Shown: positions 1 to 64,000, counted from the stretch's first letter. The stretch is 64,000 nucleotides of DNA from Candidatus Hydrogenedentota bacterium (GCA_019637335.1 JAHBVV010000005.1:186001-250000), one strand, 5' to 3'. Made by a program: numbers and translations. Notes: generated from the sequence alone by a model not told the origin.

Positions 1-75
1 GACGGCGCGGTTGACCGCCGCGCGAAGTCCCACGGCGTCGCCGCGGGAAAAGACGGGCGTTTCGGGTGCGTTCAT
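1..75 (-). CDS. 5' end of an unidentified gene, cut by the window edge
   Basis: An open frame starts at the ATG at 73-75 and runs off the left edge after 25 codons. It reads MNAPETPVFSRGDAVGLRAA and then continues without a stop. A good ribosome binding site (AGGAG, about 5 bases before the ATG) and a gap of only 26 bases after the apbE stop suggest it is the last visible member of the nqr-apbE operon. Twenty-five residues do not identify a family. It does not look like the small Cys-rich NqrM assembly factor that follows nqrF in some bacteria, since there is no hydrophobic N-terminus. Confidence 0.6.
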   Translation of the reverse strand, partial: MNAPETPVFSRGDAVGLRAAVNRAV

Positions 76-101
76 GGTGCTCCTGCTGATTCGTTCTGGC
101 G

Positions 102-1157
102 TCAGGGGGCGCTCGGGCGCGCCACCACATACGGGGCGAAGGCGGGCGTCTCGCGAACAAGCAGTTCGTCGCCCTCGCCGTGAACTATAAACAATACCGC
201 GAGGTCATGCGCCCGCGCAAAGGCCTCGCCGGCGTCGGGGCCGAGCGCCATCAGCGCGGTGGCGTAGGCGTCCGCAAGCGCGCATTCCTCGTGAATCACG
301 CTGGCGGAGGCCAGGGCGTGGTTCACCGGCTGCCCGGTTTTCGGGTCGATCGTGTGGGATACGCGGCGCCCGCCGGATTCGTAGAAGTTTCGGTAGTCCC
401 CGGATGTCGCCAGCGAGACCCCGTCGAGCGCCACGACCTCCTGCACGGCCCGCTCGTAGTCGCGCGGCTTCTCGATCGCGATCCGCCAGGGCACGCCATT
501 GGCGTTGCGCCCCGCCGCGCGGACCTCGCCGCCGACCTCGACCATGTAGTTGGCGTGGCCGAGGGCGTCGAGCGCCGCGGCCGCCCGGTCCACGGCGTAG
601 CCTTTGGCGATCGCGGAAAGATCGCAATACACGCCGGCCTCCGCCTTGGTGACCGTTTTGGCCTCGGCGTCGAGCGCCAGCTTGTCCGGCCCGGTCAGCG
701 CGCGCAGCCGCGCGATCTCCTCGGGCGGCGGATCCCGGCCCGCTTCCGGGCCAAAGCCCCACGCGTTCACCAGCGGCCCCACGGTGATGTCAAAGGCCCC
801 GCCCGATTTCGCGCCAACTTCCACCGCCAGCGCGATTACCGCGAAGGTTTCCTCCGACAGGGGAAAGGGCTCTCCGGCGCCGTGCTGATTCAAGCGCGAG
901 ATTTCCGAATCCGGCTTGTAGGTCGACATCAGGCCGTCCACCCGTTGCAGGGCGGCGTCCACCGCCGCAGCCGCGGAATTGGTCGCGGCGGGATCCAACT
1001 CGCCCACGACCTTCACATGGTAGGTCGTGCCCATAATCGCGCCGGAAAGCACGGTGGTGTCCGGAACGGGCGGGCGGCGCGTGCAGCCGGCCGCCAGACA
1101 GCACAAGAGCGCGGCGAGGGCCGCGCTCTTGAAAGCGATTGGTCGGGGGCGGGACAC
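102..1157 (-). CDS. apbE: ApbE, FAD:protein FMN transferase (lipoprotein)
   Basis: This 351-aa protein is the flavin transferase that uses FAD to attach FMN through a phosphoester bond to threonines of NQR and Rnf subunits. The N-terminus is a lipoprotein signal with lipobox LAAGC (Cys25), so it should act on the periplasmic face of the membrane. Family motifs seen are SAIAKGYAVD, SHTIDPKTGQP and the C-terminal DAYATALMALGP, and the length is normal. The gene starts 4 bases after the nqrF stop, so it is the seventh gene of the nqr operon. Four proteins in this window carry the acceptor motif GAT: NqrB, NqrC, RnfD and RnfG. It is the only ApbE here and may serve both complexes. Confidence 0.96.
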   Translation of the reverse strand: MSRPRPIAFKSAALAALLCCLAAGCTRRPPVPDTTVLSGAIMGTTYHVKVVGELDPAATNSAAAAVDAALQRVDGLMSTYKPDSEISRLNQHGAGEPFPLSEETFAVIALAVEVGAKSGGAFDITVGPLVNAWGFGPEAGRDPPPEEIARLRALTGPDKLALDAEAKTVTKAEAGVYCDLSAIAKGYAVDRAAAALDALGHANYMVEVGGEVRAAGRNANGVPWRIAIEKPRDYERAVQEVVALDGVSLATSGDYRNFYESGGRRVSHTIDPKTGQPVNHALASASVIHEECALADAYATALMALGPDAGEAFARAHDLAVLFIVHGEGDELLVRETPAFAPYVVARPSAP

Positions 1158-1161
1158 GGGT

Positions 1162-2385
1162 TCAGCCGAAGTCGTCGTAGGCGATCATGTCGTCTTCGAC
1201 GCCCAGGTCGTGCAGCATATTCGTGACTGCCGCAAGCATCATCGGCGGGCCGCAGAGGTAGTATTCGATGTCCTCCGGCGCCGGGTGTTCCTTCAGGTAG
1301 TTCTCCAGCAGGACCTGGTGAATGAACCCGGTGTGGCCGGTCCAGTTGTCCTCGGGAAGCGGCTCGGAAAGCGCCGTGTACCACTTGAAGTTCGGGTTCT
1401 CCGCCTGGATCGTGTCGAAGTCGTCCTCGTAGAACATCTCGCGCTTGCTCCGCGCGCCATACCAGAAGGTGACCTTCCGGTCGGTGTGGACCCGGCGGAA
1501 CTGGTCGAAGATGTGCGAGCGCATCGGAGCCATGCCGGCGCCGCCGCCCACAAAGCACATCTCGCGCTTGGTTTCCTTCGCGAAGAACTCGCCGAAGGGC
1601 CCGGAAATGGTCACTTCATCGCCCGGCTTCAGGCTGAAGATGTAGGAGGACATGATGCCCGGAGGAATACCCTCGCTCCGCGGCGGCGGCGTGGCGACGC
1701 GCACGTTGAGCATGATCACGCCCCACTCTTCCGGGTAGTTCGCCATGGAGTAGGCGCGGGTGACGGGTTCGTCCACCTTGGACACATACTGCCAGAGGTT
1801 GTACTTGTCCCAGTCGGGGCGGTATTCCTCGCCGATGTCGAAATCCTTGTAGTGGACCTCGTGGGGCGGGCATTCGATCTGGATGTAGCCGCCGGCGCGG
1901 AACGGCACGCTCTCGCCCTCGGGAAGCTCGAGCACGAGCTCCTTGATGAACGTGGCCACGTTGTCGTTGCTGCGCACCTTGCACTTCCACTTCTTAACGT
2001 CGAAGACTTCGGCGGGGATCTCGATCGAGAGGTTGTTCTTGACCTTCACCTGGCAGGAGAGGCGGCAGCCCTCCTTCGCTTCGCCGCGGCTGATCCAGTT
2101 CTCTTCCGTGGTGAGAAGCGATCCGCCGCCATCCTTGACGTTGACCTTGCAGACGCCGCAGCTGCCCTTGCCGCCGCAGGCGGAGGGGATGAAAATCTTG
2201 TTCTGGGCGAGGGTGTTGAGCAGGGTGCCGCCCGCCGCGGTGGTGATGGCCTTCTCGGGGTCCCCGTTTATCGTGATGGTCACGTCGCCCGACGCCACGA
2301 GCTTGGATTTCGCGGCGAGCACCACCGCGACCAGCCCGAGAATGACGGCGCAGAACATCACCACGCCCATAAAAATGGTTGTCAT
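1162..2385 (-). CDS. nqrF: NqrF, NADH-oxidising subunit of Na+-NQR
   Basis: The 407-aa NADH-accepting subunit of the sodium-pumping NADH:quinone oxidoreductase. Order seen: one N-terminal membrane helix (residues about 3-25), a [2Fe-2S] ferredoxin domain with ligands in [11 protein letters not shown] and a later Cys in CRLSCQV, then a ferredoxin-reductase part with the FAD motif RAYSMANYP and the nucleotide-binding stretch [14 protein letters not shown]. The C-terminus ends in AYDDFG, as expected for NqrF. An AAGGAG ribosome site lies 8 bases before the ATG. A 105-base gap separates it from nqrE, the longest inside this operon. Confidence 0.98.
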
Positions 2386-2490
2386 CGGGAAATCTCCTTC
2401 GTGCCTGATCCCGTTGAAGGCCTGAACAACTACAAGAAACTTCGCGGCGCCCCGCCGCCTCCACCGCCATCCCGGGGCCGCGCCCGGCCC

Positions 2491-3108
2491 TTAGAGCTGG
2501 ATGCCCGAGAAGGCCATGAAGCCGATGGCCATCAGCCCGGTCACCAGGAAAGTAACGCCCAGGCCGCGCAGGCCCGCCGGCACGTTGCTGTACTTCATCT
2601 TCTCGCGGATCGCCGCCAGCGCCGTGATGGCGAGCAGCCAGCCCACGCCGGATCCCAGCCCGAAAGTCACGCTCTCGCCAAAGGTGTAGCCGCGCTCCAC
2701 CATGAACAGCGACGCGCCAAGAATCGCGCAGTTCACCGCGATCAGCGGCAGGAAAATACCCAGCGACGCGTACAGCGTCGGAACGTACTTGTCCAGCACC
2801 ATTTCCACAATCTGCACCATCGCCGCGATCGATCCGATGAAAGTCAGGAAGGAAAGAAAGCTGAGGTCAACATCGGCCAGGGACCCGCTCAACCACGCCA
2901 TCGCGCCGGGCGCCAGAAAAAGCTGGTAGATGAGGTTGTTCAGCGGCACCGTAATGCCGAGCACGAAAACCACCGCGCAGCCCAGGCCGAACGCGGCGTC
3001 CACCTTCTTCGAGCAGCCGAGGAAGGTGCACATGCCCAGGAAAAACGCCAGGGCCATGTTCTCGATGAACGCGGAGGTTGTAAAAATACTGAGGTGGTGC
3101 TCAATCAT
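2491..3108 (-). CDS. nqrE: NqrE, membrane subunit of Na+-NQR
   Basis: A 205-aa, six-helix membrane protein of the NqrE/RnfA family. It begins with [20 protein letters not shown] and contains the conserved [17 protein letters not shown] and [11 protein letters not shown]-type stretches. These hold the half-helix cysteines that, with NqrD, bind the intramembrane iron centre. It is separated from nqrD by 3 bases and is surely co-transcribed. Its paralogue in the Rnf complex, RnfA, is encoded at 34415-34996. Confidence 0.97.
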
Positions 3109-3111
3109 GGC

Positions 3112-3741
3112 TCAACTCTCCTCGATTTGCTCGGGCTTCCACGTGCGGACCGCCCAGATGAAGAACGCGATCAGGAAGAACGCGCCGGGCGCAAGCACCA
3201 TGAGGCCGTTCGTCGTGTACCAGCCGCCGTCCGTGTCCGGGCGCAGCAGCATGACCCCGAAAAGCGTCCCCGAACCGAACAGCTCGCGAAAAAATGCCAC
3301 CACCATCAGCACGATGCTGTAGCCCACGCCGTTGCCGAAGCCGTCCAGCGCGCTCATGTAGGGGCCGTTCTGCATGGCGTAGCCTTCGGCGCGGCCCATC
3401 ACGATGCAGTTCGTGATGATGAGGCCCACGAACACCGAAAGCTGCTTGCTGATGTCGTACACGTAGGCCTTCAGGATCTGGTCCGTCAGGATCACGAAGG
3501 TCGCGATAACCGACAGCTGCACGATGATGCGGATCGAAGGCGGGATGTTGTTGCGCAGCAGGCTCACCACAAGCGACGAGCACGTCGTGACCGCGATCAC
3601 CGCCAGGCACATCACGAACGACGTTTCCATCTTCGTCGTCACGGCCAGCGCCGAGCAGATGCCCAGCACCTGGAGCGCGATCGGGTTGTTGTTGAACAGG
3701 GGGTCGAGTACGGTCTCGCGTTCTTTCTTACCGAATTGCAT
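3112..3741 (-). CDS. nqrD: NqrD, membrane subunit of Na+-NQR
   Basis: A 209-aa integral membrane protein of the NqrD/RnfE family. It contains [25 protein letters not shown] and the second conserved cysteine segment [16 protein letters not shown]. The two half-helix cysteine motifs match those that share an iron cofactor with NqrE. I chose the ATG at 3741 over an upstream in-frame TTG (3747), because GGAG lies 9 bases before the ATG. The start is 2 bases after the nqrC stop. RnfE, its paralogue, is at 34986-35624. Confidence 0.97.
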
Positions 3742-3743
3742 GA

Positions 3744-4508
3744 TCAACCGCTCCGATGTTCGCGGAAGGTCTTCAGCCAGGGGCCAAAACCTTCCTCACC
3801 CAGCCAGAATTCAAGCATATGCGTCACGCCGCGGCTCGTGATCGTCGCGCCGCTCAGGCCGTCAATGCTGTGCGGATCCTCCGCCGCGGGGCCGGCCGCG
3901 CCCTTGATCACGTGGATGGCCACGTCGCCGTCCTCGTCATACGCTTTGCGCCCGGGCCAGCGGTTCTTCCACTTCGGGTTGTCCACTTCGCCGCCAAGGC
4001 CCGGCGTTTCCTTGTGATCGTAGTACGTAATCCCGCGGATCGTGTTCGTGTCCGCGCCGAGCGCCAGGTAGCCGTACAGCGTGCCCCACAGGCCCTTGCC
4101 CTCGATCGGGAGCACAAGCATGTCCACCTTGCCGTCCTTCATGACCTCGTAAATCTGGACCTTCTCGGGGATGGCCTTGATCTGGGCCATATTGGGCGAC
4201 GGCGTCATCAGGGGCACGCTGTCCGGGTCAAAATTCGCGGGGTCGACGTCTTCGGCGACGGTGTCCGCCTTGAGGTCAACAATCAGCGGGGTGATGGACT
4301 GGAATTTTTCGCGGATTACCTCGGCGCTCAGCGATTCGCCCGGCTTCACCAGATTGGCCGCCTGCAAGACGCTCTTCTGCTTATCCAGGGTCTGGTTGAT
4401 GACCTGCCGCTCCTTGAGCACCACGGCGGCCGTGGCCAGCAGAACCGAGCACCCCAGGCACAGGGCGAGCGTAAACCCGTAGGTATACTTCGTACTAAAC
4501 TGCTGCAT
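3744..4508 (-). CDS. nqrC: NqrC, FMN-carrying subunit of Na+-NQR
   Basis: A 254-aa subunit with one N-terminal membrane helix (residues about 9-30) and a periplasmic FMN-binding domain. The flavinylation motif [10 protein letters not shown] lies near the C-terminus; by my count the acceptor threonine is residue 222, close to Thr225 in the Vibrio enzyme. Other family stretches are [31 protein letters not shown] and [13 protein letters not shown]. The 5' end overlaps nqrB by 14 bases. Confidence 0.97.
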
Positions 4509-5748
4509 ATCGTGCCAACCTTCTCTTGATGTTGGAGCGCTTCGCCATCCAGTCCAGGAGCGGGGAGAACATGTTCATAAAGAGGATGGCCAGCATCATG
4601 CCTTCCGGATAGGCCGGGTTCACCACGCGGATCAGGATCGCGAAGATCCCTATGAAGATGCCGTAAATGAAGCGGCCGCGATCCGTGTACGGCGCCGACA
4701 CGGGGTCCGTCGCCATGAAGACCAGCCCGAAGGCCCAGCCGCCCAGCACCACCTGCCAGTGGAACGGCACGTTCATGAGCGCGTTCGTCTCGGAACCCAC
4801 CGCGTTGAGCAGCAGGGTGATCGCCAGGCTGCCGATCACGCCGCCGGCCATGATGCGCCAAGACCCGATGCCCGTCAATATGAGCAGGGCCGCTCCAAGG
4901 AGGCACGCCAGCGCGGAGGTTTCGCCCATCGAACCCGGGATCGTGCCCAGGAACGCGTCCAGCCAGCTGACCCCCATGCCGTCCAGCGCGGATCGCCAGG
5001 CGTCCGGCGCGCTCGGGTCCAGGCTGCCCGCGATGCGGCCCAGCGCCGTCGCGCCGCTGTAGCCGTCGATCTGGTTGGCCTCGGTAACCGCGGTCCAGAC
5101 CTTGTCGCCCGAAATCTGCGCGGGGTACGCGAAGAACAGGAAGGCCCGCGCCATGAGCGCGGGATTGAAGATATTCATCCCCGTGCCGCCGAAGACTTCC
5201 TTGCCCAGAATCACGCCGAAGGAGATGCCGAGCGCAACCTGCCAGAGCGGGATCGTGGGCGGGAGAATCAGGGGGAAGAGCATCCCCGTGACCAGAAAGC
5301 CCTCGTTGACCTCGTGGCGCCGGATGATGGCAAACGCCACTTCGATGTGGCCGCCCACGATGAAGGTAACGAGGAGAACGGGAAGGTAATACAGCGCCCC
5401 GTGAAAGACGCAGGCCAGCGGGTTGGTCGCGCTGTAGCCGAAGCCGAGCACGTCCATCACCCAGCCGCGCCAGCTTTCGGCCGAGGCCCCGTCCGCCAGC
5501 GCGATATTCGCCTGGTACCCGGTGTTGTACATGGCCACGAGAATGCACGGGATCAGCGCAAAAACCACCGTCACCATCAGGCGCTTGAGGTCCAGCGTGT
5601 CCCGAACGTGCGAGGCGCCGCGCGTCACCTGCCCCGGCGTGAACAGGAGCGTGTCGTGGGCCTCGTACATCGGGTAGAGCTTTTCCAGCTTACCGCCCTT
5701 GTGGAAGAGGGGTTCGAATTTATCGTGTAGCTCGCGAAGGAATTTCAT
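4495..5748 (-). CDS. nqrB: NqrB, FMN- and quinone-binding membrane subunit of Na+-NQR
   Basis: A 417-aa multi-span membrane subunit. It carries the flavinylation motif GYSGATAL with the acceptor threonine at about residue 234 (Thr236 in Vibrio). It begins [20 protein letters not shown], as NqrB proteins do. The frame stays open 35 codons upstream, but that part has no family likeness and would overlap nqrA, so the ATG at 5748 is used. The loop [17 protein letters not shown] is also typical. RnfD (36312-37361) is its paralogue. Confidence 0.97.
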
Positions 5749-5764
5749 AGTCGGACCGCCTCGG

Positions 5765-7144
5765 TTACCCTTCTTTTTCGATGGTGGTGAGGTTTCGGCG
5801 GAGAATTGGGCCGTAGTCGTACTTGCTCGGGCACACAAAGGTGCACAGCGCAAGATCTTCCTCGTCCAGCTCCAGGCATCCGAGCGCCTCGGCGTCCTCG
5901 ATATCGTCCACGATAAGCGCGCGAAGGAGGAAGGTGGGCAGCAGGTCGAAGGGCATCACGCGCTCGTAGCTGCCAATAGGCACCATGGCGCGCTCCCCGC
6001 CGTTCGTGGAGGTTCCAAAGTCGAACTTCTTTTCCGGGATCAGGCTCGACAGGTAGGCCGACGTCACCGAAAACCTCTCGATGCCCGGATCCAGCCAGCC
6101 CAGGAACACGCGCTCGCGATCTTCCGCCAGTACGCTAACCTGCTGGTGAAAGCGGCCCAGATACCCGTGCACTTCGCCCATGGCGGCCCGTCCGGAGAGC
6201 ACGGATCCCGAAATCAAGCGGTTTTCGCCGTCCGCCAGCTCGCCGCGCGCGAGATCGTCAACCGAGGCGCCGATCCGCGTCCGCAGGAGGCGCGGGCGCG
6301 TCACGGCGGGCCCGCCCAGGGCCACAATCCGCGCCACATCCAGCTCGCCCGTCCGGATCAGGTGGCCGATGGCCAGCACGTCCTGCAGGCCGATGTGCCA
6401 CACCGTCCGGTGGTGGCTGACCGGCGCGATGGCGTGGATGTGAAGGCCAGCCGTGCCCGCCGGATGCGGCCCCTCGAACTCGTGCACCTCGACATTCGGC
6501 TCCCTGCCCGGGCGCAGCCGCGCGGCCGACGAGCGGCAGAAATGCACCTTCCCGCTCGTAAGCTTCGCCAGCGCGCGCATCCCGGCGTCCAGGTCGGCCT
6601 GGCGTCCTTTGGCGATCACGTCGGTGTCCGGCGCCAGGGGGTTGCTGTCCATCGCCGTAACGAAAATGGCGTAGGGTTCGGTGTCCAGCTTCGGCGTGCG
6701 GCTGAAGGGCCGGGTGCGCAAGACCGTCCACAGGCCCGACTCCACGAGCAGCGCGCGCATCGCGTCGCGGTCGTAGCTGGCCGTGTCGCCGCCCCGGTAC
6801 GCGTCAAAGGCCACGCGATCGTCTTCACCGGTCTTGCCGCCGCGCTCGTTCTCGTTCAGTTCGATCACGACCGACAGCAGCGCGCGGCGATCGCCCCGGT
6901 TAATCGCTATGATCTTGCCCGCCGCGGGCGCGGTGTGCACCACGCCGGGCGTCTTCTTGTCCTCGAAGAGCGCCTGGCCGCGCTTCACCGTGTCGCCTTG
7001 CTGCACGAGAAAACCGGGCTTCATGCCCACGTAATCGGCGGCCACAATAGCGGCCCGTCCCGGTGTCGGACCGGCTTCCACCACCTGCACCGGAGCCCCG
7101 GTAATAGGTAGATCAAGGCCCTTCATGAATTTGTACTTGGCCAT
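5765..7144 (-). CDS. nqrA: NqrA, peripheral subunit of Na+-NQR
   Basis: A 459-aa cytoplasmic subunit, close to the usual 445-470 aa. It starts [18 protein letters not shown], with the family's GLDLPI motif. A lipoyl-like sandwich segment ([19 protein letters not shown]) follows, and later [20 protein letters not shown]. The frame extends 48 codons further upstream without family similarity, so the ATG at 7144 is preferred. It is the first gene of nqrABCDEF-apbE. A possible promoter lies about 120 bases upstream. Confidence 0.97.
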
Positions 7145-7262
7145 AAGGACGTTCCCGTTGGAGGTCTGCTGTACTTCTGGTCGATGAAGCGCGTACGAGA
7201 GGGACGCCGCACCTGGACTGGCGGCCGGCCCAGGGATGCCGACTCGATGCCAAAACGGGACG

Positions 7263-7292
7263 ATTATGCCATACCCCCGCGCGCCCATACAA
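7263..7292 (-). promoter_or_regulatory. candidate sigma-70-type promoter of the nqr operon
   Basis: Reading the minus strand, TTGTAT (complement of 7287-7292) and CATAAT (complement of 7263-7268) are separated by 18 bases. The -10 box matches 5 of 6 consensus bases, the -35 only 3 of 6. It would give an untranslated leader of roughly 110 bases before nqrA. This is pattern matching only. Confidence 0.3.
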
Positions 7293-7354
7293 GCCGGGGG
7301 CGATATGCAACCATGAAAGGAGGCGGCCTGGCGGCCTGGCGGGGCCGGTTTCGG

Positions 7355-8551
7355 CTACTCCAGCACGTCGTCCCGCACGATGGCCCCCGGCAGGGTGCTC
7401 GCGTGCGGCCAGAGCTTGCGGCCCGGGTAGATCGACGTATGAATGCCCGTGTGGACGCCGTCCCCGATGATCGCGCCCAGCTTGCGGCGGCCGGTGTCGA
7501 CGAGCTCGTCCTTGATGCGGCTGCGGTGGTTCTTGCCGTCGTGCCGGTAGTTCGCGGTGACGGTGCCGCAGCCGAGGTTGGCCTTTTCTCCGACGACGCT
7601 GTCGCCCACGTAGCTCAGGTGCGGGACGGCGGCCCCGTCCATGAGTATGCTGTTCTTCACTTCGCAGCCCTGGCCTACCTTGCAGCCGCGGCCGAGGACG
7701 GTGCCCGGGCGGAGGTAGCAGTTCGGGCCGACGCGGCAGCCCTCGCCGATCATGACGGGCCCCTCGATATAGACGCCGGGCAGGACGGTGCTGCCCTTGC
7801 CCACGTAGAGCGGGCCGTGGACGTGCGCCGCCGGGCTGACTTCGCCGTGGATCTCGCTGGGCATGTGGTTCTCCAGCATGTAGAGGTTGGCGTCGAGCAG
7901 GTCCCAGGCGTACCCGATGGGGAGCCAGTAGCGCTCGGCGGTCACGGCGCGGAAGTCGCCCCGGTCGGCCAGGGTCTGGATCGCGCTGGTGATCTCGATT
8001 TCGCCGCGCTCCGAAAGGGGCGTGTGCTCCAGGATATCGAAGATTTCCGGGGTAAACTTGTAGGCGCCGATATTGGCCAGGTTGGAGAAGACTTCTTTGG
8101 GCTTTTCGACGAGCCGCACAACGCGGTTGCCCTCCGCCACCTCGTAGATCCCGTACAGGCGCGGATCGGCGACCGTTTTCACGAGCGCGGCCTGATCCTG
8201 CCGCGAGAGTGCCTCGAAATCGTCCGCCGCGTAGAGGTCGTCGCCGTTGAAGGCCATGAACGGCGCGTCAATGCGGGAGGCGCATTGGAGCAGGGCGTGC
8301 CCGGTGCCCTTCTGTTCGGTCTGGGTGACGTATTCGATTCTCCGGCCACGGTACTCGGCGCCAAAGTAGTCCCGGATCATTTCCTCGCGGTAGCCGACGA
8401 CCATGATCACCGTGTCCACGACGCCCGGCAGCGCCTCGATCTGGTGCGCGCCGATCGGCTTGTTCGCGATCGGCAGGAGCGGCTTCGGGCGCGTCAGGGT
8501 GAGGGGATAGGTTCGGGTTGACTTGCCGGCGGCGAATATAACGGCTTTCAT
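7355..8551 (-). CDS. GlmU-like sugar-1-phosphate nucleotidyltransferase with left-handed beta-helix domain
   Basis: A 398-aa two-domain enzyme. The N-terminal half has the nucleotidyltransferase signature FAAGKSTRTYPLTLTRPKPL and the acceptor segment MAFNGDDLYA. The C-terminal half is a hexapeptide-repeat beta-helix, ending in an acetyltransferase-like stretch (SYVGDSVVGEKANLGCGTV, then NYRHDGKNH) like that of GlmU. It probably makes UDP-N-acetylglucosamine or a related nucleotide sugar for cell-wall or glycan synthesis. The signature RTYPLTLTRPKP is closer to the archaeal-type bifunctional sugar-1-phosphate nucleotidylyltransferases than to classical GlmU (GTRMxSxxPK). The substrate sugar is therefore uncertain. 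Confidence 0.85.
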   Translation of the reverse strand: MKAVIFAAGKSTRTYPLTLTRPKPLLPIANKPIGAHQIEALPGVVDTVIMVVGYREEMIRDYFGAEYRGRRIEYVTQTEQKGTGHALLQCASRIDAPFMAFNGDDLYAADDFEALSRQDQAALVKTVADPRLYGIYEVAEGNRVVRLVEKPKEVFSNLANIGAYKFTPEIFDILEHTPLSERGEIEITSAIQTLADRGDFRAVTAERYWLPIGYAWDLLDANLYMLENHMPSEIHGEVSPAAHVHGPLYVGKGSTVLPGVYIEGPVMIGEGCRVGPNCYLRPGTVLGRGCKVGQGCEVKNSILMDGAAVPHLSYVGDSVVGEKANLGCGTVTANYRHDGKNHRSRIKDELVDTGRRKLGAIIGDGVHTGIHTSIYPGRKLWPHASTLPGAIVRDDVLE

Positions 8552-8687
8552 GCAGGGCAGACTCCAATCACTGGGATTCAGGGGTTGAAAGGAGTATCAT
8601 AGCGAATCGAATCGTTGTAAACGAGGTTTTCCGGTTCGCGGGCCTGTCGGAAGCCGGTTGCCATTTACCCCGGAAAGGTTTCGCGCC

Positions 8688-10004
8688 ATGACACCTGTAC
8701 TCTTGATCGCCCTGGCCCACGCGGCCCAGTTTGCCCAGCCCTACGAGCCCACGTGGGAATCGCTCGACCAGCGGCCCAACCCCGCGTGGTTCACCGACGC
8801 CAAGTTTGGCATCTTCATCCACTGGGGCGTCTATTCCGTGCCCGCCTGGGGCCCGAAGGAACGCTATTCCGAGTGGTACTGGCACGATCTGATCCAGGGC
8901 GACGGGCAGACGAAGGCCTTTCACGAGGCGACGTACGGGCCGAATTTCCGCTACCAGGACTTCGCGCCGCAGTTTAAGGCGGAGCTCTTCGAACCGGCGG
9001 ACTGGGCGGATGTCTTCAACCGGTCCGGCGCGAAATACGTCGTGCTCACGTCGAAGCACCACGAAGGCTTCTCGCTCTGGCCCGACCCCACGAACTGGAA
9101 CTGGAACAGCATGGATATCGGGCCGCACCGCGATCTGGCGGGCGACCTGACCGGGGCCGTGCGCGAGGCGGGGCTCAAGATGGGCTTCTATTACTCGCTC
9201 TACGAGTGGTTCAACCCGCTCTACCAGTCGGACGTCGACCGCTATGTGGACACGTACATGCTGCCGCAGATGAAGGACCTGGTGCAGCGGTACAAGCCCG
9301 ATATCTTCTGGCCCGACGGCGAATGGAGCCACCCGAGCAGCACCTGGCGCAGCACGGAGTTCCTGGCGTGGCTCTTCAACGAGAGCGACGCGCCGGAGGA
9401 CATCGCCATCAACGACCGCTGGGGCAAGGAGTGCCGCAACGTGCACGGCGGCTTCGCGACGCCGGAATACGGCCACCTGCCCGAGGGCAAGCTGATTCAG
9501 GAACAACGCTTCGAGGAATGCCAGGGCATGGGCCGTTCTTTCGGCTACAACCGCAACGAGCGCGCGGAGAACTACCGGAGCACGGCGGAACTGCTGCACC
9601 TGCTCATCGACAACGTAAGCCGCGGCGGGAACCTGCTGCTGGACATCGGCCCGACGGCGGACGGGCGGATCCCGGAGATCATGGAAGAGCGCCTGCTGGA
9701 GATGGGCGAATGGCTCGCGGTCAACGGCGAAGCCATCTACGGCACGCGCGCGCTGGCGAATGCGCCGACGGTGGAGGGGGTCCGGTTCACGGAAAAGGAT
9801 GGCGCGGTCTACGCGATTTGCCTGCAATGGCCGGGCGAGGCGCTTTCCATCCCGCTGGAGCGGGCGGTCAGCCGGGTGTCGTTGCTGGGTTACGACAAGC
9901 CGGTCGCGTTTATGCAGAGCGGCCCGAGCATCACGATCCAGCCGCCCGCGCTGGGGGTGGACGAGGCCCCGTGCCGCCATGCGTATGTGTTCAAGATGGA
10001 ATGA
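8688..10004 (+). CDS. secreted alpha-L-fucosidase, GH29 family
   Basis: A 438-aa glycoside hydrolase that would release alpha-linked L-fucose. It starts with a short hydrophobic signal (MTPVLLIALAHAAQFAQP). The GH29 fold follows, beginning at NPAWFTDAKFGIFIHWGVYS. KYVVLTSKHHEGFSLWPD and YYSLYEWFNPLY are typical. The probable nucleophile is Asp210 in IFWPDGEW. The C-terminus has the usual beta-sandwich sequence after GGNLLLDIGPTADGRIP. The ATG at 8688 was chosen over an upstream in-frame TTG because GGAAAGG lies about 10 bases before it and the signal peptide begins there. It is divergent from the nucleotidyltransferase gene. Confidence 0.93.
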   Translation: MTPVLLIALAHAAQFAQPYEPTWESLDQRPNPAWFTDAKFGIFIHWGVYSVPAWGPKERYSEWYWHDLIQGDGQTKAFHEATYGPNFRYQDFAPQFKAELFEPADWADVFNRSGAKYVVLTSKHHEGFSLWPDPTNWNWNSMDIGPHRDLAGDLTGAVREAGLKMGFYYSLYEWFNPLYQSDVDRYVDTYMLPQMKDLVQRYKPDIFWPDGEWSHPSSTWRSTEFLAWLFNESDAPEDIAINDRWGKECRNVHGGFATPEYGHLPEGKLIQEQRFEECQGMGRSFGYNRNERAENYRSTAELLHLLIDNVSRGGNLLLDIGPTADGRIPEIMEERLLEMGEWLAVNGEAIYGTRALANAPTVEGVRFTEKDGAVYAICLQWPGEALSIPLERAVSRVSLLGYDKPVAFMQSGPSITIQPPALGVDEAPCRHAYVFKME

Positions 10005-10013
10005 CTATCTCCG

Positions 10014-10042
10014 TTGACAGTTCCTGACAACTGTGTCATCCT
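10014..10042 (+). promoter_or_regulatory. promoter with overlapping inverted repeat ahead of the toxin-antitoxin pair
   Basis: A perfect -35 box TTGACA (10014-10019) is followed at 17 bases by a weak -10 (CATCCT). Overlapping them is the inverted repeat ACAGTT-N6-AACTGT (10017-10022 and 10029-10034), extendable outward as TGACAGTT / AACTGTgTCA. An operator placed over the promoter is what an autoregulating antitoxin would need. It lies 13-34 bases after the fucosidase stop, showing separate transcription. Confidence 0.5.
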
Positions 10043-10065
10043 GTTGAAAAGGAGTCTCGCATTTT

Positions 10066-10314
10066 ATGAGCCAGATTCAAATTGAAGTGACAACAGACCA
10101 ACTCTCTACCCTTGAGGAACTTGCGAGAGCGTCAGGTCTTTCCGTTGGGGAATATCTACTGGAAACGGCGCTTCTTCAACGCAGCCTGGCCGAACAGAAA
10201 CGAGATATGGTGGCTCTGCTGTCGTCTCGTGTGGAGGAAGCCCGATCGGGCAATTTTTCTGACCAGTCCGTGGAGGACATTGCGAAGGAATTGTTCGAGG
10301 AGATGGGTGTTTAG
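10066..10314 (+). CDS. antitoxin of a ParDE-like toxin-antitoxin pair
   Basis: An 82-aa protein that begins with a short beta strand (QIQIEVTTDQ) followed by a helix-turn-helix-like stretch (LSTLEELARASGLSVGEYLLETALLQ). This is the layout of ribbon-helix-helix or related DNA-binding antitoxins. The acidic C-terminus (VEDIAKELFEEMGV) would wrap the toxin. GGAG lies 11 bases before the ATG. The stop is 3 bases before the toxin start. The DNA here is less GC-rich than the flanking genes, which fits horizontal transfer. The exact antitoxin family is not certain. Confidence 0.75.
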   Translation: MSQIQIEVTTDQLSTLEELARASGLSVGEYLLETALLQRSLAEQKRDMVALLSSRVEEARSGNFSDQSVEDIAKELFEEMGV

Positions 10315-10317
10315 GGA

Positions 10318-10620
10318 ATGGGGCGATACAGACTCACGCCATCGGCCAGGGAAGATATCAGGAATATACTCCGGCGTAGCGTGGAGAACTGGGGCAAGCC
10401 ACATGCCACGAAGTACACCGAGAAACTTTCCGACTGTCTAACTCGCATCGGCAATAACGATATCCAGTGCAGGCGTATCGACGAAATTCCAGAACTCTAC
10501 ATGGCACGTTGCGAACCTCACAATGTATTCTTCCTGCGGGGAAAGCCCAACCAGGTTGTTGCCATCCTGCATGAACGCATGGATTGCCTGAAGCATTTGA
10601 AAGAGCGACTTTCCAGCTGA
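10318..10620 (+). CDS. ParE/RelE-family toxin
   Basis: A 100-aa protein with the ParE-type start YRLTPSAREDIRNILRRSVENWG and the C-terminal beta segment NQVVAILHERMDCLKHLKERL. These are the helix pair and sheet of the RelE/ParE fold. ParE members poison DNA gyrase, and RelE members cut mRNA on the ribosome. The AREDI.NI... layout and an intact IL-H-xxMD-xxxHL end favour ParE. It is 3 bases downstream of the antitoxin gene. Both frames look intact, so the module is probably functional. Confidence 0.85.
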   Translation: MGRYRLTPSAREDIRNILRRSVENWGKPHATKYTEKLSDCLTRIGNNDIQCRRIDEIPELYMARCEPHNVFFLRGKPNQVVAILHERMDCLKHLKERLSS

Positions 10621-10705
10621 CTCCTGGAATGACGGGGACTGGAGCCCGCGACGGTTTGCGCCCAGCCGCGCAAGCGCAAGATACCACCTTCGAATCGCGG
10701 GGGAC

Positions 10706-10740
10706 TGTACCCGGAGAAATCGACTTTTGGGGGTACAGCC
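10706..10740. repeat. GTACAGCC-type dispersed element (copy 1)
   Basis: GACTGTACCC and GGGGTACAGCC form a near-perfect inverted repeat (9 of 10 pairs) across a loop of about 16 bases. The right arm, within TTTTGGGGGTACAGCC (10725-10740), recurs at 38807-38821 and in the three tandem units at 58169-58411. This points to a dispersed, hairpin-forming family. Confidence 0.6.
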
Positions 10741-10741
10741 T

Positions 10742-10889
10742 TTCATGACGCTTCGCGTTACTCGTTAAGGATGAAATACTGCTCCTGACTGTTGGCGCTC
10801 TTCTGACGTCTCGCACCCACAAGCCTTTGCGGCGGAGCCGCAGAGCTTGAGGGTGGCACCCGCGGCTCCCTTTGAAATTTCAGAGCAGC
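10742..10889 (+). repeat. 148-base dispersed repeat, full copy A
   Basis: The unit begins TTCATGACGCTTCGCG, continues with CGTTAAGGATGAAA and CTCGCAC, contains the small palindrome GGCGGAGCCGC, and ends TTTCAGAGCAG. A second full copy of the same length is at 62126-62273 and a partial copy at 61941-61990, over 51 kb away. The copies differ at scattered positions, so they are old or diverging. No open frame is conserved among copies. It could be a non-autonomous mobile element or a structured RNA. Confidence 0.7.
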
Positions 10890-10954
10890 CACTGGCTGGT
10901 TTGGGGCTGATTGCTCCGGATCTGCGCTGAATTGCCAGCCAGAAGCAGTTCCCC

Positions 10955-12652
10955 CTACCCCGCCAGCGCGGCGTCGACGGCTTCGTCCATGGACTGGGTG
11001 AAGCGGAGGAAGCCCGCTTCTTCCCGGATACCGGCCTTATCCAGCTTGCGAATAAGCGCGGGGTCGAGGTCGTTGATCACGGCGCGGATGCCGGATTTCC
11101 GGAAGTGCGCCAGGATGGATTCCAGCGCGACCATGCCGGTCATGTCGAGCATGTTCACGTCCGACATTTCGAGGATGACGGCTTCCACATCCCCGGGCAC
11201 GCTGGTGAGCGCGCGGAGGGCCTTTTGCGCGGAGCCGAAGAACATCGCGCCGTTGATATCGTAGACCAGTACGCTGGAGGGCAATTCGCGCGAGCGCGGG
11301 TGCTCGTTGTGGGCGTGTTCGATCAGTTCGACGCCCGTGAGTTCGATGCTGCGCCGCACGAAGAGGACGGCGGCCAGGCCCATGCCCACGGCGATGGCGA
11401 TTTGCATGTCGAAGAGCACGGTCATCCCGAAGCAATTCAATAAGGTGAAGATGTCGCGGCCCGGCGCCACCTTCAAAATCCGCGCGAAATGGCGCGCCTC
11501 GCTCATGTTCCACGCAACGACCAGCAGCAACGCGGCGATGGACGCCATGGGCACATAGGCCAGCAGCGGCGCGAGCACCAGAATCGACAGCAGAATAAAC
11601 AGCGCGTGCACGACGGACGCCAGCGGTATGGTGGCTCCGGCGCGGACGTTCGCGGCGGTTCGCGCGATCGCGGCGGTGGCCGGGATCCCGCCGAAAAAGG
11701 GCACGATCATGTTGCCCAGGCCCTGGCCTATTAGCTCGTCGTTCGGGTCGTGGCGCTTGCCCGACATGCCATCGGCCACCACGGCGCACAGGAGCGACTC
11801 CAGGGCGGCGAGCATGGCGATAGCGAAGGCGGGCCCGATCAGATTGCGCAGCAGCGCATAGCTGAGGCCCACCGGCGCGCCGTCGCCGCCGGGCAGGGTC
11901 CACGGGAGCGCGAAACCCGGAAGCACGGGCGGAATCCCGCTGCCCGCGACGCCGTTGAGTTCATAGTGGAACTGCGATCCGATGGTGGCGACTTCGAAGC
12001 CCTCGATGTACCGGGAGGCCAGGAAGGCGGCGACGGAACCGGCGAGGATGCCCGCCAGGTGGTAGGGAAAGCGCGTGCGAAGGCGCATCCACACGAGAAT
12101 CACGGCCAGGGTCAGCGCGCCCACGCCAGCTTCCCGCGCGTTGGCCTCGGGGAGCGCCCGCACCATGATGGCGACATGCTCGATGAAGTCGTTGCCGGTC
12201 GCAGTCACGGGGAGGCCTAGAAAATCCTTCACCTGCAGGGTGGCGATCACCACGCCGATACCCGCGGTGAAGCCCACGGTGACGGGGTAGGGCACGATCT
12301 GGATCAGGCCGCCGAGCCGGAGCAGCCCCATGCCCACCAGGATGCATCCCGCCAGGAAACCCGCGCACAGGAGGCCGCCGATGCCGTATTGCTGGACAAT
12401 CGGCAGTAATATGACGACAAACGCGGCGGTCGGTCCGGAGATGTTCACCTTGGAGCCGCCGGTCAGGGCGATCACAATTCCCGCGACGACGGCGGTGTAG
12501 AGCCCGTGCTGCGGCGCGACCCCGCTGGCGATGGCCAGCCCCATCGACAGGGGCAGCGCCACCACGCCCACCGTGAGCCCGGCGAAAATATTCGCCTGGA
12601 TCTCGGTACGGCCGGGCTTGCTCTGGATGGATCGGGTCAGTGCGGAAAACAT
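10955..12652 (-). CDS. SulP-family anion transporter with STAS domain
   Basis: A 565-aa membrane transporter of the SLC26/SulP family, which moves sulfate, bicarbonate or other anions. The N-terminal family signature is GLTVGVVALPLSMGLAIASG, followed by the helix-rich core with ISGPTAAFVVILLPIV. The cytoplasmic C-terminus is a STAS domain (about residues 440-560, VLVYDINGAMFFGSAQKALRAL and SDVNMLDMTGMVALE). The frame runs 44 codons further upstream without similarity, so the start MFSALTRSIQSK at 12652 was chosen. The substrate cannot be read from the sequence. No sulfate-assimilation or carbonic anhydrase gene is adjacent. Confidence 0.92.
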   Translation of the reverse strand: MFSALTRSIQSKPGRTEIQANIFAGLTVGVVALPLSMGLAIASGVAPQHGLYTAVVAGIVIALTGGSKVNISGPTAAFVVILLPIVQQYGIGGLLCAGFLAGCILVGMGLLRLGGLIQIVPYPVTVGFTAGIGVVIATLQVKDFLGLPVTATGNDFIEHVAIMVRALPEANAREAGVGALTLAVILVWMRLRTRFPYHLAGILAGSVAAFLASRYIEGFEVATIGSQFHYELNGVAGSGIPPVLPGFALPWTLPGGDGAPVGLSYALLRNLIGPAFAIAMLAALESLLCAVVADGMSGKRHDPNDELIGQGLGNMIVPFFGGIPATAAIARTAANVRAGATIPLASVVHALFILLSILVLAPLLAYVPMASIAALLLVVAWNMSEARHFARILKVAPGRDIFTLLNCFGMTVLFDMQIAIAVGMGLAAVLFVRRSIELTGVELIEHAHNEHPRSRELPSSVLVYDINGAMFFGSAQKALRALTSVPGDVEAVILEMSDVNMLDMTGMVALESILAHFRKSGIRAVINDLDPALIRKLDKAGIREEAGFLRFTQSMDEAVDAALAG

Positions 12653-12828
12653 GGTCGGGTTCTCCCGGGGCGGGCAGGGGAATGGGGCGGGGCCCGGGAT
12701 TGGGCTCACTGGAGCGATCATAGCGGAGCAGGCTGGCGGAATGCGAGTTGGGGAGTGACTACGGAAACACCGGGCGCCCGGCAATGACGGCGCGGAGAGA
12801 CTGACCTAGCGCGTGGGTGGCCTCCGCA

Positions 12829-14415
12829 TCACTCGAATTCGATACCGTACAGCGCCGCCTGGTACAGTTTGAACGTCAAGGTCACCGGTTCCTCCAGTTT
12901 GTGAATTGCTTCGGTTTCGCCGCCCCAGCTTATGGGTGTCCAGTGCCGGTCGCCGATAACCGGATCGCAATGCTCGAAAGTACGTCCTTCGCTTCCGAGC
13001 ACCTCCACCTTAATCCATCCGGTGCGTTTTGTCACGGCGTTGAGCTTGATCGTCTTTCCCGGTGGAATAATCGGGATCATCGTGAAGCAGCCTTCACCAC
13101 CGGCCTCTAGTGCCACCATCCGCCCCTTCGGCCACACGGCGTAGCCCACCCCGCCCGAACGGATACCACGCGGGTACTTGTGTGAAACGTTGTGTCCGAG
13201 GTAGGGGAGGCCCCAGTCGCCATTCCCCAATTCCACGAGGTCCGGCATTCCCCAGATACAGCCCCCGTCCCACTGTCCAAAGGGCCGCGTTTCAAGCAGG
13301 TTTCCGCCGGGAACCCAGTGCCAGACCCGTCCATCGTGGCTCGAGGCCATGGTGATTCGCGTCGTGTCGTCGATGGACGCGTTCCAGAGGGTGGGAAACA
13401 TCAGGTGCTGGTCCGGCGCGCCTGGCACCGTCGTATAGCTGTTCGTATACAACTGTTCCGACGGCAGCATGTCCGGCGACGGCTCCAGAATCATCGTCGA
13501 GGGTGGAAACTCGCGGAAATTGTCCGATTCAGTCCTTCCGATGGCCCGGCGGCCCACGCCGGTCCAGTTCCCGCGAATATCCACCGGCCAGTCCCCGGCG
13601 GCTGGCCCCACGGACCAGAAGCGCGTGTAAATAACATACTTCTTTCGCTGGACATCGTAGTAGGCCGTGTTCAGCGTGTCGCAGTATTCCACCACAAGCG
13701 GCTCGGGCAATGTGGTCCAGGCAATCCCATCCGGCGATACGCTGGCGCGGAGGCAGCTTACCTTGTCCTGTTCGCCCAGGAGGAAAACGGCTTTGGGCTC
13801 CCAGCCGTCCGGCCGCTTCTCGCGGAAGGCATCAAACTGCGCGCGGGTCAGGTGTCCGGTCCAGACCGCCTTAAACCGCTCTTCGGCCGGCGCGATCGGG
13901 TCAATGAAGATGTGCAGGACACCGTCCTCGTGCAGTGGGTCCAGAACCAGGTCCGCCTTCTTCTCCCATTGGAGACCGTCCGTCGACTCGTAGTACTCCG
14001 ACGACGTCCAGCCCTTGTAGACGTCGCCGTCCTTGAGTATCATGCGATAGGGCATGTCAAGTGGCCCGATGACCTGAGGCTTCCGCGCGCGAATCGTGAT
14101 ACCGCGCGGCGGATGTATACCGACATGTTGAGCGCCCCACAGGTCGGAATCTCCTTCTACGTATACGCTATTTCCCGTGTCGTCGCGCCAGTCCAGGTCG
14201 CCCGGTTGGATGTAGTACCAGTTGGTGAATACGATGCGGTTGCCCAGCAGCTGGTAGGGCTTCCCAAGCACGACGCGGTCCGTGGTTATGCCAGGCAAGA
14301 CCTCATACTCTGCACGCGCCTGAGATCCGGGTCCCAGCGCCAATAGAGCAATCGCATGCGCCACCCAGATCCCATGCCCAAGCCCAGCACTGGGAATCTT
14401 GCGTTCTACCCACAT
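12829..14415 (-). CDS. secreted five-bladed-propeller glycosidase-like protein (GH32/GH43-like)
   Basis: A 528-aa exported protein. After a signal region (hydrophobic GIWVAHAIALLALGPGSQARA) comes a beta-propeller-like sequence. It has repeated trypsin-like turns such as YYESTDGLQWEKK, SVSPDGIAWTTLP and ASSHDGRVWHWVPGG, the pattern of sialidase- or GH32-type propellers. The C-terminal 110 residues form a beta-sandwich-like end. Proteins like this are common in Planctomycetes and Lentisphaerae and are thought to act on polysaccharides; the exact activity is unknown. The start at 14415 is fixed by AGAGGTG 5 bases upstream. It is divergent from the thuA-like gene. Confidence 0.7.
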   Translation of the reverse strand: MWVERKIPSAGLGHGIWVAHAIALLALGPGSQARAEYEVLPGITTDRVVLGKPYQLLGNRIVFTNWYYIQPGDLDWRDDTGNSVYVEGDSDLWGAQHVGIHPPRGITIRARKPQVIGPLDMPYRMILKDGDVYKGWTSSEYYESTDGLQWEKKADLVLDPLHEDGVLHIFIDPIAPAEERFKAVWTGHLTRAQFDAFREKRPDGWEPKAVFLLGEQDKVSCLRASVSPDGIAWTTLPEPLVVEYCDTLNTAYYDVQRKKYVIYTRFWSVGPAAGDWPVDIRGNWTGVGRRAIGRTESDNFREFPPSTMILEPSPDMLPSEQLYTNSYTTVPGAPDQHLMFPTLWNASIDDTTRITMASSHDGRVWHWVPGGNLLETRPFGQWDGGCIWGMPDLVELGNGDWGLPYLGHNVSHKYPRGIRSGGVGYAVWPKGRMVALEAGGEGCFTMIPIIPPGKTIKLNAVTKRTGWIKVEVLGSEGRTFEHCDPVIGDRHWTPISWGGETEAIHKLEEPVTLTFKLYQAALYGIEFE

Positions 14416-14458
14416 TGCATCACCTCTGCAAGTTGAAGCCAATGGTCACGAACCGTAG

Positions 14459-14464
14459 TATAAT
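14459..14464 (+). promoter_or_regulatory. consensus -10 box in the divergent gap upstream of the ThuA gene
   Basis: TATAAT is a perfect -10 hexamer on the plus strand, about 120 bases before the ThuA start. The best upstream partner is TTGAAG (14433-14438), 20 bases away, which is long. It is the most promoter-like site in the 171-base divergent gap. Confidence 0.35.
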
Positions 14465-14586
14465 CTCCAACCGGCCCCGAGTTATCCAATATGCGCTCAG
14501 CAGAGGGATGGGTCTTGCCGACGTGCTTACCGTGTCCCCTTCTTCTTGCAGGGCCTGACCGGACCCGAAATAAAGGAGTAGCAATT

Positions 14587-15471
14587 ATGTTTCGAACCGT
14601 CGCTTTCAATCTGGTCGGCCTGGCGCTGGCGGCTGGTTTTCTCACCCCTGCCCCCGCGGAAGGCCCGAAGAAGCTCCTGCTCATGGCGGGGACGCCGAGC
14701 CATGGGCCGGGCGAGCACGAGTTCAACGCCGGCGTGCTGTTGCTGGCGCAATGCCTGGAATCCGTGGAAAACCTGGAGGTCGTCGTGCAGCTCAATGGCT
14801 GGCCGGAAGACGAATCCAAATTCGAGGGCGTCGACGGCATCCTGCTGTACATGGACGGGGGCGCGCGGCATCCCGCGGTGCAGCCGGGTCGTCTCGAATT
14901 CCTGGGCAACCTCATGGATCAGGGCGTGGGCCTGATGTGCGCGCACTACGGCGTGGAGGTCCCCGCCGAGAACGGCGGCGCGGAGTTCAAGCGCTGGATC
15001 GGAGGCTATTACGAGACCGCGTTTTCCTGCAACCCCATGTGGAGCCCGGACTACGCCAACCTGCCCGATCACCCCATCGCGAAGGGTGTGCGGGGCTTCC
15101 AGATCCGCGACGAGTGGTACATGAACATGCGCTTCCGCGAGGACATGAGCGGCGTGGCGGAATTGCTGGTGGCGACGCCGCCGGACGAGGTACGCGATGG
15201 CCCGTATGTCTATCCGAAGGGCCCCTACGAACACATCCAGGCCGAGAAGGGGGAGCCCGAAACCATGATGTGGGCGGTGGAGCGCCCCGATGGCGGGCGG
15301 GGTGTCGGCTTTACCGGCGGCCACTTCCATAAGAACTGGGGCGACGACAATTTCCGCAAGGCGGTGCTGAACGCGCTGGTCTGGATAACCGGGATGGACG
15401 TGCCGGAGGGCGGCGTGGAATCGGTGGTGACGGAGGACGACCTGGCGAAAAACCTGGATCCGAAGGGCTGA
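14587..15471 (+). CDS. secreted ThuA-like domain protein
   Basis: A 294-aa protein with a signal peptide (MFRTVAFNLVGLALAAGFLT) and the ThuA fold, a glutamine-amidotransferase-like flavodoxin fold named after trehalose-utilisation protein A. It shows LLMAGTPSHGPGEHEFNAGVLLLAQCL, a segment LMCAHYGVEVP at the expected nucleophile position, and GRGVGFTGGHFHKNWGDDNFRKAVLNALVWI near the end. ThuA proteins sit with sugar oxidoreductases, and two Gfo/Idh/MocA genes follow on the same strand. The ATG at 14587 has AAAGGAG upstream. The molecular function of the secreted ThuA type is not established. Confidence 0.88.
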   Translation: MFRTVAFNLVGLALAAGFLTPAPAEGPKKLLLMAGTPSHGPGEHEFNAGVLLLAQCLESVENLEVVVQLNGWPEDESKFEGVDGILLYMDGGARHPAVQPGRLEFLGNLMDQGVGLMCAHYGVEVPAENGGAEFKRWIGGYYETAFSCNPMWSPDYANLPDHPIAKGVRGFQIRDEWYMNMRFREDMSGVAELLVATPPDEVRDGPYVYPKGPYEHIQAEKGEPETMMWAVERPDGGRGVGFTGGHFHKNWGDDNFRKAVLNALVWITGMDVPEGGVESVVTEDDLAKNLDPKG

Positions 15472-15549
15472 AAGCGGGCGCGGGCGACAGTCATGGGACA
15501 CAGAAGGACCAACGAGACTCAAGGCGGCAAAGGGCCCGCGACGACGAAA

Positions 15550-15584
15550 GTCCCTGCCGTCTCTGCTGTCCCTGACGTCCCTGC
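15550..15584. repeat. short degenerate copy of the 9-base minisatellite
   Basis: Four tandem 9-mers: GTCCCTGCC, GTCTCTGCT, GTCCCTGAC and GTCCCTGC. Read on the other strand, they are GGCAGGGAC variants, the same unit as the long array at 30299-30478. It lies in the gap between the ThuA and first oxidoreductase genes. Confidence 0.75.
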
Positions 15585-15641
15585 AATGCTTCACGGCGCG
15601 CAGGCCGTCCCCGCCGCCATACCCCCCACCCGGGAGACACC

Positions 15642-16625
15642 ATGACCGATCAACCTATCCGCTGGGGAATCCTCGGCACGGGCGCCATCGCGAATACCTT
15701 CGCAACCGCGCTCGCTTCGCTCGACGATGCCGTCCTCCAGGCCGTCGGATCGCGTTCGCGGGAGAGCGCGGACCGGTTCGCCGATGCCCACGGCATTCCC
15801 AACCGCCACGGGACCTACGAAGCGCTGGCGGCGGATCCCGACGTGGATGTGGTGTATATCGCGACGCTGAACTCGCTCCACCACGACAACGCGATCCTGT
15901 GCATCGAGCACGGCAAGGCGGTATTGTGCGAGAAGCCCTTCACGATCAACCGCGCCCAGGCGGAGGTGGTGCTGGCGTTGGCGCGCGAAAAGGGCGTGTT
16001 CATCATGGAGGCGATGTGGACGCGCTTCATTCCGGCGGTCCAGCAGGCGCGCGCGTGGATCGACGAGGGCGCGATCGGCGCGGTGCGCATGGTGCAGGCG
16101 AATTTCGGGTTCCGCCACGACGCGGCCCCGCTCTTTGATCTCGCGCTCGGCGGCGGCAGCCTGCTCGACGTGGGGATCTACCCCATTACGCTCGCGCACT
16201 TCGCCTTCGGCGGAAACCCCACGCAAATTCGCGGCCTGGCGACGATTGGCCGGGGCGGCGTGGATGAGCAGGCGGCCTTCGTGCTGGGCTACGATGGCGG
16301 GGGCCTGGCCCTGCTGGGCAGCGCGATTCAGACGAAGACGCCCTACGACGGTTATATCATGGGCACGGACGGCCTGATCACGCTGCACGGGACCTTCTGG
16401 AACGCGGAGATGGTAAGCCTGGAGCGGCCCGGCCAGGACACGGTCACGCGCGAATTTCCGCACCCGTGCAACGGATACGAGTACGAGGCGCAGGAAGTGC
16501 ACCGTTGCCTGCGGGCGGGCGCCCTGGAAAGCGCGACGATGCCCCACCAGACCACGCTGGAAATTCTGGAGACGATGGACCATATCCGGTTACAGTGGGG
16601 CCTCCGCTATCCGATCGAAGAATAG
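15642..16625 (+). CDS. Gfo/Idh/MocA-family oxidoreductase
   Basis: A 327-aa NAD(P)-dependent oxidoreductase. The Rossmann start is RWGILGTGAIANTFATAL, the conserved catalytic-region motif is VLCEKPF, and the C-terminal alpha/beta domain contains LGGGSLLDVGIYPITLA. This subgroup resembles dimeric dihydrodiol dehydrogenases and glucose-fructose oxidoreductase relatives acting on sugars or inositols. GGGAGAC precedes the ATG. The gene 42 bases downstream is a close paralogue (same LLDVGIYPIT block, same RRQWELTYP / RLQWGLRYP ending), so a tandem duplication is likely. The substrate is unknown. Confidence 0.92.
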   Translation: MTDQPIRWGILGTGAIANTFATALASLDDAVLQAVGSRSRESADRFADAHGIPNRHGTYEALAADPDVDVVYIATLNSLHHDNAILCIEHGKAVLCEKPFTINRAQAEVVLALAREKGVFIMEAMWTRFIPAVQQARAWIDEGAIGAVRMVQANFGFRHDAAPLFDLALGGGSLLDVGIYPITLAHFAFGGNPTQIRGLATIGRGGVDEQAAFVLGYDGGGLALLGSAIQTKTPYDGYIMGTDGLITLHGTFWNAEMVSLERPGQDTVTREFPHPCNGYEYEAQEVHRCLRAGALESATMPHQTTLEILETMDHIRLQWGLRYPIEE

Positions 16626-16666
16626 CCCGGGGGCAGATGCCTGGCCGGGACAACCAGGAGCCACGC

Positions 16667-17662
16667 ATGGCCAAGACGTATCGCTGGGGTATCCTCGGCA
16701 CGGGGAATATCGCCGCAAAGTTCGCCACCTGCCTCGGCGTGTGTGAAAACGCCCAGCTGCACGCGGTCGGATCGCGCAGCCGGGAGAGCGCCGAAACCTT
16801 CGGGAACCGCTTCCGGGCGCCGGTGCGGCACGCCTCGTACGAGGCGCTCGCGAACGATCCGGATGTGGACGTGGTGTATATCGCCACGCCGCACGCCCTG
16901 CACAAGGAAAACGCGATCCAGTGCCTGCGCGGGGGCAAGGCCGTGCTTTGCGAAAAGCCCTTCACGCTGAACATGGCCGAGGCCGAGGAGGTGTTTGCGG
17001 CCGCGGGCGAAGCCCGGCGCTTTCTCATGGAAGGGATGTGGACCCGCTTCTTCCCGGCCATACGGCAGGCGGAACAGTGGATCGCCGGCGGGGCCATCGG
17101 CGAGCCGCGGATGGTGCAGGCGAGCTTTGGCTTCCGGATGGACTACGCCGATCGCGGCCGCCTCTGGGATCCGGCGCTGGGCGGCGGCAGCCTGCTGGAC
17201 GTGGGCATCTACCCGATCACCATCGCCTCCATTGCCTTTCAGGACGCGCCCGCGAGTGTCTGCGGCGCGGCGCACCTGAGCGATCGCGGCGTGGACGAGC
17301 AGGCCGCGTTCGTTCTCAAATACCTGGGCGGGAAGCTGGCGGTGCTGTCGAGCGCCATCCGCACGGTCACCAATTGGGACGCGTTCATATACGGCGAAAC
17401 CGGCATGATCCAGATCCACAGCCCGTTCTGGCAGCCCGAAAAGGTGACGCTGATCCCCGCGCCGGACAGCGATCGCGAAGCGGTATGCTTTGAGAAACCG
17501 CACGAGAGCCTTGGCTTCGAATACGAAATCCGCGAGGTCATGGAATGCCTCGACGCCGGCCTGCTGGAGTGCCCCGCGATGCCGCACCGCCGCACCCGGG
17601 AAATCATGAGCACGATGGACGAACTTCGCCGCCAGTGGGAGCTTACGTACCCGGGTGAATAA
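16667..17662 (+). CDS. Gfo/Idh/MocA-family oxidoreductase, tandem paralogue
   Basis: A 331-aa NAD(P)-dependent oxidoreductase with YRWGILGTGNIAAKFATC, VLCEKPFTLNMAEAEEVF and LGGGSLLDVGIYPITIA. The ATG at 16667 follows CAGGAG. An in-frame extension of 67 codons upstream would overlap the previous gene and has no similarity. It is most like the preceding gene and the gene at 60643-61644, so these three form one subfamily. The pair at 30733-32822 belongs to other branches. The substrate is not predictable. Confidence 0.92.
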   Translation: MAKTYRWGILGTGNIAAKFATCLGVCENAQLHAVGSRSRESAETFGNRFRAPVRHASYEALANDPDVDVVYIATPHALHKENAIQCLRGGKAVLCEKPFTLNMAEAEEVFAAAGEARRFLMEGMWTRFFPAIRQAEQWIAGGAIGEPRMVQASFGFRMDYADRGRLWDPALGGGSLLDVGIYPITIASIAFQDAPASVCGAAHLSDRGVDEQAAFVLKYLGGKLAVLSSAIRTVTNWDAFIYGETGMIQIHSPFWQPEKVTLIPAPDSDREAVCFEKPHESLGFEYEIREVMECLDAGLLECPAMPHRRTREIMSTMDELRRQWELTYPGE

Positions 17663-17988
17663 ACCCGCGGCGGGGGCCGTCTATCTTCGGCGAGGGGGAT
17701 TGTGCGGGCCGCTTCTACCGGATAGTCGCATTGAAATCCGGCCGTGGCGCGAGGGCGTAACCGTGAGTCTATTTGGAGCCTTGAATCACGGAAAGCGAGC
17801 GTGTGGGAGCGCCGGCATCTCTGGCAAGGTCCGGCATTCGCCTCGGGCGAAACGCCAACGCTCCAGCGCGAACCTTCCGCAGCGCTCTCCGCGGTTTGTA
17901 TGGCGACTCTCTTGTAAACAGAGTCTAAATGTATTTGCCCGGGCGCATTTACCGCCTCCGGGCGGATCCCTGTTAAAATAGGGCCAAT
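17663..17988. other. gene-free stretch upstream of the AsmA-like gene
   Basis: These 326 bases hold no convincing gene. A 108-codon plus-strand frame lacks a ribosome site, family likeness and normal composition. Near the end, TGTTAAAAT (17971-17979) is an extended -10 element only 10 bases before the ATG at 17989. If used, it would give an almost leaderless transcript. I see no terminator hairpin for the upstream oxidoreductase gene. Confidence 0.4.
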
Positions 17989-20900
17989 ATGGCAGGCAAT
18001 TCAACGAATTCATCCCCGTCTTCCCGCCGCCGGCGCAGGAGGAGACGCCTACTCCTGATCCTGGCTCCGCTGCTCCTCGTGGCCGGGGCCTGGAAGATCG
18101 CCGAGCACTACATCGATATTGAACGGTATCGCGCGACTATCGACACGGAACTGGAGCAGCTTCTGCGCCTTCCGCTCGAATTCGAGGATATGGATCTTCA
18201 GGTTCTGCCCTCGCCGCGGCTGGTGGTCGAGAACGTGGCGCTGGGCGAGGGCGATTTCCTTGCGCGGGCGCCGTCGGTGGCGGTTACCGCGAGCCTCCGC
18301 GCCCTGGTTCGGGGCCGCCTCGAACTGCACGCCGTCACCCTGCGCGACCTGGAAGTGCGGCTGCCGGAGGACTCCGCCGAATTTCTGGGGCGCTGGTCCG
18401 AGTACCTGGCGGCCCTCCGGGAGCCCCGTCCGCCCCGCGATGGCGGCGGAGGAAAGGTGACGCTGGAGGCCATTCACGCCCGGGGCGCGACGATCTACCG
18501 TGGCGGGCGGGCCTGGGCCACCGGCGAACTCCACGTAACGAAGGTGACGGGCGGATCGCCGATCTTCACGTTCGAGGGCCGGGCCGATTCCATCCCCGGC
18601 GCGCCCGAGGCCCGGGGCGAGTTTACGATTTCCGCGCGCGGGAACCGGAGCGTGTACGGCGACGCCACCGTGGCGGGCCTGCCGCTGAAGCAACTCACGG
18701 GGGATCCCGCGCTGCCGCCCGTAGTGCTGGACGCCGGGATCAGCTTCAGCCAGTTCCGCGAGGGCGCGCTGGATGTGGAAGCGGAGGGGACGATCGCGCT
18801 TTCCGGGGATCCCGATCTCCTGGGCGCATTCGCGATCACCGCGCGGCGGGATGAAGGGGACTTGCGCTTCTCCCGATTCCAGATCGATACCGATCCGCTT
18901 GCCGCCAATGCCTCGTTGCACATACCGGCTGGCGGCGGATGGTCCCTGGAAATCAGGGAAGGCGAAATCCGCGACAGCGGCATCGGCTGGCTCACGGCGC
19001 GCTTTCCGGCCATCCCGTTCCGGGACAATTCCGGCGTGCGCTCCCGGGGCGTCCTCACGGGCGTGAAGATGGGCGACCAAGGCGCGGGATTCGTCATGCC
19101 GGAGGGCGCGATCCGCGTCGAAGGGGTGGATCTCCACGCGGGCGCCGGCATGGTCCTGCCGTCGTTGAACGGATCGGCAACGATCGCGGGCGGGCGCATC
19201 ACGGTGGTGGAGGCGGCCAGTCCGCAGGTGAGCGCGTCCGGCACGGTGGATATTGATTACGCGGCGGATATTATCGCGGTGGATTTGAATGGGGAGATCC
19301 GGCTCGATCCGGCGTTTCCGCTGCCCGAGGCGCTGGCCGGAGCCTGGCGCGCCGAAAGCGGCGCGGTCGGCGTACAGGCGATCCGCGCCACGATTACGGA
19401 GGGCGTCTGGGATCTGGCGATGCTGGAACTCGACACCGCCATCGACCAGGCCGTGATTGCCGCGTGGGACGAGGCCGCCGGGACCTGGACGCCCGCACCC
19501 GCGATCTCCGGATCGATCTCGGCGGCGGAGGGAACGCTGCGGTTGGGAGACATCGAAGGAGCGGGCAGCGTGCTGAACGCCGAGTTGACGCCCGATGCCG
19601 AGCCCGGGCGCTGGTCCTTCGCCGGCCGCCTGGCCAGCGACCTGGCGTCTCCCATCTGGAAGCCACTGTACCCTCAGGATCGGATAACGATTACCCGTGG
19701 CGAGATTGAGACGACCGAACTGACCGGTACGATCGCGGGCTCTCCGCCGGCCCTGGCGTCGCTGCGGGTCGAAGCCCGCGCGCGCCAGGTTGAAGCGCGC
19801 GTACACGCGCCGGGATACGAGGATACCGTGACGGTGGCGGATGCGACCATATCGCTGAGCGAGACCCGGCTGTCGGCCCGGGGCGCGGGCGCCTCCGGGC
19901 GCTTCGGCCCCTTCGAGGCGGACGGAAACGCCGCGCGCGCCAGCGGGGTCGTGGAGGGCCGCGTGACGCTCCAACCCGCGCAGGCGCCCGCGTGGCGCGG
20001 CGGCCCCGCGGACGCGCTATTGCCGTACTTGACGCCGCTGCCGCTGGATATACGATACACCCCGGAGAACAAGCGCCTTACCTTCGAATCCTCCGGGCCG
20101 CTGCGCCTGGAGGGGGAGGCCGCGGCGCCGCCGGAAGGCGCATCGGGCGCGCCCGTGTCGATGGCCGCCCGCGCGGCGGCGCCGGCTTCGTGGCTGGCGC
20201 CGGGGGTCTTCGAGACGGCGGGCGGCGGCGATCTGGAGGTTACGCTGACCCTCGATCCCCAGAGCGGGCGGCTGATTGCGCGGGCGGACGGCACGGCGTC
20301 CGAATTCGCGCGGAGCGTGTTTCGCAAGACGGCGGGCTATCCGGCCGCTGTCGAGCTGGAAGGGACGTGGGGCTCCGGCAACCCGCGTTTCACGCACGGG
20401 CGCGCGGAACTGGGCGCGGCCTCGGCCCCGTTTGAACTCCGCGAGGATGGGCTCGCGAGCGACAATTTCTCCATCGATCTGGCGGCGCTCGCCCCCCTGA
20501 TGCCGGGCGATGCGACGATTTCCGGGACCGTCCAGGGCCACATCGCGCAGAATTTCGGCGCGATGGATCTGACCCTGAGGGACGCGCGCGCCACGCTGGG
20601 CGACGATACGACCCGGGTTGCGGTGAGTGGCGCGCTGCGCCGCCGCGCCGCCGGATGGGACGCGCCCGCCATCGAGTGGGCGGCGGGAGAAAGCCGGGGC
20701 CGCGCGGCGATCGAACGGTCCGGCGCGAATCTGCACGGTGAAATCCGCGCGGAGCAAATTGATATCGATGGTCTGATGGCGGTCTACCGCGCGTGGAGTC
20801 CGCTTCGATCCGCCGACGCCCCGCCTCCCGCCGCCGGGGACCGAAGCTTTGGCCGATCCTTCACCGGCGCCATCCAAATTCAGAGTAATCAGCTCGATTG

Positions 20901-21618
20901 GGTTGATGCATCGGTCCTGGATGCGCGCGCGCTCCTGGCGGGAGGCCCGGAGGCCATCGAACTGCGCGGCGTCACCTTCCGGCACGGCGGCGGCACGGGT
21001 ACGGGCGCGCTGGTGTACACGCGCGATACGGGGGCCGCGTCCGTGTCGCTTGATCTGTCGGAAGTCGACGCCACCCTGCTGGAAGGGCTGTTCCTGGCGA
21101 ACGACCGGGGCTTGCGGGGGCAGCTGAGCGGCAGCGCGTCGCTCACCTTTCCGTTCGCCACAACGGGCAGGGAAATCCTGCACGGGCTGAGCGGGCGCAT
21201 TGCCTTCGACGCCCGGGACGGCACCCTGGGCAAGGCCGGCCTCGCATCCAGGCTGATCACGGCGTTGCGCACGACCGACGTGCTTCGTCTGCGCGTGCCC
21301 CAACTCCGTGATCGGGGCCTGACCTTTACGGAACTGACGGGCGAGATCAACATTGAGCAAGGAGTCTTTCATCTGGCGCCCTACGCCATGGCCGACACCA
21401 CGTATATCCTCAAGGCGGACGCGACCTTCGATTTTCCCGGGGATCGCGCGGATGGCCAGGTGGAAGTGCAGGTTCTGGAAGGGGTTACGGGTGTTGCTCG
21501 CCGAATCCCGCTGCTGGGAGACGCCGCAAACATGGTCAACAAAGTCTTCAGCGCCCCGCTTCGGGTCACCGGCCCGGCCACCGATCCGGTATTCCGCGTC
21601 GGCGTTCCGGGTGTTTGA
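17989..21618 (+). CDS. large AsmA-like membrane-anchored protein
   Basis: A 1209-aa protein with an arginine-rich start (SSRRRRRRRR), one membrane helix (LLLILAPLLLVAGAW, about residues 21-35) and a long periplasmic beta-rich body. The opening YRATIDTELEQLLRLPLEFEDMDLQVLPSPRLVVENVALG matches the AsmA N-terminal domain. The last 200 residues (TELTGEINIEQGVFHLAPYAM and RVTGPATDPVFRVGVPG) match the AsmA-like C-terminal region. Large AsmA-family proteins are thought to be bridge-like channels moving phospholipids between inner and outer membranes, which supports a two-membrane cell. The exact role is inferred. Confidence 0.85.
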   Translation: MAGNSTNSSPSSRRRRRRRRLLLILAPLLLVAGAWKIAEHYIDIERYRATIDTELEQLLRLPLEFEDMDLQVLPSPRLVVENVALGEGDFLARAPSVAVTASLRALVRGRLELHAVTLRDLEVRLPEDSAEFLGRWSEYLAALREPRPPRDGGGGKVTLEAIHARGATIYRGGRAWATGELHVTKVTGGSPIFTFEGRADSIPGAPEARGEFTISARGNRSVYGDATVAGLPLKQLTGDPALPPVVLDAGISFSQFREGALDVEAEGTIALSGDPDLLGAFAITARRDEGDLRFSRFQIDTDPLAANASLHIPAGGGWSLEIREGEIRDSGIGWLTARFPAIPFRDNSGVRSRGVLTGVKMGDQGAGFVMPEGAIRVEGVDLHAGAGMVLPSLNGSATIAGGRITVVEAASPQVSASGTVDIDYAADIIAVDLNGEIRLDPAFPLPEALAGAWRAESGAVGVQAIRATITEGVWDLAMLELDTAIDQAVIAAWDEAAGTWTPAPAISGSISAAEGTLRLGDIEGAGSVLNAELTPDAEPGRWSFAGRLASDLASPIWKPLYPQDRITITRGEIETTELTGTIAGSPPALASLRVEARARQVEARVHAPGYEDTVTVADATISLSETRLSARGAGASGRFGPFEADGNAARASGVVEGRVTLQPAQAPAWRGGPADALLPYLTPLPLDIRYTPENKRLTFESSGPLRLEGEAAAPPEGASGAPVSMAARAAAPASWLAPGVFETAGGGDLEVTLTLDPQSGRLIARADGTASEFARSVFRKTAGYPAAVELEGTWGSGNPRFTHGRAELGAASAPFELREDGLASDNFSIDLAALAPLMPGDATISGTVQGHIAQNFGAMDLTLRDARATLGDDTTRVAVSGALRRRAAGWDAPAIEWAAGESRGRAAIERSGANLHGEIRAEQIDIDGLMAVYRAWSPLRSADAPPPAAGDRSFGRSFTGAIQIQSNQLDWVDASVLDARALLAGGPEAIELRGVTFRHGGGTGTGALVYTRDTGAASVSLDLSEVDATLLEGLFLANDRGLRGQLSGSASLTFPFATTGREILHGLSGRIAFDARDGTLGKAGLASRLITALRTTDVLRLRVPQLRDRGLTFTELTGEINIEQGVFHLAPYAMADTTYILKADATFDFPGDRADGQVEVQVLEGVTGVARRIPLLGDAANMVNKVFSAPLRVTGPATDPVFRVGVPGV

Positions 21619-21841
21619 TGGCGCGGCACCCGAATTTCATGGCGCGGTTTCCAATTCTGTGTTATGCTGACTAGTGCAGGATAAGAGAGAGCAAGAAGGC
21701 AAGTCCGCCGGCGCCAAATGGTTGCCACAACGCGTGACGCTGCCTCGCCCGCCTGCCCGTCCGGCCTTGGCTGCGCAACCTTCGGAGCCGGCGCGGGTGA
21801 CCAACCGGCGTGCGGGGTGCAGGCGTCCGGGAGGCAGTGCG

Positions 21842-22186
21842 ATGGTCAAAACGAGCGATCTACGGGAATCCAACAGACGCCCCATTCATGGCCGGGCCGA
21901 GGTGCGCCTGGGCAACGGCGTGGTGGTCGAGGGGGAAGCCAAGGATATCAGCCTCCAGGGGCTTATGTTCCACTCCGAACGGCGGCTTCCCGTGGGCAAG
22001 TCCGTCCGCATTGTACTCATACCCGAATGCGATCCGCCGAGTTGCCGGATTAACGCGGGGGGATTTGTCGCCCGCCTTCACGACGAGGGCGTCGCCGTGC
22101 GCTTCACGGATATCGGGCCGGAGGCCCTGCAATACCTGAGCGAGGCCGTGCTCCACGCGTGCGCGGAACGGCGTCCGCACCTCTGA
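21842..22186 (+). CDS. PilZ-domain protein
   Basis: A 114-aa single-domain protein. The start contains RESNRRPIHGRAEVRL, where the RR...R box resembles the RxxxR c-di-GMP motif. It is followed by GEAKDISLQGLMF, a match to the (D/N)xSxxG motif, so c-di-GMP binding is plausible. The ATG at 21842 has GGGAGGC upstream; 56 earlier codons in frame look non-coding. It lies between an envelope protein and a lipid enzyme and may give them c-di-GMP control, but this is inference. Confidence 0.82.
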   Translation: MVKTSDLRESNRRPIHGRAEVRLGNGVVVEGEAKDISLQGLMFHSERRLPVGKSVRIVLIPECDPPSCRINAGGFVARLHDEGVAVRFTDIGPEALQYLSEAVLHACAERRPHL

Positions 22187-22216
22187 CCCGCGTGCGCCGG
22201 GGCCGGTTGCATGGCG

Positions 22217-22248
22217 TTGACCATGTCGCGCGGGGGCCGTGCTATAGT
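22217..22248 (+). promoter_or_regulatory. candidate promoter of the acyltransferase-hydrolase gene
   Basis: TTGACC (22217-22222) and TATAGT (22243-22248) each match 5 of 6 consensus bases, but their spacing is 20, longer than optimal. The start codon is 36 bases downstream. Confidence 0.35.
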
Positions 22249-22283
22249 GTTGAGGCTGACACACAACCCGGCGGAGAACCTGT

Positions 22284-24539
22284 ATGGCCTCAACAGTAGC
22301 CCTGTCCCTGACCAAGTGGTCCCTGGACGTGGCGTCGCGGCTCATTCGTTCGGATGCGCGGCTGCATAATTACGAGGCGATCACGGATGACATGGCGATC
22401 ATCTTCGTCGTCAACCATTTCACGCGCCTCGAAACGATGCTCCTGCCGTATATCGTCCACAAGCACACCGGCAAGGAGGTGTGGGGGCTGGCGGCCGGGG
22501 AGCTTTTCAAGGGGCGCATCGGGCGCTACCTGCGATCGACCGGCACGATTTCCACATCCGATCCCGACCGGGACCGGATCATTGTGCGGACGCTTCTGAC
22601 GGGCGAGCACCCCTGGATGATCTTTCCCGAGGGGGCGATGATCAAGGACAAGAAGGTTGTCGACCCGTCGGGAGAATTCTCCATCTACAGCAACGGTAAG
22701 CGCCGCCCGCCGCACACGGGCGCGGCGGTGCTCGCGCTGCGGGCGGAGTACTACCGCCACAAGCTGGCCTGCCTCGATGCGCGGCCCGATGGCGATGGCG
22801 GCTTCGCGCGCGCGCTCGAGCACTTCGATCTGACGCCGGACACCGATGTGCTTTCCCGGCGCACGGTGATCATTCCGGTCAACATTACGTACTTCCCAAT
22901 GCGCGCGCGGGACAATTTCGTCTTGCGGATGGCCCGGCGATTCGCGAAGGAGCTGGACACGCGCGCGGTGGAGGAACTCTCCGTCGAGGGAACGGTGCTC
23001 TCGGAGGACACGGACATCGACATCACGCTGGGGGAGCCGATCGATGTGCGGGAGTACCTGAACAAGCCCGAGTACGCCTCGGTGATGGCCTGTGGGCTGA
23101 ACGACATGCAGGCGCTGGAGACCGACCCCGGGTCCCTGTTCAACGATGCGGCGCGCGACCTGATGCTGCGCTATATGGCGTCCATCTACCAGCTGACGAC
23201 GATCAACTACGACCACATTTTCGCGACCATCATCCGGCACCAGCCGCCGCAGGCCTTTTCCGAACGCGCCTACCGCAACCGGATATTCCTTTGTGTCCAC
23301 CAGCTGCGCAAGATCGGGCGCCACCGGCTGCATGGCGTGCTCGATCGCACCTACCGCGACATCGTTTTCGAGGACCCCAGCGCGAAGTTCGTCGACTTCA
23401 TGACCTTGTGCCTCCAGGAGTCGCTCATTATTGAGGAGGGTGACCTGTACGTTAAGAACCGCGCGCTGGAGCGGGGGAAGGCCCCCTTTCACGCAATCCG
23501 GTTTCAGGAGCTTACCGAAGTCATCGCCAACGAGATCGAGCCGCTCGACGAGGTCACCGAGATTATCAAGAAGGTGGCGCACCTGCCGCGCCCGCTACTT
23601 TCCCGCCAGATTCGCGATATCTTTCTGGAGGAGGACGCCCGCTATTTCGAGGAGGATTACGCGGAGTATTACACGCCCGGTGAGAGCAAGAACCCCGAGA
23701 TCGGGCGTCCGTACTTTCTCAAGCCCTTGCGGCCGCGGGCCGGCATCGTGCTCGCGCACGGTTACATGGCGGCCCCGGAGGAGGTGCGGGCGATGGCCGA
23801 ATACTTCTACCAGCAGGGTTACGCGGTGTACGCCGTGCGGCTGCGCGGGCACGGAACGGCCCCCGAGGACCTCGCCGAGCGGACGTGGGAAGACTGGTAT
23901 CACTCCTTCAACCGCGGGTACGCCGTCATCAAGAGCGTCACGGACCATATTATCGTCGGCGGGTTCTCCACGGGCGGCTGCCTGGCGCTGCTCGCGGCCG
24001 CGCGCAAGGGCATCAAGGTGCAGGCCGCGTTTACGGTCTGTGCGCCTCTGCAGGTCAACAACTACTCGGTGCGCCTGGTGCCGTCGATTGTGAGCCTGAA
24101 CGCCATTCTCAAGCGCCTGGGGCAGGCCCGGGAATCCTGGGAATACATCGTCAACGAGCCGGAGAACCGGCACATCAATTATGATCGCAACCCGTTGAAG
24201 GGGGTGTACCAGCTTGTGCGCCTGATGAACGCCACGGAGCAGTGCCTCCCGGAAATCCGCGTGCCCACGATGGTGATCCAGGCGGCGCGCGATCCCATTG
24301 TGAATCCGATCAGCGGGCAGCAGCTGTTTGACCGGCTCGGGGCCGAATTCAAGGAGTTGATTCTGCTGGAACGGAACCGGCATGGTATCGTGAACGGGGA
24401 GGGCCGGGAGCATGTGTTTGCGCACCTGCGCCATTTCCTGGACCGCGCGCCGGCGCACGGAATCAGCAACCTGGCGGGCCCGGCATCCGCGGAAGCAAAC
24501 AATGAATACTGCGAAAGCCCGACCTGGGGAATTCGTTGA
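22284..24539 (+). CDS. acyltransferase fused to an alpha/beta-hydrolase
   Basis: A 751-aa protein with two enzyme parts. The N-terminal 300 residues resemble glycerol-phosphate acyltransferases: VNHFTRLET (residues 43-51, an NHx4E variant of the usual NHx4D) and FPEGAMIKDKK (about 114-124). Residues 310-480 are a helical linker of unknown type. The C-terminal third is an alpha/beta-hydrolase with GIVLAHGYM, nucleophile Ser562 in GFSTGG, acid Asp670 in AARDPIVN and His700 in RHGIVNGEG, so the triad is complete. It may remodel lipids by combining acyl transfer with ester hydrolysis. GGAG precedes the ATG. Confidence 0.85.
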   Translation: MASTVALSLTKWSLDVASRLIRSDARLHNYEAITDDMAIIFVVNHFTRLETMLLPYIVHKHTGKEVWGLAAGELFKGRIGRYLRSTGTISTSDPDRDRIIVRTLLTGEHPWMIFPEGAMIKDKKVVDPSGEFSIYSNGKRRPPHTGAAVLALRAEYYRHKLACLDARPDGDGGFARALEHFDLTPDTDVLSRRTVIIPVNITYFPMRARDNFVLRMARRFAKELDTRAVEELSVEGTVLSEDTDIDITLGEPIDVREYLNKPEYASVMACGLNDMQALETDPGSLFNDAARDLMLRYMASIYQLTTINYDHIFATIIRHQPPQAFSERAYRNRIFLCVHQLRKIGRHRLHGVLDRTYRDIVFEDPSAKFVDFMTLCLQESLIIEEGDLYVKNRALERGKAPFHAIRFQELTEVIANEIEPLDEVTEIIKKVAHLPRPLLSRQIRDIFLEEDARYFEEDYAEYYTPGESKNPEIGRPYFLKPLRPRAGIVLAHGYMAAPEEVRAMAEYFYQQGYAVYAVRLRGHGTAPEDLAERTWEDWYHSFNRGYAVIKSVTDHIIVGGFSTGGCLALLAAARKGIKVQAAFTVCAPLQVNNYSVRLVPSIVSLNAILKRLGQARESWEYIVNEPENRHINYDRNPLKGVYQLVRLMNATEQCLPEIRVPTMVIQAARDPIVNPISGQQLFDRLGAEFKELILLERNRHGIVNGEGREHVFAHLRHFLDRAPAHGISNLAGPASAEANNEYCESPTWGIR

Positions 24540-24565
24540 CACATCTTGACACCTTATGTTACCGT
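24536..24565 (+). promoter_or_regulatory. candidate promoter with doubled TTGACA
   Basis: TTGACA occurs at 24536-24541 and again at 24546-24551. The first is 18 bases before TACCGT (24560-24565), a weak -10 (TA...T). The first -35 overlaps the stop of the upstream gene. The leader before the TPR gene would be about 160 bases, with no obvious structure. Confidence 0.3.
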
Positions 24566-24734
24566 GATCACTGGATTTAGCGCGGTCGCAGCCGAAAAGG
24601 AACGAGCGCTTTTATTAGTTTCGATGCATTGATTGCGCCCGCATGCGCTATTGGGGTAGAGCATGTTAACTGGGCCTTGGCGCCCGCAGCCCGCGTCAGC
24701 CGAATTGGCCGGGGATTAATGGACAAGGACTATC

Positions 24735-26432
24735 ATGACTCGTACATCGCAATTCCTTCGGTTAGCTGTCATTGTGGCGACGATAGCCGCCGTCGCCCAT
24801 ACCCACGCGTGGGGTCCGCGGGCGCAACGCACCATTACCGGCATGGCAATCCAGGTCATTCAGGGTAAGTTCCCCGGGACGTTTCGCCCGGGCGACGCCA
24901 ACTATGAGCGCGATGTCCTGAAGGGGGCCGAAGCCGGATGGCGCAGCCTGGACGCCAGCAACATGGTCCGCTCGACGGACGATGCGATCCAGCTTGTGGC
25001 CGCCCAGATTCAACTGCTGTCGAAAGCCCGGACCTATGGCTCGGGCTCTTATTTTGCCTACCGTCTCGGGGTGCTGTCGTCGCTGGTCGCCGATATCATG
25101 CTGCCCTACGGGCTGGCGTGGACCCCGGAGCAGGAGGCGATGCAGGCGCAAGTTCGCGCGGATATCGAGAAGCACCTCAATGCCTACAAGTACGCGAGCC
25201 ACAACACCCGGCGCGTGGATGTGGTGAACGCGCGCGAGTATTTCCAGCAGCGCCTTACCTTCCGCAACGACAACATCATCCTTATCGAGGACGACTACCG
25301 CCGCGGGCGCGGTTACAGCGGCTTGCTGAAGGAATCCAGCCAGCAGAATTTCGTCGATGCCGTCGACGCGGTCGCCGATGTGTGGTACACGATTCTGGAG
25401 GCGGGCACGACGAAGCCCGCGTCCGCGATGTCGGCGAACGACGATATGCTGGCCAACTTCTTCGTCGACGAAATCGCGTACCAGTTGATGGACAAGCGCA
25501 ATTTCCACCAGGCGGGCGCGGTCTACGAGAATCTTGCCGCGCTCAATTCGACCAACCCGGCCATTTACGAGGAAGTGGGTGACCTCTACTACGCGTTCGA
25601 GACGCGCCAGAGCGCCGAGCGGAGTATCCGCGAATGGCGGATCGCGTACGAGCTCGGGGGCGCCAACCGCGACGCCGTGGCGAGGAAGATATCGGACCAC
25701 TTCCTCCGGGAAGGCCGCGAATACCTGGAGCTTGCGGACGAGAAGGGCAAGGGCGAGACCGAGCTTCCCTCCGCGCTGGCCGCGTTTAAACAGGCGCTTC
25801 AGTACAACTGGACAAGCCAGGCGGCGGCGGACCTCATCAAGGACACCAACAAGCGGATCGCGGAGCGCAACGAGCGCCGCGAAATGACGGTCAGCATTAT
25901 CGCCAAGGCGGATCAGATCCGCGAGGAATCGGACAACCTGGTGACGGCGGGCAACTTCGGCAACGCCATTCCGAATTACCGCAAGGCCGCGGAAATCCTG
26001 AACGCGGTCGATGATGAGTTCACGGACCAGAATGAAATCGCACAACAGCGTAAGCAGGCGATAAACAAGAGCATCAGTACGGCCATCTCCAACGTGCAGT
26101 CTCTCGCGAGCGACGCGATTGAAGAGGGCGAGCGCCTGGAGGAACAGCACAAGTACGACGAGGCGGAAAAGGCCTATGCCCGCGTGGCGTCGCTGGTGTC
26201 CGTCATTCCGGACGACCACACGAACACCACGACTCAGGACAAGCGCGACATCATCGCGCTGGCCGAGAAGAAGCTGGCCGAAGTGAAGACCAACAAGCAG
26301 CGCTGGGAAGCCTCGCAGCAGAACCAGCCCGGCGGCGCTCCCGCCGCGGGCGGTCTTGGCGCACCGGCGGCGGGCGCCCCGGCCCCGGCCCTGGGCGGCG
26401 GCGGCGGAGGTCGCGCCCGCGGTCGCGACTGA
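24735..26432 (+). CDS. secreted TPR-repeat protein with a nuclease-S1/phospholipase-C-like N-terminus
   Basis: A 565-aa exported protein with signal peptide MTRTSQFLRLAVIVATIAAVAHTHA. The mature start WGPRAQRTITGMAIQVIQ recalls the N-terminal Trp and WGxxxHxxI pattern of zinc-dependent S1/P1 nucleases and phospholipases C, but the zinc-ligand His is Gln here. The middle holds helical TPR-like repeats (HQAGAVYENLAALNSTNPAIYEEVGDLYYAF and NFGNAIPNYRKAAEILNAV). The C-terminus is Gly/Ala/Pro-rich and ends GGGGGRARGRD. I do not know its function; a scaffold or an inactive nuclease relative is possible. A strong terminator follows 23 bases after the stop. Confidence 0.65.
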   Translation: MTRTSQFLRLAVIVATIAAVAHTHAWGPRAQRTITGMAIQVIQGKFPGTFRPGDANYERDVLKGAEAGWRSLDASNMVRSTDDAIQLVAAQIQLLSKARTYGSGSYFAYRLGVLSSLVADIMLPYGLAWTPEQEAMQAQVRADIEKHLNAYKYASHNTRRVDVVNAREYFQQRLTFRNDNIILIEDDYRRGRGYSGLLKESSQQNFVDAVDAVADVWYTILEAGTTKPASAMSANDDMLANFFVDEIAYQLMDKRNFHQAGAVYENLAALNSTNPAIYEEVGDLYYAFETRQSAERSIREWRIAYELGGANRDAVARKISDHFLREGREYLELADEKGKGETELPSALAAFKQALQYNWTSQAAADLIKDTNKRIAERNERREMTVSIIAKADQIREESDNLVTAGNFGNAIPNYRKAAEILNAVDDEFTDQNEIAQQRKQAINKSISTAISNVQSLASDAIEEGERLEEQHKYDEAEKAYARVASLVSVIPDDHTNTTTQDKRDIIALAEKKLAEVKTNKQRWEASQQNQPGGAPAAGGLGAPAAGAPAPALGGGGGGRARGRD

Positions 26433-26454
26433 TCACCGCGGAAAGATTGTAATA

Positions 26455-26493
26455 ACGCCCCCGGCGGATTCGGTATCCGCCGGGGGCGTTTTT
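26455..26493 (+). terminator. intrinsic terminator after the TPR gene
   Basis: A 14-bp perfect stem, ACGCCCCCGGCGGA (26455-26468) with TCCGCCGGGGGCGT (26476-26489), has a 7-base loop TTCGGTA and is followed by TTTT. It is the clearest rho-independent terminator in the window and closes the plus-strand block. The stem would also form on the minus strand, where AA-rich bases pair outward, so it might also help end the minus-strand gene at 26542. Confidence 0.9.
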
Positions 26494-26541
26494 CTCGCGC
26501 CGTCCCAATGCTGCCGGCGACGTTGTGCTGGCCGCGCCGCC

Positions 26542-27162
26542 CTACTTCCCGGCCATATAACTGGTGATCAGGCAGCGGTACGATGGCAGGTGATTCGAGA
26601 AGAGCGCACCGAGGCCCTCGACGTCATTGCGCCAGTCCCGGTGCAGCTCGCACGCCGCGCCGAACCAGGTCAACAGTTGCGCGCCGGCGGATTCCATGCG
26701 CGACCAGGCGGCGTCCCGCGTGGTCTTGTTAAAGGTGCCGGAGGCATCGGTAACGATGAACACGTCGTAACCCTCCTCCAGGGCCGACAGTGCGGGAAAG
26801 GCAACGCAAACTTCGGTGACGATGCCGGCGATCAGCAGTTGCTTTTTCCCGGTCGCTTTCACGGCATCGACAAAATCCGGGTTGTCCCAGGCGTTAATCT
26901 GGCCCGGACGGGCGATATACGGGGCATTGGGAAACATCTGCTTCAATTCGGGAACCAACGGGCCGTTGGGACCATCCTCGAAGCTTGTCGTCAGAATCGT
27001 CGGCAGCTGGAAATAGGCCGCACTGTCGGCCAGGGCCAGCACGTTGTTCTTGAAGTCGTCCGGCGAGAAATCGTGAACGAGGTTGGTCAATCCGGATTGG
27101 TGATCGACCAGCAGGACGGCGACATCGTCCTTGTCAAGGCGGCGGTAGGTGTACTTGCTCAT
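26542..27162 (-). CDS. isochorismatase-family (YcaC-like) hydrolase
   Basis: A 206-aa cysteine hydrolase. The fold's catalytic Asp is in VAVLLVDHQSGL (early strand). The nucleophile region is LIAGIVTEVCVAFPALSALEEGYDVFIVTDASGT, where VTEVCV holds the active-site Cys. The lysine of the triad should be near ARPGQINAWDNPDF or KATGKKQLL. It most resembles YcaC-like amidohydrolases of unknown substrate. The frame extends upstream through the operator region, so MSKYTYRR at 27162, with AAAGGAA before it, is the start. It is divergent from an HxlR regulator, which probably controls it. Confidence 0.9.
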   Translation of the reverse strand: MSKYTYRRLDKDDVAVLLVDHQSGLTNLVHDFSPDDFKNNVLALADSAAYFQLPTILTTSFEDGPNGPLVPELKQMFPNAPYIARPGQINAWDNPDFVDAVKATGKKQLLIAGIVTEVCVAFPALSALEEGYDVFIVTDASGTFNKTTRDAAWSRMESAGAQLLTWFGAACELHRDWRNDVEGLGALFSNHLPSYRCLITSYMAGK

Positions 27163-27213
27163 AGGGTGTTCCTTTCTTGAGTCTGCCTGCCCAAAACGTT
27201 GATATACGCACCC

Positions 27214-27257
27214 TATGTCAGGTACATACACTATGTCAATAACGTACATTTTTGTAC
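27214..27257. promoter_or_regulatory. palindromes between divergent hydrolase and HxlR genes
   Basis: Two perfect inverted repeats stand here: TATGT-N5-ACATA (27214-27228) and GTACA-N4-TGTAC (27244-27257). TATGTCA also recurs as a direct repeat at 27214 and 27232. The 127-base gap is A/T-rich against its surroundings. The sites are well placed to bind the HxlR product and control both genes. Confidence 0.55.
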
Positions 27258-27289
27258 TAAAGTATCCTGGAGGATAGTAGGAGGCTTCC

Positions 27290-27622
27290 ATGACGGCGCC
27301 AAGTCGAAAGTCCGTGGGCTGCCCCGTCGAAACGACGCTGGCAATCGTCGGTGGGCGTTGGAAAGTCCTGGTGTTGCATCACTTGCTACAGGGAACCAGG
27401 CGCTTCGCCGAATTGCACCGCCAACTTGCCGGGATTTCACACAGGACGCTGACCAAGCAGCTGCGCGAGTTGGAATCCGCGGGCATAATTCACCGGGAGG
27501 TTTACCCGGTGGTTCCGCCGAAAGTGGAGTATTCTCTCACGGCGCTGGGCCGATCGCTGGAGCCGGTGCTTATGGCGATGCACCGCTGGGGCGAGGACTA
27601 TGAGCGGCGGCGGGATCCGTGA
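27290..27622 (+). CDS. HxlR-family transcriptional regulator
   Basis: A 110-aa winged-helix regulator with the HxlR signature: CPVETTLAIVGGRWKVLVLHHLL, RRFAELHRQLAGISHRTLTKQLRELE, then the wing VVPPKVEYSLTALG. The N-terminal Cys (GCPVE) is the conserved residue that in some relatives senses electrophiles or quinones. AGGAGG lies 5 bases before the ATG. It is divergent from the isochorismatase-family hydrolase, a common arrangement for a regulator and its target, and it probably binds the palindromes between them. Confidence 0.93.
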   Translation: MTAPSRKSVGCPVETTLAIVGGRWKVLVLHHLLQGTRRFAELHRQLAGISHRTLTKQLRELESAGIIHREVYPVVPPKVEYSLTALGRSLEPVLMAMHRWGEDYERRRDP

Positions 27623-27696
27623 AAGGGGGCCGTGCTGTGCGCTGTTGGCGACTATTGATACCGCCGCGGCGCTGGCCGCCGGCTGGCGCTCCGGCG

Positions 27697-29355
27697 CTAC
27701 GCGGCGGTGCGTTGGAGGATTTCGAGGATTCGCTGTTCGCGGGTGACGAGGAGATCGCCGGCGTGGCGGAGTGCGGCGGGGTAGGCGGCGAGCGCCATGG
27801 CGACAAAGAGGGCGGAGAGCAAGACGCCGGCGGGCGCGTTTTCCAGGCCCCACCGCGCGGCGATGGCGTCGGCGGCGAAACAGAGCCCGGAGGGAAGCAG
27901 GAGCAGGCCAATAACCAATGGCATGACGATGGTCATAAGGAGCGAGCGGGACTTCTGCCCCTGCATCATGTTTCGCCCCATGGCGAAGGGGGCATAGATG
28001 GACAGGAAGGAGCCGGCCAGCGCGAAGAGGGTGAAGAGGAGCACGATCTGCAGGAGCGCGGTGGCGGCGGTGGCGGGCGGCAGGCCAAAGTACCAGCTGC
28101 CGCCGAGGGCGAAGATCAGGCCCAGGCCGCCGGCCAGCGGGAGCAGGGCGATGTGGTAGGCGAGGAGGACGCGGTGGCGCGGGATCGGCAATAGCATGAT
28201 GGTGCGGAAGCCGCGCGTGTCCGCGCCGAACAGATTGAAGAAGAAGCTGCTGAAGAGGAAGAACGGCCACATCACGACGAGGATGGGCATGCCCAGATCG
28301 CGCCCGGACATGGCGGACTGGCTTTTCAGCGCGGCCAGCAGAATAATGATGCCGAAGGGGGCCAGCATCATCGCGCGCATGTGCGGGTGGCGCACGAAAT
28401 TCAGAAAGGCGGCGATAGCGAGCGCGGCGGTGTCCTCGGCGAGGCCGGGGATCCTGCGCGCGGTCATCGGGAGCTTCCGTCCGGCGGTGGAGGGTGCCCC
28501 CTGGTGCTGGCCCGCGCCAAAGCAGTAGCGGAGGGTGGTCCGGTAGGCGCGGTGGTAGCCCAGCAGGGCGAGGGCGGCCAGACCGGCAATGGGCGCGGCG
28601 CTTGCGGTCTGGGAATGGCCCATTCCGGCCAGCGCGATTGCTATCCAGCCGGTCGGGAGCAGTTGCGAGGCCCGCGCCACCCGCGCCTGTTGCTCCGGCG
28701 CCCCGAGCCATTGGAGCAGGGCTTCCGCGGAGCGCCCGCCAATCATGCTCTGGCTCAGCAGGAGGGGCATAAACCCGGTCACCATGAAGAGCACGGGCAG
28801 AACGCTCAGCAGGACGCGGCGCCGGCGCTTGTCGGCCATCCAGACGGCCATCTGGCCGCGGAGGCAGTAGCCCCAGGCCGACACGGCGAGAAAGAAGACG
28901 GTTGCGGCGAGGTATCCGGCCAGGTAGCCGCCGCCCCGCGCCGATCCGATGCCCGTGACCAGGCCGGCGGCGGCGGCGACGTAGAAGAGGGACGGGAACG
29001 TGAAGAGGGACACCACGAAATTGAGGAGATTGATGGCGGCCAGGGGAACGGGGAAGTGGAGCATTTTTCGAATGTCGATGACGTCGGAGCGCTGCATTTC
29101 GAAGGCGAAACTCCAGAACCATACGAGCACGTAGAGGAGGGCGAGCAGGTGGAGAAGGAGCAGTTGCATGGCGTGCGGCTGCCGGGGCAGCCAGGCCGCG
29201 CCGGCGAGGTAGAAGAAGGCGCCGAGCACCCCGGAGAAGAGCGCGGCCCCAGCCACCACGGCGCCGATGAGGAAGACGGCGACGAGCTTGCCACGCGTCA
29301 TGGTGTTGCGCGCGAGGTGAAATTGCAGCAGGAGCAGCGCGAGCAGGTACCGCAT
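27697..29355 (-). CDS. ABC transporter permease
   Basis: A 552-aa integral membrane protein with many hydrophobic segments (for example FLIGAVVAGAALFSGVLGAF and PFFLFSSFFFNLF), the membrane half of an ABC exporter. Its ATG overlaps the stop of the ATP-binding gene (ATGA), so the two are translationally coupled. No substrate-binding protein is nearby, which fits export. The sequence NLFGADTRGFRTIMLLPIPRHRVLLAYH resembles ABC-2-type permeases. The substrate is unknown. Confidence 0.82.
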   Translation of the reverse strand: MRYLLALLLLQFHLARNTMTRGKLVAVFLIGAVVAGAALFSGVLGAFFYLAGAAWLPRQPHAMQLLLLHLLALLYVLVWFWSFAFEMQRSDVIDIRKMLHFPVPLAAINLLNFVVSLFTFPSLFYVAAAAGLVTGIGSARGGGYLAGYLAATVFFLAVSAWGYCLRGQMAVWMADKRRRRVLLSVLPVLFMVTGFMPLLLSQSMIGGRSAEALLQWLGAPEQQARVARASQLLPTGWIAIALAGMGHSQTASAAPIAGLAALALLGYHRAYRTTLRYCFGAGQHQGAPSTAGRKLPMTARRIPGLAEDTAALAIAAFLNFVRHPHMRAMMLAPFGIIILLAALKSQSAMSGRDLGMPILVVMWPFFLFSSFFFNLFGADTRGFRTIMLLPIPRHRVLLAYHIALLPLAGGLGLIFALGGSWYFGLPPATAATALLQIVLLFTLFALAGSFLSIYAPFAMGRNMMQGQKSRSLLMTIVMPLVIGLLLLPSGLCFAADAIAARWGLENAPAGVLLSALFVAMALAAYPAALRHAGDLLVTREQRILEILQRTAA

Positions 29356-30116
29356 CAGGGTGCCGTTCTGGCGAGCCAGGAGAGGCCCTGGGGCGTCTCC
29401 TCGCGGCCGACGATGCGCACGAAGCGTGTTTCCAGGGATTCGCCGGCGGCGACGTCGGCGAGCGCGCCCTGGGCGATGAGGCGGCCCTCGTGGATGATGC
29501 CGACGTGGGTGCAGAGCTGCTCGACGATGGCCAGGATATGCGAGGTGAGGAAGATGGTCCGGCCGCGGGCGGTCATCTGAAGCAGGACGTCCTTTATCGT
29601 GCGGGATGCGACGGCGTCGATGCCTTCGAAGGGTTCGTCAAGGAAGAGCAGGTCGGGATCGTGGATGAGCGCCGCGGCGAGCGCGATCTTCTTCTTCATG
29701 CCGTGAGAGAATTCGAGAATAAGGGTCCGGTTGGCGTCCGCCAGGCCCAGGAGGGCGAGCAGCTCTTCCGCACGCGCGATCGCGACGGCGCGCGGCAACT
29801 TATACATGCGCCCGACGAAGGCCAGGTACTCGCGGGCGGTGAGGTTTTCGAAGACGCAGAGGTCTTCTGGGACGACGCCGATGCGGCGTTTGATCTGGAG
29901 CGGGTGGCGCCGAAGGGAGTGGCCGAGGATGCGGGCGTCGCCGGATGTGGGCGCAACGATGCCGGTGAGCATTTTGATGGTGGTGGACTTGCCGGCGCCG
30001 TTGGGGCCGAGAAAGCCGTAGAAACAGCCGCGCCGGACCTGTAGATCGAGATCCGCGACGGCCACGGTGTCGCCGTAGGTCTTTTGCAGCTTGAAAGTTT
30101 CGATGCACTGATCCAT
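29355..30116 (-). CDS. ABC transporter ATP-binding protein
   Basis: A 253-aa ATPase with Walker A GPNGAGKSTT, signature FSHGMKKKIALAAALI (variant of LSGGQ), Walker B LLFLDEPFEGID, and switch His in ILTSHIL. It resembles ABC-2 exporters of the CcmA/DrrA type. The open frame extends 169 codons upstream through a minisatellite, encoding only Pro-Ser repeats. The real start is the ATG at 30116 (MDQCIETFKLQKTYG). The ribosome site is weak. Confidence 0.93.
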   Translation of the reverse strand: MDQCIETFKLQKTYGDTVAVADLDLQVRRGCFYGFLGPNGAGKSTTIKMLTGIVAPTSGDARILGHSLRRHPLQIKRRIGVVPEDLCVFENLTAREYLAFVGRMYKLPRAVAIARAEELLALLGLADANRTLILEFSHGMKKKIALAAALIHDPDLLFLDEPFEGIDAVASRTIKDVLLQMTARGRTIFLTSHILAIVEQLCTHVGIIHEGRLIAQGALADVAAGESLETRFVRIVGREETPQGLSWLARTAP

Positions 30117-30732
30117 GAAGGTTCCCGCCGCATGATTTTGCAGTCGTTGCTCTGGGGAAAGGGTAGCATTCCGAGGGCGTGGGGATACAGGGGCGGTGGA
30201 TTTTTTGGGGGGTGGCCGGAGGACAGTTGACAGTTGACAGTTGACAGTTGACAGTTGACAGTTGACAGGGGACTGGGGACTGGGGACTGGGGGCAGCAGG
30301 GACGGCAGGGACGGCAGGGACGGCAGGGACGGCAGGGACGGCAGGGACGGCAGGGACGGCAGGGACGGCTGGAACGGCTGGGACGGCTGGGACGGCTGGG
30401 ACGGCTGGGACGGCTGGGACGGCTGGGACGGCTGGGATGGCTGGGACGGCTGGGACGGCTGGGACGGCTGGGACGGCTGGGGCGCTGGGGCGCTGGGGCT
30501 GCTGGGGGCGCTGGGGGCGCTGGGGGCGCTGGGGGCGCTGGGGGCGCTGGGGGCGCTGGGGGCGGCATGGAGGGCGGGGAGTGGGCGGTTGGTGGTCTTG
30601 TTTTGTGGGGTCTGGTTCGGCAATTGGGATTTCGCTGTGTTATCCTAGGTCCGGCGCGTATCGGGGGTGGTGGATCCTGTTTCGGTGCGCGCCCTGGTAC
30701 TCATTGCAACCCACGCGGGAGAAGACTAGACC
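30117..30732. other. gene-free gap carrying a compound minisatellite
   Basis: The 616 bases between two divergent genes hold no gene. Open frames across it translate only simple repeats. The array occupies 30222-30567. The left end (30117-30221) is the upstream region of the ABC operon. The right end (30568-30732) leads into an oxidoreductase gene and has no clear promoter. Confidence 0.75.
30222..30567. repeat. compound minisatellite of 7-, 9- and 8/9-base units
   Basis: Consecutive arrays: (1) GACAGTT, six full copies and a partial (30222-30268); (2) GGGGACT, three copies (30268-30288); (3) GGGACGGC(A/T), twenty copies (30299-30478), the first seven ending in A and the rest in T, with single variants GGAACGGCT and GGGATGGCT; (4) GGGGCGCT twice (30479-30494) and then GGGGGCGCT at least six times to about 30567. 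The changes between blocks suggest slippage and replacement. There are no unique spacers, so it is not CRISPR. Confidence 0.92.
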
Positions 30733-31755
30733 ATGTTTGCCGATAGACAACAACACGTCGCTGCCGGTGCGCGCGCGTCCATGAACGTGGCGATCATCGG
30801 GTGCAGCGGGATGGGACGCATCCACGCGCAGATGGCTGCGAACTGCGGACTGAACATTGCGATCTGCGCGGATAAATCGAAGAAGGCCGCTTCGGAACTG
30901 GCGGCGAAGTATGGCGCGAAGGCGATGACGGATGGCCTGAAGGCAGCGTCGGCGGCGGGCATTGACTGCGTGCTGATCGCGACGCCGACGCCGTCGCACC
31001 TGATGTTTTTGGAGGCGGCGGCGCAGGCGGGGAAACACATCTTCTGCGAGAAGCCGCTTTGCCGTACGGTGGCGGATTGCAAGAAGGCGATCGCGGCGGC
31101 GAAGAAGGGGAAGGTGAAGCTGTTTGTGGGGCATGTGGTGCGGTATTTTCACGAATTCGAGGGGATGAAGGCGCAGATCGAGGCGGGGAAGGTGGGCGAG
31201 CCGGGGTATGTGAAGATCTCCCGGGGCGGCATTTTTCCGGGCGGCCCGGGCAGCTGGTTTGCGGATTACGCGGCGAGCGGCGGCGTGACGTTTGACTGCG
31301 CGATCCACGACATGGACTGGGTGCGCTATGTGTTTGGCGAGCCGGAGCGGATTTTCTGCCAGGCGCTGCTGAAGACGAAGCCGCTGCTGGCCGACTATTC
31401 GCAGAGCAATATCCGGCTGAAGAACGGGATGATCGCGACGATCCTGGGGACGTGGGCGCACCCGAGCGGGTTCCGTGTAAAGGCGGAGATCTGCGGGGAT
31501 GGCGGGATGATCCAGTACGACAGTAACGAGGCGCCGCTGTCGAGCCTGTTCCGCGACACGGGAGACGGGCCGAGCATGATCGTGCCGGGCAGCCCGGTGG
31601 CGGAGAGCCCGTACCAGCGGGAGTGGGAAGACTTCATCGCGTGGGTGCAGGATGGCCGCGCACCGCGCGTGACGCCGGAGGACGCGCTGATAGCGGTGAA
31701 GATGGCGGAGTCGGCGCTGAAGTCCGCGGCGACGGGCCAGGCGGTCAAGCTTTAG
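30733..31755 (+). CDS. Gfo/Idh/MocA-family oxidoreductase
   Basis: A 340-aa NAD(P)-dependent oxidoreductase with the nucleotide-binding stretch MNVAIIGCSGMGRIHAQM, the motif FCEKPLCRTVADCKKAI, and a C-terminal domain containing GGVTFDCAIHDMDWVRYVFG. GIHD-type histidine residues here are typical of inositol-2-dehydrogenase-like enzymes. The ATG at 30733 follows GGGAGAAG. A second ATG (30781) starts closer to the Rossmann strand but has no ribosome site. It is followed 83 bases later by another member of the family. Confidence 0.9.
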   Translation: MFADRQQHVAAGARASMNVAIIGCSGMGRIHAQMAANCGLNIAICADKSKKAASELAAKYGAKAMTDGLKAASAAGIDCVLIATPTPSHLMFLEAAAQAGKHIFCEKPLCRTVADCKKAIAAAKKGKVKLFVGHVVRYFHEFEGMKAQIEAGKVGEPGYVKISRGGIFPGGPGSWFADYAASGGVTFDCAIHDMDWVRYVFGEPERIFCQALLKTKPLLADYSQSNIRLKNGMIATILGTWAHPSGFRVKAEICGDGGMIQYDSNEAPLSSLFRDTGDGPSMIVPGSPVAESPYQREWEDFIAWVQDGRAPRVTPEDALIAVKMAESALKSAATGQAVKL

Positions 31756-31838
31756 TCAGGCGGTGGCGTTCCGTTTCTTGAATTGCACGAACAATGGATA
31801 TCGTGGCGAGATGCGCCACGCAGGGAAGGCCCAATATC

Positions 31839-32822
31839 ATGGCTAAGATTGGAATCATGAGTTTTGCCCACATGCACGCGCAGAGCTATGCGGCATGTCT
31901 GAACGCGCTGCCGCAGGCGGAGCTGGCGGGCATCTGGGACGATGACGCGAAGCGCGGCAAGGAAATGGCGAAGGCGTATGGAACACGTTTTACGCCGAAC
32001 CTGGACGCGTTCCTCGCTGGCGATATGGACGGTGTCATCATTTGCTCGGAGAACGCCAAGCACCGGGCGATGGTGGAGGCGGCGGCGAAGGCGGGCAAGT
32101 GGATTCTCTGCGAGAAGCCGCTGGCTACGACGGTGGCGGACGCGAAGGCGATGATCGCGGCGTGCAAGAAGGCCGGGGTGGGCCTGGGCACGGCGTTTCC
32201 GTGCCGCTTCGCGCCGACGCTGATCGAGGCGCGCAATCAGGTGCGGTCCGGGGCCTTCGGGGAGATTCTGGCGATCGCGGCGACGAACCACGGGCAGTGT
32301 CCTTTTGGCTGGTTTGTGGATGAGAAACTGGCGGGCGGGGGCGCGACGATGGACCATACGGTGCACGTGGCGGACTACCTTCGCTGGATGCTGGGCCGGG
32401 AGTTCACGAAGGTGTATTGCGAGAAGGGGAACCTGCTGCACAAGAAGGACTTCAAGACGGACGACCTGGGCATGCTCAATCTGGAGATGGAGGGGGGGAT
32501 CCAGGTATCGCATATTGCGAGCTGGAGCCGTGCGAAGAGCTTCCCCACGTGGGGCGACGTGACCCTGGAGATCATCGGCACGAAGGGTGTGTTGAATGTC
32601 GACGCGTTCAATCAGAAGGTCAACGTGTATAACGACAGCACGATGCGGACGGAGTGGGCGCCTTACGGGGACAACCCGGATCTGGGTCTGGTGGGCGATT
32701 TCGTGAACGCGGTGGACGAGCGGATCGCGCCGAGTGTGACGGGAGAAGACGGCCTGCGCGCGACGGAGGTGACGGTGGCGGCGTACAAGTCGGCGAAATC
32801 GGGCAAGATGGAGCGGATCTGA
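31839..32822 (+). CDS. Gfo/Idh/MocA-family oxidoreductase (divergent N-terminus)
   Basis: A 327-aa member of the family. Its N-terminus reads KIGIMSFAHMHAQSYAACL, without the GxGxxG pattern, as in a recognised branch starting with IMSFAHxH. The catalytic-region motif ILCEKPLATTVADAKAMI is intact, and the C-terminal domain contains GGATMDHTVHVADYLRWMLG. The ATG at 31839 follows AGGGAAGG. Fifteen upstream in-frame codons have no similarity. It forms a probable operon with the gene before it. The substrate is unknown, but sugar derivatives are likely. Confidence 0.9.
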   Translation: MAKIGIMSFAHMHAQSYAACLNALPQAELAGIWDDDAKRGKEMAKAYGTRFTPNLDAFLAGDMDGVIICSENAKHRAMVEAAAKAGKWILCEKPLATTVADAKAMIAACKKAGVGLGTAFPCRFAPTLIEARNQVRSGAFGEILAIAATNHGQCPFGWFVDEKLAGGGATMDHTVHVADYLRWMLGREFTKVYCEKGNLLHKKDFKTDDLGMLNLEMEGGIQVSHIASWSRAKSFPTWGDVTLEIIGTKGVLNVDAFNQKVNVYNDSTMRTEWAPYGDNPDLGLVGDFVNAVDERIAPSVTGEDGLRATEVTVAAYKSAKSGKMERI

Positions 32823-32842
32823 GGCGTAGTCCTTCTCAGGCG

Positions 32843-33249
32843 GGCTGTCGATTTAACTGGTTCGGACACCTCAAAACCTACAAGTTTGTGCTGCTGTCCT
32901 ACAGCGTCATTCCCGCGGAGGCGGGAATCCAGTGGAATTCGGAGGTTTGCGTGATCGCGTTGCTGGATCCCCGTGTTCGGGGCTGTCGATTTAACGTGTG
33001 CGGTGAGCGCATTTCCTACAATTTTGTGCTAACGCCCTATGGCGTCATTCCCGCGAAGGCGGGAATCCAGTGGAATTCGGAGGTTTGTGCGTTCGCGTCG
33101 CTGGATCCCCGCGTTCGCGGGGATGACGGATCTGCTCATTCCTTCTATAGTGTAGGGCAAGTTAAGTAGACCGACAGCCGCGTTCGCGGGGATGACGGAT
33201 CTTCTCATTCCTTCCATAGTGTAGGGTGAGATAAGTAAATCGACAGCCC
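32843..33249. repeat. MITE-like repeat cluster with terminal inverted repeats
   Basis: Outer ends GGCTGTCGATTTA (32843-32855) and TAAATCGACAGCC (33236-33248) are exact inverted repeats. Two 138-base direct copies (starting 32843 and 32981) each contain the palindrome CATTCCCGCG(A/G)AGGCGGGAATC and end near CTGGATCCCCG. Two 69-base copies follow (33111 and 33180), each with GCGTTCGCGGGGATGACGG and ending in TCGACAGCC or CCGACAGCC. 138 is twice 69. CGTCATTCCCGCG...GGGAATCCAG elements are widespread bacterial REP/MITE-type repeats. No gene lies in 32823-33348. Confidence 0.85.
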
Positions 33250-33283
33250 CTCAGGCGGGAATGCCCGAGTCACTTAGTTCAGC

Positions 33284-33317
33284 CGGCCCCGGCGGCGTTT
33301 GGATGCCGCCGGGGCCG
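33284..33317. terminator. GC-rich hairpin downstream of the rnf-fnr operon
   Basis: CGGCCCCGGCGGC (33284-33296) pairs perfectly with GCCGCCGGGGCCG (33305-33317) across an 8-base loop. It sits 32 bases past the FNR stop on the minus strand. There is no clear T tract on that strand, so it may stabilise or terminate transcripts less simply than a standard intrinsic terminator. Confidence 0.5.
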
Positions 33318-33348
33318 CTGTGTTATTCAGGAGGAGGCGCGGGCGCGA

Positions 33349-34209
33349 TCAGTAGATCAGTTCCGCCCAGCGCCCGTCTTGCTTGAGGCCTTCCTGGACG
33401 GTCTGCCAGGCCGCTTCGGAGTCGGCGACGCGGGTCATGGTCCTGTTGAAGGCGTCCAGCGCGTTTTCGAGGCCGGCGACGTAGACGTAGGTGTTGGGTT
33501 CCTGGAGCATGTTCCAGACCTCTTCCCCGTTGTCGTTCATGTGGGCCTCCCAGGTGACGGGGGCCTGGACGTGGGGCCGGGGGCTGACGGCCTCGAAGGC
33601 CTTGAAGCTCTCTTCGTCGTAGTAGAGGTCGAAGTCGTTGACGAGGTCGTTCATGTAGAGGAGTTCGAGGCCGTGGTTGGCGCCGTAGAAGAGGCGGACC
33701 TTGCCTTTCCAGTACTCCTTCTCGTGGAAGATGCGCTTGACGAAGGCGCGGAAGGGCGCGATGCCGGTGCCGACGCCGACCATGAGGAGGTTCGCGTCGC
33801 GCGATTCGGGCATGGTGAAGTGGTTTCCGTAGGGGCCGGTGATGGTGACCTCGTCGCCCTCGCGGCGGTTGCACAGGAAGTTAGAGGCGATGCCCGGGTA
33901 TTCTTCGCCGTTGACCTCGTCGATGTAGAAGCAGCGGCGGACGCAAATGGCGATGTCCGAGCCGTGGCCGTCCTCGCCGAGGCGCGAGCTGGCGATGGAG
34001 TACAGGCGCAGGTGGTGCGGGTTCCCGAACTGGTGCTGTCCGGAGATGAGCACGCCGATGCTTTGCCCTTCAACGAAGGAAAGGCCGCCGCTGGGGATGT
34101 GCAGGGTGATATGGCGCACTTCCACCGGGAAATCCTCGGGGGTAATCCGGTGGGAGTGCTTTACCACCGCGGTGTGCGGGTGGCTGATGTCGTAGTACGA
34201 GAGTTTCAT
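33349..34209 (-). CDS. plant-type ferredoxin-NADP+ reductase
   Basis: A 286-aa FAD enzyme that would exchange electrons between ferredoxin and NADP(H). The FAD-binding motif is RLYSIASSRLG, the dinucleotide-binding motif GVGTGIAPFRAFVKRIF, and YVYVAGLENALDAF sits at the conserved CG-L position. The C-terminal Tyr (WAELIY) is the residue that stacks on FAD in plant-type FNRs. The start overlaps the stop of the small upstream gene (ATGA), so it is coupled to the rnf operon. NAD rather than NADP use cannot be excluded. Confidence 0.88.
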   Translation of the reverse strand: MKLSYYDISHPHTAVVKHSHRITPEDFPVEVRHITLHIPSGGLSFVEGQSIGVLISGQHQFGNPHHLRLYSIASSRLGEDGHGSDIAICVRRCFYIDEVNGEEYPGIASNFLCNRREGDEVTITGPYGNHFTMPESRDANLLMVGVGTGIAPFRAFVKRIFHEKEYWKGKVRLFYGANHGLELLYMNDLVNDFDLYYDEESFKAFEAVSPRPHVQAPVTWEAHMNDNGEEVWNMLQEPNTYVYVAGLENALDAFNRTMTRVADSEAAWQTVQEGLKQDGRWAELIY

Positions 34210-34412
34210 GGCCGGTCCTCCTGATTCGCGCATATCGGTCGCGCCGGTTTGGCTGTAAGGCAGGCCCCCGCGGAGGGGCAGAATTGGCACCCGTGGCTAC
34301 CGCCATCCGGGGCGCCGTCCGCGTGTTCGTGCGCCGCAACGCCGGACCAGTGGAGCACGGCCATAACGGCGGCCACGGCGAGGCATGCGGCGAGTGTCTT
34401 GAGAATAATCAT
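34206..34412 (-). CDS. small Cys-rich membrane protein between rnfA and the FNR gene
   Basis: A 68-aa protein whose frame is fixed by its neighbours: its ATG is 2 bases after the rnfA stop, and its stop overlaps the FNR start (ATGA). A hydrophobic N-terminus (MIILKTLAACLAVAAVMAVL) would be one membrane helix. A His-rich stretch (HEHADG) and Cys42, 45, 51 and 61 (CQFC...C...C) follow. The layout resembles NqrM, a small Cys-containing helper for the iron centre of NQR, but I see no clear sequence match. An iron or FeS assembly role for Rnf is a guess. Confidence 0.75.
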   Translation of the reverse strand: MIILKTLAACLAVAAVMAVLHWSGVAAHEHADGAPDGGSHGCQFCPSAGACLTAKPARPICANQEDRP

Positions 34413-34414
34413 GG

Positions 34415-34996
34415 TCAGCTCCCGAGTCCGGCGAAGCCCATGAAGGCGAGCGAGAGAATGCCCGCGACCATGAGGGTGAGGCCGGCTCCCCGGGCGATAC
34501 CGGGAACGTCGTGGAGAGAAAGCTGTTCGCGCAGGCCGGACATGATCACCAGGGCGAGGGTGAACCCGCTGCCGGCTCCGAGGGCATACGCGACGCACTG
34601 GAGGAAGTTATATCCCTTGAAGGTCTGGAAGAGTGCGAGGCCGAGGATGGCGCAGTTGGTGGTGATCAGCGGCAGGAAGATGCCGAGGGCGCGGAAGAGG
34701 CCGGGACTGTATTTCTTGAGCACCATTTCGACGAGCTGCACGGAGGAGGCGATGACCGCGATGTAGCAGATGAGGCGGAGGAACTCCATGCCGAGCGCGA
34801 CGAGGAGGCTGTTGATGAAATAGGCGCAGGCCGAGCTCACGAGCATGACGAACATGACGGCGAGGCCCATTCGGCTGGCGGTCTCGAACTTGCTGGAGAC
34901 GCCCAGGAAGGGACAGATCCCCAGGAAGGCGCTGAGCACGAAGTTGTTGATGATGCAGGCATTCAGGAAGATGAAGCCCAGGGAATCATCCGACAT
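34415..34996 (-). CDS. rnfA: RnfA, membrane subunit of the Rnf complex
   Basis: A 193-aa, six-helix protein of the NqrE/RnfA family (paralogue of the gene at 2491-3108). It starts GFIFLNACIINNFVLSAFLGICPFLG, where the first Cys motif lies, with the second in ITTNCAILGLALFQ. These half-helix cysteines bind an iron centre shared with RnfE. It overlaps rnfE by 11 bases. Confidence 0.96.
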   Translation of the reverse strand: MSDDSLGFIFLNACIINNFVLSAFLGICPFLGVSSKFETASRMGLAVMFVMLVSSACAYFINSLLVALGMEFLRLICYIAVIASSVQLVEMVLKKYSPGLFRALGIFLPLITTNCAILGLALFQTFKGYNFLQCVAYALGAGSGFTLALVIMSGLREQLSLHDVPGIARGAGLTLMVAGILSLAFMGFAGLGS

Positions 34997-35624
34997 GGCC
35001 CGACTCCTTTCCAGCGTTGCGGGCGGCGGCGCGATCCTTCAGCCAGGCGAACAGCAGCAGCCATGCGCCGAGCACGAAGAAGCCGCCCGGTGGCAGAATC
35101 ATAACGGCCCATGGCTCGAATTTTGGGCCGAAGAGGTCGATGCCGAGGAGTGAACCGTTTCCGAGGAGCTCGCGCACGGCTCCGAGGCACAGCAGCGCGA
35201 AGGTGAATCCGACGCCCATGCCGAGGGCGTCCAGGATGGCCTTGATGGGGGTGTTTTTGGACGCGAAGGCCTCCTGGCGGCCCAGGATCATGCAGTTGAC
35301 GACAATGAGCTGGATAAATGCGCCGAGCGCGAGGTAGATCTCGAGGCTGACCGCCTGAATCGCGTAATCGACGACGGTGACGAAGGTGGCGATGATCACG
35401 ATGTAGGTGGCGATGCGGACCTGCTTCGGAATGGCCTTGCGGAGCAGCGAGATAAGCGTGCTGGACATCAGGAGCACGAAGGTTGTCGCCAACCCCATCG
35501 CGAGGGCGTTAACGACGGAGTTGGTGACGGCGAGCACGGGGCACATGCCCAGCAGCATGACGAAGACCGGGTTTTCGCGCCAGACGCCCTTGACGAAGAT
35601 GTCCATGGAATTGTTTTCGCTCAT
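34986..35624 (-). CDS. rnfE: RnfE, membrane subunit of the Rnf complex
   Basis: A 212-aa membrane protein of the NqrD/RnfE family. It has ENPVFVMLLGMCPVLAVTNSVVNALAMG with the first conserved Cys, and VNCMILGRQEAFASKN with the second. Together with RnfA it should hold the intramembrane iron centre. It overlaps rnfG by 4 bases (ATGA) and rnfA by 11. Its Na+-NQR equivalent is encoded at 3112-3741. Confidence 0.96.
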   Translation of the reverse strand: MSENNSMDIFVKGVWRENPVFVMLLGMCPVLAVTNSVVNALAMGLATTFVLLMSSTLISLLRKAIPKQVRIATYIVIIATFVTVVDYAIQAVSLEIYLALGAFIQLIVVNCMILGRQEAFASKNTPIKAILDALGMGVGFTFALLCLGAVRELLGNGSLLGIDLFGPKFEPWAVMILPPGGFFVLGAWLLLFAWLKDRAAARNAGKESGHVG

Positions 35625-36319
35625 GCCGGGGCCTTTCGCAGTTCATCGATGTGGGGGCGGAGGCGGGGCAGATCGCGGCGCAGGCCCAGATCGAGCATGT
35701 TGGCGATGGCGACGGAGCTGATGGTCGCGCCCGCGATTCCGTCGATTTCCCACGGGTCCTCCTTCTGGCCGCTCTTCACCGCCACGATGGTGTTGTGAAG
35801 GAGGTTGGTGGCGGGATCGGCGGCGGCGTCGAGCGCCTCGAAGTTGGCGAGGAAGGCGGGGTCCTTACCGATCTTGTCGCCCAGCCCGGGTGTTTCCTTG
35901 CTTTCGAGGACGGTAATGCCGGTGACGATCTGGCGGTCGGGGTCGTAGCCATAGAGAATGCGAATGACGTCCTGGTATCCCTGGGCGGAGGTTTCCAGCG
36001 CGACGCCCTTGAGGGCTCCCGACTCGTCGTAGACGGCGTAGAAGCGATCGCCGAACGCGGCGGCGGCGGGGTTGGGCTCGATACCGTTGCCGGTGTAGCC
36101 GTAGACCTGCTTGCTGGCTCCGCCGGGGACGACGGTGAAGATGGCGCGCTCGATCATGGCTTCGCGGTTGGCGTCGATGAACGGCAGCGTGAACTGGAAG
36201 ACGCCCACGATGAGCAGGCCGGAGAGCGCGGCCACGCCCGAAAGTACGGCCACCATCTTTCGCGGGTTGCCGGCGGGTGAGCCGGCGGCGGGGAGCGCCT
36301 GTTGAACCATCTCAGCCAT
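35621..36319 (-). CDS. rnfG: RnfG, FMN-carrying subunit of the Rnf complex
   Basis: A 232-aa subunit with one N-terminal membrane helix (MVAVLSGVAALSGLLIVGVF) and an FMN-binding domain. The flavinylation motif is DGIAGATISS, with acceptor threonine about residue 199. The Na+-NQR homologue here has SGATITS, so an Ala and a Ser replace consensus residues while the Thr remains. The ATG at 36319 follows AAAGGAAA and overlaps rnfD by 8 bases. GYDPDRQIVTGITVLESKETPGLGDKI is the conserved core. Confidence 0.95.
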   Translation of the reverse strand: MAEMVQQALPAAGSPAGNPRKMVAVLSGVAALSGLLIVGVFQFTLPFIDANREAMIERAIFTVVPGGASKQVYGYTGNGIEPNPAAAAFGDRFYAVYDESGALKGVALETSAQGYQDVIRILYGYDPDRQIVTGITVLESKETPGLGDKIGKDPAFLANFEALDAAADPATNLLHNTIVAVKSGQKEDPWEIDGIAGATISSVAIANMLDLGLRRDLPRLRPHIDELRKAPA

Positions 36320-37361
36320 GCTTTTCCTTTCGCTCGCCAAAGATGCGCGGCTGGGTCCACTGGTCGATGAGGGGGGTCGTGGCGTTGCCGAGCAGGATGG
36401 CGTACATCACGCCCTCGGGGAGGCCGCCCTCGACGCGGATCACGATGGTGATGGATCCGATGAGGGCGCCGTAGATCCAGACCCCCAGGGGCGTCACCGG
36501 AGAGCCGACCATGTCGGTGGCCATGAAGATCGCGCCGAGCATCAGCCCGCCGGAGAAGAGCATGAAGACGGGGCTCGGGTTGGCGGCGGAATCGGCCAGG
36601 TAGAAAATGCCGCTGACGAGAAAGGCGGATCCCAGCATGGCGGCGGGGATGCGCCAGTCCATGATGCCGCGCGCGATGAGGTAGGCGCCGGCGGCGAGCA
36701 GGAGTATGGAGCAGGTTTCGCCCGCGGAGCCGGCGGTCATGCCGAGGGCGAGCTGGCCGATATCGGTCTGGACGTGCTCGAATTTCTGGATGGCCAGGGG
36801 CGTTGCGCCGCTGAAGCCGTCGGCGGCGCCGGCGAGCCACTCCCCGATGGCGGGGGGCTTGCAGAAGGGCAGCGCGAGCGACGACGGCACGAATTCGGTG
36901 AAGCGCCCGGGCGCGAAGGAGGGGGTCCAGGTGGTAATGGCGACGGGGAACGAGGCCTGGAGGAATGCGCGCCCGATGAGCGCGGGATTGAAGACATTGA
37001 ACCCGATCCCGCCGAAGAGGGCCTTGCCCAGGGCGATGCTGACGAAGGCGCCCAGCGCGCCCATCCAGAGCGGGAAGCCCGGGGGCAGGGTCAGCGCGAG
37101 GAGGACGCCGGTGATGGCGGCGCTTCCATCGGAGATGGTTGCGGGGCGCTGCGCCAGGCGCGCGAAGAGGGCCTCCGTGGCCAGGCAGGTGGCCGTGCAG
37201 ACGGCGAGCAGGGCCAGTGCGCTGAGCCCGAACTGCCAGACGCTGAAGGCGCATACGGGCGCGAGCGCGTAGAGCACGTGATACATGATCCGGTCAACGC
37301 TGATGGCCTTGTGGAGGTGGGGCGAGGCCTGAAGTTCGAGCAGGTGGGCATTGGTGCTCAT
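36312..37361 (-). CDS. rnfD: RnfD, FMN-carrying membrane subunit of the Rnf complex
   Basis: A 349-aa multi-span membrane protein paralogous to NqrB. The flavinylation motif GFSGATPLA has its acceptor threonine at about residue 187, the same number as in E. coli RnfD. GKALFGGIGFNVFNPALIGR and VGSPVTPLGVWIYGALIG are typical. The start overlaps the rnfC stop (ATGA); 127 upstream in-frame codons are the shadow of rnfC. It is shorter than NqrB, as expected. Confidence 0.96.
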   Translation of the reverse strand: MSTNAHLLELQASPHLHKAISVDRIMYHVLYALAPVCAFSVWQFGLSALALLAVCTATCLATEALFARLAQRPATISDGSAAITGVLLALTLPPGFPLWMGALGAFVSIALGKALFGGIGFNVFNPALIGRAFLQASFPVAITTWTPSFAPGRFTEFVPSSLALPFCKPPAIGEWLAGAADGFSGATPLAIQKFEHVQTDIGQLALGMTAGSAGETCSILLLAAGAYLIARGIMDWRIPAAMLGSAFLVSGIFYLADSAANPSPVFMLFSGGLMLGAIFMATDMVGSPVTPLGVWIYGALIGSITIVIRVEGGLPEGVMYAILLGNATTPLIDQWTQPRIFGERKEKHG

Positions 37362-38701
37362 GTGGCCGCCTTTCGTTCGCGCACGATCTGCTTGCTCACG
37401 CGGAACTGCTGCACGAGCGGGATGTTCGCCGGGCAGACATAGGTGCAGCAGCCGCACTCGAAGCAGTCCATGAGGTGAAAATCCGCCGCCATGCGATCGT
37501 ATTCCCGAACGCGCGCCAGCTGCCCGAGAAAGCAGGGGTTGAGGTGGATCGGGCAGGCCCGCACGCAGGCCCCGCACTTGATGCAGGGGCGCGCGGCGGC
37601 AACGGCGTCCTCCTCCTCCCGTGGGAGGACGAGAATGCCGGAGACGCCCTTGGTGACCGGCGTGTCCCACGACACAATGGCCGAGCCCATCATGGGACCG
37701 CCGAAGATCACCCGGGCTTTTCCGTACTTCAGGCCGACGCAATCGAGAATGTGGCGAATCGGGGTTCCCAATGCGACGAGATAGTTGCCTGGTTTCTCGA
37801 TGCCTTCGCCTGTCACGGTTATGATGCGTTCAATGAGGCCCTGCCTCGCGGGGACAAGTTCGCCAATCTGGGCGAGCGTCGCCACGTTGAAGACCGCGGC
37901 CCCGACATCGGCGGGCAGCCCGCCGGCCGGCACTTCGCGGTTGAGGAGGGATTTGATGAGCATTTTTTCGGCGCCCTGGGGATACTTGGTCTCCACGACG
38001 CACACTTCCACGCGGTCCTCGGGCTTGATGTGCTCGGCGAGGGCGCGCGCGGCGTCGGGCTTGTTCGCTTCGATGCCGATAATGGCGCGTTCGGCCGCGA
38101 GGGCCTTGCGGATGACCGCCAGGCCATAGAGCACGGCCTCGGGCTGCTCCACCATGAGGCGGTGGTCGGTGGTGAGGTAAGGCTCGCACTCGCAGCCGTT
38201 GACGATAATCGTGTCGACGGATTTGCCTTCGGGCAGTTTGAGTTTGACGTGCGTCGGGAAGGCGGCCCCGCCCAGGCCCACCACGCCGGCGTCCTGAACG
38301 GCGGCGACGAGGTCGTCGGGCGTCATCTGGTCGATGTCGCGTGGCGCGCCATAGAGTACGGACTGGTCGGAGCTGGGGTAGACGTCTATCACGATGGACG
38401 GCACGAGCTGGCCGCGCGGGGTCGGGATGCCCTGAATAGCGCGCACGCGTCCGGTGACGGGGGCGTGCATGGGCACGGATACGAAGCCCGCGGCCTTTGC
38501 GATGGGCTCACCGCGCACGACCTCCTGGCCGGGCTGCACCAAGGCTTCGGCGGGCGCGCCGGTGTGTTGCGAGAGCGGCACGTAGACGACGCCGGGGAAG
38601 GGGAGGCGCACGATGGGCTTGTCGGCGGTTAGCTGTTTGTGTTCGGGCGGATGCAGGCCGTGCGAGAAGGTCTTACGCCAACCGTTTAGGAGCGTCAGCA
38701 T
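37358..38701 (-). CDS. rnfC: RnfC, NADH-binding subunit of the Rnf complex
   Basis: A 447-aa peripheral subunit. It contains a Gly-rich NADH/FMN region (GLGGAAFPTHVKLKLPEGK), an SLBB-like part and two [4Fe-4S] motifs near the C-terminus, CIKCGACVRACPIHLNPC and CFECGCCTYVCPANIPL. It should take electrons through the complex to NAD+, or from NADH in reverse. The start at 38701 has GGAGGTG upstream. It lies 253 bases after the PFOR stop. That gap holds a hairpin (see 38783-38821). Confidence 0.97.
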   Translation of the reverse strand: MLTLLNGWRKTFSHGLHPPEHKQLTADKPIVRLPFPGVVYVPLSQHTGAPAEALVQPGQEVVRGEPIAKAAGFVSVPMHAPVTGRVRAIQGIPTPRGQLVPSIVIDVYPSSDQSVLYGAPRDIDQMTPDDLVAAVQDAGVVGLGGAAFPTHVKLKLPEGKSVDTIIVNGCECEPYLTTDHRLMVEQPEAVLYGLAVIRKALAAERAIIGIEANKPDAARALAEHIKPEDRVEVCVVETKYPQGAEKMLIKSLLNREVPAGGLPADVGAAVFNVATLAQIGELVPARQGLIERIITVTGEGIEKPGNYLVALGTPIRHILDCVGLKYGKARVIFGGPMMGSAIVSWDTPVTKGVSGILVLPREEEDAVAAARPCIKCGACVRACPIHLNPCFLGQLARVREYDRMAADFHLMDCFECGCCTYVCPANIPLVQQFRVSKQIVRERKAAT

Positions 38702-38782
38702 GGCGCACCTCCGGCGGGGACTGGCTCCCGAGCCGCAATACGCGGGGCCGCGCACGCGCTGGTAGAGCCGTGGCGCGAGGGT

Positions 38783-38821
38783 GCCTGTACCCCAAGAGCC
38801 AACGCCTTTTGGGGTACAGCC
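38783..38821. repeat. hairpin of the GTACAGCC family between PFOR and rnfC
   Basis: GCCTGTACCCCAA (38783-38795) and TTGGGGTACAGCC (38809-38821) pair in 12 of 13 positions across a 13-base loop. TTTTGGGGTACAGCC is shared with the elements at 10725 and 58169. CCCGATGCAGTCCCC and a variant CCCGATGGAGTCCCC follow at 38871-38917, as in the 58-kb units. The 253-base gap thus contains a mobile-like insertion in the middle of an operon. Confidence 0.65.
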
Positions 38822-38954
38822 TCGGGCCGGTTCGGGACCATTGTTCCAGTGTTACGGTTGCTTGCCGGCCCGATGCAGTCCCCGCCGCGCTTGCTTTCCG
38901 GCCCGATGGAGTCCCCGCGGTGTTCATGATCCGCGGTATGTGCAACGAGAGCGC

Positions 38955-41900
38955 TCAATTGAACTTCTCCGCGCGCTTTACGAGTTTGTCGAGGCCGGGT
39001 TCGCCTGGGTTGGCCGGGGTTCCGGGGTGGATGACCTGGGCGGTGCATTTCTCGGCCGCCCGGACGATGTCCTTGAAGGGGCCGCCCTTCGGATCCTTGA
39101 TGTAGGCCTTCTTGCTCTCGTTGTAGGCGAAGATCTTGGGGTTGATGTTGATGCATTCGTCGCAGGCGGTGCACTCGGCCGTGTCAATGTAGGCCGCGGT
39201 GAAGCCGCCGGCGGCGCTCCCATTCCCGGACGCCGCTTGCGCGGCGCCCGGGTCGCCTGTGGGGGCCGCGGTGGCATGCATGACAGCCGCCGTAACGCTT
39301 CCCCCATCACCACCGGCGAGTTGCAGCAGCTGGGCTGCAAGATTGTGGGCCATTTCGGTGCGGACGGTCGCGGCGATGGCTTCGCGGTCTGGCGCGGCCG
39401 GGGCCAGCGCGATGGCCTTTAGCATGGTCCAGAAGTGCTTGCGGTCTTCCGTGGCCTTGACGATGGGTTCGGCGGGGATGACGCGCATCAGCTCGTTCTT
39501 TTTGCCGACCATCCAGATGTAGGGGAAGAGCCCTTCGCGGTCTTCCGGCGCGAGTTCGACGAACTCGGCGAGCGGGACCATGTTTTCGTTCCAGGTGTCG
39601 CGGGGGGCCTTGCGGAACTGCTTCCGGAAGCGGCCCTCGGTCACCGCGAAGTCGGCGAAGGTGAGCGGGACCTCCAGCGCGGCGGGTTCGCCTTCCTCGT
39701 TCGTATAGTGGATGGTGTAGCTGGGCCAGTCGGCTTCGAGGGCGGGGTTGCCTTCGAGGTCGAAGCACTCCTGCGGGGCGACGCCGAGATCCGGGTTGTA
39801 CCGGAAGAGCGGGTAGGCGCGGGATTCGACCGCGAGCTTGCTCTGGAGCTCGGCCACGTCGTCGCCGATGCCGTGTTCGGGCATGCAGGGGCTGTAGACG
39901 TTGAAGAGCGCGGGCCGGCGGGTGTTGAGCCCGTCGATGAAGCCTTCCAGCAGGTGTGTGACGTTGGAGATGCTGCCCTGGAGGCAGTAGGTGGTGCGGT
40001 GGGCCATGGCGATGAGGCCGATTTCCTTGCGGATTTCCTCTTTGCCTTGGAAGGCCTTGCCGTACTGGGCCATGTCGGAGATCTGGCCGGTGAAGCCGGA
40101 GGTGCAGGCCTGGCCGCCGGTGTTGGAGTAGACCTGGGTGTCGAGCACCATGACCTTGACCGGTTTCCCGGACATCATCAGGCGGGAGAGGTTCTGGAAG
40201 CCGATGTCGTACATGGCTCCGTCGCCGCCGACCGAAACCACGGGCGGGCAGAGCAGGAACTCCTCGTCGGTGAAGTTGCGCCAGTTGAAGTAGGTCAGCG
40301 TCTTCTCAAATTCGCGCCAGGGCATCTTGTCGGCCAGCGCCATTTCGGCGAGGCGGATGGCCTTGAAGCCATCGGCCATTTTGGCCATGTGCCCTTCGAA
40401 GATGCCCATGGCCATGCTGGGCGAATCCTGGAAGAGGTGGTTTGTCCAGGGGAAGGGGTAGGGGTTGAAGGGGAACGTCGAACCCCAAACCGAGGTGCAG
40501 CCGGTGGCGTTGATGATGCCCATGCTGGAACGGCCCTGGCGGGTGACGCCGGTGGTGTACTTCCAGTGAAGCTGCTTGAGCTGGGCCATGAGCCCGGTGA
40601 CCCACTGGAGCCAGCCCGGATCGAGCGGCTCCTGGGCGTGTACGGCGTCGAGGCCTTCCGAGAGACGGCCGAGGGTGAGGTCGGTGTTCTTCGCGCTGTC
40701 GATGGCGTGCTGCACCGCCTGGGGGTTGCTCAGGTCGACGGTGCTGGCGAGCTTGAGGCGGACGTGCTGTTCGAGGTCCTTCATCAGGCCTTCGATGCGG
40801 GCCAGCTGCGCCTTTACGCGCGGCTGCATCAGGGCTTCGACAGTGGCCGTGAACAGGTGGAGGACGGTCTTCTCGCCGCAGCCGAGGCAGGCGCCGTCGC
40901 CGCCGGTCATGGTGAAGTAGGCCTTCTTGTCGAGGAGGAGCGTTTCGAGCGCGCCGATCTTCTCGTTGAGGTCGTCGATGCGGATGTATTCCTGGGAGGT
41001 TGTGGGCAGGGCGCGCCAGACGTCCCAGTCATCGCGTAGCTTCTGAAGGCTGCTGTCGGTCTGGGTGACGGGCCGGAGGGCGTCGTCTTCGCAGACCTTC
41101 ACGCATTCCATGCAGCCCTTGCAGCCGTAGGGGTTGACGGTGATGGAGAGGAGGCCGCCGCTGCCCGGCTGCTGTTTTTCCTTCGTGGTGAAGTAGGGCT
41201 TGGTGATCGAGAACTGGAAATCGCCGAGTGCATCGGAGAACCAGACCAGCTCTTCCTCGAAGCGTTGGCGTTCGCCCTCGGGGACTGTCGCGACGGCGGC
41301 GACATCATCCATGACTTCGGCGAGCAGGGCGCGGACCGGGGCTGCTTCGCCTTCGGCGTTGAGGCGGCCGCGGAGCCGGTTCTCGACGACGCCGGCGGTC
41401 TTGCGGAGGTGCTTCGTGGCGCCGTGGGCCCTTTCCGCGCGCTGGATGGCCGTGTCGAACACTTCCTTGAGCGAGTGTACGAGGCCGGGAATGGCGCTGT
41501 CGGGGCAGACGGTGTAGCAGGAGCCGCAAGCGGTGCAGTTTTCCGGGATCCAGAGCGGGTGCTCGAATCGGATCTGGCTCATGTCGCGGAATACGCCGGT
41601 GCATGCGGGGACGACGCTGATGCCGATGAATGGGTCGACCAGGTTGTCGTTGCCTTTGCCGGTCATGTAGAACTCGCCGGTTTCCTCCCAGAAGCGGTGG
41701 ACATCGCTGAACTTGTCGTCGCCGCGGGGTACGTCGCGCATCATGACCGGGAGCACCGGATCGCGGCGCAGCGCGACTTCGGAAGCCTCCGATATGGTCT
41801 TTTCGGTGATTTCACGAACTTCGTCGAAGCCGCGTGTCACCACGCGAATGTTGTCTTCCACGACCCGCGCGCCCTTGGCGCCGAACTTGTACTGTAGCTG

Positions 41901-43895
41901 TTTCTTGATGGCGTCGAAGAGGGATTCCTCGTTGAGGCCCTGCTTCTCCATGACCGGCGAAGCCTTGAAGAAGGCTCCCTGGAAGGCGTTGCCCTGCATG
42001 CGGAACTGGAGTTCCGGGTCGGCCGCTTCTTCGCGAGCGATTTTGAACGCGTCAAGGTAGAACACCCGGTACTTGTGGTCCACGATGATCTTCTGATAGG
42101 TCTTGGGAATGCTCTTCCAGACGGCCTCGGGCGTGGGCAGGTCGGACTGGATGATGAAGACGCCGCCGTCTTTCAGGCCGGCCACGGCGTTGCTGTGGTT
42201 GAAGACGTTCGGGTCCGGTGAAAGGACGACGTCGACGTAGAAGTACTCGCAGTTCATCCGGATGGGTTCCGGAGCTGCGGAAAGGTAATAGGTGGTGGGC
42301 TGGCCCTTCTTTTCCGAGCCGTACTTCGGGTTGGCCTTGATATGGTACCCGAGCAGGTCGAAGAGGGTCATGGCCAGGTTCTTGCCGGTCGTGATGGCGC
42401 CCCAGCCGCCCACAGAGTGGAACCGGACGGTGATGGCGTTCTTCGGCATGAGGTTGGGATTCTCGCTGCCGCGAATGGCCAGATCCTTGATGTTGGGGTA
42501 GGCCGCCTGGATGGCCTGCTGCTGAATTTCCTGTTTGGGCGTGTAGGCCTTGTCGTGGAGGAAATCGACGGAGAGGTAGAAGAAGCGTTTCTTCCCGCCG
42601 TCGGGGAGCATGTTCTCGATGGCGGCGATGAGGCCCTCGGGCTGGAGGTCGCGGCTGCCGAGGCCGAAGGAGCCGGAGTAGAGCGGCGGGGCGTCGCTGA
42701 GGCTCTTGTAGGTTGCGGCGCCGGGGTGGGGGAGCGGGCCCTTGCCGGCGAGGCCGTTTTCCAGGGCCTTGCTCACGGCGGAGCGCACTTCCTTCATGAG
42801 GGGCAGATCGGAGGCGAGCGGCTGATCGACGCGCTCAAGGACCACGACGCCCTTGCGGCCGCGAAGCAGCTCGCTGATGCGGTCGGTCGGAAAGGGGCGG
42901 AACATGATGAGGTTTACGACGCCGACTTTGATTTTCCGGGTTTCGCGGATGTAGTCCACCACGGCCTCAGCCGAGCTGACGACGCTGCCCTGGCCGAGGA
43001 TGATGTAGTCGGCGTCCTCGCAGCGGTAGGTGTTGACCCGGGCGTAGGGGCGTCCGGTGAGGGCGGAGAACTCCGCAAAGCATTGGTCGGCGAGTTCCTG
43101 GATGTGGTCGAAGAAGAAGGGGCGCTGCGCGGCGACGCTTTGCATGTAGGCGTCCTGGTTCTGGACGGTGCCGGCCTGCATCGGGTTGTCGACGGTCCAG
43201 AGTTCGGGGATGCGGCGGCGGGTCTCGCCGTACATGAGGCGCTGCGCGGGGGTCGGCGAGGGGATGATGTCCTCGGGCTTGCCCAGGTATTCGGCGATGA
43301 GGTCGCGCTCGGGAAGCATAATCGATTCGATGAGGTGGGTGGTGAGGAAGCCGTCCTGTGCGACGATGCCCGGGGTGAGCGAGAGTTCGGCGATCTTGTG
43401 GGCGATAATGTTCAGGTCGCAGACTTCCTGCGCGCTCTTGCCGAAGACCTGGAAGAAGCCCGTGTCGTCGACCGCGTGGTAGTCGTCGTGTCCGGCGTGC
43501 ACGTTGAGGCTGGACTTGGTCATGGCGCGGCAGCCCATGTTGAGCACGTAGGTGAGGCGCTTGCCGACGGCGGCGTACAGCGACTCGTGCATGTAGGCGA
43601 TGCCCTGGCCGGAGGAGAAGTTGGTGGCGCGCAGGCCGGTCATGCTGAGGCCCGCGGTAACGGCGGCCGCGGCGTGTTCGCCTTCGGGCTCGATGAAGAT
43701 GAGCGGGCGGTTCGAAATATTGATATGCCCGTTGGCGGTTTCCTCCGCCCAGTACTCGCCCATTTGGGTGGACGGTGTAATGGGGTAGGCGCCGGCGGCG
43801 TCGCTGGACTCCCGCTCGCACATGATCACCGAACTGTTTCCGTCCATCGCCTGGCGAACGCCGGGGTACTTTGCAGAACTCGCAGAATTTTTCAT
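38955..43895 (-). CDS. pyruvate:ferredoxin (flavodoxin) oxidoreductase, extra-long form
   Basis: A 1646-aa enzyme that oxidatively decarboxylates pyruvate (or another 2-oxoacid) to acyl-CoA and reduces ferredoxin. NifJ-type PFORs are usually near 1170-1200 aa. Seen: the pyruvate-binding start AGAYPITPSTQMGEYWAEE; [4Fe-4S] motifs CTACGSCYTVCP (about residue 785) and CKGCMECVKVCEDD (about 922); TPP-site parts GDGACLGCGEKT (about 997) and VGGDGAMYDIGFQNL (about 1220); and a C-terminal ferredoxin-like CTACDECININP (about 1573). Helical insertions occur between the clusters and after GCGEKT. The ATG at 43895 (GAGGTG before it) is preferred over a GTG at 43904. It lies between rnfB and rnfC. Confidence 0.93.
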   Translation of the reverse strand: MKNSASSAKYPGVRQAMDGNSSVIMCERESSDAAGAYPITPSTQMGEYWAEETANGHINISNRPLIFIEPEGEHAAAAVTAGLSMTGLRATNFSSGQGIAYMHESLYAAVGKRLTYVLNMGCRAMTKSSLNVHAGHDDYHAVDDTGFFQVFGKSAQEVCDLNIIAHKIAELSLTPGIVAQDGFLTTHLIESIMLPERDLIAEYLGKPEDIIPSPTPAQRLMYGETRRRIPELWTVDNPMQAGTVQNQDAYMQSVAAQRPFFFDHIQELADQCFAEFSALTGRPYARVNTYRCEDADYIILGQGSVVSSAEAVVDYIRETRKIKVGVVNLIMFRPFPTDRISELLRGRKGVVVLERVDQPLASDLPLMKEVRSAVSKALENGLAGKGPLPHPGAATYKSLSDAPPLYSGSFGLGSRDLQPEGLIAAIENMLPDGGKKRFFYLSVDFLHDKAYTPKQEIQQQAIQAAYPNIKDLAIRGSENPNLMPKNAITVRFHSVGGWGAITTGKNLAMTLFDLLGYHIKANPKYGSEKKGQPTTYYLSAAPEPIRMNCEYFYVDVVLSPDPNVFNHSNAVAGLKDGGVFIIQSDLPTPEAVWKSIPKTYQKIIVDHKYRVFYLDAFKIAREEAADPELQFRMQGNAFQGAFFKASPVMEKQGLNEESLFDAIKKQLQYKFGAKGARVVEDNIRVVTRGFDEVREITEKTISEASEVALRRDPVLPVMMRDVPRGDDKFSDVHRFWEETGEFYMTGKGNDNLVDPFIGISVVPACTGVFRDMSQIRFEHPLWIPENCTACGSCYTVCPDSAIPGLVHSLKEVFDTAIQRAERAHGATKHLRKTAGVVENRLRGRLNAEGEAAPVRALLAEVMDDVAAVATVPEGERQRFEEELVWFSDALGDFQFSITKPYFTTKEKQQPGSGGLLSITVNPYGCKGCMECVKVCEDDALRPVTQTDSSLQKLRDDWDVWRALPTTSQEYIRIDDLNEKIGALETLLLDKKAYFTMTGGDGACLGCGEKTVLHLFTATVEALMQPRVKAQLARIEGLMKDLEQHVRLKLASTVDLSNPQAVQHAIDSAKNTDLTLGRLSEGLDAVHAQEPLDPGWLQWVTGLMAQLKQLHWKYTTGVTRQGRSSMGIINATGCTSVWGSTFPFNPYPFPWTNHLFQDSPSMAMGIFEGHMAKMADGFKAIRLAEMALADKMPWREFEKTLTYFNWRNFTDEEFLLCPPVVSVGGDGAMYDIGFQNLSRLMMSGKPVKVMVLDTQVYSNTGGQACTSGFTGQISDMAQYGKAFQGKEEIRKEIGLIAMAHRTTYCLQGSISNVTHLLEGFIDGLNTRRPALFNVYSPCMPEHGIGDDVAELQSKLAVESRAYPLFRYNPDLGVAPQECFDLEGNPALEADWPSYTIHYTNEEGEPAALEVPLTFADFAVTEGRFRKQFRKAPRDTWNENMVPLAEFVELAPEDREGLFPYIWMVGKKNELMRVIPAEPIVKATEDRKHFWTMLKAIALAPAAPDREAIAATVRTEMAHNLAAQLLQLAGGDGGSVTAAVMHATAAPTGDPGAAQAASGNGSAAGGFTAAYIDTAECTACDECININPKIFAYNESKKAYIKDPKGGPFKDIVRAAEKCTAQVIHPGTPANPGEPGLDKLVKRAEKFN

Positions 43896-43928
43896 GGCCG
43901 ACACCTCGATCGCGTTTCTTTCGCGCCC

Positions 43929-44810
43929 TTAGGGTTGCTTCATCGTCATCACGGGCAGGGGCGACTTGCGGACCACCGGCCTGGCCGCCGCTCCCCGGGT
44001 AACGGTTCCGTTATCCGAAATCCAGACAATCGCGCCCGTCGGGCAGCGCTGGATGATTTCACTGGTGAGATCCCGGTTGCGGCCGTAGTCCACAACGGGG
44101 AGATTGTCGCGCATGACGACGGCGCCGGCGGGCGCGTCCGCGGCGCAGCGCCCGCAGGCGTTGCAGGCCACGGCGCACTCGGCGAGAGCGTCGTCGCCCT
44201 CCGCGAGGCTCTTGCACGCCACCCAGAGATGATTGGTGACGGGCTGTATTGAGAAGAGATCCTTCGGGCAGACCTCGACGCAGTCGTTACACGCGGTGCA
44301 TTTCGCCTCATTCACCACCGGGAGGCCGTGTTCATTCATGCGAATAGCGCCGAAATCACAAACGGCCTCGCAGTCGCCCAGGCCGAGACAGCCCCAGGAA
44401 CATCCCTTGCCGCCGCCGGCGATGAGGGCCGCGCCCCGGCAGGTTTGCTCGCTTCCATATACGGCGCGGTTCCAGGCGACGTTGGCGCCGCCGGCGCAGG
44501 CCAGGCGGGCCACGCGCTTCACCGCGGCGCCCGCGTCGGTGCCCAGGTAGTTGGCGACGGCCTTGATTCCCTCGGGGGGGCTTACGGTGCAGGCGGCGGG
44601 CATCGCTTTCCCGGCGACGACGGCTTCGGCGAAGGCGCGGCAGCCGGCTTGGCCGCAGGCGCCGCAATTGGCGCCGGGGAGCATTTCCTCGACGGCGTCA
44701 ATGCGCGGGTCTTCTTCGACAAACAACTTCCGGTTGGCGGTGGCGAGCCCGATGGAGAGGAGGCCGCCAAGACCAGCCATGAAGAAGGTTGCTATCAGTA
44801 CGTCCGCCAT
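43929..44810 (-). CDS. rnfB: RnfB, ferredoxin-accepting subunit of the Rnf complex
   Basis: A 293-aa subunit with an N-terminal membrane helix (VLIATFFMAGLGGLLSIGLA) and a CxxCxxxxC iron-sulfur domain (CGACGQAGCRAFAEAV). It then has extra Cys-rich segments, including CTACNDCVEVCP and CNACGRCAADAP ([4Fe-4S] ferredoxin-like), and the tail ERCPTG-like IIQRCPTGAIVW. It is the entry point for ferredoxin electrons. It is the first gene of the minus-strand operon, with PFOR 33 bases downstream. Other Rnf genes come only after PFOR, which is unusual. Confidence 0.95.
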   Translation of the reverse strand: MADVLIATFFMAGLGGLLSIGLATANRKLFVEEDPRIDAVEEMLPGANCGACGQAGCRAFAEAVVAGKAMPAACTVSPPEGIKAVANYLGTDAGAAVKRVARLACAGGANVAWNRAVYGSEQTCRGAALIAGGGKGCSWGCLGLGDCEAVCDFGAIRMNEHGLPVVNEAKCTACNDCVEVCPKDLFSIQPVTNHLWVACKSLAEGDDALAECAVACNACGRCAADAPAGAVVMRDNLPVVDYGRNRDLTSEIIQRCPTGAIVWISDNGTVTRGAAARPVVRKSPLPVMTMKQP

Positions 44811-45430
44811 TACACCACCTCACATTTGCGCGATGCTGCCTTGCAATCGTCGCCTTTGTCCTGTGCAAGATGGGCGCCAACAATAAACGGGTCCAAATCC
44901 CCGCAAAAGCGCGAAATACAGAGCTCTCGGCCCCCAGCCAGCGCGCTATACTGTGCGAGAGACATGTGCAATTGAACACTGCTGCGCAGTGGACGAGGGG
45001 TCTCTGGCGCGGGCTGCCGCCCCGTTGCAATGGGGCCGCGATGATCGCCCATTTCCCTTTGCAGGACGTTCAAACTACAGTAATGTGCATGCAATATCGC
45101 CCGGCCCGAAGACGCACATCCGGGGGCGCGGGATCGAGCAGAGGGGATTTCCGAGGGGTTGTTGTATGAATTGCGCACTAGTGCACGCGCAGAAGTGCTC
45201 AGGTTTTCGCCCGCTGGTCGCCTGGGGCGAACTGGATTCGCACTCCCGCCGCCTCAGTGCTAGAATCGGGTGGTCATCGCGCTGCGGGAATGGTCCAGCC
45301 CGAAGCGGCACGGTTTATGCGAACAGTTCGGTTGCACACAGCAACCTGTACGCGCTTCCGGTCGGCGCCGTTGACCTGATGCGTGGATGCGCCACCGGCG
45401 AGAAGCACGATGTGTAGACGGGAGTATTCC
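44811..45430. other. 620-base divergent control region between rnfB and hoxF
   Basis: No convincing gene. Seen: a TATACT at 44947-44952 with no good -35; the palindrome GCACTAGTGC (45175-45184); and the hox promoter candidate at 45237-45266. An 83-codon frame (45166-45417) has no family likeness. Both energy operons must start here, so this is where their regulation should lie. I find no convincing promoter for rnfB on the minus strand. Confidence 0.5.
45237..45266 (+). promoter_or_regulatory. candidate promoter of the hox-hyp operon
   Basis: TTCGCA (45237-45242, 4 of 6) and TAGAAT (45261-45266, 5 of 6) are separated by 18 bases. The -10 is preceded by TGC, giving an extended -10. The leader to hoxF would be about 158 bases. 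Confidence 0.35.
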
Positions 45431-47200
45431 ATGGTAGATACGGATCTCATCAAACGGATCGTCCAGCAATATGGATCGGACCGGAGCCGCCTGATGGATA
45501 TGGCGCGCGCGGTTCATGCGGCATTGGGGCACATCTCCGAGGAGGCGTCCGCCGCGCTTGCGGAGGCCCTGGGCGTACCGTTGGTGGAAGTGCGGGACAT
45601 GGTCAGCTTCTACGCGTTCTTTTCCCGGGAAGCGCAGGCGCAGAATGTGGTCCGGCTGTGCCACGCGGCGGTGGAGCGGATGCAGGGCGCGGACGCGATT
45701 GCGGCGGCGCTGGAGTCGGCGGCGGGGACGCGGTTTGGAGCCAATGATCCCGGCGCGGACATCGCCCTGCGTTACACGAGCTGCATCGGCCTGAGCGATC
45801 AGGGCCCGAGCGCGCTGGTCAATGGGGTTCCGCTGACGAACCTGACCGCGGACGACATTCCGGGGATTGTGGCGGCCATCCGTTCCGGCGCGGACCTGAG
45901 CAAGCTCCCGCAGGCGAGCGTGGACAACGATGTGCGGGTGGCGGGCCCGGTAATCTTCGCGTCGACGGAGCGGGGCGCGGCGGTGCGGAAGGCGGTGACG
46001 ATGACGCCGGACGAGGTTATCGACGAGATAAACACGTCGCGGCTGCGCGGGCGGGGCGGCGCGGGTTTCCCGACGGCGATGAAATGGCGCTTCTGCCGGG
46101 ACGCCAAGGGGGAGGCGCACTACGTGGTGTGCAACGCGGACGAGGGTGAGCCGGGGACGTTCAAGGACCGGGTGATCCTGGCGCAGAACCCGAACCTGGT
46201 TTTCGGGGGGATGACGGTGGCGGCGTATGCGGTCGGGGCGCGGGAGGGCATCCTCTACCTGCGCGCGGAATACGAATACATGGTCCCGCACCTGGAGGGC
46301 GAACTGGCGAAGCGCCGGCACCTCGGGCTGCTCGGGACGAATATTTGCGGCCGCGAAGGCTTCGACTTTGATATCCGCATCCAGCTCGGGGCCGGGGCGT
46401 ACATCTGCGGCGAGGAATCGGCGCTGATCGAGTCGCTCGAAGGGAAGCGCGGCGCGCCGCGCGCGCGCCCGCCGTTCCCGGTGCAGTGCGGCTACCTGGG
46501 CCAGCCGACGCTGGTGAACAACGTCGAGACCTTGTGCTGCGCGGCGCGGATCCTGGTGAATGGGGGCGCGTGGTTCGCGGGCATCGGCACGAAGGACTCC
46601 ACCGGAACGAAGCTGTTGAGCGTCTCCGGCGACTGCGAGAAGCCGGGTGTGTACGAGCTGGACTACGGGATTACGGTGCGGCAGCTGCTGGAGATGGTGG
46701 GCGCGGAAAACGCGCAGGCCGTGCAGATGGGCGGCCCTTCGGGCCGTTGCCTGGCCCCGAAGGACTACGCGCGCACAATATCCTTCGACGATCTGCCCAC
46801 GGGCGGTTCGGTGATGATCTTCGGGCCGGAGCGCGACATCATCGAAGTGATGCGGCAGTTCACCGCGTTCTTCGCGGAGGAATCCTGCGGGTGGTGCACC
46901 CCGTGCCGCGCGGGGACGACGCTGCTGGAGAAGGGGCTGGAGAAGATTCTGGAGGGCCGGGCGACGGATCGCGACCTTCGCGAGCTGGAGTCCCTGGGCC
47001 TCACCGTGAAGACGATGAGCCGGTGCGGTCTGGGACAGACGGCGGCCAACCCGGTGCTAACGACCCTGCGCAACTTCCCGGACCTGTACGCGGACCGCGT
47101 GCGGCCCGATAACGGCGGCGTGGGGATAGACCTCGAGAAGGCGGAGGCCGAATTCCACGCGATCGCGGGGCACGCGGCGGCCACAGGAGAGACGAACTGA
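45431..47200 (+). CDS. hoxF: HoxF, NAD- and FMN-binding subunit of NAD-reducing hydrogenase
   Basis: A 589-aa diaphorase subunit of the soluble NAD-coupled [NiFe]-hydrogenase (group 3d). Residues 1-150 are a NuoE-like domain with only single Cys in each ligand pair (VVRLCHAAV and SCIGLSDQGP). The same pattern is, as I recall, in Ralstonia HoxF. Then NuoF-like: RGRGGAGFPTAMKW, CNADEGEPGTFKDR, GAGAYICGEESALIESLEG and the [4Fe-4S] site ESCGWCTPCRAGTT with a later Cys in MSRCGLGQ. The ATG at 45431 follows GGGAG. Confidence 0.96.
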   Translation: MVDTDLIKRIVQQYGSDRSRLMDMARAVHAALGHISEEASAALAEALGVPLVEVRDMVSFYAFFSREAQAQNVVRLCHAAVERMQGADAIAAALESAAGTRFGANDPGADIALRYTSCIGLSDQGPSALVNGVPLTNLTADDIPGIVAAIRSGADLSKLPQASVDNDVRVAGPVIFASTERGAAVRKAVTMTPDEVIDEINTSRLRGRGGAGFPTAMKWRFCRDAKGEAHYVVCNADEGEPGTFKDRVILAQNPNLVFGGMTVAAYAVGAREGILYLRAEYEYMVPHLEGELAKRRHLGLLGTNICGREGFDFDIRIQLGAGAYICGEESALIESLEGKRGAPRARPPFPVQCGYLGQPTLVNNVETLCCAARILVNGGAWFAGIGTKDSTGTKLLSVSGDCEKPGVYELDYGITVRQLLEMVGAENAQAVQMGGPSGRCLAPKDYARTISFDDLPTGGSVMIFGPERDIIEVMRQFTAFFAEESCGWCTPCRAGTTLLEKGLEKILEGRATDRDLRELESLGLTVKTMSRCGLGQTAANPVLTTLRNFPDLYADRVRPDNGGVGIDLEKAEAEFHAIAGHAAATGETN

Positions 47201-47919
47201 TGAGCGCGCAACACGATACTTCCGCCGAGACCTTTACCTTCACCTTGGACGGTGCAACGGTAACCGCGAAACCGGGCCAGACGATACTCGAGGCCGCCCA
47301 GGACGCGGGCATTTACATCCCGAAGCTGTGTCAGAAGGATGGCCTGAGCCCGGGCGGTCACTGCCGTATTTGCACGGTGATGGTGAACGGACGCCCGGCC
47401 AGCGCGTGCACGCTGCCGGCGACGCCGGATGTGGTGGTGGAGAACAATACGGACGATCTGAACACGATGCGGCGGCACGTGGTCGAGATGCTGTTCGTCG
47501 AAGGCAACCACGTGTGCCCCTCCTGCGAAGCGAGCGGCAACTGCGAGCTTCAGGCCCTGGGCTACCGCCTGGGCATGACGGCGCCACAGTATCCGTACCT
47601 CAGCCCGGTGCGCGAGTTGGACGCCACACACGACGACATCCTGATCGACCGCAACCGCTGCGTGCTCTGCGGGCGTTGCGCCCGGGCGTCGCGGGAGCTG
47701 GACGGCAAGTCGGTCTTCGGGTTCGAGGGCCGCGGCATCAACAAGCGCATCGCGGTGAACGCGAGCAACGGCCTGGCCGGCACGGACATCGAGTTGACGG
47801 ACGAGGCGGTGGCGGCGTGCCCCGTCGGCTGCATCCTGGTCAAAGGCCGGAGCCACGTCGTCCCCATCGGGCAGCGCATGTACGATCATACCCCCATCGG
47901 CGCGGATGTTGAGTCCTGA
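47200..47919 (+). CDS. hoxU: HoxU, diaphorase iron-sulfur subunit
   Basis: A 239-aa subunit homologous to the N-terminus of NuoG. It carries a [2Fe-2S] ferredoxin site (CQKDGLSPGGHCRICTVMVNG with a later Cys in ASACTLPA), a His/Cys [4Fe-4S] segment (HVCPSCEASGNCELQAL) and CVLCGRCARASREL. It passes electrons between the hydrogenase and HoxF. Its ATG overlaps the hoxF stop by one base. Confidence 0.96.
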   Translation: MSAQHDTSAETFTFTLDGATVTAKPGQTILEAAQDAGIYIPKLCQKDGLSPGGHCRICTVMVNGRPASACTLPATPDVVVENNTDDLNTMRRHVVEMLFVEGNHVCPSCEASGNCELQALGYRLGMTAPQYPYLSPVRELDATHDDILIDRNRCVLCGRCARASRELDGKSVFGFEGRGINKRIAVNASNGLAGTDIELTDEAVAACPVGCILVKGRSHVVPIGQRMYDHTPIGADVES

Positions 47920-47957
47920 ACCCGGCGCGGGCCGAACTGCATAGGAGTATAAGAACC

Positions 47958-48497
47958 ATGGCGAAACCGCGGATTGCAACGGGCCACTTCACCGGTTGTT
48001 TCGGGTGCCATATGTCGCTGCTGGACATCGACGAGCGGATCCTGGATCTGGTGGACATCGTGGATTTCGACAAGTCGCCAATCAACGACAAGAAGCGATT
48101 CGACCAGCCGGTGGATATTGGCATTGTCGAGGGCGGCATCAGCAACGACGAGAACCTGGAATTCCTGCTGGAGTTCCGGAAAAATTGCAAGATACTTATT
48201 GCGATGGGCGCGTGCGCGATCACGGGCGGGGTTCCGTCGATGCGCAACACTGTTCCCCTTCGCGAGTGCCTGGAGGAGGCCTATCTGAACGGGCCGACGG
48301 TGGAAGGCGGGATCATTCCGAACGACCCGGATATTCCCGTGTTGCTCGACAAGGTGTACCCGTGCCACGAAGTGGTGAAGATTGATTACTTTCTCCCGGG
48401 GTGCCCGCCGTCGGCGGACACGCTGTGGGCGGCGCTGACGGCGCTGCTCTCGGGCCAGGAGCCGGAGCTGCCGTACGAGCTGGTTAAATACGACTGA
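47958..48497 (+). CDS. hoxY: HoxY, hydrogenase small subunit
   Basis: A 179-aa small subunit carrying the proximal [4Fe-4S] cluster. By my count the ligands are Cys14 and Cys17 (GCFGCHMS), Cys86 (GACAITGG) and Cys149 (PGCPPS). It is short and lacks a Tat signal, so the enzyme is cytoplasmic, as in group 3. AGGAG precedes the ATG; the gap to hoxU is 38 bases. Confidence 0.97.
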   Translation: MAKPRIATGHFTGCFGCHMSLLDIDERILDLVDIVDFDKSPINDKKRFDQPVDIGIVEGGISNDENLEFLLEFRKNCKILIAMGACAITGGVPSMRNTVPLRECLEEAYLNGPTVEGGIIPNDPDIPVLLDKVYPCHEVVKIDYFLPGCPPSADTLWAALTALLSGQEPELPYELVKYD

Positions 48498-48559
48498 ACG
48501 GAAACAACAGGGCCCAGCATGAATTCATACGCATCACGGATGCGCGGAGGTACCAGGCA

Positions 48560-50008
48560 ATGACACAGGCTGTAACGACCGATCGCCGGAAGGTGGTGAT
48601 CAATCCGGTGACCCGCGTGGAGGGGCACGGGAAAGTGACCTTGCACCTCGACGACGCCGGCCACATTGAGGAAGCGCGGTTCCACATCATCGAGTTCCGC
48701 GGGTTCGAGCGCTTCATCCAGGGGCGGCCCTACTGGGAGGCTCCCACCGTGGTCCAGCGCCTCTGCGGCATCTGCCCGGTGAGCCATCACCTCTGCGCCT
48801 CCAAGGCGATGGACGTGGTGGCGGGGGTGGACGAGGTTTCGCCGACGGCCGACAAGATGCGCCGCCTGATGCACTATGGCCAGACCTTCCAGTCGCACGT
48901 GCTGCACTTCTACCACCTGGCCTCGCCGGACCTGCTGTTCGGCTTTGACGCCCCGGTGGAACAGCGCAACGTGATCGGCGTGATCCGCGCGCACCCCGAT
49001 GTCGCTCGGAAGGCCGTCCTGATGCGCAAGTACGGGCAGGAGGTGATCAAGGCGACGGCGGGAAAGAAGATCCACGGCACGGGATCGGTGCCCGGCGGCA
49101 TCAATAAGAATCTCAGCATTGCGGAGCGGGACGTGTTGCTGCGCGGCATCGACGAGATGATCGCCTGGGCCGTTGAAGGGCTGGAGATTTGCAAGTCGGT
49201 CGTGAAGTCCGACATGGACCGCCTGCTCGCCTTCGGCAGCTTCGATTCCAACTTCGTCAGTATCGTGACCGAGGACGGCGGGCTGGACCTGTACGACGGC
49301 AATCTCCGCGCGCGGGACCAGGACGGCAAGATCATCTTCGACCAGGTCCCCCCGGCGGAGTACGTGAATTACATTCGCGAGGAGGTCCGCCCCTGGAGCT
49401 ACATGAAGTTCCCGTACATCATTTCGATGGGCAAGGAACGCGGCTGGTACCGCGTGGGCCCGCTCGCGCGTATCAACAACTGCGATTACATCGACACCCC
49501 GATCGCGGAAGCGGAGCGCCAGGCCTTCGTCGCGCTGGGCGGCGGGAAGCCGATCCAGTCGACGATGGCGTACCACTGGGCGCGCATGATCGAGACCGTG
49601 CACTCGGCGGAGAAGATCAAGGAGCTGTTGAACGACCCGGACCTTCAGGGCGACGAATTGATCCGGAAGGGCGAACGCCGGGCCTCGGGCGCGGCGTGGA
49701 TCGAGGCGCCGCGCGGTACGCTGATCCACCACTACGAAGTGGACGACAAGGACCTGATCACGATGGCGAATCTGATCGTGTCCACAACGCACAACAACGA
49801 GGCGATGAACCGGGCGGTGCAGACGGTGGCGGCGCAGTACCTGGACGGCCACGAGATCACCGAGGGCCTGCTCAACCACATTGAGGTGGGCATACGGGCC
49901 TACGATCCGTGCCTGAGCTGCGCGACACACGCGCTGGGCCAGATGCGGCTGCAGGTGCAGCTCGTGGACCAGTCCGAGAACGTGGTTTCGGAGCTGGTGC
50001 GCGGATGA
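48560..50008 (+). CDS. hoxH: HoxH, [NiFe]-hydrogenase large subunit
   Basis: A 482-aa catalytic subunit. The two Ni-Fe ligand pairs are Cys69/Cys72 in RLCGICPVSHHL and Cys451/Cys454 in DPCLSCATH. The 25 residues after His457 form the C-terminal tail that a maturation protease would remove. HoxW, the next gene, is that protease. The motifs match group 3d bidirectional NAD-linked hydrogenases. GGAGGT precedes the ATG. Confidence 0.98.
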   Translation: MTQAVTTDRRKVVINPVTRVEGHGKVTLHLDDAGHIEEARFHIIEFRGFERFIQGRPYWEAPTVVQRLCGICPVSHHLCASKAMDVVAGVDEVSPTADKMRRLMHYGQTFQSHVLHFYHLASPDLLFGFDAPVEQRNVIGVIRAHPDVARKAVLMRKYGQEVIKATAGKKIHGTGSVPGGINKNLSIAERDVLLRGIDEMIAWAVEGLEICKSVVKSDMDRLLAFGSFDSNFVSIVTEDGGLDLYDGNLRARDQDGKIIFDQVPPAEYVNYIREEVRPWSYMKFPYIISMGKERGWYRVGPLARINNCDYIDTPIAEAERQAFVALGGGKPIQSTMAYHWARMIETVHSAEKIKELLNDPDLQGDELIRKGERRASGAAWIEAPRGTLIHHYEVDDKDLITMANLIVSTTHNNEAMNRAVQTVAAQYLDGHEITEGLLNHIEVGIRAYDPCLSCATHALGQMRLQVQLVDQSENVVSELVRG

Positions 50009-50508
50009 GCCCGGACCGGCATAGACGCACCGTGGTGCTGGGCTACGGGAATCCCGGGCGGCGCGACGACGGGCTTGGCCCGGCGGCCGCCGCGGCCCTG
50101 GAGGCGCGGCCTTTGCCGGATGTGGCCGTGGAGGCGGCGTATCAACTCAACATTGAGGACGCCGCGACGCTTGCGGAATACGGAAAGGCGATATTCGTGG
50201 ATGCGGCCGTGTCGGGGCCGGAGCCCTACGAGCTGCGCCCTATAGCGCCGGCGTCCACCATCGCCTTTACCAGCCATTCGATGGATCCCGCGTCGGTGCT
50301 GGCGATATGCGAAGAAAGTTTCTGCCCCGCGCCCGAGGCCTGGGTGCTTGCGATACGGGGGTATGATTTTGCGCTGGGGGAAGGCCTCACCCCGCGGGCC
50401 GAAGAAAACCTGAACGCCGCGCTGGACGCCGTTCGCGCGCTGCTTCAGGTCAAGGAGGACAGGACACATGGATGCCGCACGGCACACAAAAACCATACTG
50501 ACCATTGA
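50005..50508 (+). CDS. hoxW: HoxW, hydrogenase maturation protease
   Basis: A 167-aa HybD/HycI-family endopeptidase that cuts the HoxH C-terminal tail after nickel insertion. It contains VLGYGNPGRRDDGLGP (with the metal-binding Asp or Glu) and FVDAAVSGP. The start overlaps the hoxH stop (ATGA). The 3' end overlaps the next gene by 41 bases. The C-terminal tail (TAHKNHTDH) lies in this overlap. Confidence 0.92.
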   Translation: MSPDRHRRTVVLGYGNPGRRDDGLGPAAAAALEARPLPDVAVEAAYQLNIEDAATLAEYGKAIFVDAAVSGPEPYELRPIAPASTIAFTSHSMDPASVLAICEESFCPAPEAWVLAIRGYDFALGEGLTPRAEENLNAALDAVRALLQVKEDRTHGCRTAHKNHTDH

Positions 50509-50869
50509 CGACGATGCCGATATTCGCGCCGCGCTGCGGGTGGTGTTGCAGGCGGAGGGCTTCAGCGTGGGCGAGGCCGCGAGTGGCGAAGAGGGCCTGA
50601 AGGTGGCGAAGAGCATCCAGCCGGACGCCATCGTCGTGGACTTGATGATGGAGAAGGTGGACACGGGCCAGCAGGTCGTGAAGGCGCTGCGGGAGAGCGG
50701 GTATGATCGCCCGATCTATTTGCTGAGCGCGGCGGGCGATACCGTGCGCTACAACATCGATCCGCGCGCCCTGGGACTCTCCGGCATCTTCCAGAAGCCC
50801 ATCGACCCGAAGTCCCTCGTGGAAACCCTGAAGGCGAAGCTGCTGCGGGACCAGGGCTCCACAGCCTGA
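50468..50869 (+). CDS. single-domain response regulator inside the hydrogenase operon
   Basis: A 133-aa receiver domain without an output domain. It has the acidic pair in TIDDDADIR (residues 13-15), phosphoacceptor Asp58 in AIVVDLMM, the Thr/Ser position in YLLSAAGD, and the conserved Lys in FQKPIDPK. AAGGAGG precedes the ATG. The gene overlaps the hoxW end by 41 bases and precedes a histidine kinase gene by 33 bases. It may signal H2, redox or energy state by protein contact. Confidence 0.92.
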   Translation: MDAARHTKTILTIDDDADIRAALRVVLQAEGFSVGEAASGEEGLKVAKSIQPDAIVVDLMMEKVDTGQQVVKALRESGYDRPIYLLSAAGDTVRYNIDPRALGLSGIFQKPIDPKSLVETLKAKLLRDQGSTA

Positions 50870-50902
50870 TCCACGGCGGCGCGCCCTCCTGGAGCCGTGC
50901 CG

Positions 50903-52363
50903 ATGCCCCTGAACCGGAATTCCGGATCGCGGATTGCTCACACACGGGAGTACCCGGTGCTCTCGAATCTGGATCTCCGGCAGCGGCTGCGGGGTCTGGT
51001 GCTGGCGCGCTTTGCCGTGGCCGCCGCGATGGTTTTCGGCGCGTTTTTCGCCCGGAACGTTGTCGGCATCGAGCAGTTGGATGTGGGCGCGCTTTGCGTG
51101 CTGGCGGCTGTGCTGTGCGGGTACAATGCCGCCGTGTACCTGGTGCTCCGCCCGTACCACCGGGACGACGAGAGCGCCGAGGTGGCCCGTGTATTCCTCG
51201 AGCGGGTGCTGCATTTTTCCGTTGCGGCGGACTTCATCGGCCTTACCGTTGCGCTATGGCTTGTCGGCGGCCCGTACTCGCCCTTCCAGGCGTTTTTTAT
51301 TTTTCACGTTATCATCGCGAGCGTGCTGCTGTCGCGCCGCGCGGCCTTTGCGCACGCGTCGGTTGCGTTCGCGTTGCTCTCTGGGCTGGTTATTGGCACG
51401 TGGTTCGGGTGGATACCCGGGCGCTACCCGGAAGGGGCGGTGGCGGCCTGCGCGGATCTTACCGGGCAGTATGTCCTGACTGTGTTGACGGTCCAGGGCC
51501 TCCTGATCATGTTGACCGCCTACCTTACGACGCACCTGGTGCACGTGCTGCGGCTGTATACCGAGCGGCTGATGGAAACCAATCAGAAACTGGAGCGGGT
51601 CTCCCGGTTGCGGCGGGATTTCCTGCATATTGCGTTGCACAACCTGCGCTCACCGGTTGGTGTCGTGAGCATGCACATGAGCAACCTGGCGCATGGCTAC
51701 GGCGGCCCGCTGACCGCGGACCAGCAGCACTGGGTGGAACGATCGCAGGCCCGGCTGCACGAGCTGAGCCGTTTCCTGAACGATCTGGAATACCTCGCGG
51801 CGCTGGAGGCGGATGAGCTTGACCATCAGATGGAGCCGGTGGACCTGGGCGCGTTGGCGGCGGAGCTGGTGGAGGAAAACCGCGACCTGGCGGAAAAGTC
51901 CGGGCACACGTTGAGGATCGAGACCGGCGATGGCGCGCTCGCGGTCTCTGGTATCGCCCGCCTGATACGCGAGGCCATCGCGAACTACATCACGAACGCG
52001 ATCAAGTACACGCCGCGGGGTGGAGAGATCTCCGTTCGCGTTCTTGAGCGCGGGCAGACCGCCTGTGTGGAGGTGGAAGATACCGGGATCGGGATCGCGC
52101 CGGCGGATCAGGGGCAGCTTTTCCACGAGATGGTGCGGATCGCGCACGGGAACGCGGAGATCGGCGACGTCGCGGGGTCGGGCCTGGGGTTGTACATCGT
52201 CCAGCGCATCGCGGAGATGCACGGCGCGAAAATCGGCGTCCGCAGCCAGGTTGGCGCGGGAAGCACGTTTTCCTTGTGCTTTCCGAAGCTGCCGGGGTTT
52301 GATGGGCGAACGGAAAACGGGTATAATACTAGAAAAGATTCGGAAGGGCGCGACCATGCATGA
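50903..52363 (+). CDS. membrane sensor histidine kinase inside the hydrogenase operon
   Basis: A 486-aa kinase with about six N-terminal membrane helices (residues about 30-200) and no clear extracellular or PAS sensor domain. The H-box HIALHNLRSPVG has its His at about residue 246, followed by the N-box (AIANYITNAIKYT), G1 (VEDTGIGIAP) and G2 (GSGLGLYIV), so it is complete. The ATG at 50903 has GGAG upstream. Its stop overlaps hypA by 8 bases. It is most likely the partner of the preceding response regulator. Confidence 0.92.
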   Translation: MPLNRNSGSRIAHTREYPVLSNLDLRQRLRGLVLARFAVAAAMVFGAFFARNVVGIEQLDVGALCVLAAVLCGYNAAVYLVLRPYHRDDESAEVARVFLERVLHFSVAADFIGLTVALWLVGGPYSPFQAFFIFHVIIASVLLSRRAAFAHASVAFALLSGLVIGTWFGWIPGRYPEGAVAACADLTGQYVLTVLTVQGLLIMLTAYLTTHLVHVLRLYTERLMETNQKLERVSRLRRDFLHIALHNLRSPVGVVSMHMSNLAHGYGGPLTADQQHWVERSQARLHELSRFLNDLEYLAALEADELDHQMEPVDLGALAAELVEENRDLAEKSGHTLRIETGDGALAVSGIARLIREAIANYITNAIKYTPRGGEISVRVLERGQTACVEVEDTGIGIAPADQGQLFHEMVRIAHGNAEIGDVAGSGLGLYIVQRIAEMHGAKIGVRSQVGAGSTFSLCFPKLPGFDGRTENGYNTRKDSEGRDHA

Positions 52364-52727
52364 ATTCAGCCTTGCGGAGCGTATACTGGAGTGCGCGCTG
52401 GAAGTTTCCGGCGAGCACGGGGGCGCGGCCATCGAGCGGGTCGTGCTGGAAATTGGCGCGCTGCGGGCGGTCGTCCCGGAGTCGCTGAAGTTTGCGTTTG
52501 AGGCCGCGTCAATGGAAACCGCCGCGGAGGGCGCCCTGCTCGAATGGCGCGAAATACCGGCGGAAGTCGAATGCCGATCCTGTCTTGAAACATACTGCCC
52601 ACAGGACATTGTCTGGTGCTGCCCCGGTTGCGGGGCCACGGGCGGCCGCGCTGTTCGCGGCGATGAACTTATCATAACCAGTGTGTCGTTGTCGGACACC
52701 CCCTGCCTTGAGGGGGCGATCCGGTAG
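52356..52727 (+). CDS. hypA: HypA, nickel-insertion protein
   Basis: A 123-aa metallochaperone that, with HypB, delivers nickel to the hydrogenase large subunit. It starts MHEFSLAERILECAL, where His2 and Glu3 belong to the nickel site. Zinc ligands are two CxxC pairs, CRSC and CPGCG. The ATG is inside the end of the kinase gene. Confidence 0.95.
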   Translation: MHEFSLAERILECALEVSGEHGGAAIERVVLEIGALRAVVPESLKFAFEAASMETAAEGALLEWREIPAEVECRSCLETYCPQDIVWCCPGCGATGGRAVRGDELIITSVSLSDTPCLEGAIR

Positions 52728-52744
52728 TCGCAAGGAGGTGCCCC

Positions 52745-53413
52745 ATGGAAATCAATGTTGTCCAGAAGGTCATGAAAGTGAACGACGAACTGGCCGAAGC
52801 GGTCCGCAAGTCGCTCGCGGATGCCGGCGTGCTTGCCCTGAACATCATGAGTTCCCCGGGGTCCGGCAAGACTACGCTTATCGAGAAGACGCTGGCCGCG
52901 TTGAACCACTCTATCCGCGTCGGCGTGATCGAGGGGGACCCGGAGACCTCGCTTGACGCGGAACGCATCGCGAAGTACGACGTTCCGGTGACGCAGATCG
53001 AGACCGCGGGCGGTTGCCACCTGGAGGCGAATCTCGTCCAGCGCGCGCTGGCGAACTTCGACCTGCCGAATCTCGACCTGCTGATCATCGAGAATGTGGG
53101 CAACCTCGTCTGCCCGGCGAGCTTCGACCTCGGCGAGGCGGCGAAGGTGGTGATGGTGAGCACGACGGAGGGGCACGACAAGCCCGCGAAGTATCCGAAC
53201 ATGTTCCGGAAGGCCGATGCGATTATCCTGAACAAAGTGGACCTGATGCCCTATGTGGACTTCAATTTTGAGAAGTTTCGCGACTATGTGCACCAGCTGA
53301 ACCCCGGCGCCCCGCTGATCGATATCTCGTGCGTCACCGGCGAGGGGCTGGACGCCTGGCTGCTGTGGATCGAAGAACGGCTCGCGCTGGAATCCGCCCA
53401 ACCGGTTTCCTGA
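52745..53413 (+). CDS. hypB: HypB, nickel-insertion GTPase
   Basis: A 222-aa GTPase with P-loop SSPGSGKTTL, a metal-site Cys-His in TAGGCHLEANL, and NKVDLMPYVDF at the NKxD position. It lacks the N-terminal CxxCGC motif and any His-rich nickel-storage tail seen in some HypB proteins. GGAGGTG is 6 bases upstream. HypB drives the nickel transfer with HypA. Confidence 0.96.
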   Translation: MEINVVQKVMKVNDELAEAVRKSLADAGVLALNIMSSPGSGKTTLIEKTLAALNHSIRVGVIEGDPETSLDAERIAKYDVPVTQIETAGGCHLEANLVQRALANFDLPNLDLLIIENVGNLVCPASFDLGEAAKVVMVSTTEGHDKPAKYPNMFRKADAIILNKVDLMPYVDFNFEKFRDYVHQLNPGAPLIDISCVTGEGLDAWLLWIEERLALESAQPVS

Positions 53414-53422
53414 GGGGGGCGG

Positions 53423-55726
53423 ATGCGGGCTTCGCGCACAACGCCTCCCCCGGCGCGGCGGCGCCACCGGCTTCTCGTGCGCGGGCTCGTGCAGGGCGTG
53501 GGCTTTCGTCCCTTTGTATACCGCCTGGCGCGCGAACTCATGCTGGGCGGCTACGTGACCAACACGGGGGCCGGCGCGTGCGTGGAGATCGAGGGGCCGG
53601 CGGCGGCCCTGGAGGCTTTTCGGGCGCGGCTCTTCGCCGAGCTTCCTCCGCCCGCCGCCATCACGGAATGCACCGTCGAGGAGATTCCGGCGGGGGCCGG
53701 CGCGGGCTTCTCGATCCTGGAGAGTGATCGCGCCGGGCGGATGCAGGCGCTGGTCCTTCCCGATATCGCGACTTGCGCCGAGTGCCTGGCCGAAATCCGT
53801 GACCCCTCGGATCGGCGCTATCGCTATCCCTTCACCAACTGCACGCATTGCGGCCCGCGCTACAGCATTATCGAGGCGATGCCCTACGACCGCCTGTACA
53901 CGACCATGGCCGACTTCACGATGTGCGCCGACTGCCGCCGGGAGTACGAGGACCCCGGCGACCGGCGCTTCCACGCGCAGCCGGTGGCCTGTCCCGCGTG
54001 CGGTCCGGCGCTTTCCCTGTGGGACCGCGACGGTACTATGGAGGCGCGGGGCGACGAAGCGCTGCGCGCCGCGGCCGCGATCCTGCGAAATGGGGGGATC
54101 CTGGCGCTGAAGGGACTCGGCGGATTTCAGTTGCTCGCCGATGCGGGCAGCGATCGCGCCGTGGCCCTGCTTCGCGAACGGAAGCGCCGAGATGCAAAGC
54201 CCTTTGCGCTGATGTACGCCGATACCGCGTTGATGGCGGCGGACTGCGCGATCGATCCGGTGCGCCTCGCGGTCATACAGTCGCCGGAGGCCCCCATCGT
54301 GCTGGCGCCATCCCGGCCGGAGGCCGCGGCGCTTCAGGCGCGCATTGCGCCGGACACGCGCTTCCTGGGCGTCATGGCGCCGTATACGCCGCTGCATCAC
54401 CTGCTGCTGGCGGAGCTTTCCGGGCCCGCCGTCGCGACGAGCGGGAATCTGGACGAGGAACCCATTTGTATTGACAACCAGGACGCGCTTTCGCGGCTCG
54501 CGGGTATCGCCGACGCGTTTCTGGTGCACGATCGCCCGATCGCGCGGCAGGTGGACGACTCCATTGTCACGGTTGTGGAGGGCGCGCCGATGCTGCTGCG
54601 CCGTGCGCGCGGGTACGCGCCGGGGCCGCTGGATTCCGCCGCGGGCGGCGAGGATGTGCTTGCGGTTGGCGCGCATTTGAAGAGCAGCGTGGCCTATCGC
54701 AAGGCCGGGACGATATTTCCGAGCCAGCATATCGGCAACCTGGAGAACGTCCTCGCACTGGACGCCTTCCGGAGCACGGCGGACAGCATGCGGCGGCTGT
54801 TCGAGGCGGCGCCCGTTCGGGTGGTCCACGATCTGCACCCGGATTACGCGAGCACGCGGCATGCGCTCGCTCTGGGGCTGCCGGCGCACGGTGTGCAACA
54901 CCACTACGCGCACGTGCTCTCCTGCATGGCGGAGCACGGCCTGGAGGGGCCGGTGCTCGGGGTATCCTGGGATGGGACGGGGTACGGTTTGGATGGTACA
55001 ATATGGGGAAGCGAGTTTCTCCGTTGCACGCGTACCGGGTTTGATCGCATCGGCAGCTTGCGCCCGTTCCCGCTTCCGGGCGGCGATGCGGCGGCGCGCG
55101 CGCCCTGGCGTTGCGCGGCCAGCCTGCTCCACGGCATCGGCGCGCTGGACGTGCTGGCGAAATTCGGCCTGACGGAGACGGTTCCCGAACCGGAATGGCG
55201 CCTGGTCCGGCAGATGCTCGACCGGAAATTTAACGCGCCCGTCACCACCAGCATGGGCCGCCTCTTCGATGCCCTCGCGAGCCTCTGCGGCCTCTGCCAG
55301 CACAGCCAGTTCGAGGGCCAGGCGGCGATGCGGCTGGAGCGCGCGGCGGCGGCCTGGCATGGCCCCGCGCACCCGTTGCCCCTTCCCGCCGAAGCGGAGG
55401 GCGGGCGGATGCAGCTGGACTGGCGCGGCATGGTCGCGGAGACGGTGGCGGCCCGGCGCGCAGGTGTTCCGGCGGGCGCCATCGCCCTCGGGTTTCACGA
55501 AGCGTTGGCCGAGGCCCTCGCGCTGGTTGCGCGGGACGCGGGCCTGCCGGTGATTCTCACGGGCGGCTGTTTTCAGAATGTGTTGCTGCACGAACTGGCC
55601 CTGGCGGCCTTGAAACGGAATGATTGCCGCGTATACCGGCATGGTGCGGTTCCGCCCAATGACGGCGGAATTGCGGCCGGCCAGGCGTGGTTTCAGCCGG
55701 CTGGAGAAGAAATACCATGTGTTTAG
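53423..55726 (+). CDS. hypF: HypF, carbamoyltransferase for cyanide-ligand synthesis
   Basis: A 767-aa enzyme starting the synthesis of the CN ligands from carbamoyl phosphate. Domains in order: acylphosphatase (RRHRLLVRGLVQGVGFRPFVYRLA, residues about 13-36), two zinc fingers (CAECLAEI...CTHCGPR and CADCRREY...CPACGP), a YrdC-like part (GGILALKGLGGFQLLADA) and a Kae1-like part (HHYAHVLSCMAEHGL). The length is normal. It lies 9 bases after hypB. Confidence 0.96.
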   Translation: MRASRTTPPPARRRHRLLVRGLVQGVGFRPFVYRLARELMLGGYVTNTGAGACVEIEGPAAALEAFRARLFAELPPPAAITECTVEEIPAGAGAGFSILESDRAGRMQALVLPDIATCAECLAEIRDPSDRRYRYPFTNCTHCGPRYSIIEAMPYDRLYTTMADFTMCADCRREYEDPGDRRFHAQPVACPACGPALSLWDRDGTMEARGDEALRAAAAILRNGGILALKGLGGFQLLADAGSDRAVALLRERKRRDAKPFALMYADTALMAADCAIDPVRLAVIQSPEAPIVLAPSRPEAAALQARIAPDTRFLGVMAPYTPLHHLLLAELSGPAVATSGNLDEEPICIDNQDALSRLAGIADAFLVHDRPIARQVDDSIVTVVEGAPMLLRRARGYAPGPLDSAAGGEDVLAVGAHLKSSVAYRKAGTIFPSQHIGNLENVLALDAFRSTADSMRRLFEAAPVRVVHDLHPDYASTRHALALGLPAHGVQHHYAHVLSCMAEHGLEGPVLGVSWDGTGYGLDGTIWGSEFLRCTRTGFDRIGSLRPFPLPGGDAAARAPWRCAASLLHGIGALDVLAKFGLTETVPEPEWRLVRQMLDRKFNAPVTTSMGRLFDALASLCGLCQHSQFEGQAAMRLERAAAAWHGPAHPLPLPAEAEGGRMQLDWRGMVAETVAARRAGVPAGAIALGFHEALAEALALVARDAGLPVILTGGCFQNVLLHELALAALKRNDCRVYRHGAVPPNDGGIAAGQAWFQPAGEEIPCV

Positions 55727-55974
55727 CCGTACCCGGTGAAATTCTCGAAATAACCGAAGAGGATCCGCTTGCGCGGCAGGCGAAGGTGAGCTTCGGCGGC
55801 TTGGTGAAGCCCGTGTCGCTGGCCCTGCTTCCCGAGGCGTGTGCGGGGGAATACGTGCTGGTGCACGCGGGCGTCGCCATCAGTGTGGTCGACGCGGAGG
55901 AAGCTGAGAAGACCCTGGAGTACCTCCGCGAGATCGACGAACTGAACGAGCTGGAAGACGGGGCCTCCCCATGA
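55717..55974 (+). CDS. hypC: HypC, maturation chaperone
   Basis: An 85-aa chaperone with the essential N-terminal Cys2 ([12 protein letters not shown]). With HypD it holds the Fe(CN)2CO unit and passes it to HoxH. The start overlaps the hypF stop by 10 bases. The last codons overlap hypD (ATGA). The acidic end is typical. Confidence 0.95.
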
Positions 55975-57086
55975 AGTACATGGACGAATACCGCGACCGC
56001 GATGCGATCCTGCGTCTCGCCGAGGCGATCCGACGGACCGTGACCCGGCCGCACGCGATCATGGAGATCTGCGGCGGCCAGACCCATGCCATCGTCCGCT
56101 TCGGGCTGGATCAGCTGCTGCCGGACGAAGTCACGCTGGTGCACGGGCCGGGGTGCCCGGTTTGCGTTACGCCGGTCGAGATGATCGACAAGGCGATCGC
56201 GCTCGCCGCCATGCCCGATGTGATCCTGTGCACCTTTGGCGACATGATGCGGGTGCCGGGCTCCGAGCACGACCTCCTGGGCATCAAGGCGCGCGGCGGC
56301 GACGTGCGGTTCGTGTATTCGCCGCTGGACGCGGTGAAGGTGGCGGAGGAAAACCCGGGCAGGCAGGTGGTGTTCTTCGGCATTGGCTTCGAGACGACGG
56401 CGCCGGCGAACGCGCTGGCGGTGAAAACGGCCGCCGCGCGACAGCTCCGGAATTTTTCCATGCTCGTGTCGCTCGTGCTCGTACCGCCGGCCATGGAGGC
56501 GATCCTGTCGGCGGAGCGTTGCGCGGTCAACGGCTTCCTCGGGCCGGGGCACGTCTGCACGATCATGGGCAGCGAGGAATACGAGCCCATCGCGCGGAAA
56601 TACCGCGTGCCCATCGTGATCAGCGGCTTCGAACCGCTGGACCTGCTCCTGGGCATTCACATGTGCGTGAAGCAACTGGAAGCGGGCCGATGTGACGTGG
56701 AGAACCAGTACGCGCGGTCGGTGGCGCGGGCGGGCAATGCGGCCGCGCGCGCGCTGCTCCAGGAGGTTTTCGAGATCAGCCCGCAACAATGGCGCGGCCT
56801 GGGCCCGATTCCCGCCAGCGGAATGCGCCTGTCGGAGGCGTACCGCGATTTCGACGCGGAGGGGCGCTTTGAACTGGCGGGCGTGGTCGCGCGCGAGTCC
56901 GAGGAGTGTATCAGCGGGGAAATCCTGCAGGGGCTGAAGAAGCCGTGTGACTGCCCGGCCTTCGGGACGCGCTGCACGCCGGATCGCCCGCTGGGCGCCC
57001 CGATGGTGTCGAGCGAAGGGGCCTGCTCGGCCTACCACCGCTACCGCCCGGCCCTCGCGCCGGCCCAGACGGGAGAATGCGCATGA
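55971..57086 (+). CDS. hypD: HypD, Fe(CN)2CO assembly protein
   Basis: A 371-aa iron-sulfur protein with the cysteine motifs [20 protein letters not shown] and [23 protein letters not shown], the last supplying [4Fe-4S] ligands. HypC is its partner. Start codon overlaps the hypC stop. The length matches the family. Confidence 0.96.
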
Positions 57087-58138
57087 ACGGCAAGCCCGCG
57101 CCCGCGATCGCGTGTCCCCTGCCACTTCCCGACCAGGGACACATCACCCTGGCGCACGGCGGCGGCGGCACGCGCATGCACGACCTGCTGGAGCGCGTGT
57201 TCCTGAAGCGGTTCCGGAACGAACTGGGCGACGGCCAGACCGACGCCGCCACGATCGCCGTGGGCGAAGGCCGGTTGGCCTTTACGACGGATTCCTTCGT
57301 GGTCGATCCCCCCTTCTTTCCCGGGGGCGATATCGGATCGCTCGCAGTGCACGGCACGGTCAACGATCTGGCGATGGCCGGCGCGGAGCCGCGCTACCTG
57401 TCCGCCGCGTTCATTCTGGAGGAGGGCTTCGAACTGGCGCGGCTGGAGCAGGTGGCGGATTCGATGCAGGCGGCGGCGCTCGCGGCCGGGGTCCAGATCG
57501 TGACGGGGGACACCAAGGTCATCGAGCGGCAGCGCGGCGGCGGCATCTACATCAACACGGCGGGCATCGGCGTGGTTCGGCCTGGCGTGGCGCTGGGTCC
57601 GGGCGCCATTCAGTCGGGAGACCGCGTGATCATCAACGGCGATCTCGGCCGGCATGGCATGGCGATCATGACCATGCGCGCGGGCTTCGACGTGGATACA
57701 CCCATCGAAAGCGATTCGGCGGCGCTGTGGCCCGAGGTGAAGGCCCTGCTCGACGCGGGCATCGCGGTGCATTGCCTGCGCGACCTGACCCGGGGCGGCC
57801 TCGCAAGCGCGCTGAACGAACTCAGCGCGTCGTCCGGGCGGGCGATACACATTGCCGAGGACCGGGTCCCGGTGTTGCCCGCCGTGCGCGGGGTCTGCGA
57901 GATTCTCGGCTTCGATCCGCTGCACGTGGCGAATGAGGGGCGCTTCGCGGCGATCGTGGCGCCGGAGGATGCGGCGCGGGCGGTGGCGATTTTAAGTGCG
58001 CTGCACCCGGACGCGCCCGCGGCGGACATCGGCGCGGTGACGGACGCGGCGGAGCGGCGGGTGACGTTGGAAAGTGTGATCGGGGTGACGCGGGTGCTGG
58101 ATATGCTGAGCGGGGAGCAGTTGCCCCGGATTTGTTGA
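57083..58138 (+). CDS. hypE: HypE, carbamoyl dehydratase
   Basis: A 351-aa ATP-dependent enzyme that converts the carbamoyl group on its own C-terminal Cys into thiocyanate. The required C-terminal motif PRIC is present as the last four residues. [20 protein letters not shown] and [17 protein letters not shown] are conserved ATP-binding parts. The ATG at 57083, 6 bases after GGGAGA and overlapping the hypD stop, is preferred over an ATG at 57077. It ends the hox-hyp operon. Confidence 0.96.
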
Positions 58139-58168
58139 GGGGTGTTGTGGTTGATGGAGGGGGGTGGC

Positions 58169-58411
58169 TTTTTGGGGTACAGCCTCGGGCGGGGGTGTTT
58201 GTGGTTGTTGGAAGGGTTGGGGTGGTATTTCCGCCCGATGCAGTCCCCCTTTTTGGGGTGCAGCCACGGGCGGGAGTGCTTGTGGTTGTTGGAAGGGTTG
58301 GGGTGGTATTTCCGCCCGATGCAGTCCCCCTTTTTGGGGTACAGCCACGGGCGGGGGTGCTTGTGGTTGTTGGAAGGGTTGGGGTGGTATTTCCGCCCGA
58401 TGCAGTCCCCC
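58169..58411. repeat. three tandem 81-base repeats
   Basis: Units start at 58169, 58250 and 58331. Each has TTTTTGGGGT(A/G)CAGCC at the start, CGGGCGGG(G/A)GTG, TTGTGGTTGTTGGAAGGG in the middle and TTCCGCCCGATGCAGTCCCC at the end. They differ at only a few positions. 81 is a multiple of 3, so reading frames pass through on both strands, but no start, ribosome site or family likeness supports a gene. The array fills the gap between hypE and the sucrose synthase gene. The unit's ends also occur at 38807-38900. Confidence 0.9.
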
Positions 58412-60588
58412 TATTCTCGGGGGAGGAGGCCGTAGTGGCGGAGGCCTTCGATGATGCCGGCGGCGTATTCGGCTTTTGCGAAGTAGATGCGGCTGGTGTC
58501 GCGGCGGAGGGGTTCGAGTTCTTCGGCGTAGTTGCCGACGGCGATGCCGCTGGTGCGGCCTTTGAGCATGTCGGCGTCGTTGCCGGAGTCGCCGGCGGTT
58601 GCGATGCGCTCTATGGGTATGTTCCATTTGTTGGAGAGGTAGCGGACGGCCTTGCCCTTCGAGGCCCGCAATGGGAGTACATCGACGTAGACGCCGTGGG
58701 AGAAGATCACGGTGTGGGGCACGCCGCAACGTCCCAGGGCGTCGTGTATGCGGGGTAACGCTTCATCCGCAGGGGTGTCCTTGTCAAGGTCGTAGCTGAC
58801 CTTGAATTCGCGCTGGGTGTTCTCGTCGGTCTGGATGGTGAGGAAGGGCAGCTTGTCGAGGGCGTCGCGCACGCGGTCCGGGCGCCACTTGCTGCGGAGG
58901 TGGCTCGCCCAGCCCTTGTCGGGCACGAGGTCGCGGCCGTAGTAGATTTCCGCGCCGACGGAGGAAATTATGACATCGAGCTCGTCGATACCGTGCTCTT
59001 CCAGGACGTCGAGGACCATGTCCTTGTAGCGCCCGGAGGCCACGCCGAAGCCGATGCGGCCCCTGTGATCCTTGAGCAGGGCGAGCAGGCGCTGCATGGA
59101 TTCGTCGTCGCCGAGGAGGGTGTTGTCGATGTCGGTGAGGAGAAGCGCTTCGACGTCGGCGAGCCGCCGTCCGGGGGCGTCGTTGCCGTACTTCAGGAAG
59201 ATGGTGCTCTTTGGGGTGGCGTTGACGATTTCTCCGACGGCTTTGAGGTAGTCCAGGCAGTGTTTTTGCCAGGAATAGTGCTGGCGGACGCGGTTCACGC
59301 CGTTGTCGCTGAAGCGCTGCCAGCGATCGCGGTCGGTGAGGATGGCCTTGATGGCCTTGCCGATTTCGGCGGGCTTGTTCACGTCGACAAGGATGCCGCA
59401 TTCGCAGTTTTCGACGATGTCCTGGGGGCCGCCGTTTTCGGTGCCGACGAAGGGCAGTCCACAGGCGGCGGCCTCGATGTAGGTGAGGCCGAAGGGCTCG
59501 ACGAAGGCGCAGTTAACGAAGACGCCGCGCTTGGCCGCGGCGAGGCGGTACATTTCGGGCACGTCGATTTCGGATTCGTGCTTTTTGGGCACGGCCATCT
59601 TGCCGTAGAGGTCGTAGCGGTCCATCATGAGGAGCATGTCGGTGAGGACGGCCTGTTCGGCGTCGGGGAGGTCGGTGATGGAGCGGCGGATGCCCGCGAA
59701 GATGGCGAGGTTGGCGAGGGCCTGGAGTTCCTTGTCCTGCCCGTAGGCCTCGACGAGGGCGTTGATGTTCTTGCGTTTGTCGGGGCGGCAGAGTGCGAGG
59801 ATGACGGGCCGGTCGTTGTTGTAGTGGAATCGGTCGAGCTCGGCCTGCATGCGCATCCGGGCCTGTTTCCAGCGTTCCTGGATGTTGTCGGGGGCCACTT
59901 CGTATTCGTAGTAGGGGAAGAAACGCTCCAGTGCGGTTCCCGGCGGGATGACGGCGAAGCGTGGGTCCTTGCCGTTGTAGTAGCGCTTGTACTGCACGTC
60001 CCGCTCGTGGCGGGTGCTGGTGACGACGAGGTCGGCGCTGGAAAGGGCCTTTTCCTCGGCGTCGATGCGGAGGTGCATGTTGTATTCGCGGTTGATGTGT
60101 TCCTCGGGCATGCCCTGGGATTCGAGATAGGATTTTTTGTCGCGGCCGAGCGAGTGGCCGGTGAACACGAAAGGCACGCCGAAGGCGGAGGATACCGCGT
60201 TGGCGATGTAGCCGGCGTCGGCGTAGTGCCCGTGGACGAGCGTGGGTAGTTTGCCCTCCTTGCGCGTGAAGGTGATCATGGCGTCCGCGAAGTCGTCGAG
60301 GTAGGGCCAGAGGCGCTCCTTGCGGATGTATCGCGGGCCGCCGCAGGGCAGGCGCACGATGCGCGTTCTGGGACCGAGTTTTTCGATCTCTTCGCCGTAA
60401 TCGGACTCGACGCGCTTGTCGCGGATGCGCCGCGTGAACAGGTCGACCTGGCTGACGCCGTCCATCTCGCCGAGGGTTCGGGCGAGATCGATCACATAGC
60501 GGACCTGTCCTCCGGTGTCGGAGTCGCGGCCCATTTCGATCCGCTCGCCCCGTATGAGGCCGTGAATGCTGATAAGCTGGATATACAT
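58411..60588 (-). CDS. sucrose-phosphate synthase fused to a HAD-family phosphatase
   Basis: A 725-aa bifunctional enzyme. Residues 1-450 are a GT-B glycosyltransferase with SIHGLIRGERIEMGRDSDTGGQV (the sucrose synthase/SPS start), HGHYADAGYIA, FTGHSLGRDKK and EPFGLTYIEAAACGLPFVG. Residues 480-725 are a HAD hydrolase with DIDNTLLG (DxDxT type) and GDSGNDADML. It should transfer glucose to fructose-6-phosphate and dephosphorylate the product, giving sucrose, a compatible solute. No sucrose-degrading gene is adjacent. The stop is close to the 81-base repeats. Confidence 0.92.
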   Translation of the reverse strand: MYIQLISIHGLIRGERIEMGRDSDTGGQVRYVIDLARTLGEMDGVSQVDLFTRRIRDKRVESDYGEEIEKLGPRTRIVRLPCGGPRYIRKERLWPYLDDFADAMITFTRKEGKLPTLVHGHYADAGYIANAVSSAFGVPFVFTGHSLGRDKKSYLESQGMPEEHINREYNMHLRIDAEEKALSSADLVVTSTRHERDVQYKRYYNGKDPRFAVIPPGTALERFFPYYEYEVAPDNIQERWKQARMRMQAELDRFHYNNDRPVILALCRPDKRKNINALVEAYGQDKELQALANLAIFAGIRRSITDLPDAEQAVLTDMLLMMDRYDLYGKMAVPKKHESEIDVPEMYRLAAAKRGVFVNCAFVEPFGLTYIEAAACGLPFVGTENGGPQDIVENCECGILVDVNKPAEIGKAIKAILTDRDRWQRFSDNGVNRVRQHYSWQKHCLDYLKAVGEIVNATPKSTIFLKYGNDAPGRRLADVEALLLTDIDNTLLGDDESMQRLLALLKDHRGRIGFGVASGRYKDMVLDVLEEHGIDELDVIISSVGAEIYYGRDLVPDKGWASHLRSKWRPDRVRDALDKLPFLTIQTDENTQREFKVSYDLDKDTPADEALPRIHDALGRCGVPHTVIFSHGVYVDVLPLRASKGKAVRYLSNKWNIPIERIATAGDSGNDADMLKGRTSGIAVGNYAEELEPLRRDTSRIYFAKAEYAAGIIEGLRHYGLLPRE

Positions 60589-60642
60589 GCTGCTCCTTTT
60601 CCTGCCAAACCGAAGCGCCGCCCGCCCTCGCCGCGCCGGCGG

Positions 60643-61644
60643 TTAGTGATCCGTTTCGTCCGCGGGATAGCGGAGGCCCCATTGCTGGCGGATTCGGTCC
60701 AGCGTTCGGGCGATGCGCAGGCTCATCGCGTGCGGGACGATCGGGCTTTCGAAGCGGCCCTGCCGCACGCATTCCGTGACTTCGCTCGCTTCCAGGTGGT
60801 AGCCGTATCCGGTGCGTTCGAAGGTTGTGGTCGCGGGGCCGCCGCCGGTGTCCAGGGACCAGGCATCCGGCTGCGAGAAGCGGTGGGGGATGCGAATCAC
60901 GCCGTTTTCCCCCGCGATGAGCGCTTCCTGGGGCGCATCGTGGCGGAGGGAGGTGCTCAAGAGGGCGCGGCGCCCGCCGCCGAAATCGAGAATCATCGCG
61001 GCGGACTCGTCCACCCCGGTTTCCGCGGGCGACCAGGACGCCTGGATCCGTTCGGGCTCTTGTCCATAGACCATGTCGGCCAGCGCGACGGTGTAGATGC
61101 CGATATCGAGGAGGGCTCCGCCGCCGAGTTCGAGGTTGAAGAGGCGGCTTTCGGGGCCGGCCGCCGCCCTGTAGGAGAAATCGGCGACGACGAGGCGCAC
61201 GTTTCCGATGGCGCCGGAGGCCAGGGCCTCGCGGACTTGCCGGATCGCGGGGAAGAATGCGGTCCAGAGGGCTTCCATGAGAAAGCGGCCGTGTTTTCGG
61301 GCGGCGTCCACCATGCGGGCGGCTTGGGGGGCGTTCATGGCGAGGGGCTTTTCGCAGAGGACGTGCTTGCCGTGCTCCAGGCAGAGGAGGGTGTCGGCGC
61401 AATGCCTGGGGTGCGGTGTTGCGATATAGACGACATCGATGGCGGCGTCGCGCACGAGCGTTTCGTAGTCGCCATAGCGGACGGGTATCTCATGCGTGTC
61501 GGCGAAGGCGTCGGCGCGGTCCTGGGTGCGCGATGCCACCGCGCGCAACTCGGCTCCAGGTACGAGGCGCAGATCCTCCGCCATCTGCCGGGCGATATCG
61601 CCCGTTCCCAGGATTCCCCATGTGATTGGTTGGTCCATCATCAT
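60643..61644 (-). CDS. Gfo/Idh/MocA-family oxidoreductase
   Basis: A 333-aa NAD(P)-dependent oxidoreductase with ITWGILGTGDIARQMAEDL, VLCEKPLAMNAPQAARMV and LGGGALLDIGIYTVALADMVYG. It most resembles the tandem pair at 15642-17662, sharing the LLD(V/I)GIY block and the (R)QQWGLRYP-type ending, so it belongs to the same dihydrodiol-dehydrogenase-like branch. Three ATGs are in tandem at the start; the first is used. No strong ribosome site. Substrate unknown. Confidence 0.92.
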   Translation of the reverse strand: MMMDQPITWGILGTGDIARQMAEDLRLVPGAELRAVASRTQDRADAFADTHEIPVRYGDYETLVRDAAIDVVYIATPHPRHCADTLLCLEHGKHVLCEKPLAMNAPQAARMVDAARKHGRFLMEALWTAFFPAIRQVREALASGAIGNVRLVVADFSYRAAAGPESRLFNLELGGGALLDIGIYTVALADMVYGQEPERIQASWSPAETGVDESAAMILDFGGGRRALLSTSLRHDAPQEALIAGENGVIRIPHRFSQPDAWSLDTGGGPATTTFERTGYGYHLEASEVTECVRQGRFESPIVPHAMSLRIARTLDRIRQQWGLRYPADETDH

Positions 61645-61940
61645 CGACCCGCGGTTGCGTTTTTGTCCGGGCGGTGGCGGTCAGACTCCTGTGGGTTGAG
61701 TAGGCGGCGTTGGCGAACGATATCGCCAGCAGCCGCATGTTCAGTATGGCAGATGCCCGCCGCGTGGTCAACGCGCGGCCGGGCGGCGGGCTACAAACGC
61801 TTGTGACGGGATTTGGGTCGCCCGAAATGGACGGCGGGGACGCCCACCACGGCGCGTCTTCAACCTGCGCTCCCGGCCTTTGCCACTTCCTTTTTGGGTA
61901 TGTTGTAACTTGGGTTGGATGAGGTGGTCTTGGGGATGTC

Positions 61941-61990
61941 TTTTCGGAGCAGGCATTCATGACGCTTCGCGCCACCCGTTAAGGATGAAA
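61941..61990 (+). repeat. 148-base dispersed repeat, partial copy
   Basis: TTTTCGGAGCAG, then TTCATGACGCTTCGCG and CCGTTAAGGATGAAA: the end of one unit joined to the start of the next. This shows that units can be arranged head to tail. After GATGAAA the sequence departs from the full copies. Confidence 0.65.
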
Positions 61991-62125
61991 AGCCGACTGC
62001 TTCGCAACCGGTACACAGCCGGGACGGCTGTGCCACGTTCTTTGCACGCTTCACCTTGGTTCTTACGAGTGCCTTCAAAGGAATGTGGCGCCAGGCGTCC
62101 CGCCTGTGTCTTTTCGGAGCAGCTA

Positions 62126-62273
62126 TTCATGACGTGTTGCGTCACCCGTTAAGGATGTAAAGACTGCCCCTGACCGTTGGCGCTGTACTGGAGTCTCGCA
62201 CGCTCAAGCCTTCGCGGCGGAGCCGCGGAGCTTGAACGTGGCACCCGTGGCTTCTCTTGAATTTTCGGAGCAG
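62126..62273 (+). repeat. 148-base dispersed repeat, full copy B
   Basis: This copy has the same length and order as copy A at 10742-10889: TTCATGACG, CGTTAAGGATG, CTCGCAC, GGCGGAGCCGC, then TTTTCGGAGCAG. Copies A and B differ at scattered sites. It abuts the 3' end of the DUF1080 gene, whose stop is just beyond its right end. Confidence 0.7.
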
Positions 62274-62278
62274 GCGGA

Positions 62279-63058
62279 TCAGGATCCGCCGAGATCGCGG
62301 TAGAAGAGGTCCTTCGCCTCGATGGTCATGCCTTCGTTGTGGCATTGAATGGCGAAGTGGCCCTCGGTGTACTCGGCGTCGTCGTAGGTCATCACGAGTT
62401 CTTCGTTGACCCAGATCTGGAGGAGCGGGCCGACGGCCTTGACCCGCATGTCGAACCATTCGTCGTCTTTGGTCAGGAGCTTTGTGGCCTCGCCCGTGGG
62501 GGCGCCGGGCTTCCAGAGCCAGCCGGTGTAGGCGTCCTGGTTGTGGCAGATCTGGGCCTCGTAGCCGCGGGGGTAGCCGTCGATATTGTCTTCCGGGGGA
62601 TTGGCGCGGAAGTAGAGGCCGCTGTTTGCGCCGCCGCCCTGGTCGCTAATGCGGAACTTGCCCTTGACCTCCAGATCCTTCAGGATGGGATCGGCGTAGA
62701 TATGGCCCTGGCCGCCGGGGGAGGTCCCGGTCATGACGCCGTCGACGACCTGCCAGGTTGCGGCGCCGCGCTGGGTCCAGCCGTTGAGGGTTTCGCCGTC
62801 GAAAAGGGAAACCCATTCGGCCTCCGGGGCGGCTTCGGTCTCGGGTGCGGCTTCGGCCTGGGGCGCGGGTTCCGCTTCGGCTTGCTCCGGCATCGGGGCC
62901 GGGGCCGCTTCTTCGGGGGGCGCTTGCGGTTCCGCGGGTTCAGGCGCAGGCGTTGCGGCGGCGGGCTGTTCCGGCGTCGCGGGTTTTGGCGCGGGCGCGC
63001 AGGATGCCAGGACGAGTCCGGGCAACAGGGTCAATATGAAGGCATATCGGATTTTCAT
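62279..63058 (-). CDS. DUF1080 (3-keto-disaccharide hydrolase-like) lipoprotein
   Basis: A 259-aa exported protein. MKIRYAFILTLLPGLVLASC has a lipobox (VLASC), followed by about 60 residues rich in Pro, Ala and Glu as a spacer, then the DUF1080 beta-sandwich. Its markers are WVSLFDGETLNGWTQRG at the start, GGANSGLYFRANPP and YEAQICHN in the middle, and FAIQCHNEGMTIEAKDLFYRDL at the end. The family is common in Planctomycetes and Verrucomicrobia and has been linked with 3-keto-glycoside cleavage, which would fit the Gfo/Idh/MocA genes. The ATG at 63058 follows GGGAGG. Confidence 0.9.
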   Translation of the reverse strand: MKIRYAFILTLLPGLVLASCAPAPKPATPEQPAAATPAPEPAEPQAPPEEAAPAPMPEQAEAEPAPQAEAAPETEAAPEAEWVSLFDGETLNGWTQRGAATWQVVDGVMTGTSPGGQGHIYADPILKDLEVKGKFRISDQGGGANSGLYFRANPPEDNIDGYPRGYEAQICHNQDAYTGWLWKPGAPTGEATKLLTKDDEWFDMRVKAVGPLLQIWVNEELVMTYDDAEYTEGHFAIQCHNEGMTIEAKDLFYRDLGGS

Positions 63059-63264
63059 GGTCAATCCTCCCAGTAGGTGTTGGTGTCGCGCGGGCCGCGC
63101 GGGCGGCTGTCGGCGTCAAGCCGCCATTTTGTCGCATGGGACCGCGATTTACAACTTTCGCGGGCGGGGTTGCAAATAGGCGGCGTTTATGCGAGTGTAG
63201 GGGGTGTGTTTATGGGGAATGGGGTGGGGGAGGGGTCCAACGCGAAATGCGGAAGGCGCCCGAG

Positions 63265-63912
63265 ATGAACCCGTACCGGAAGCGCAGAATACAATTGTTT
63301 GAGTCCCTGGTCAGCCGGTTGAATGCGGAGCCCATTCGGATTCTGGATGTCGGCGGTGAGATGGCGTTCTGGAAGGATACGGAGTTCTGGGACAATCCGA
63401 AGTACCAGATCACGGTATCGAATATCGGGCGCGAAGAGGAGGAGCGGGCCTACCTTGCGCAGCACGGCCCCTCCAATATCGACTGGCTCTATGCGGACGC
63501 CACGGACTTGGGGCCCGCGCTGGAGCGGGGCTACGATGCCCTGTTTTCCAACTCGGTGATCGAGCATGTCGGAGGCTGGGCGGAGATGGCGCGTATGGCG
63601 GCGTGGTTTGAGGGCTTTGATGGCCCGTATTTTGTGCAAACGCCGAACCTTTGGTTTCCGATTGAGCCGCATTTTCGCACGCCGTTCTTTGGGTTATTGC
63701 CGTATGGCGTTCGGGTGTTGCTGGTGCGCTGCTTCCATCTGGGCTGTTACCGGCGGGCGCGCACGTGGGCGGAGGCGCGGGCGAAGGTGGACACGACGCG
63801 GCTGCTCACGGCGGGCGAAATGCGGCGTTTGTTCCCGAAGGCGACGCTGGTGCGGGAGAAGGTGTACGGGCTGACCAAGTCGATCTACGCGCATACGTTT
63901 CCCGATCGGTGA
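63265..63912 (+). CDS. SAM-dependent methyltransferase-like protein
   Basis: A 215-aa class I methyltransferase-like protein. Motif I is RILDVGGEMAFW (residues about 27-38), then an acidic segment (IDWLYADATDLGPALERGYDALFSNSVIEHVGGWAEMARM) characteristic of the family. There is a Tyr/Trp-rich region after it. The ATG at 63265 has GGAAGG upstream; an earlier ATG in frame (63247) would lie before that site. The substrate is unknown. It is on the plus strand, facing away from the DUF1080 gene. Confidence 0.78.
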   Translation: MNPYRKRRIQLFESLVSRLNAEPIRILDVGGEMAFWKDTEFWDNPKYQITVSNIGREEEERAYLAQHGPSNIDWLYADATDLGPALERGYDALFSNSVIEHVGGWAEMARMAAWFEGFDGPYFVQTPNLWFPIEPHFRTPFFGLLPYGVRVLLVRCFHLGCYRRARTWAEARAKVDTTRLLTAGEMRRLFPKATLVREKVYGLTKSIYAHTFPDR

Positions 63913-64000
63913 TGCGGCGGTGATGCCCGGTTGTCCGGCGGTATGGTGCGCGCGCGGGCGGATTGGGTATACTGCCCGGGCATTCGGGGCGGGTGCGCGG

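Follow-up and report, generated by a model that had tools for sequence, protein, structure and literature searches.

The window, that is, the whole 64,000-nucleotide stretch of Candidatus Hydrogenedentota bacterium DNA analysed here (GCA_019637335.1 JAHBVV010000005.1:186001-250000), belongs to a genome of 7.16 Mb in 55 contigs. Its minus strand carries, in this order, rnfB, PFOR, rnfC, rnfD, rnfG, rnfE, rnfA and a gene for a PetH-like ferredoxin reductase, each name being backed by family scans. The initial annotation had given the order from rnfB to rnfA, the strand and the coordinates correctly, as the scans and open reading frames confirm; the reductase gene was missing from its listing. 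The features, numbered from the first letter of the window, are:

43929-44810, minus strand: rnfB (TIGR01944 69.7 against a cut-off of 68.7, marginal; PF04060; Fer4_7)
38955-43895, minus strand: PFOR of the long type with a ferredoxin at its C-terminus; 1,646 aa counted from ATG 43895 (POR_N, PFOR_II, POR, Fer4, TPP_enzyme_C, Fer4_13; phmmer matches to PFOR structures 6cin and 1b0p)
39210-39311, minus strand: low-complexity linker joining ferredoxin to PFOR body, predicted disordered (pLDDT <50; Ala/Gly/Pro/Ser-rich)
39027-39188, minus strand: C-terminal single-cluster ferredoxin domain of PFOR (CxxCxxC...C; PF13370; phmmer match to 1dax; pLDDT 84-89; Foldseek match to 1fxd)
38702-38954, minus strand: PFOR-rnfC spacer, 253 bp
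38715-38884, no strand assigned: dispersed repeat of about 170 bp inside the spacer (inverted repeats at its ends, CGGGGACTG/CAGTCCCCG, and a hairpin inside)
37358-38701, minus strand: rnfC (ATG 38701, GGAGG Shine-Dalgarno; TIGR01945 512 against a cut-off of 246)
36312-37361, minus strand: rnfD (TIGR01946 315 against a cut-off of 207)
35621-36340, minus strand: rnfG, start uncertain (FMN_bind PF04205 56.4 against 22; TIGR01947 82, below its cut-off of 102)
34986-35624, minus strand: rnfE (TIGR01948 233 against a cut-off of 213)
34415-34996, minus strand: rnfA (TIGR01943 239 against a cut-off of 229)
33349-34290, minus strand: PetH/BoxA-like ferredoxin:NAD(P) reductase, whose gene closes the cluster, start uncertain (NF045929, sub-threshold at 205 bits; TIGR03224, 174 bits)

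RnfA, RnfC, RnfD and RnfE exceed their curated TIGR cut-offs, RnfB and a probable RnfG complete the set of six Rnf subunits, and RnfC searches reveal only one rnf cluster in this genome. For PFOR the start at ATG 43895, preceded by a GAGGTG Shine-Dalgarno, is preferred over GTG 43904 (ORF 43904-38955).

The gap before rnfC remarked on in the initial annotation is indeed long, and its cause is the dispersed repeat, which lies in the spacer and is missing from the two close relatives compared (L003 and L128), where PFOR and rnfC lie about 60 and 40 bp apart. The repeat has short terminal inverted repeats and an internal hairpin (fold z = -2.8), with 67 matches in its own genome, often in tandem. 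Prediction gives the spacer no terminator-like site on its coding (minus) strand; this and the dispersed nature of its sequence led us to reject a promoter or terminator role for it. The long spacer is a local repeat insertion, outside the PFOR-Rnf module. The palindromic family to which the repeat belongs (about 74, 100 and 170 bp, CGGGGACTG...CAGTCCCCG) is REP- or MITE-like, dispersed and tandem, and abundant in this genome; it is seen also at 58.2-58.4 kb of the window and in L210-L213.

The plain name PFOR given to the large gene holds as far as domain order is concerned: POR_N, PFOR_II, POR, the Fer4 pair and the TPP-binding domain follow one another as expected, and alignment with E. coli YdbK and 101 relatives finds all 12 cysteines of the three internal clusters as well as the TPP-Mg and substrate motifs. 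The protein is nevertheless not canonical, scoring 412.5 bits against the TIGR02176 equivalog cut-off of 911 and carrying an added ferredoxin; judged by its sequence it is a PFOR homologue outside the curated equivalog, a member of a divergent long subfamily. Inserts and a C-terminal extension make it some 470 residues longer than YdbK (1,174 aa). Its substrate is presumably pyruvate, the substrate motifs being conserved.

The C-terminal extension ends in a one-cluster ferredoxin (Fer4_13) for which phmmer gives D. africanus ferredoxin I (1dax) as the nearest solved sequence. When the C-terminal 285 residues are modelled with AlphaFold2, this tail folds at pLDDT 84-89, and Foldseek matches it to D. 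gigas ferredoxin II (1fxd) with probability 1.00 and a weak E-value, the ferredoxin being a small part of the 285-residue query. The Ala/Gly/Pro/Ser-rich linker that precedes it varies from 36 to 82 residues across the family. With a fused ferredoxin fold on a linker predicted to be disordered, PFOR would therefore bear its own tethered electron acceptor. The 16 cluster cysteines (787, 790, 793, 797, 925, 928, 931, 935, 1003, 1006, 1133, 1337, 1575, 1578, 1581 and 1617, numbered from the ATG; numbers in the listed GTG ORF are 3 higher) are conserved at 0.98-1.00 in the 101 relatives. The same genome encodes a second long PFOR-like 2-oxoacid oxidoreductase (L124:8799-13085, C1; about 1,550 aa, 37% identity), which stands alone, away from rnf, with its active-site motifs kept and without a ferredoxin tail; the tail-less clade to which it belongs recurs in Acidobacteriota and Verrucomicrobiota.

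Other energy genes lie nearby. A complete nqrABCDEF set (Na+-NQR; window 1366-7288, minus strand) lies some 30 kb away from PFOR and rnf; NADH made by Rnf could thus feed a second Na+ pump. A divergent bidirectional [NiFe] hydrogenase (window 45383-50008, plus strand) comprises a fused hoxE-hoxF (605 aa), hoxU, hoxY and hoxH; the divergent hox-rnf arrangement is seen also in L004/L130, and hox is not beside rnf in L128 or L129.

Related genomes were searched for the same arrangement, the conservation set being the best 80 PFORs by similarity in one-per-species genomes. Nearly all of these 80 adjoin rnf genes, arranged rnfB-PFOR-rnfC-D-G-E-A and in most cases accompanied by the reductase; the Bacteroidota variant is PFOR-rnfCDGEA-FNR-rnfB. 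Carriers occur in at least 11 phyla and include, under names that call for caution where they are those of metagenome-assembled genomes, Hydrogenedentota, Acidobacteriota, Verrucomicrobiota, Kiritimatiellota, Calditrichota, Pseudomonadota, SAR324, Myxococcota, Bacteroidota, Spirochaetota, Planctomycetota and Binatia. The order is kept at 58-86% protein identity across phyla, and its presence in dozens of genomes, much more than chance would give, disposes of the idea that it is an assembly oddity or unique to this one. Among Hydrogenedentota, 31 of the 68 genomes examined contain a PFOR-like match, and wherever the contig allows rnfC begins about 40-260 bp downstream of the tailed PFOR, G049 being the sole exception. 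Family f3, like G044 and G045 from the same order, lacks PFOR here and has rnfC immediately after rnfB; PFOR therefore does occupy the rnfB/rnfC junction, as the initial annotation had it, and this placement is a conserved one, not a peculiarity. The coordinated synthesis it proposed is well supported by the single strand, the short gaps, the order kept in at least 11 phyla and a spacer free of minus-strand terminator-like sites. Samples of Acidobacteriota, Verrucomicrobiota, Gammaproteobacteria and Bacteroidota give a similar picture.

Linkage to rnf goes with the tail. In the pooled data 107 of 114 ferredoxin-tailed PFORs are adjacent to rnfB or rnfC, as against 4 of 18 tail-less long PFORs with enough flank (Fisher p = 2e-13, a value that ignores shared ancestry, with the 80-locus set picked by similarity); all four of the latter are of a split korAB type described below, and otherwise the count is 0/14. 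Five tailed PFORs have no rnf neighbour in the flank examined (L042, L146, L153, L154 and L155), and rnfC is found elsewhere in four of these five genomes; the lone tailed PFORs of L153-L155 are from Acidobacteriota, at about 53% identity, with rnfC elsewhere in the genome. Of the 63 linked loci whose flank is long enough, 45 have a PetH-like reductase. Phyla are intermingled in the PFOR tree, which is what transfer of the cluster as a unit would produce, and the tail-less long PFORs stand apart in a clade of their own (it is a quick tree, in which the korAB type is long-branched). Distances of PFOR and RnfC correlate at r = 0.90, those of RnfC and RnfD at r = 0.75. At L142:1-6415 a PFOR ferredoxin tail is followed by a shortened RnfC-like protein without C-terminal clusters and by genes for a multi-subunit [NiFe] hydrogenase; this may be what is left of a PFOR-rnf operon after rewiring.

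RnfB of the window comprises an N-terminal membrane anchor, an FeS domain, ferredoxin-type clusters and a basic C-terminal tail, RGAAARPVVRKSPLP. Such a tail, approximately KGxxAKKIxRK(S/E)xLP, is found on PFOR-linked RnfBs, and a profile (HMM) of it trained without Hydrogenedentota separates perfectly 23 PFOR-linked RnfBs of that phylum (33-58 bits) from 20 RnfBs without linked PFOR (at most 18.8); two high scorers nominally unlinked (L192 and L207) come from genomes that do carry a tailed PFOR. On the RnfB tree a single switch, or at most two, between linkage to PFOR and lack of it would suffice, and the linked Rnfs come near to having arisen just once. We accordingly rejected the basic tail as independent proof of docking: its co-occurrence with PFOR is suggestive.

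Two groups of PFOR homologues found at rnf lack the active site. In genus g5 of the Hydrogenedentota (G001 and G002) the rnfB/rnfC junction holds the gene for an intact PFOR homologue, about 1,527 aa long. The YPITPST and CRAMTKSSLNVHAG regions are gone from it, as are the GGDGxxYDIGxQN and SNTGGQ thiamine-diphosphate motifs, yet its four [4Fe-4S] clusters retain every one of their 16 cysteines; RnfB in these genomes has its basic tail. The two homologues are 65.5% identical, and their dN of about 0.25 against a dS of about 1.7 or higher, often saturated, indicates purifying selection after the motifs were lost. Four gammaproteobacteria (L186-L189) have korA and korB, then a PFOR-beta-like gene (about 810 aa), rnfB, a PFOR-like gene (about 1,540 aa) and rnfCDGEA. 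Here the shorter protein has the ferredoxin tail and no thiamine motif, the longer has kept the eight Fer4-pair cysteines but neither the cysteines of the proximal cluster nor the motifs for thiamine and substrate, and the basic tail of RnfB is missing. In L188 the tail is in a different reading frame from the body, and sucCD, also inside the cluster, points to 2-oxoglutarate. G919 and G736 hold both this split, dead type and a live PFOR-rnf cluster. The dead versions come from few genomes, at least two of which, G001 and G002, are draft assemblies; an electron conduit derived from PFOR, which would have stayed with Rnf once catalysis was lost or moved to other proteins, suits both cases. From the linkage of tail to rnf and the retention of the wire in the dead versions it follows that operon position tracks the electron wire and not pyruvate chemistry.

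We consider it somewhat probable that the PFOR-Rnf module acts as an ion-pumping analogue of pyruvate dehydrogenase with delivery by tethered ferredoxin. PFOR would oxidise pyruvate and CoA to acetyl-CoA and CO2, and the electrons would pass its three internal [4Fe-4S] clusters to the C-terminal ferredoxin, which would swing to hand them to the RnfB/RnfC side of Rnf; Rnf would then reduce NAD+ and export Na+ or H+. The PetH-like reductase may let the same electrons reach NADP, and NADH from Rnf could go on to feed NQR or Hox. The electron path and its direction, the ion, co-transcription and physical docking are what we infer from genes and their arrangement. Conservation of an operon can by itself reflect co-regulation; because operon position follows the electron wire, direct hand-over from PFOR to Rnf is favoured, short of proof of contact, and the two lineages that have kept the wire and lost the catalytic site suggest feeding straight into the pump. 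Together with the tethered ferredoxin they lend indirect support to the direct contact that the initial annotation had thought possible. More tentatively, and with some doubt on our part, the PFOR-derived polypeptide may be a true extra subunit of an extended Rnf, a docked conduit with a swinging ferredoxin that in most lineages would also be the pyruvate enzyme and elsewhere a catalysis-free adaptor for KorAB or another donor.

Much of the conservation would also be seen if the operon were metabolic only, its genes merely co-expressed, with free soluble ferredoxin carrying the electrons and the C-terminal ferredoxin simply protecting or stabilising the enzyme, as the C-terminal domain of D. 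africanus PFOR is thought to do; and some tailed PFORs do occur away from rnf. This explanation we hold to be unlikely, for it gives no account of the survival at rnf of tail and cluster cysteines after loss of the active site, nor of why, the split type apart, no tail-less long PFORs were found at rnf. This specificity of rnf linkage for the tail counts as well against the proposal that PFOR and Rnf have no functional coupling and that a horizontally moved operon has kept its order by hitch-hiking. The intermixing of phyla in the PFOR tree is consistent with cluster transfer, but retention of the order at such protein divergence, together with the empty-site arrangement in sister families, makes hitch-hiking very improbable. 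The active-site-less PFORs on which part of the argument turns could themselves be uninformative, as decaying genes or assembly errors, a suspicion that the draft state of G001 and G002 and the out-of-frame tail of L188 encourage; the first pair, however, has the same deletions in both genomes, open frames of about 1,530 codons without interruption, a dS at saturation and 16/16 cysteines, and these facts, with the recurrence of the split version in four genomes, make it quite improbable.

Reversal of the direction is a rival of another kind: Rnf would use the ion gradient and NADH to reduce the PFOR ferredoxin, and PFOR would serve as pyruvate synthase (acetyl-CoA + CO2 to pyruvate). Rnf and PFOR are both reversible, and many carriers are sulfur oxidisers or symbionts, for which carboxylation by PFOR has been proposed (PMC6593406). 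In some Bacteroidota carriers, moreover, a dihydrolipoamide acetyltransferase scores above the PDH cut-off, which would free their pyruvate oxidation from any need for PFOR, although the model in question matches all 2-oxoacid dehydrogenase E2s and this reading as to PDH replacement is ambiguous. The Hox hydrogenase and NQR near the window cluster, on the other hand, suit disposal of NADH, and we judge the reverse direction rather unlikely.

Rnf is usually pictured as drawing its electrons from a diffusing ferredoxin pool. Should tethered delivery prove true, this Rnf would be dedicated to one substrate; it would stand in for pyruvate dehydrogenase while pumping ions, and would shield low-potential electrons from oxygen and competing enzymes. 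That would matter to carriers which are facultative or even aerobic, among them Algoriphagus, Marivirga and Ectothiorhodospira; direct wiring can be tested with the naturally occurring versions that lack the active site.

Canonical PFOR (TIGR02176; D. africanus 1b0p, M. thermoacetica 6cin, E. coli YdbK) shares with the window protein the domain order, the TPP and substrate motifs and the three internal [4Fe-4S] clusters, and differs in lacking its extra inserts and tethered C-terminal ferredoxin; the window protein scores 412 bits where the cut-off is 911 and exceeds YdbK by roughly 470 residues. The subunits of Rnf (RnfABCDGE) are those of the usual complex, RnfG with less certainty, here with the PFOR gene between rnfB and rnfC and with the extra basic C-terminal tail that PFOR-linked RnfBs share. 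Vent symbionts have korABCD-Hdr-Flx rTCA clusters with Rnf nearby (PMC6315080, PMC11636981), where 2-oxoacid:ferredoxin oxidoreductase genes are likewise mixed with electron-transfer complexes; the proposed partner there is Hdr-Flx and the direction reductive, and the portions of these two papers available to us describe no split PFOR-like wire between korAB and rnf. Closest is the Solemya velum symbiont, whose 2014 genome paper describes rnfB2-PFOR-rnfC2 and proposes from gene position that pyruvate is the Rnf donor (PMC4287430), the same order and the same idea, likened here by description and not by sequence. That proposal concerns one genome and takes one sentence; the ferredoxin fusion, multi-phylum spread and dead or split versions were not found in the paper. 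Nor did we find in the open-access literature searched any report of a PFOR-ferredoxin fusion tied to Rnf, of its breadth or of its dead versions; an earlier mention of the gene order outside that literature is possible. The gene order and the pyruvate-Rnf idea are thus already published, and what appears new against the open-access literature searched is the ferredoxin fusion, the breadth of its distribution and the dead versions.
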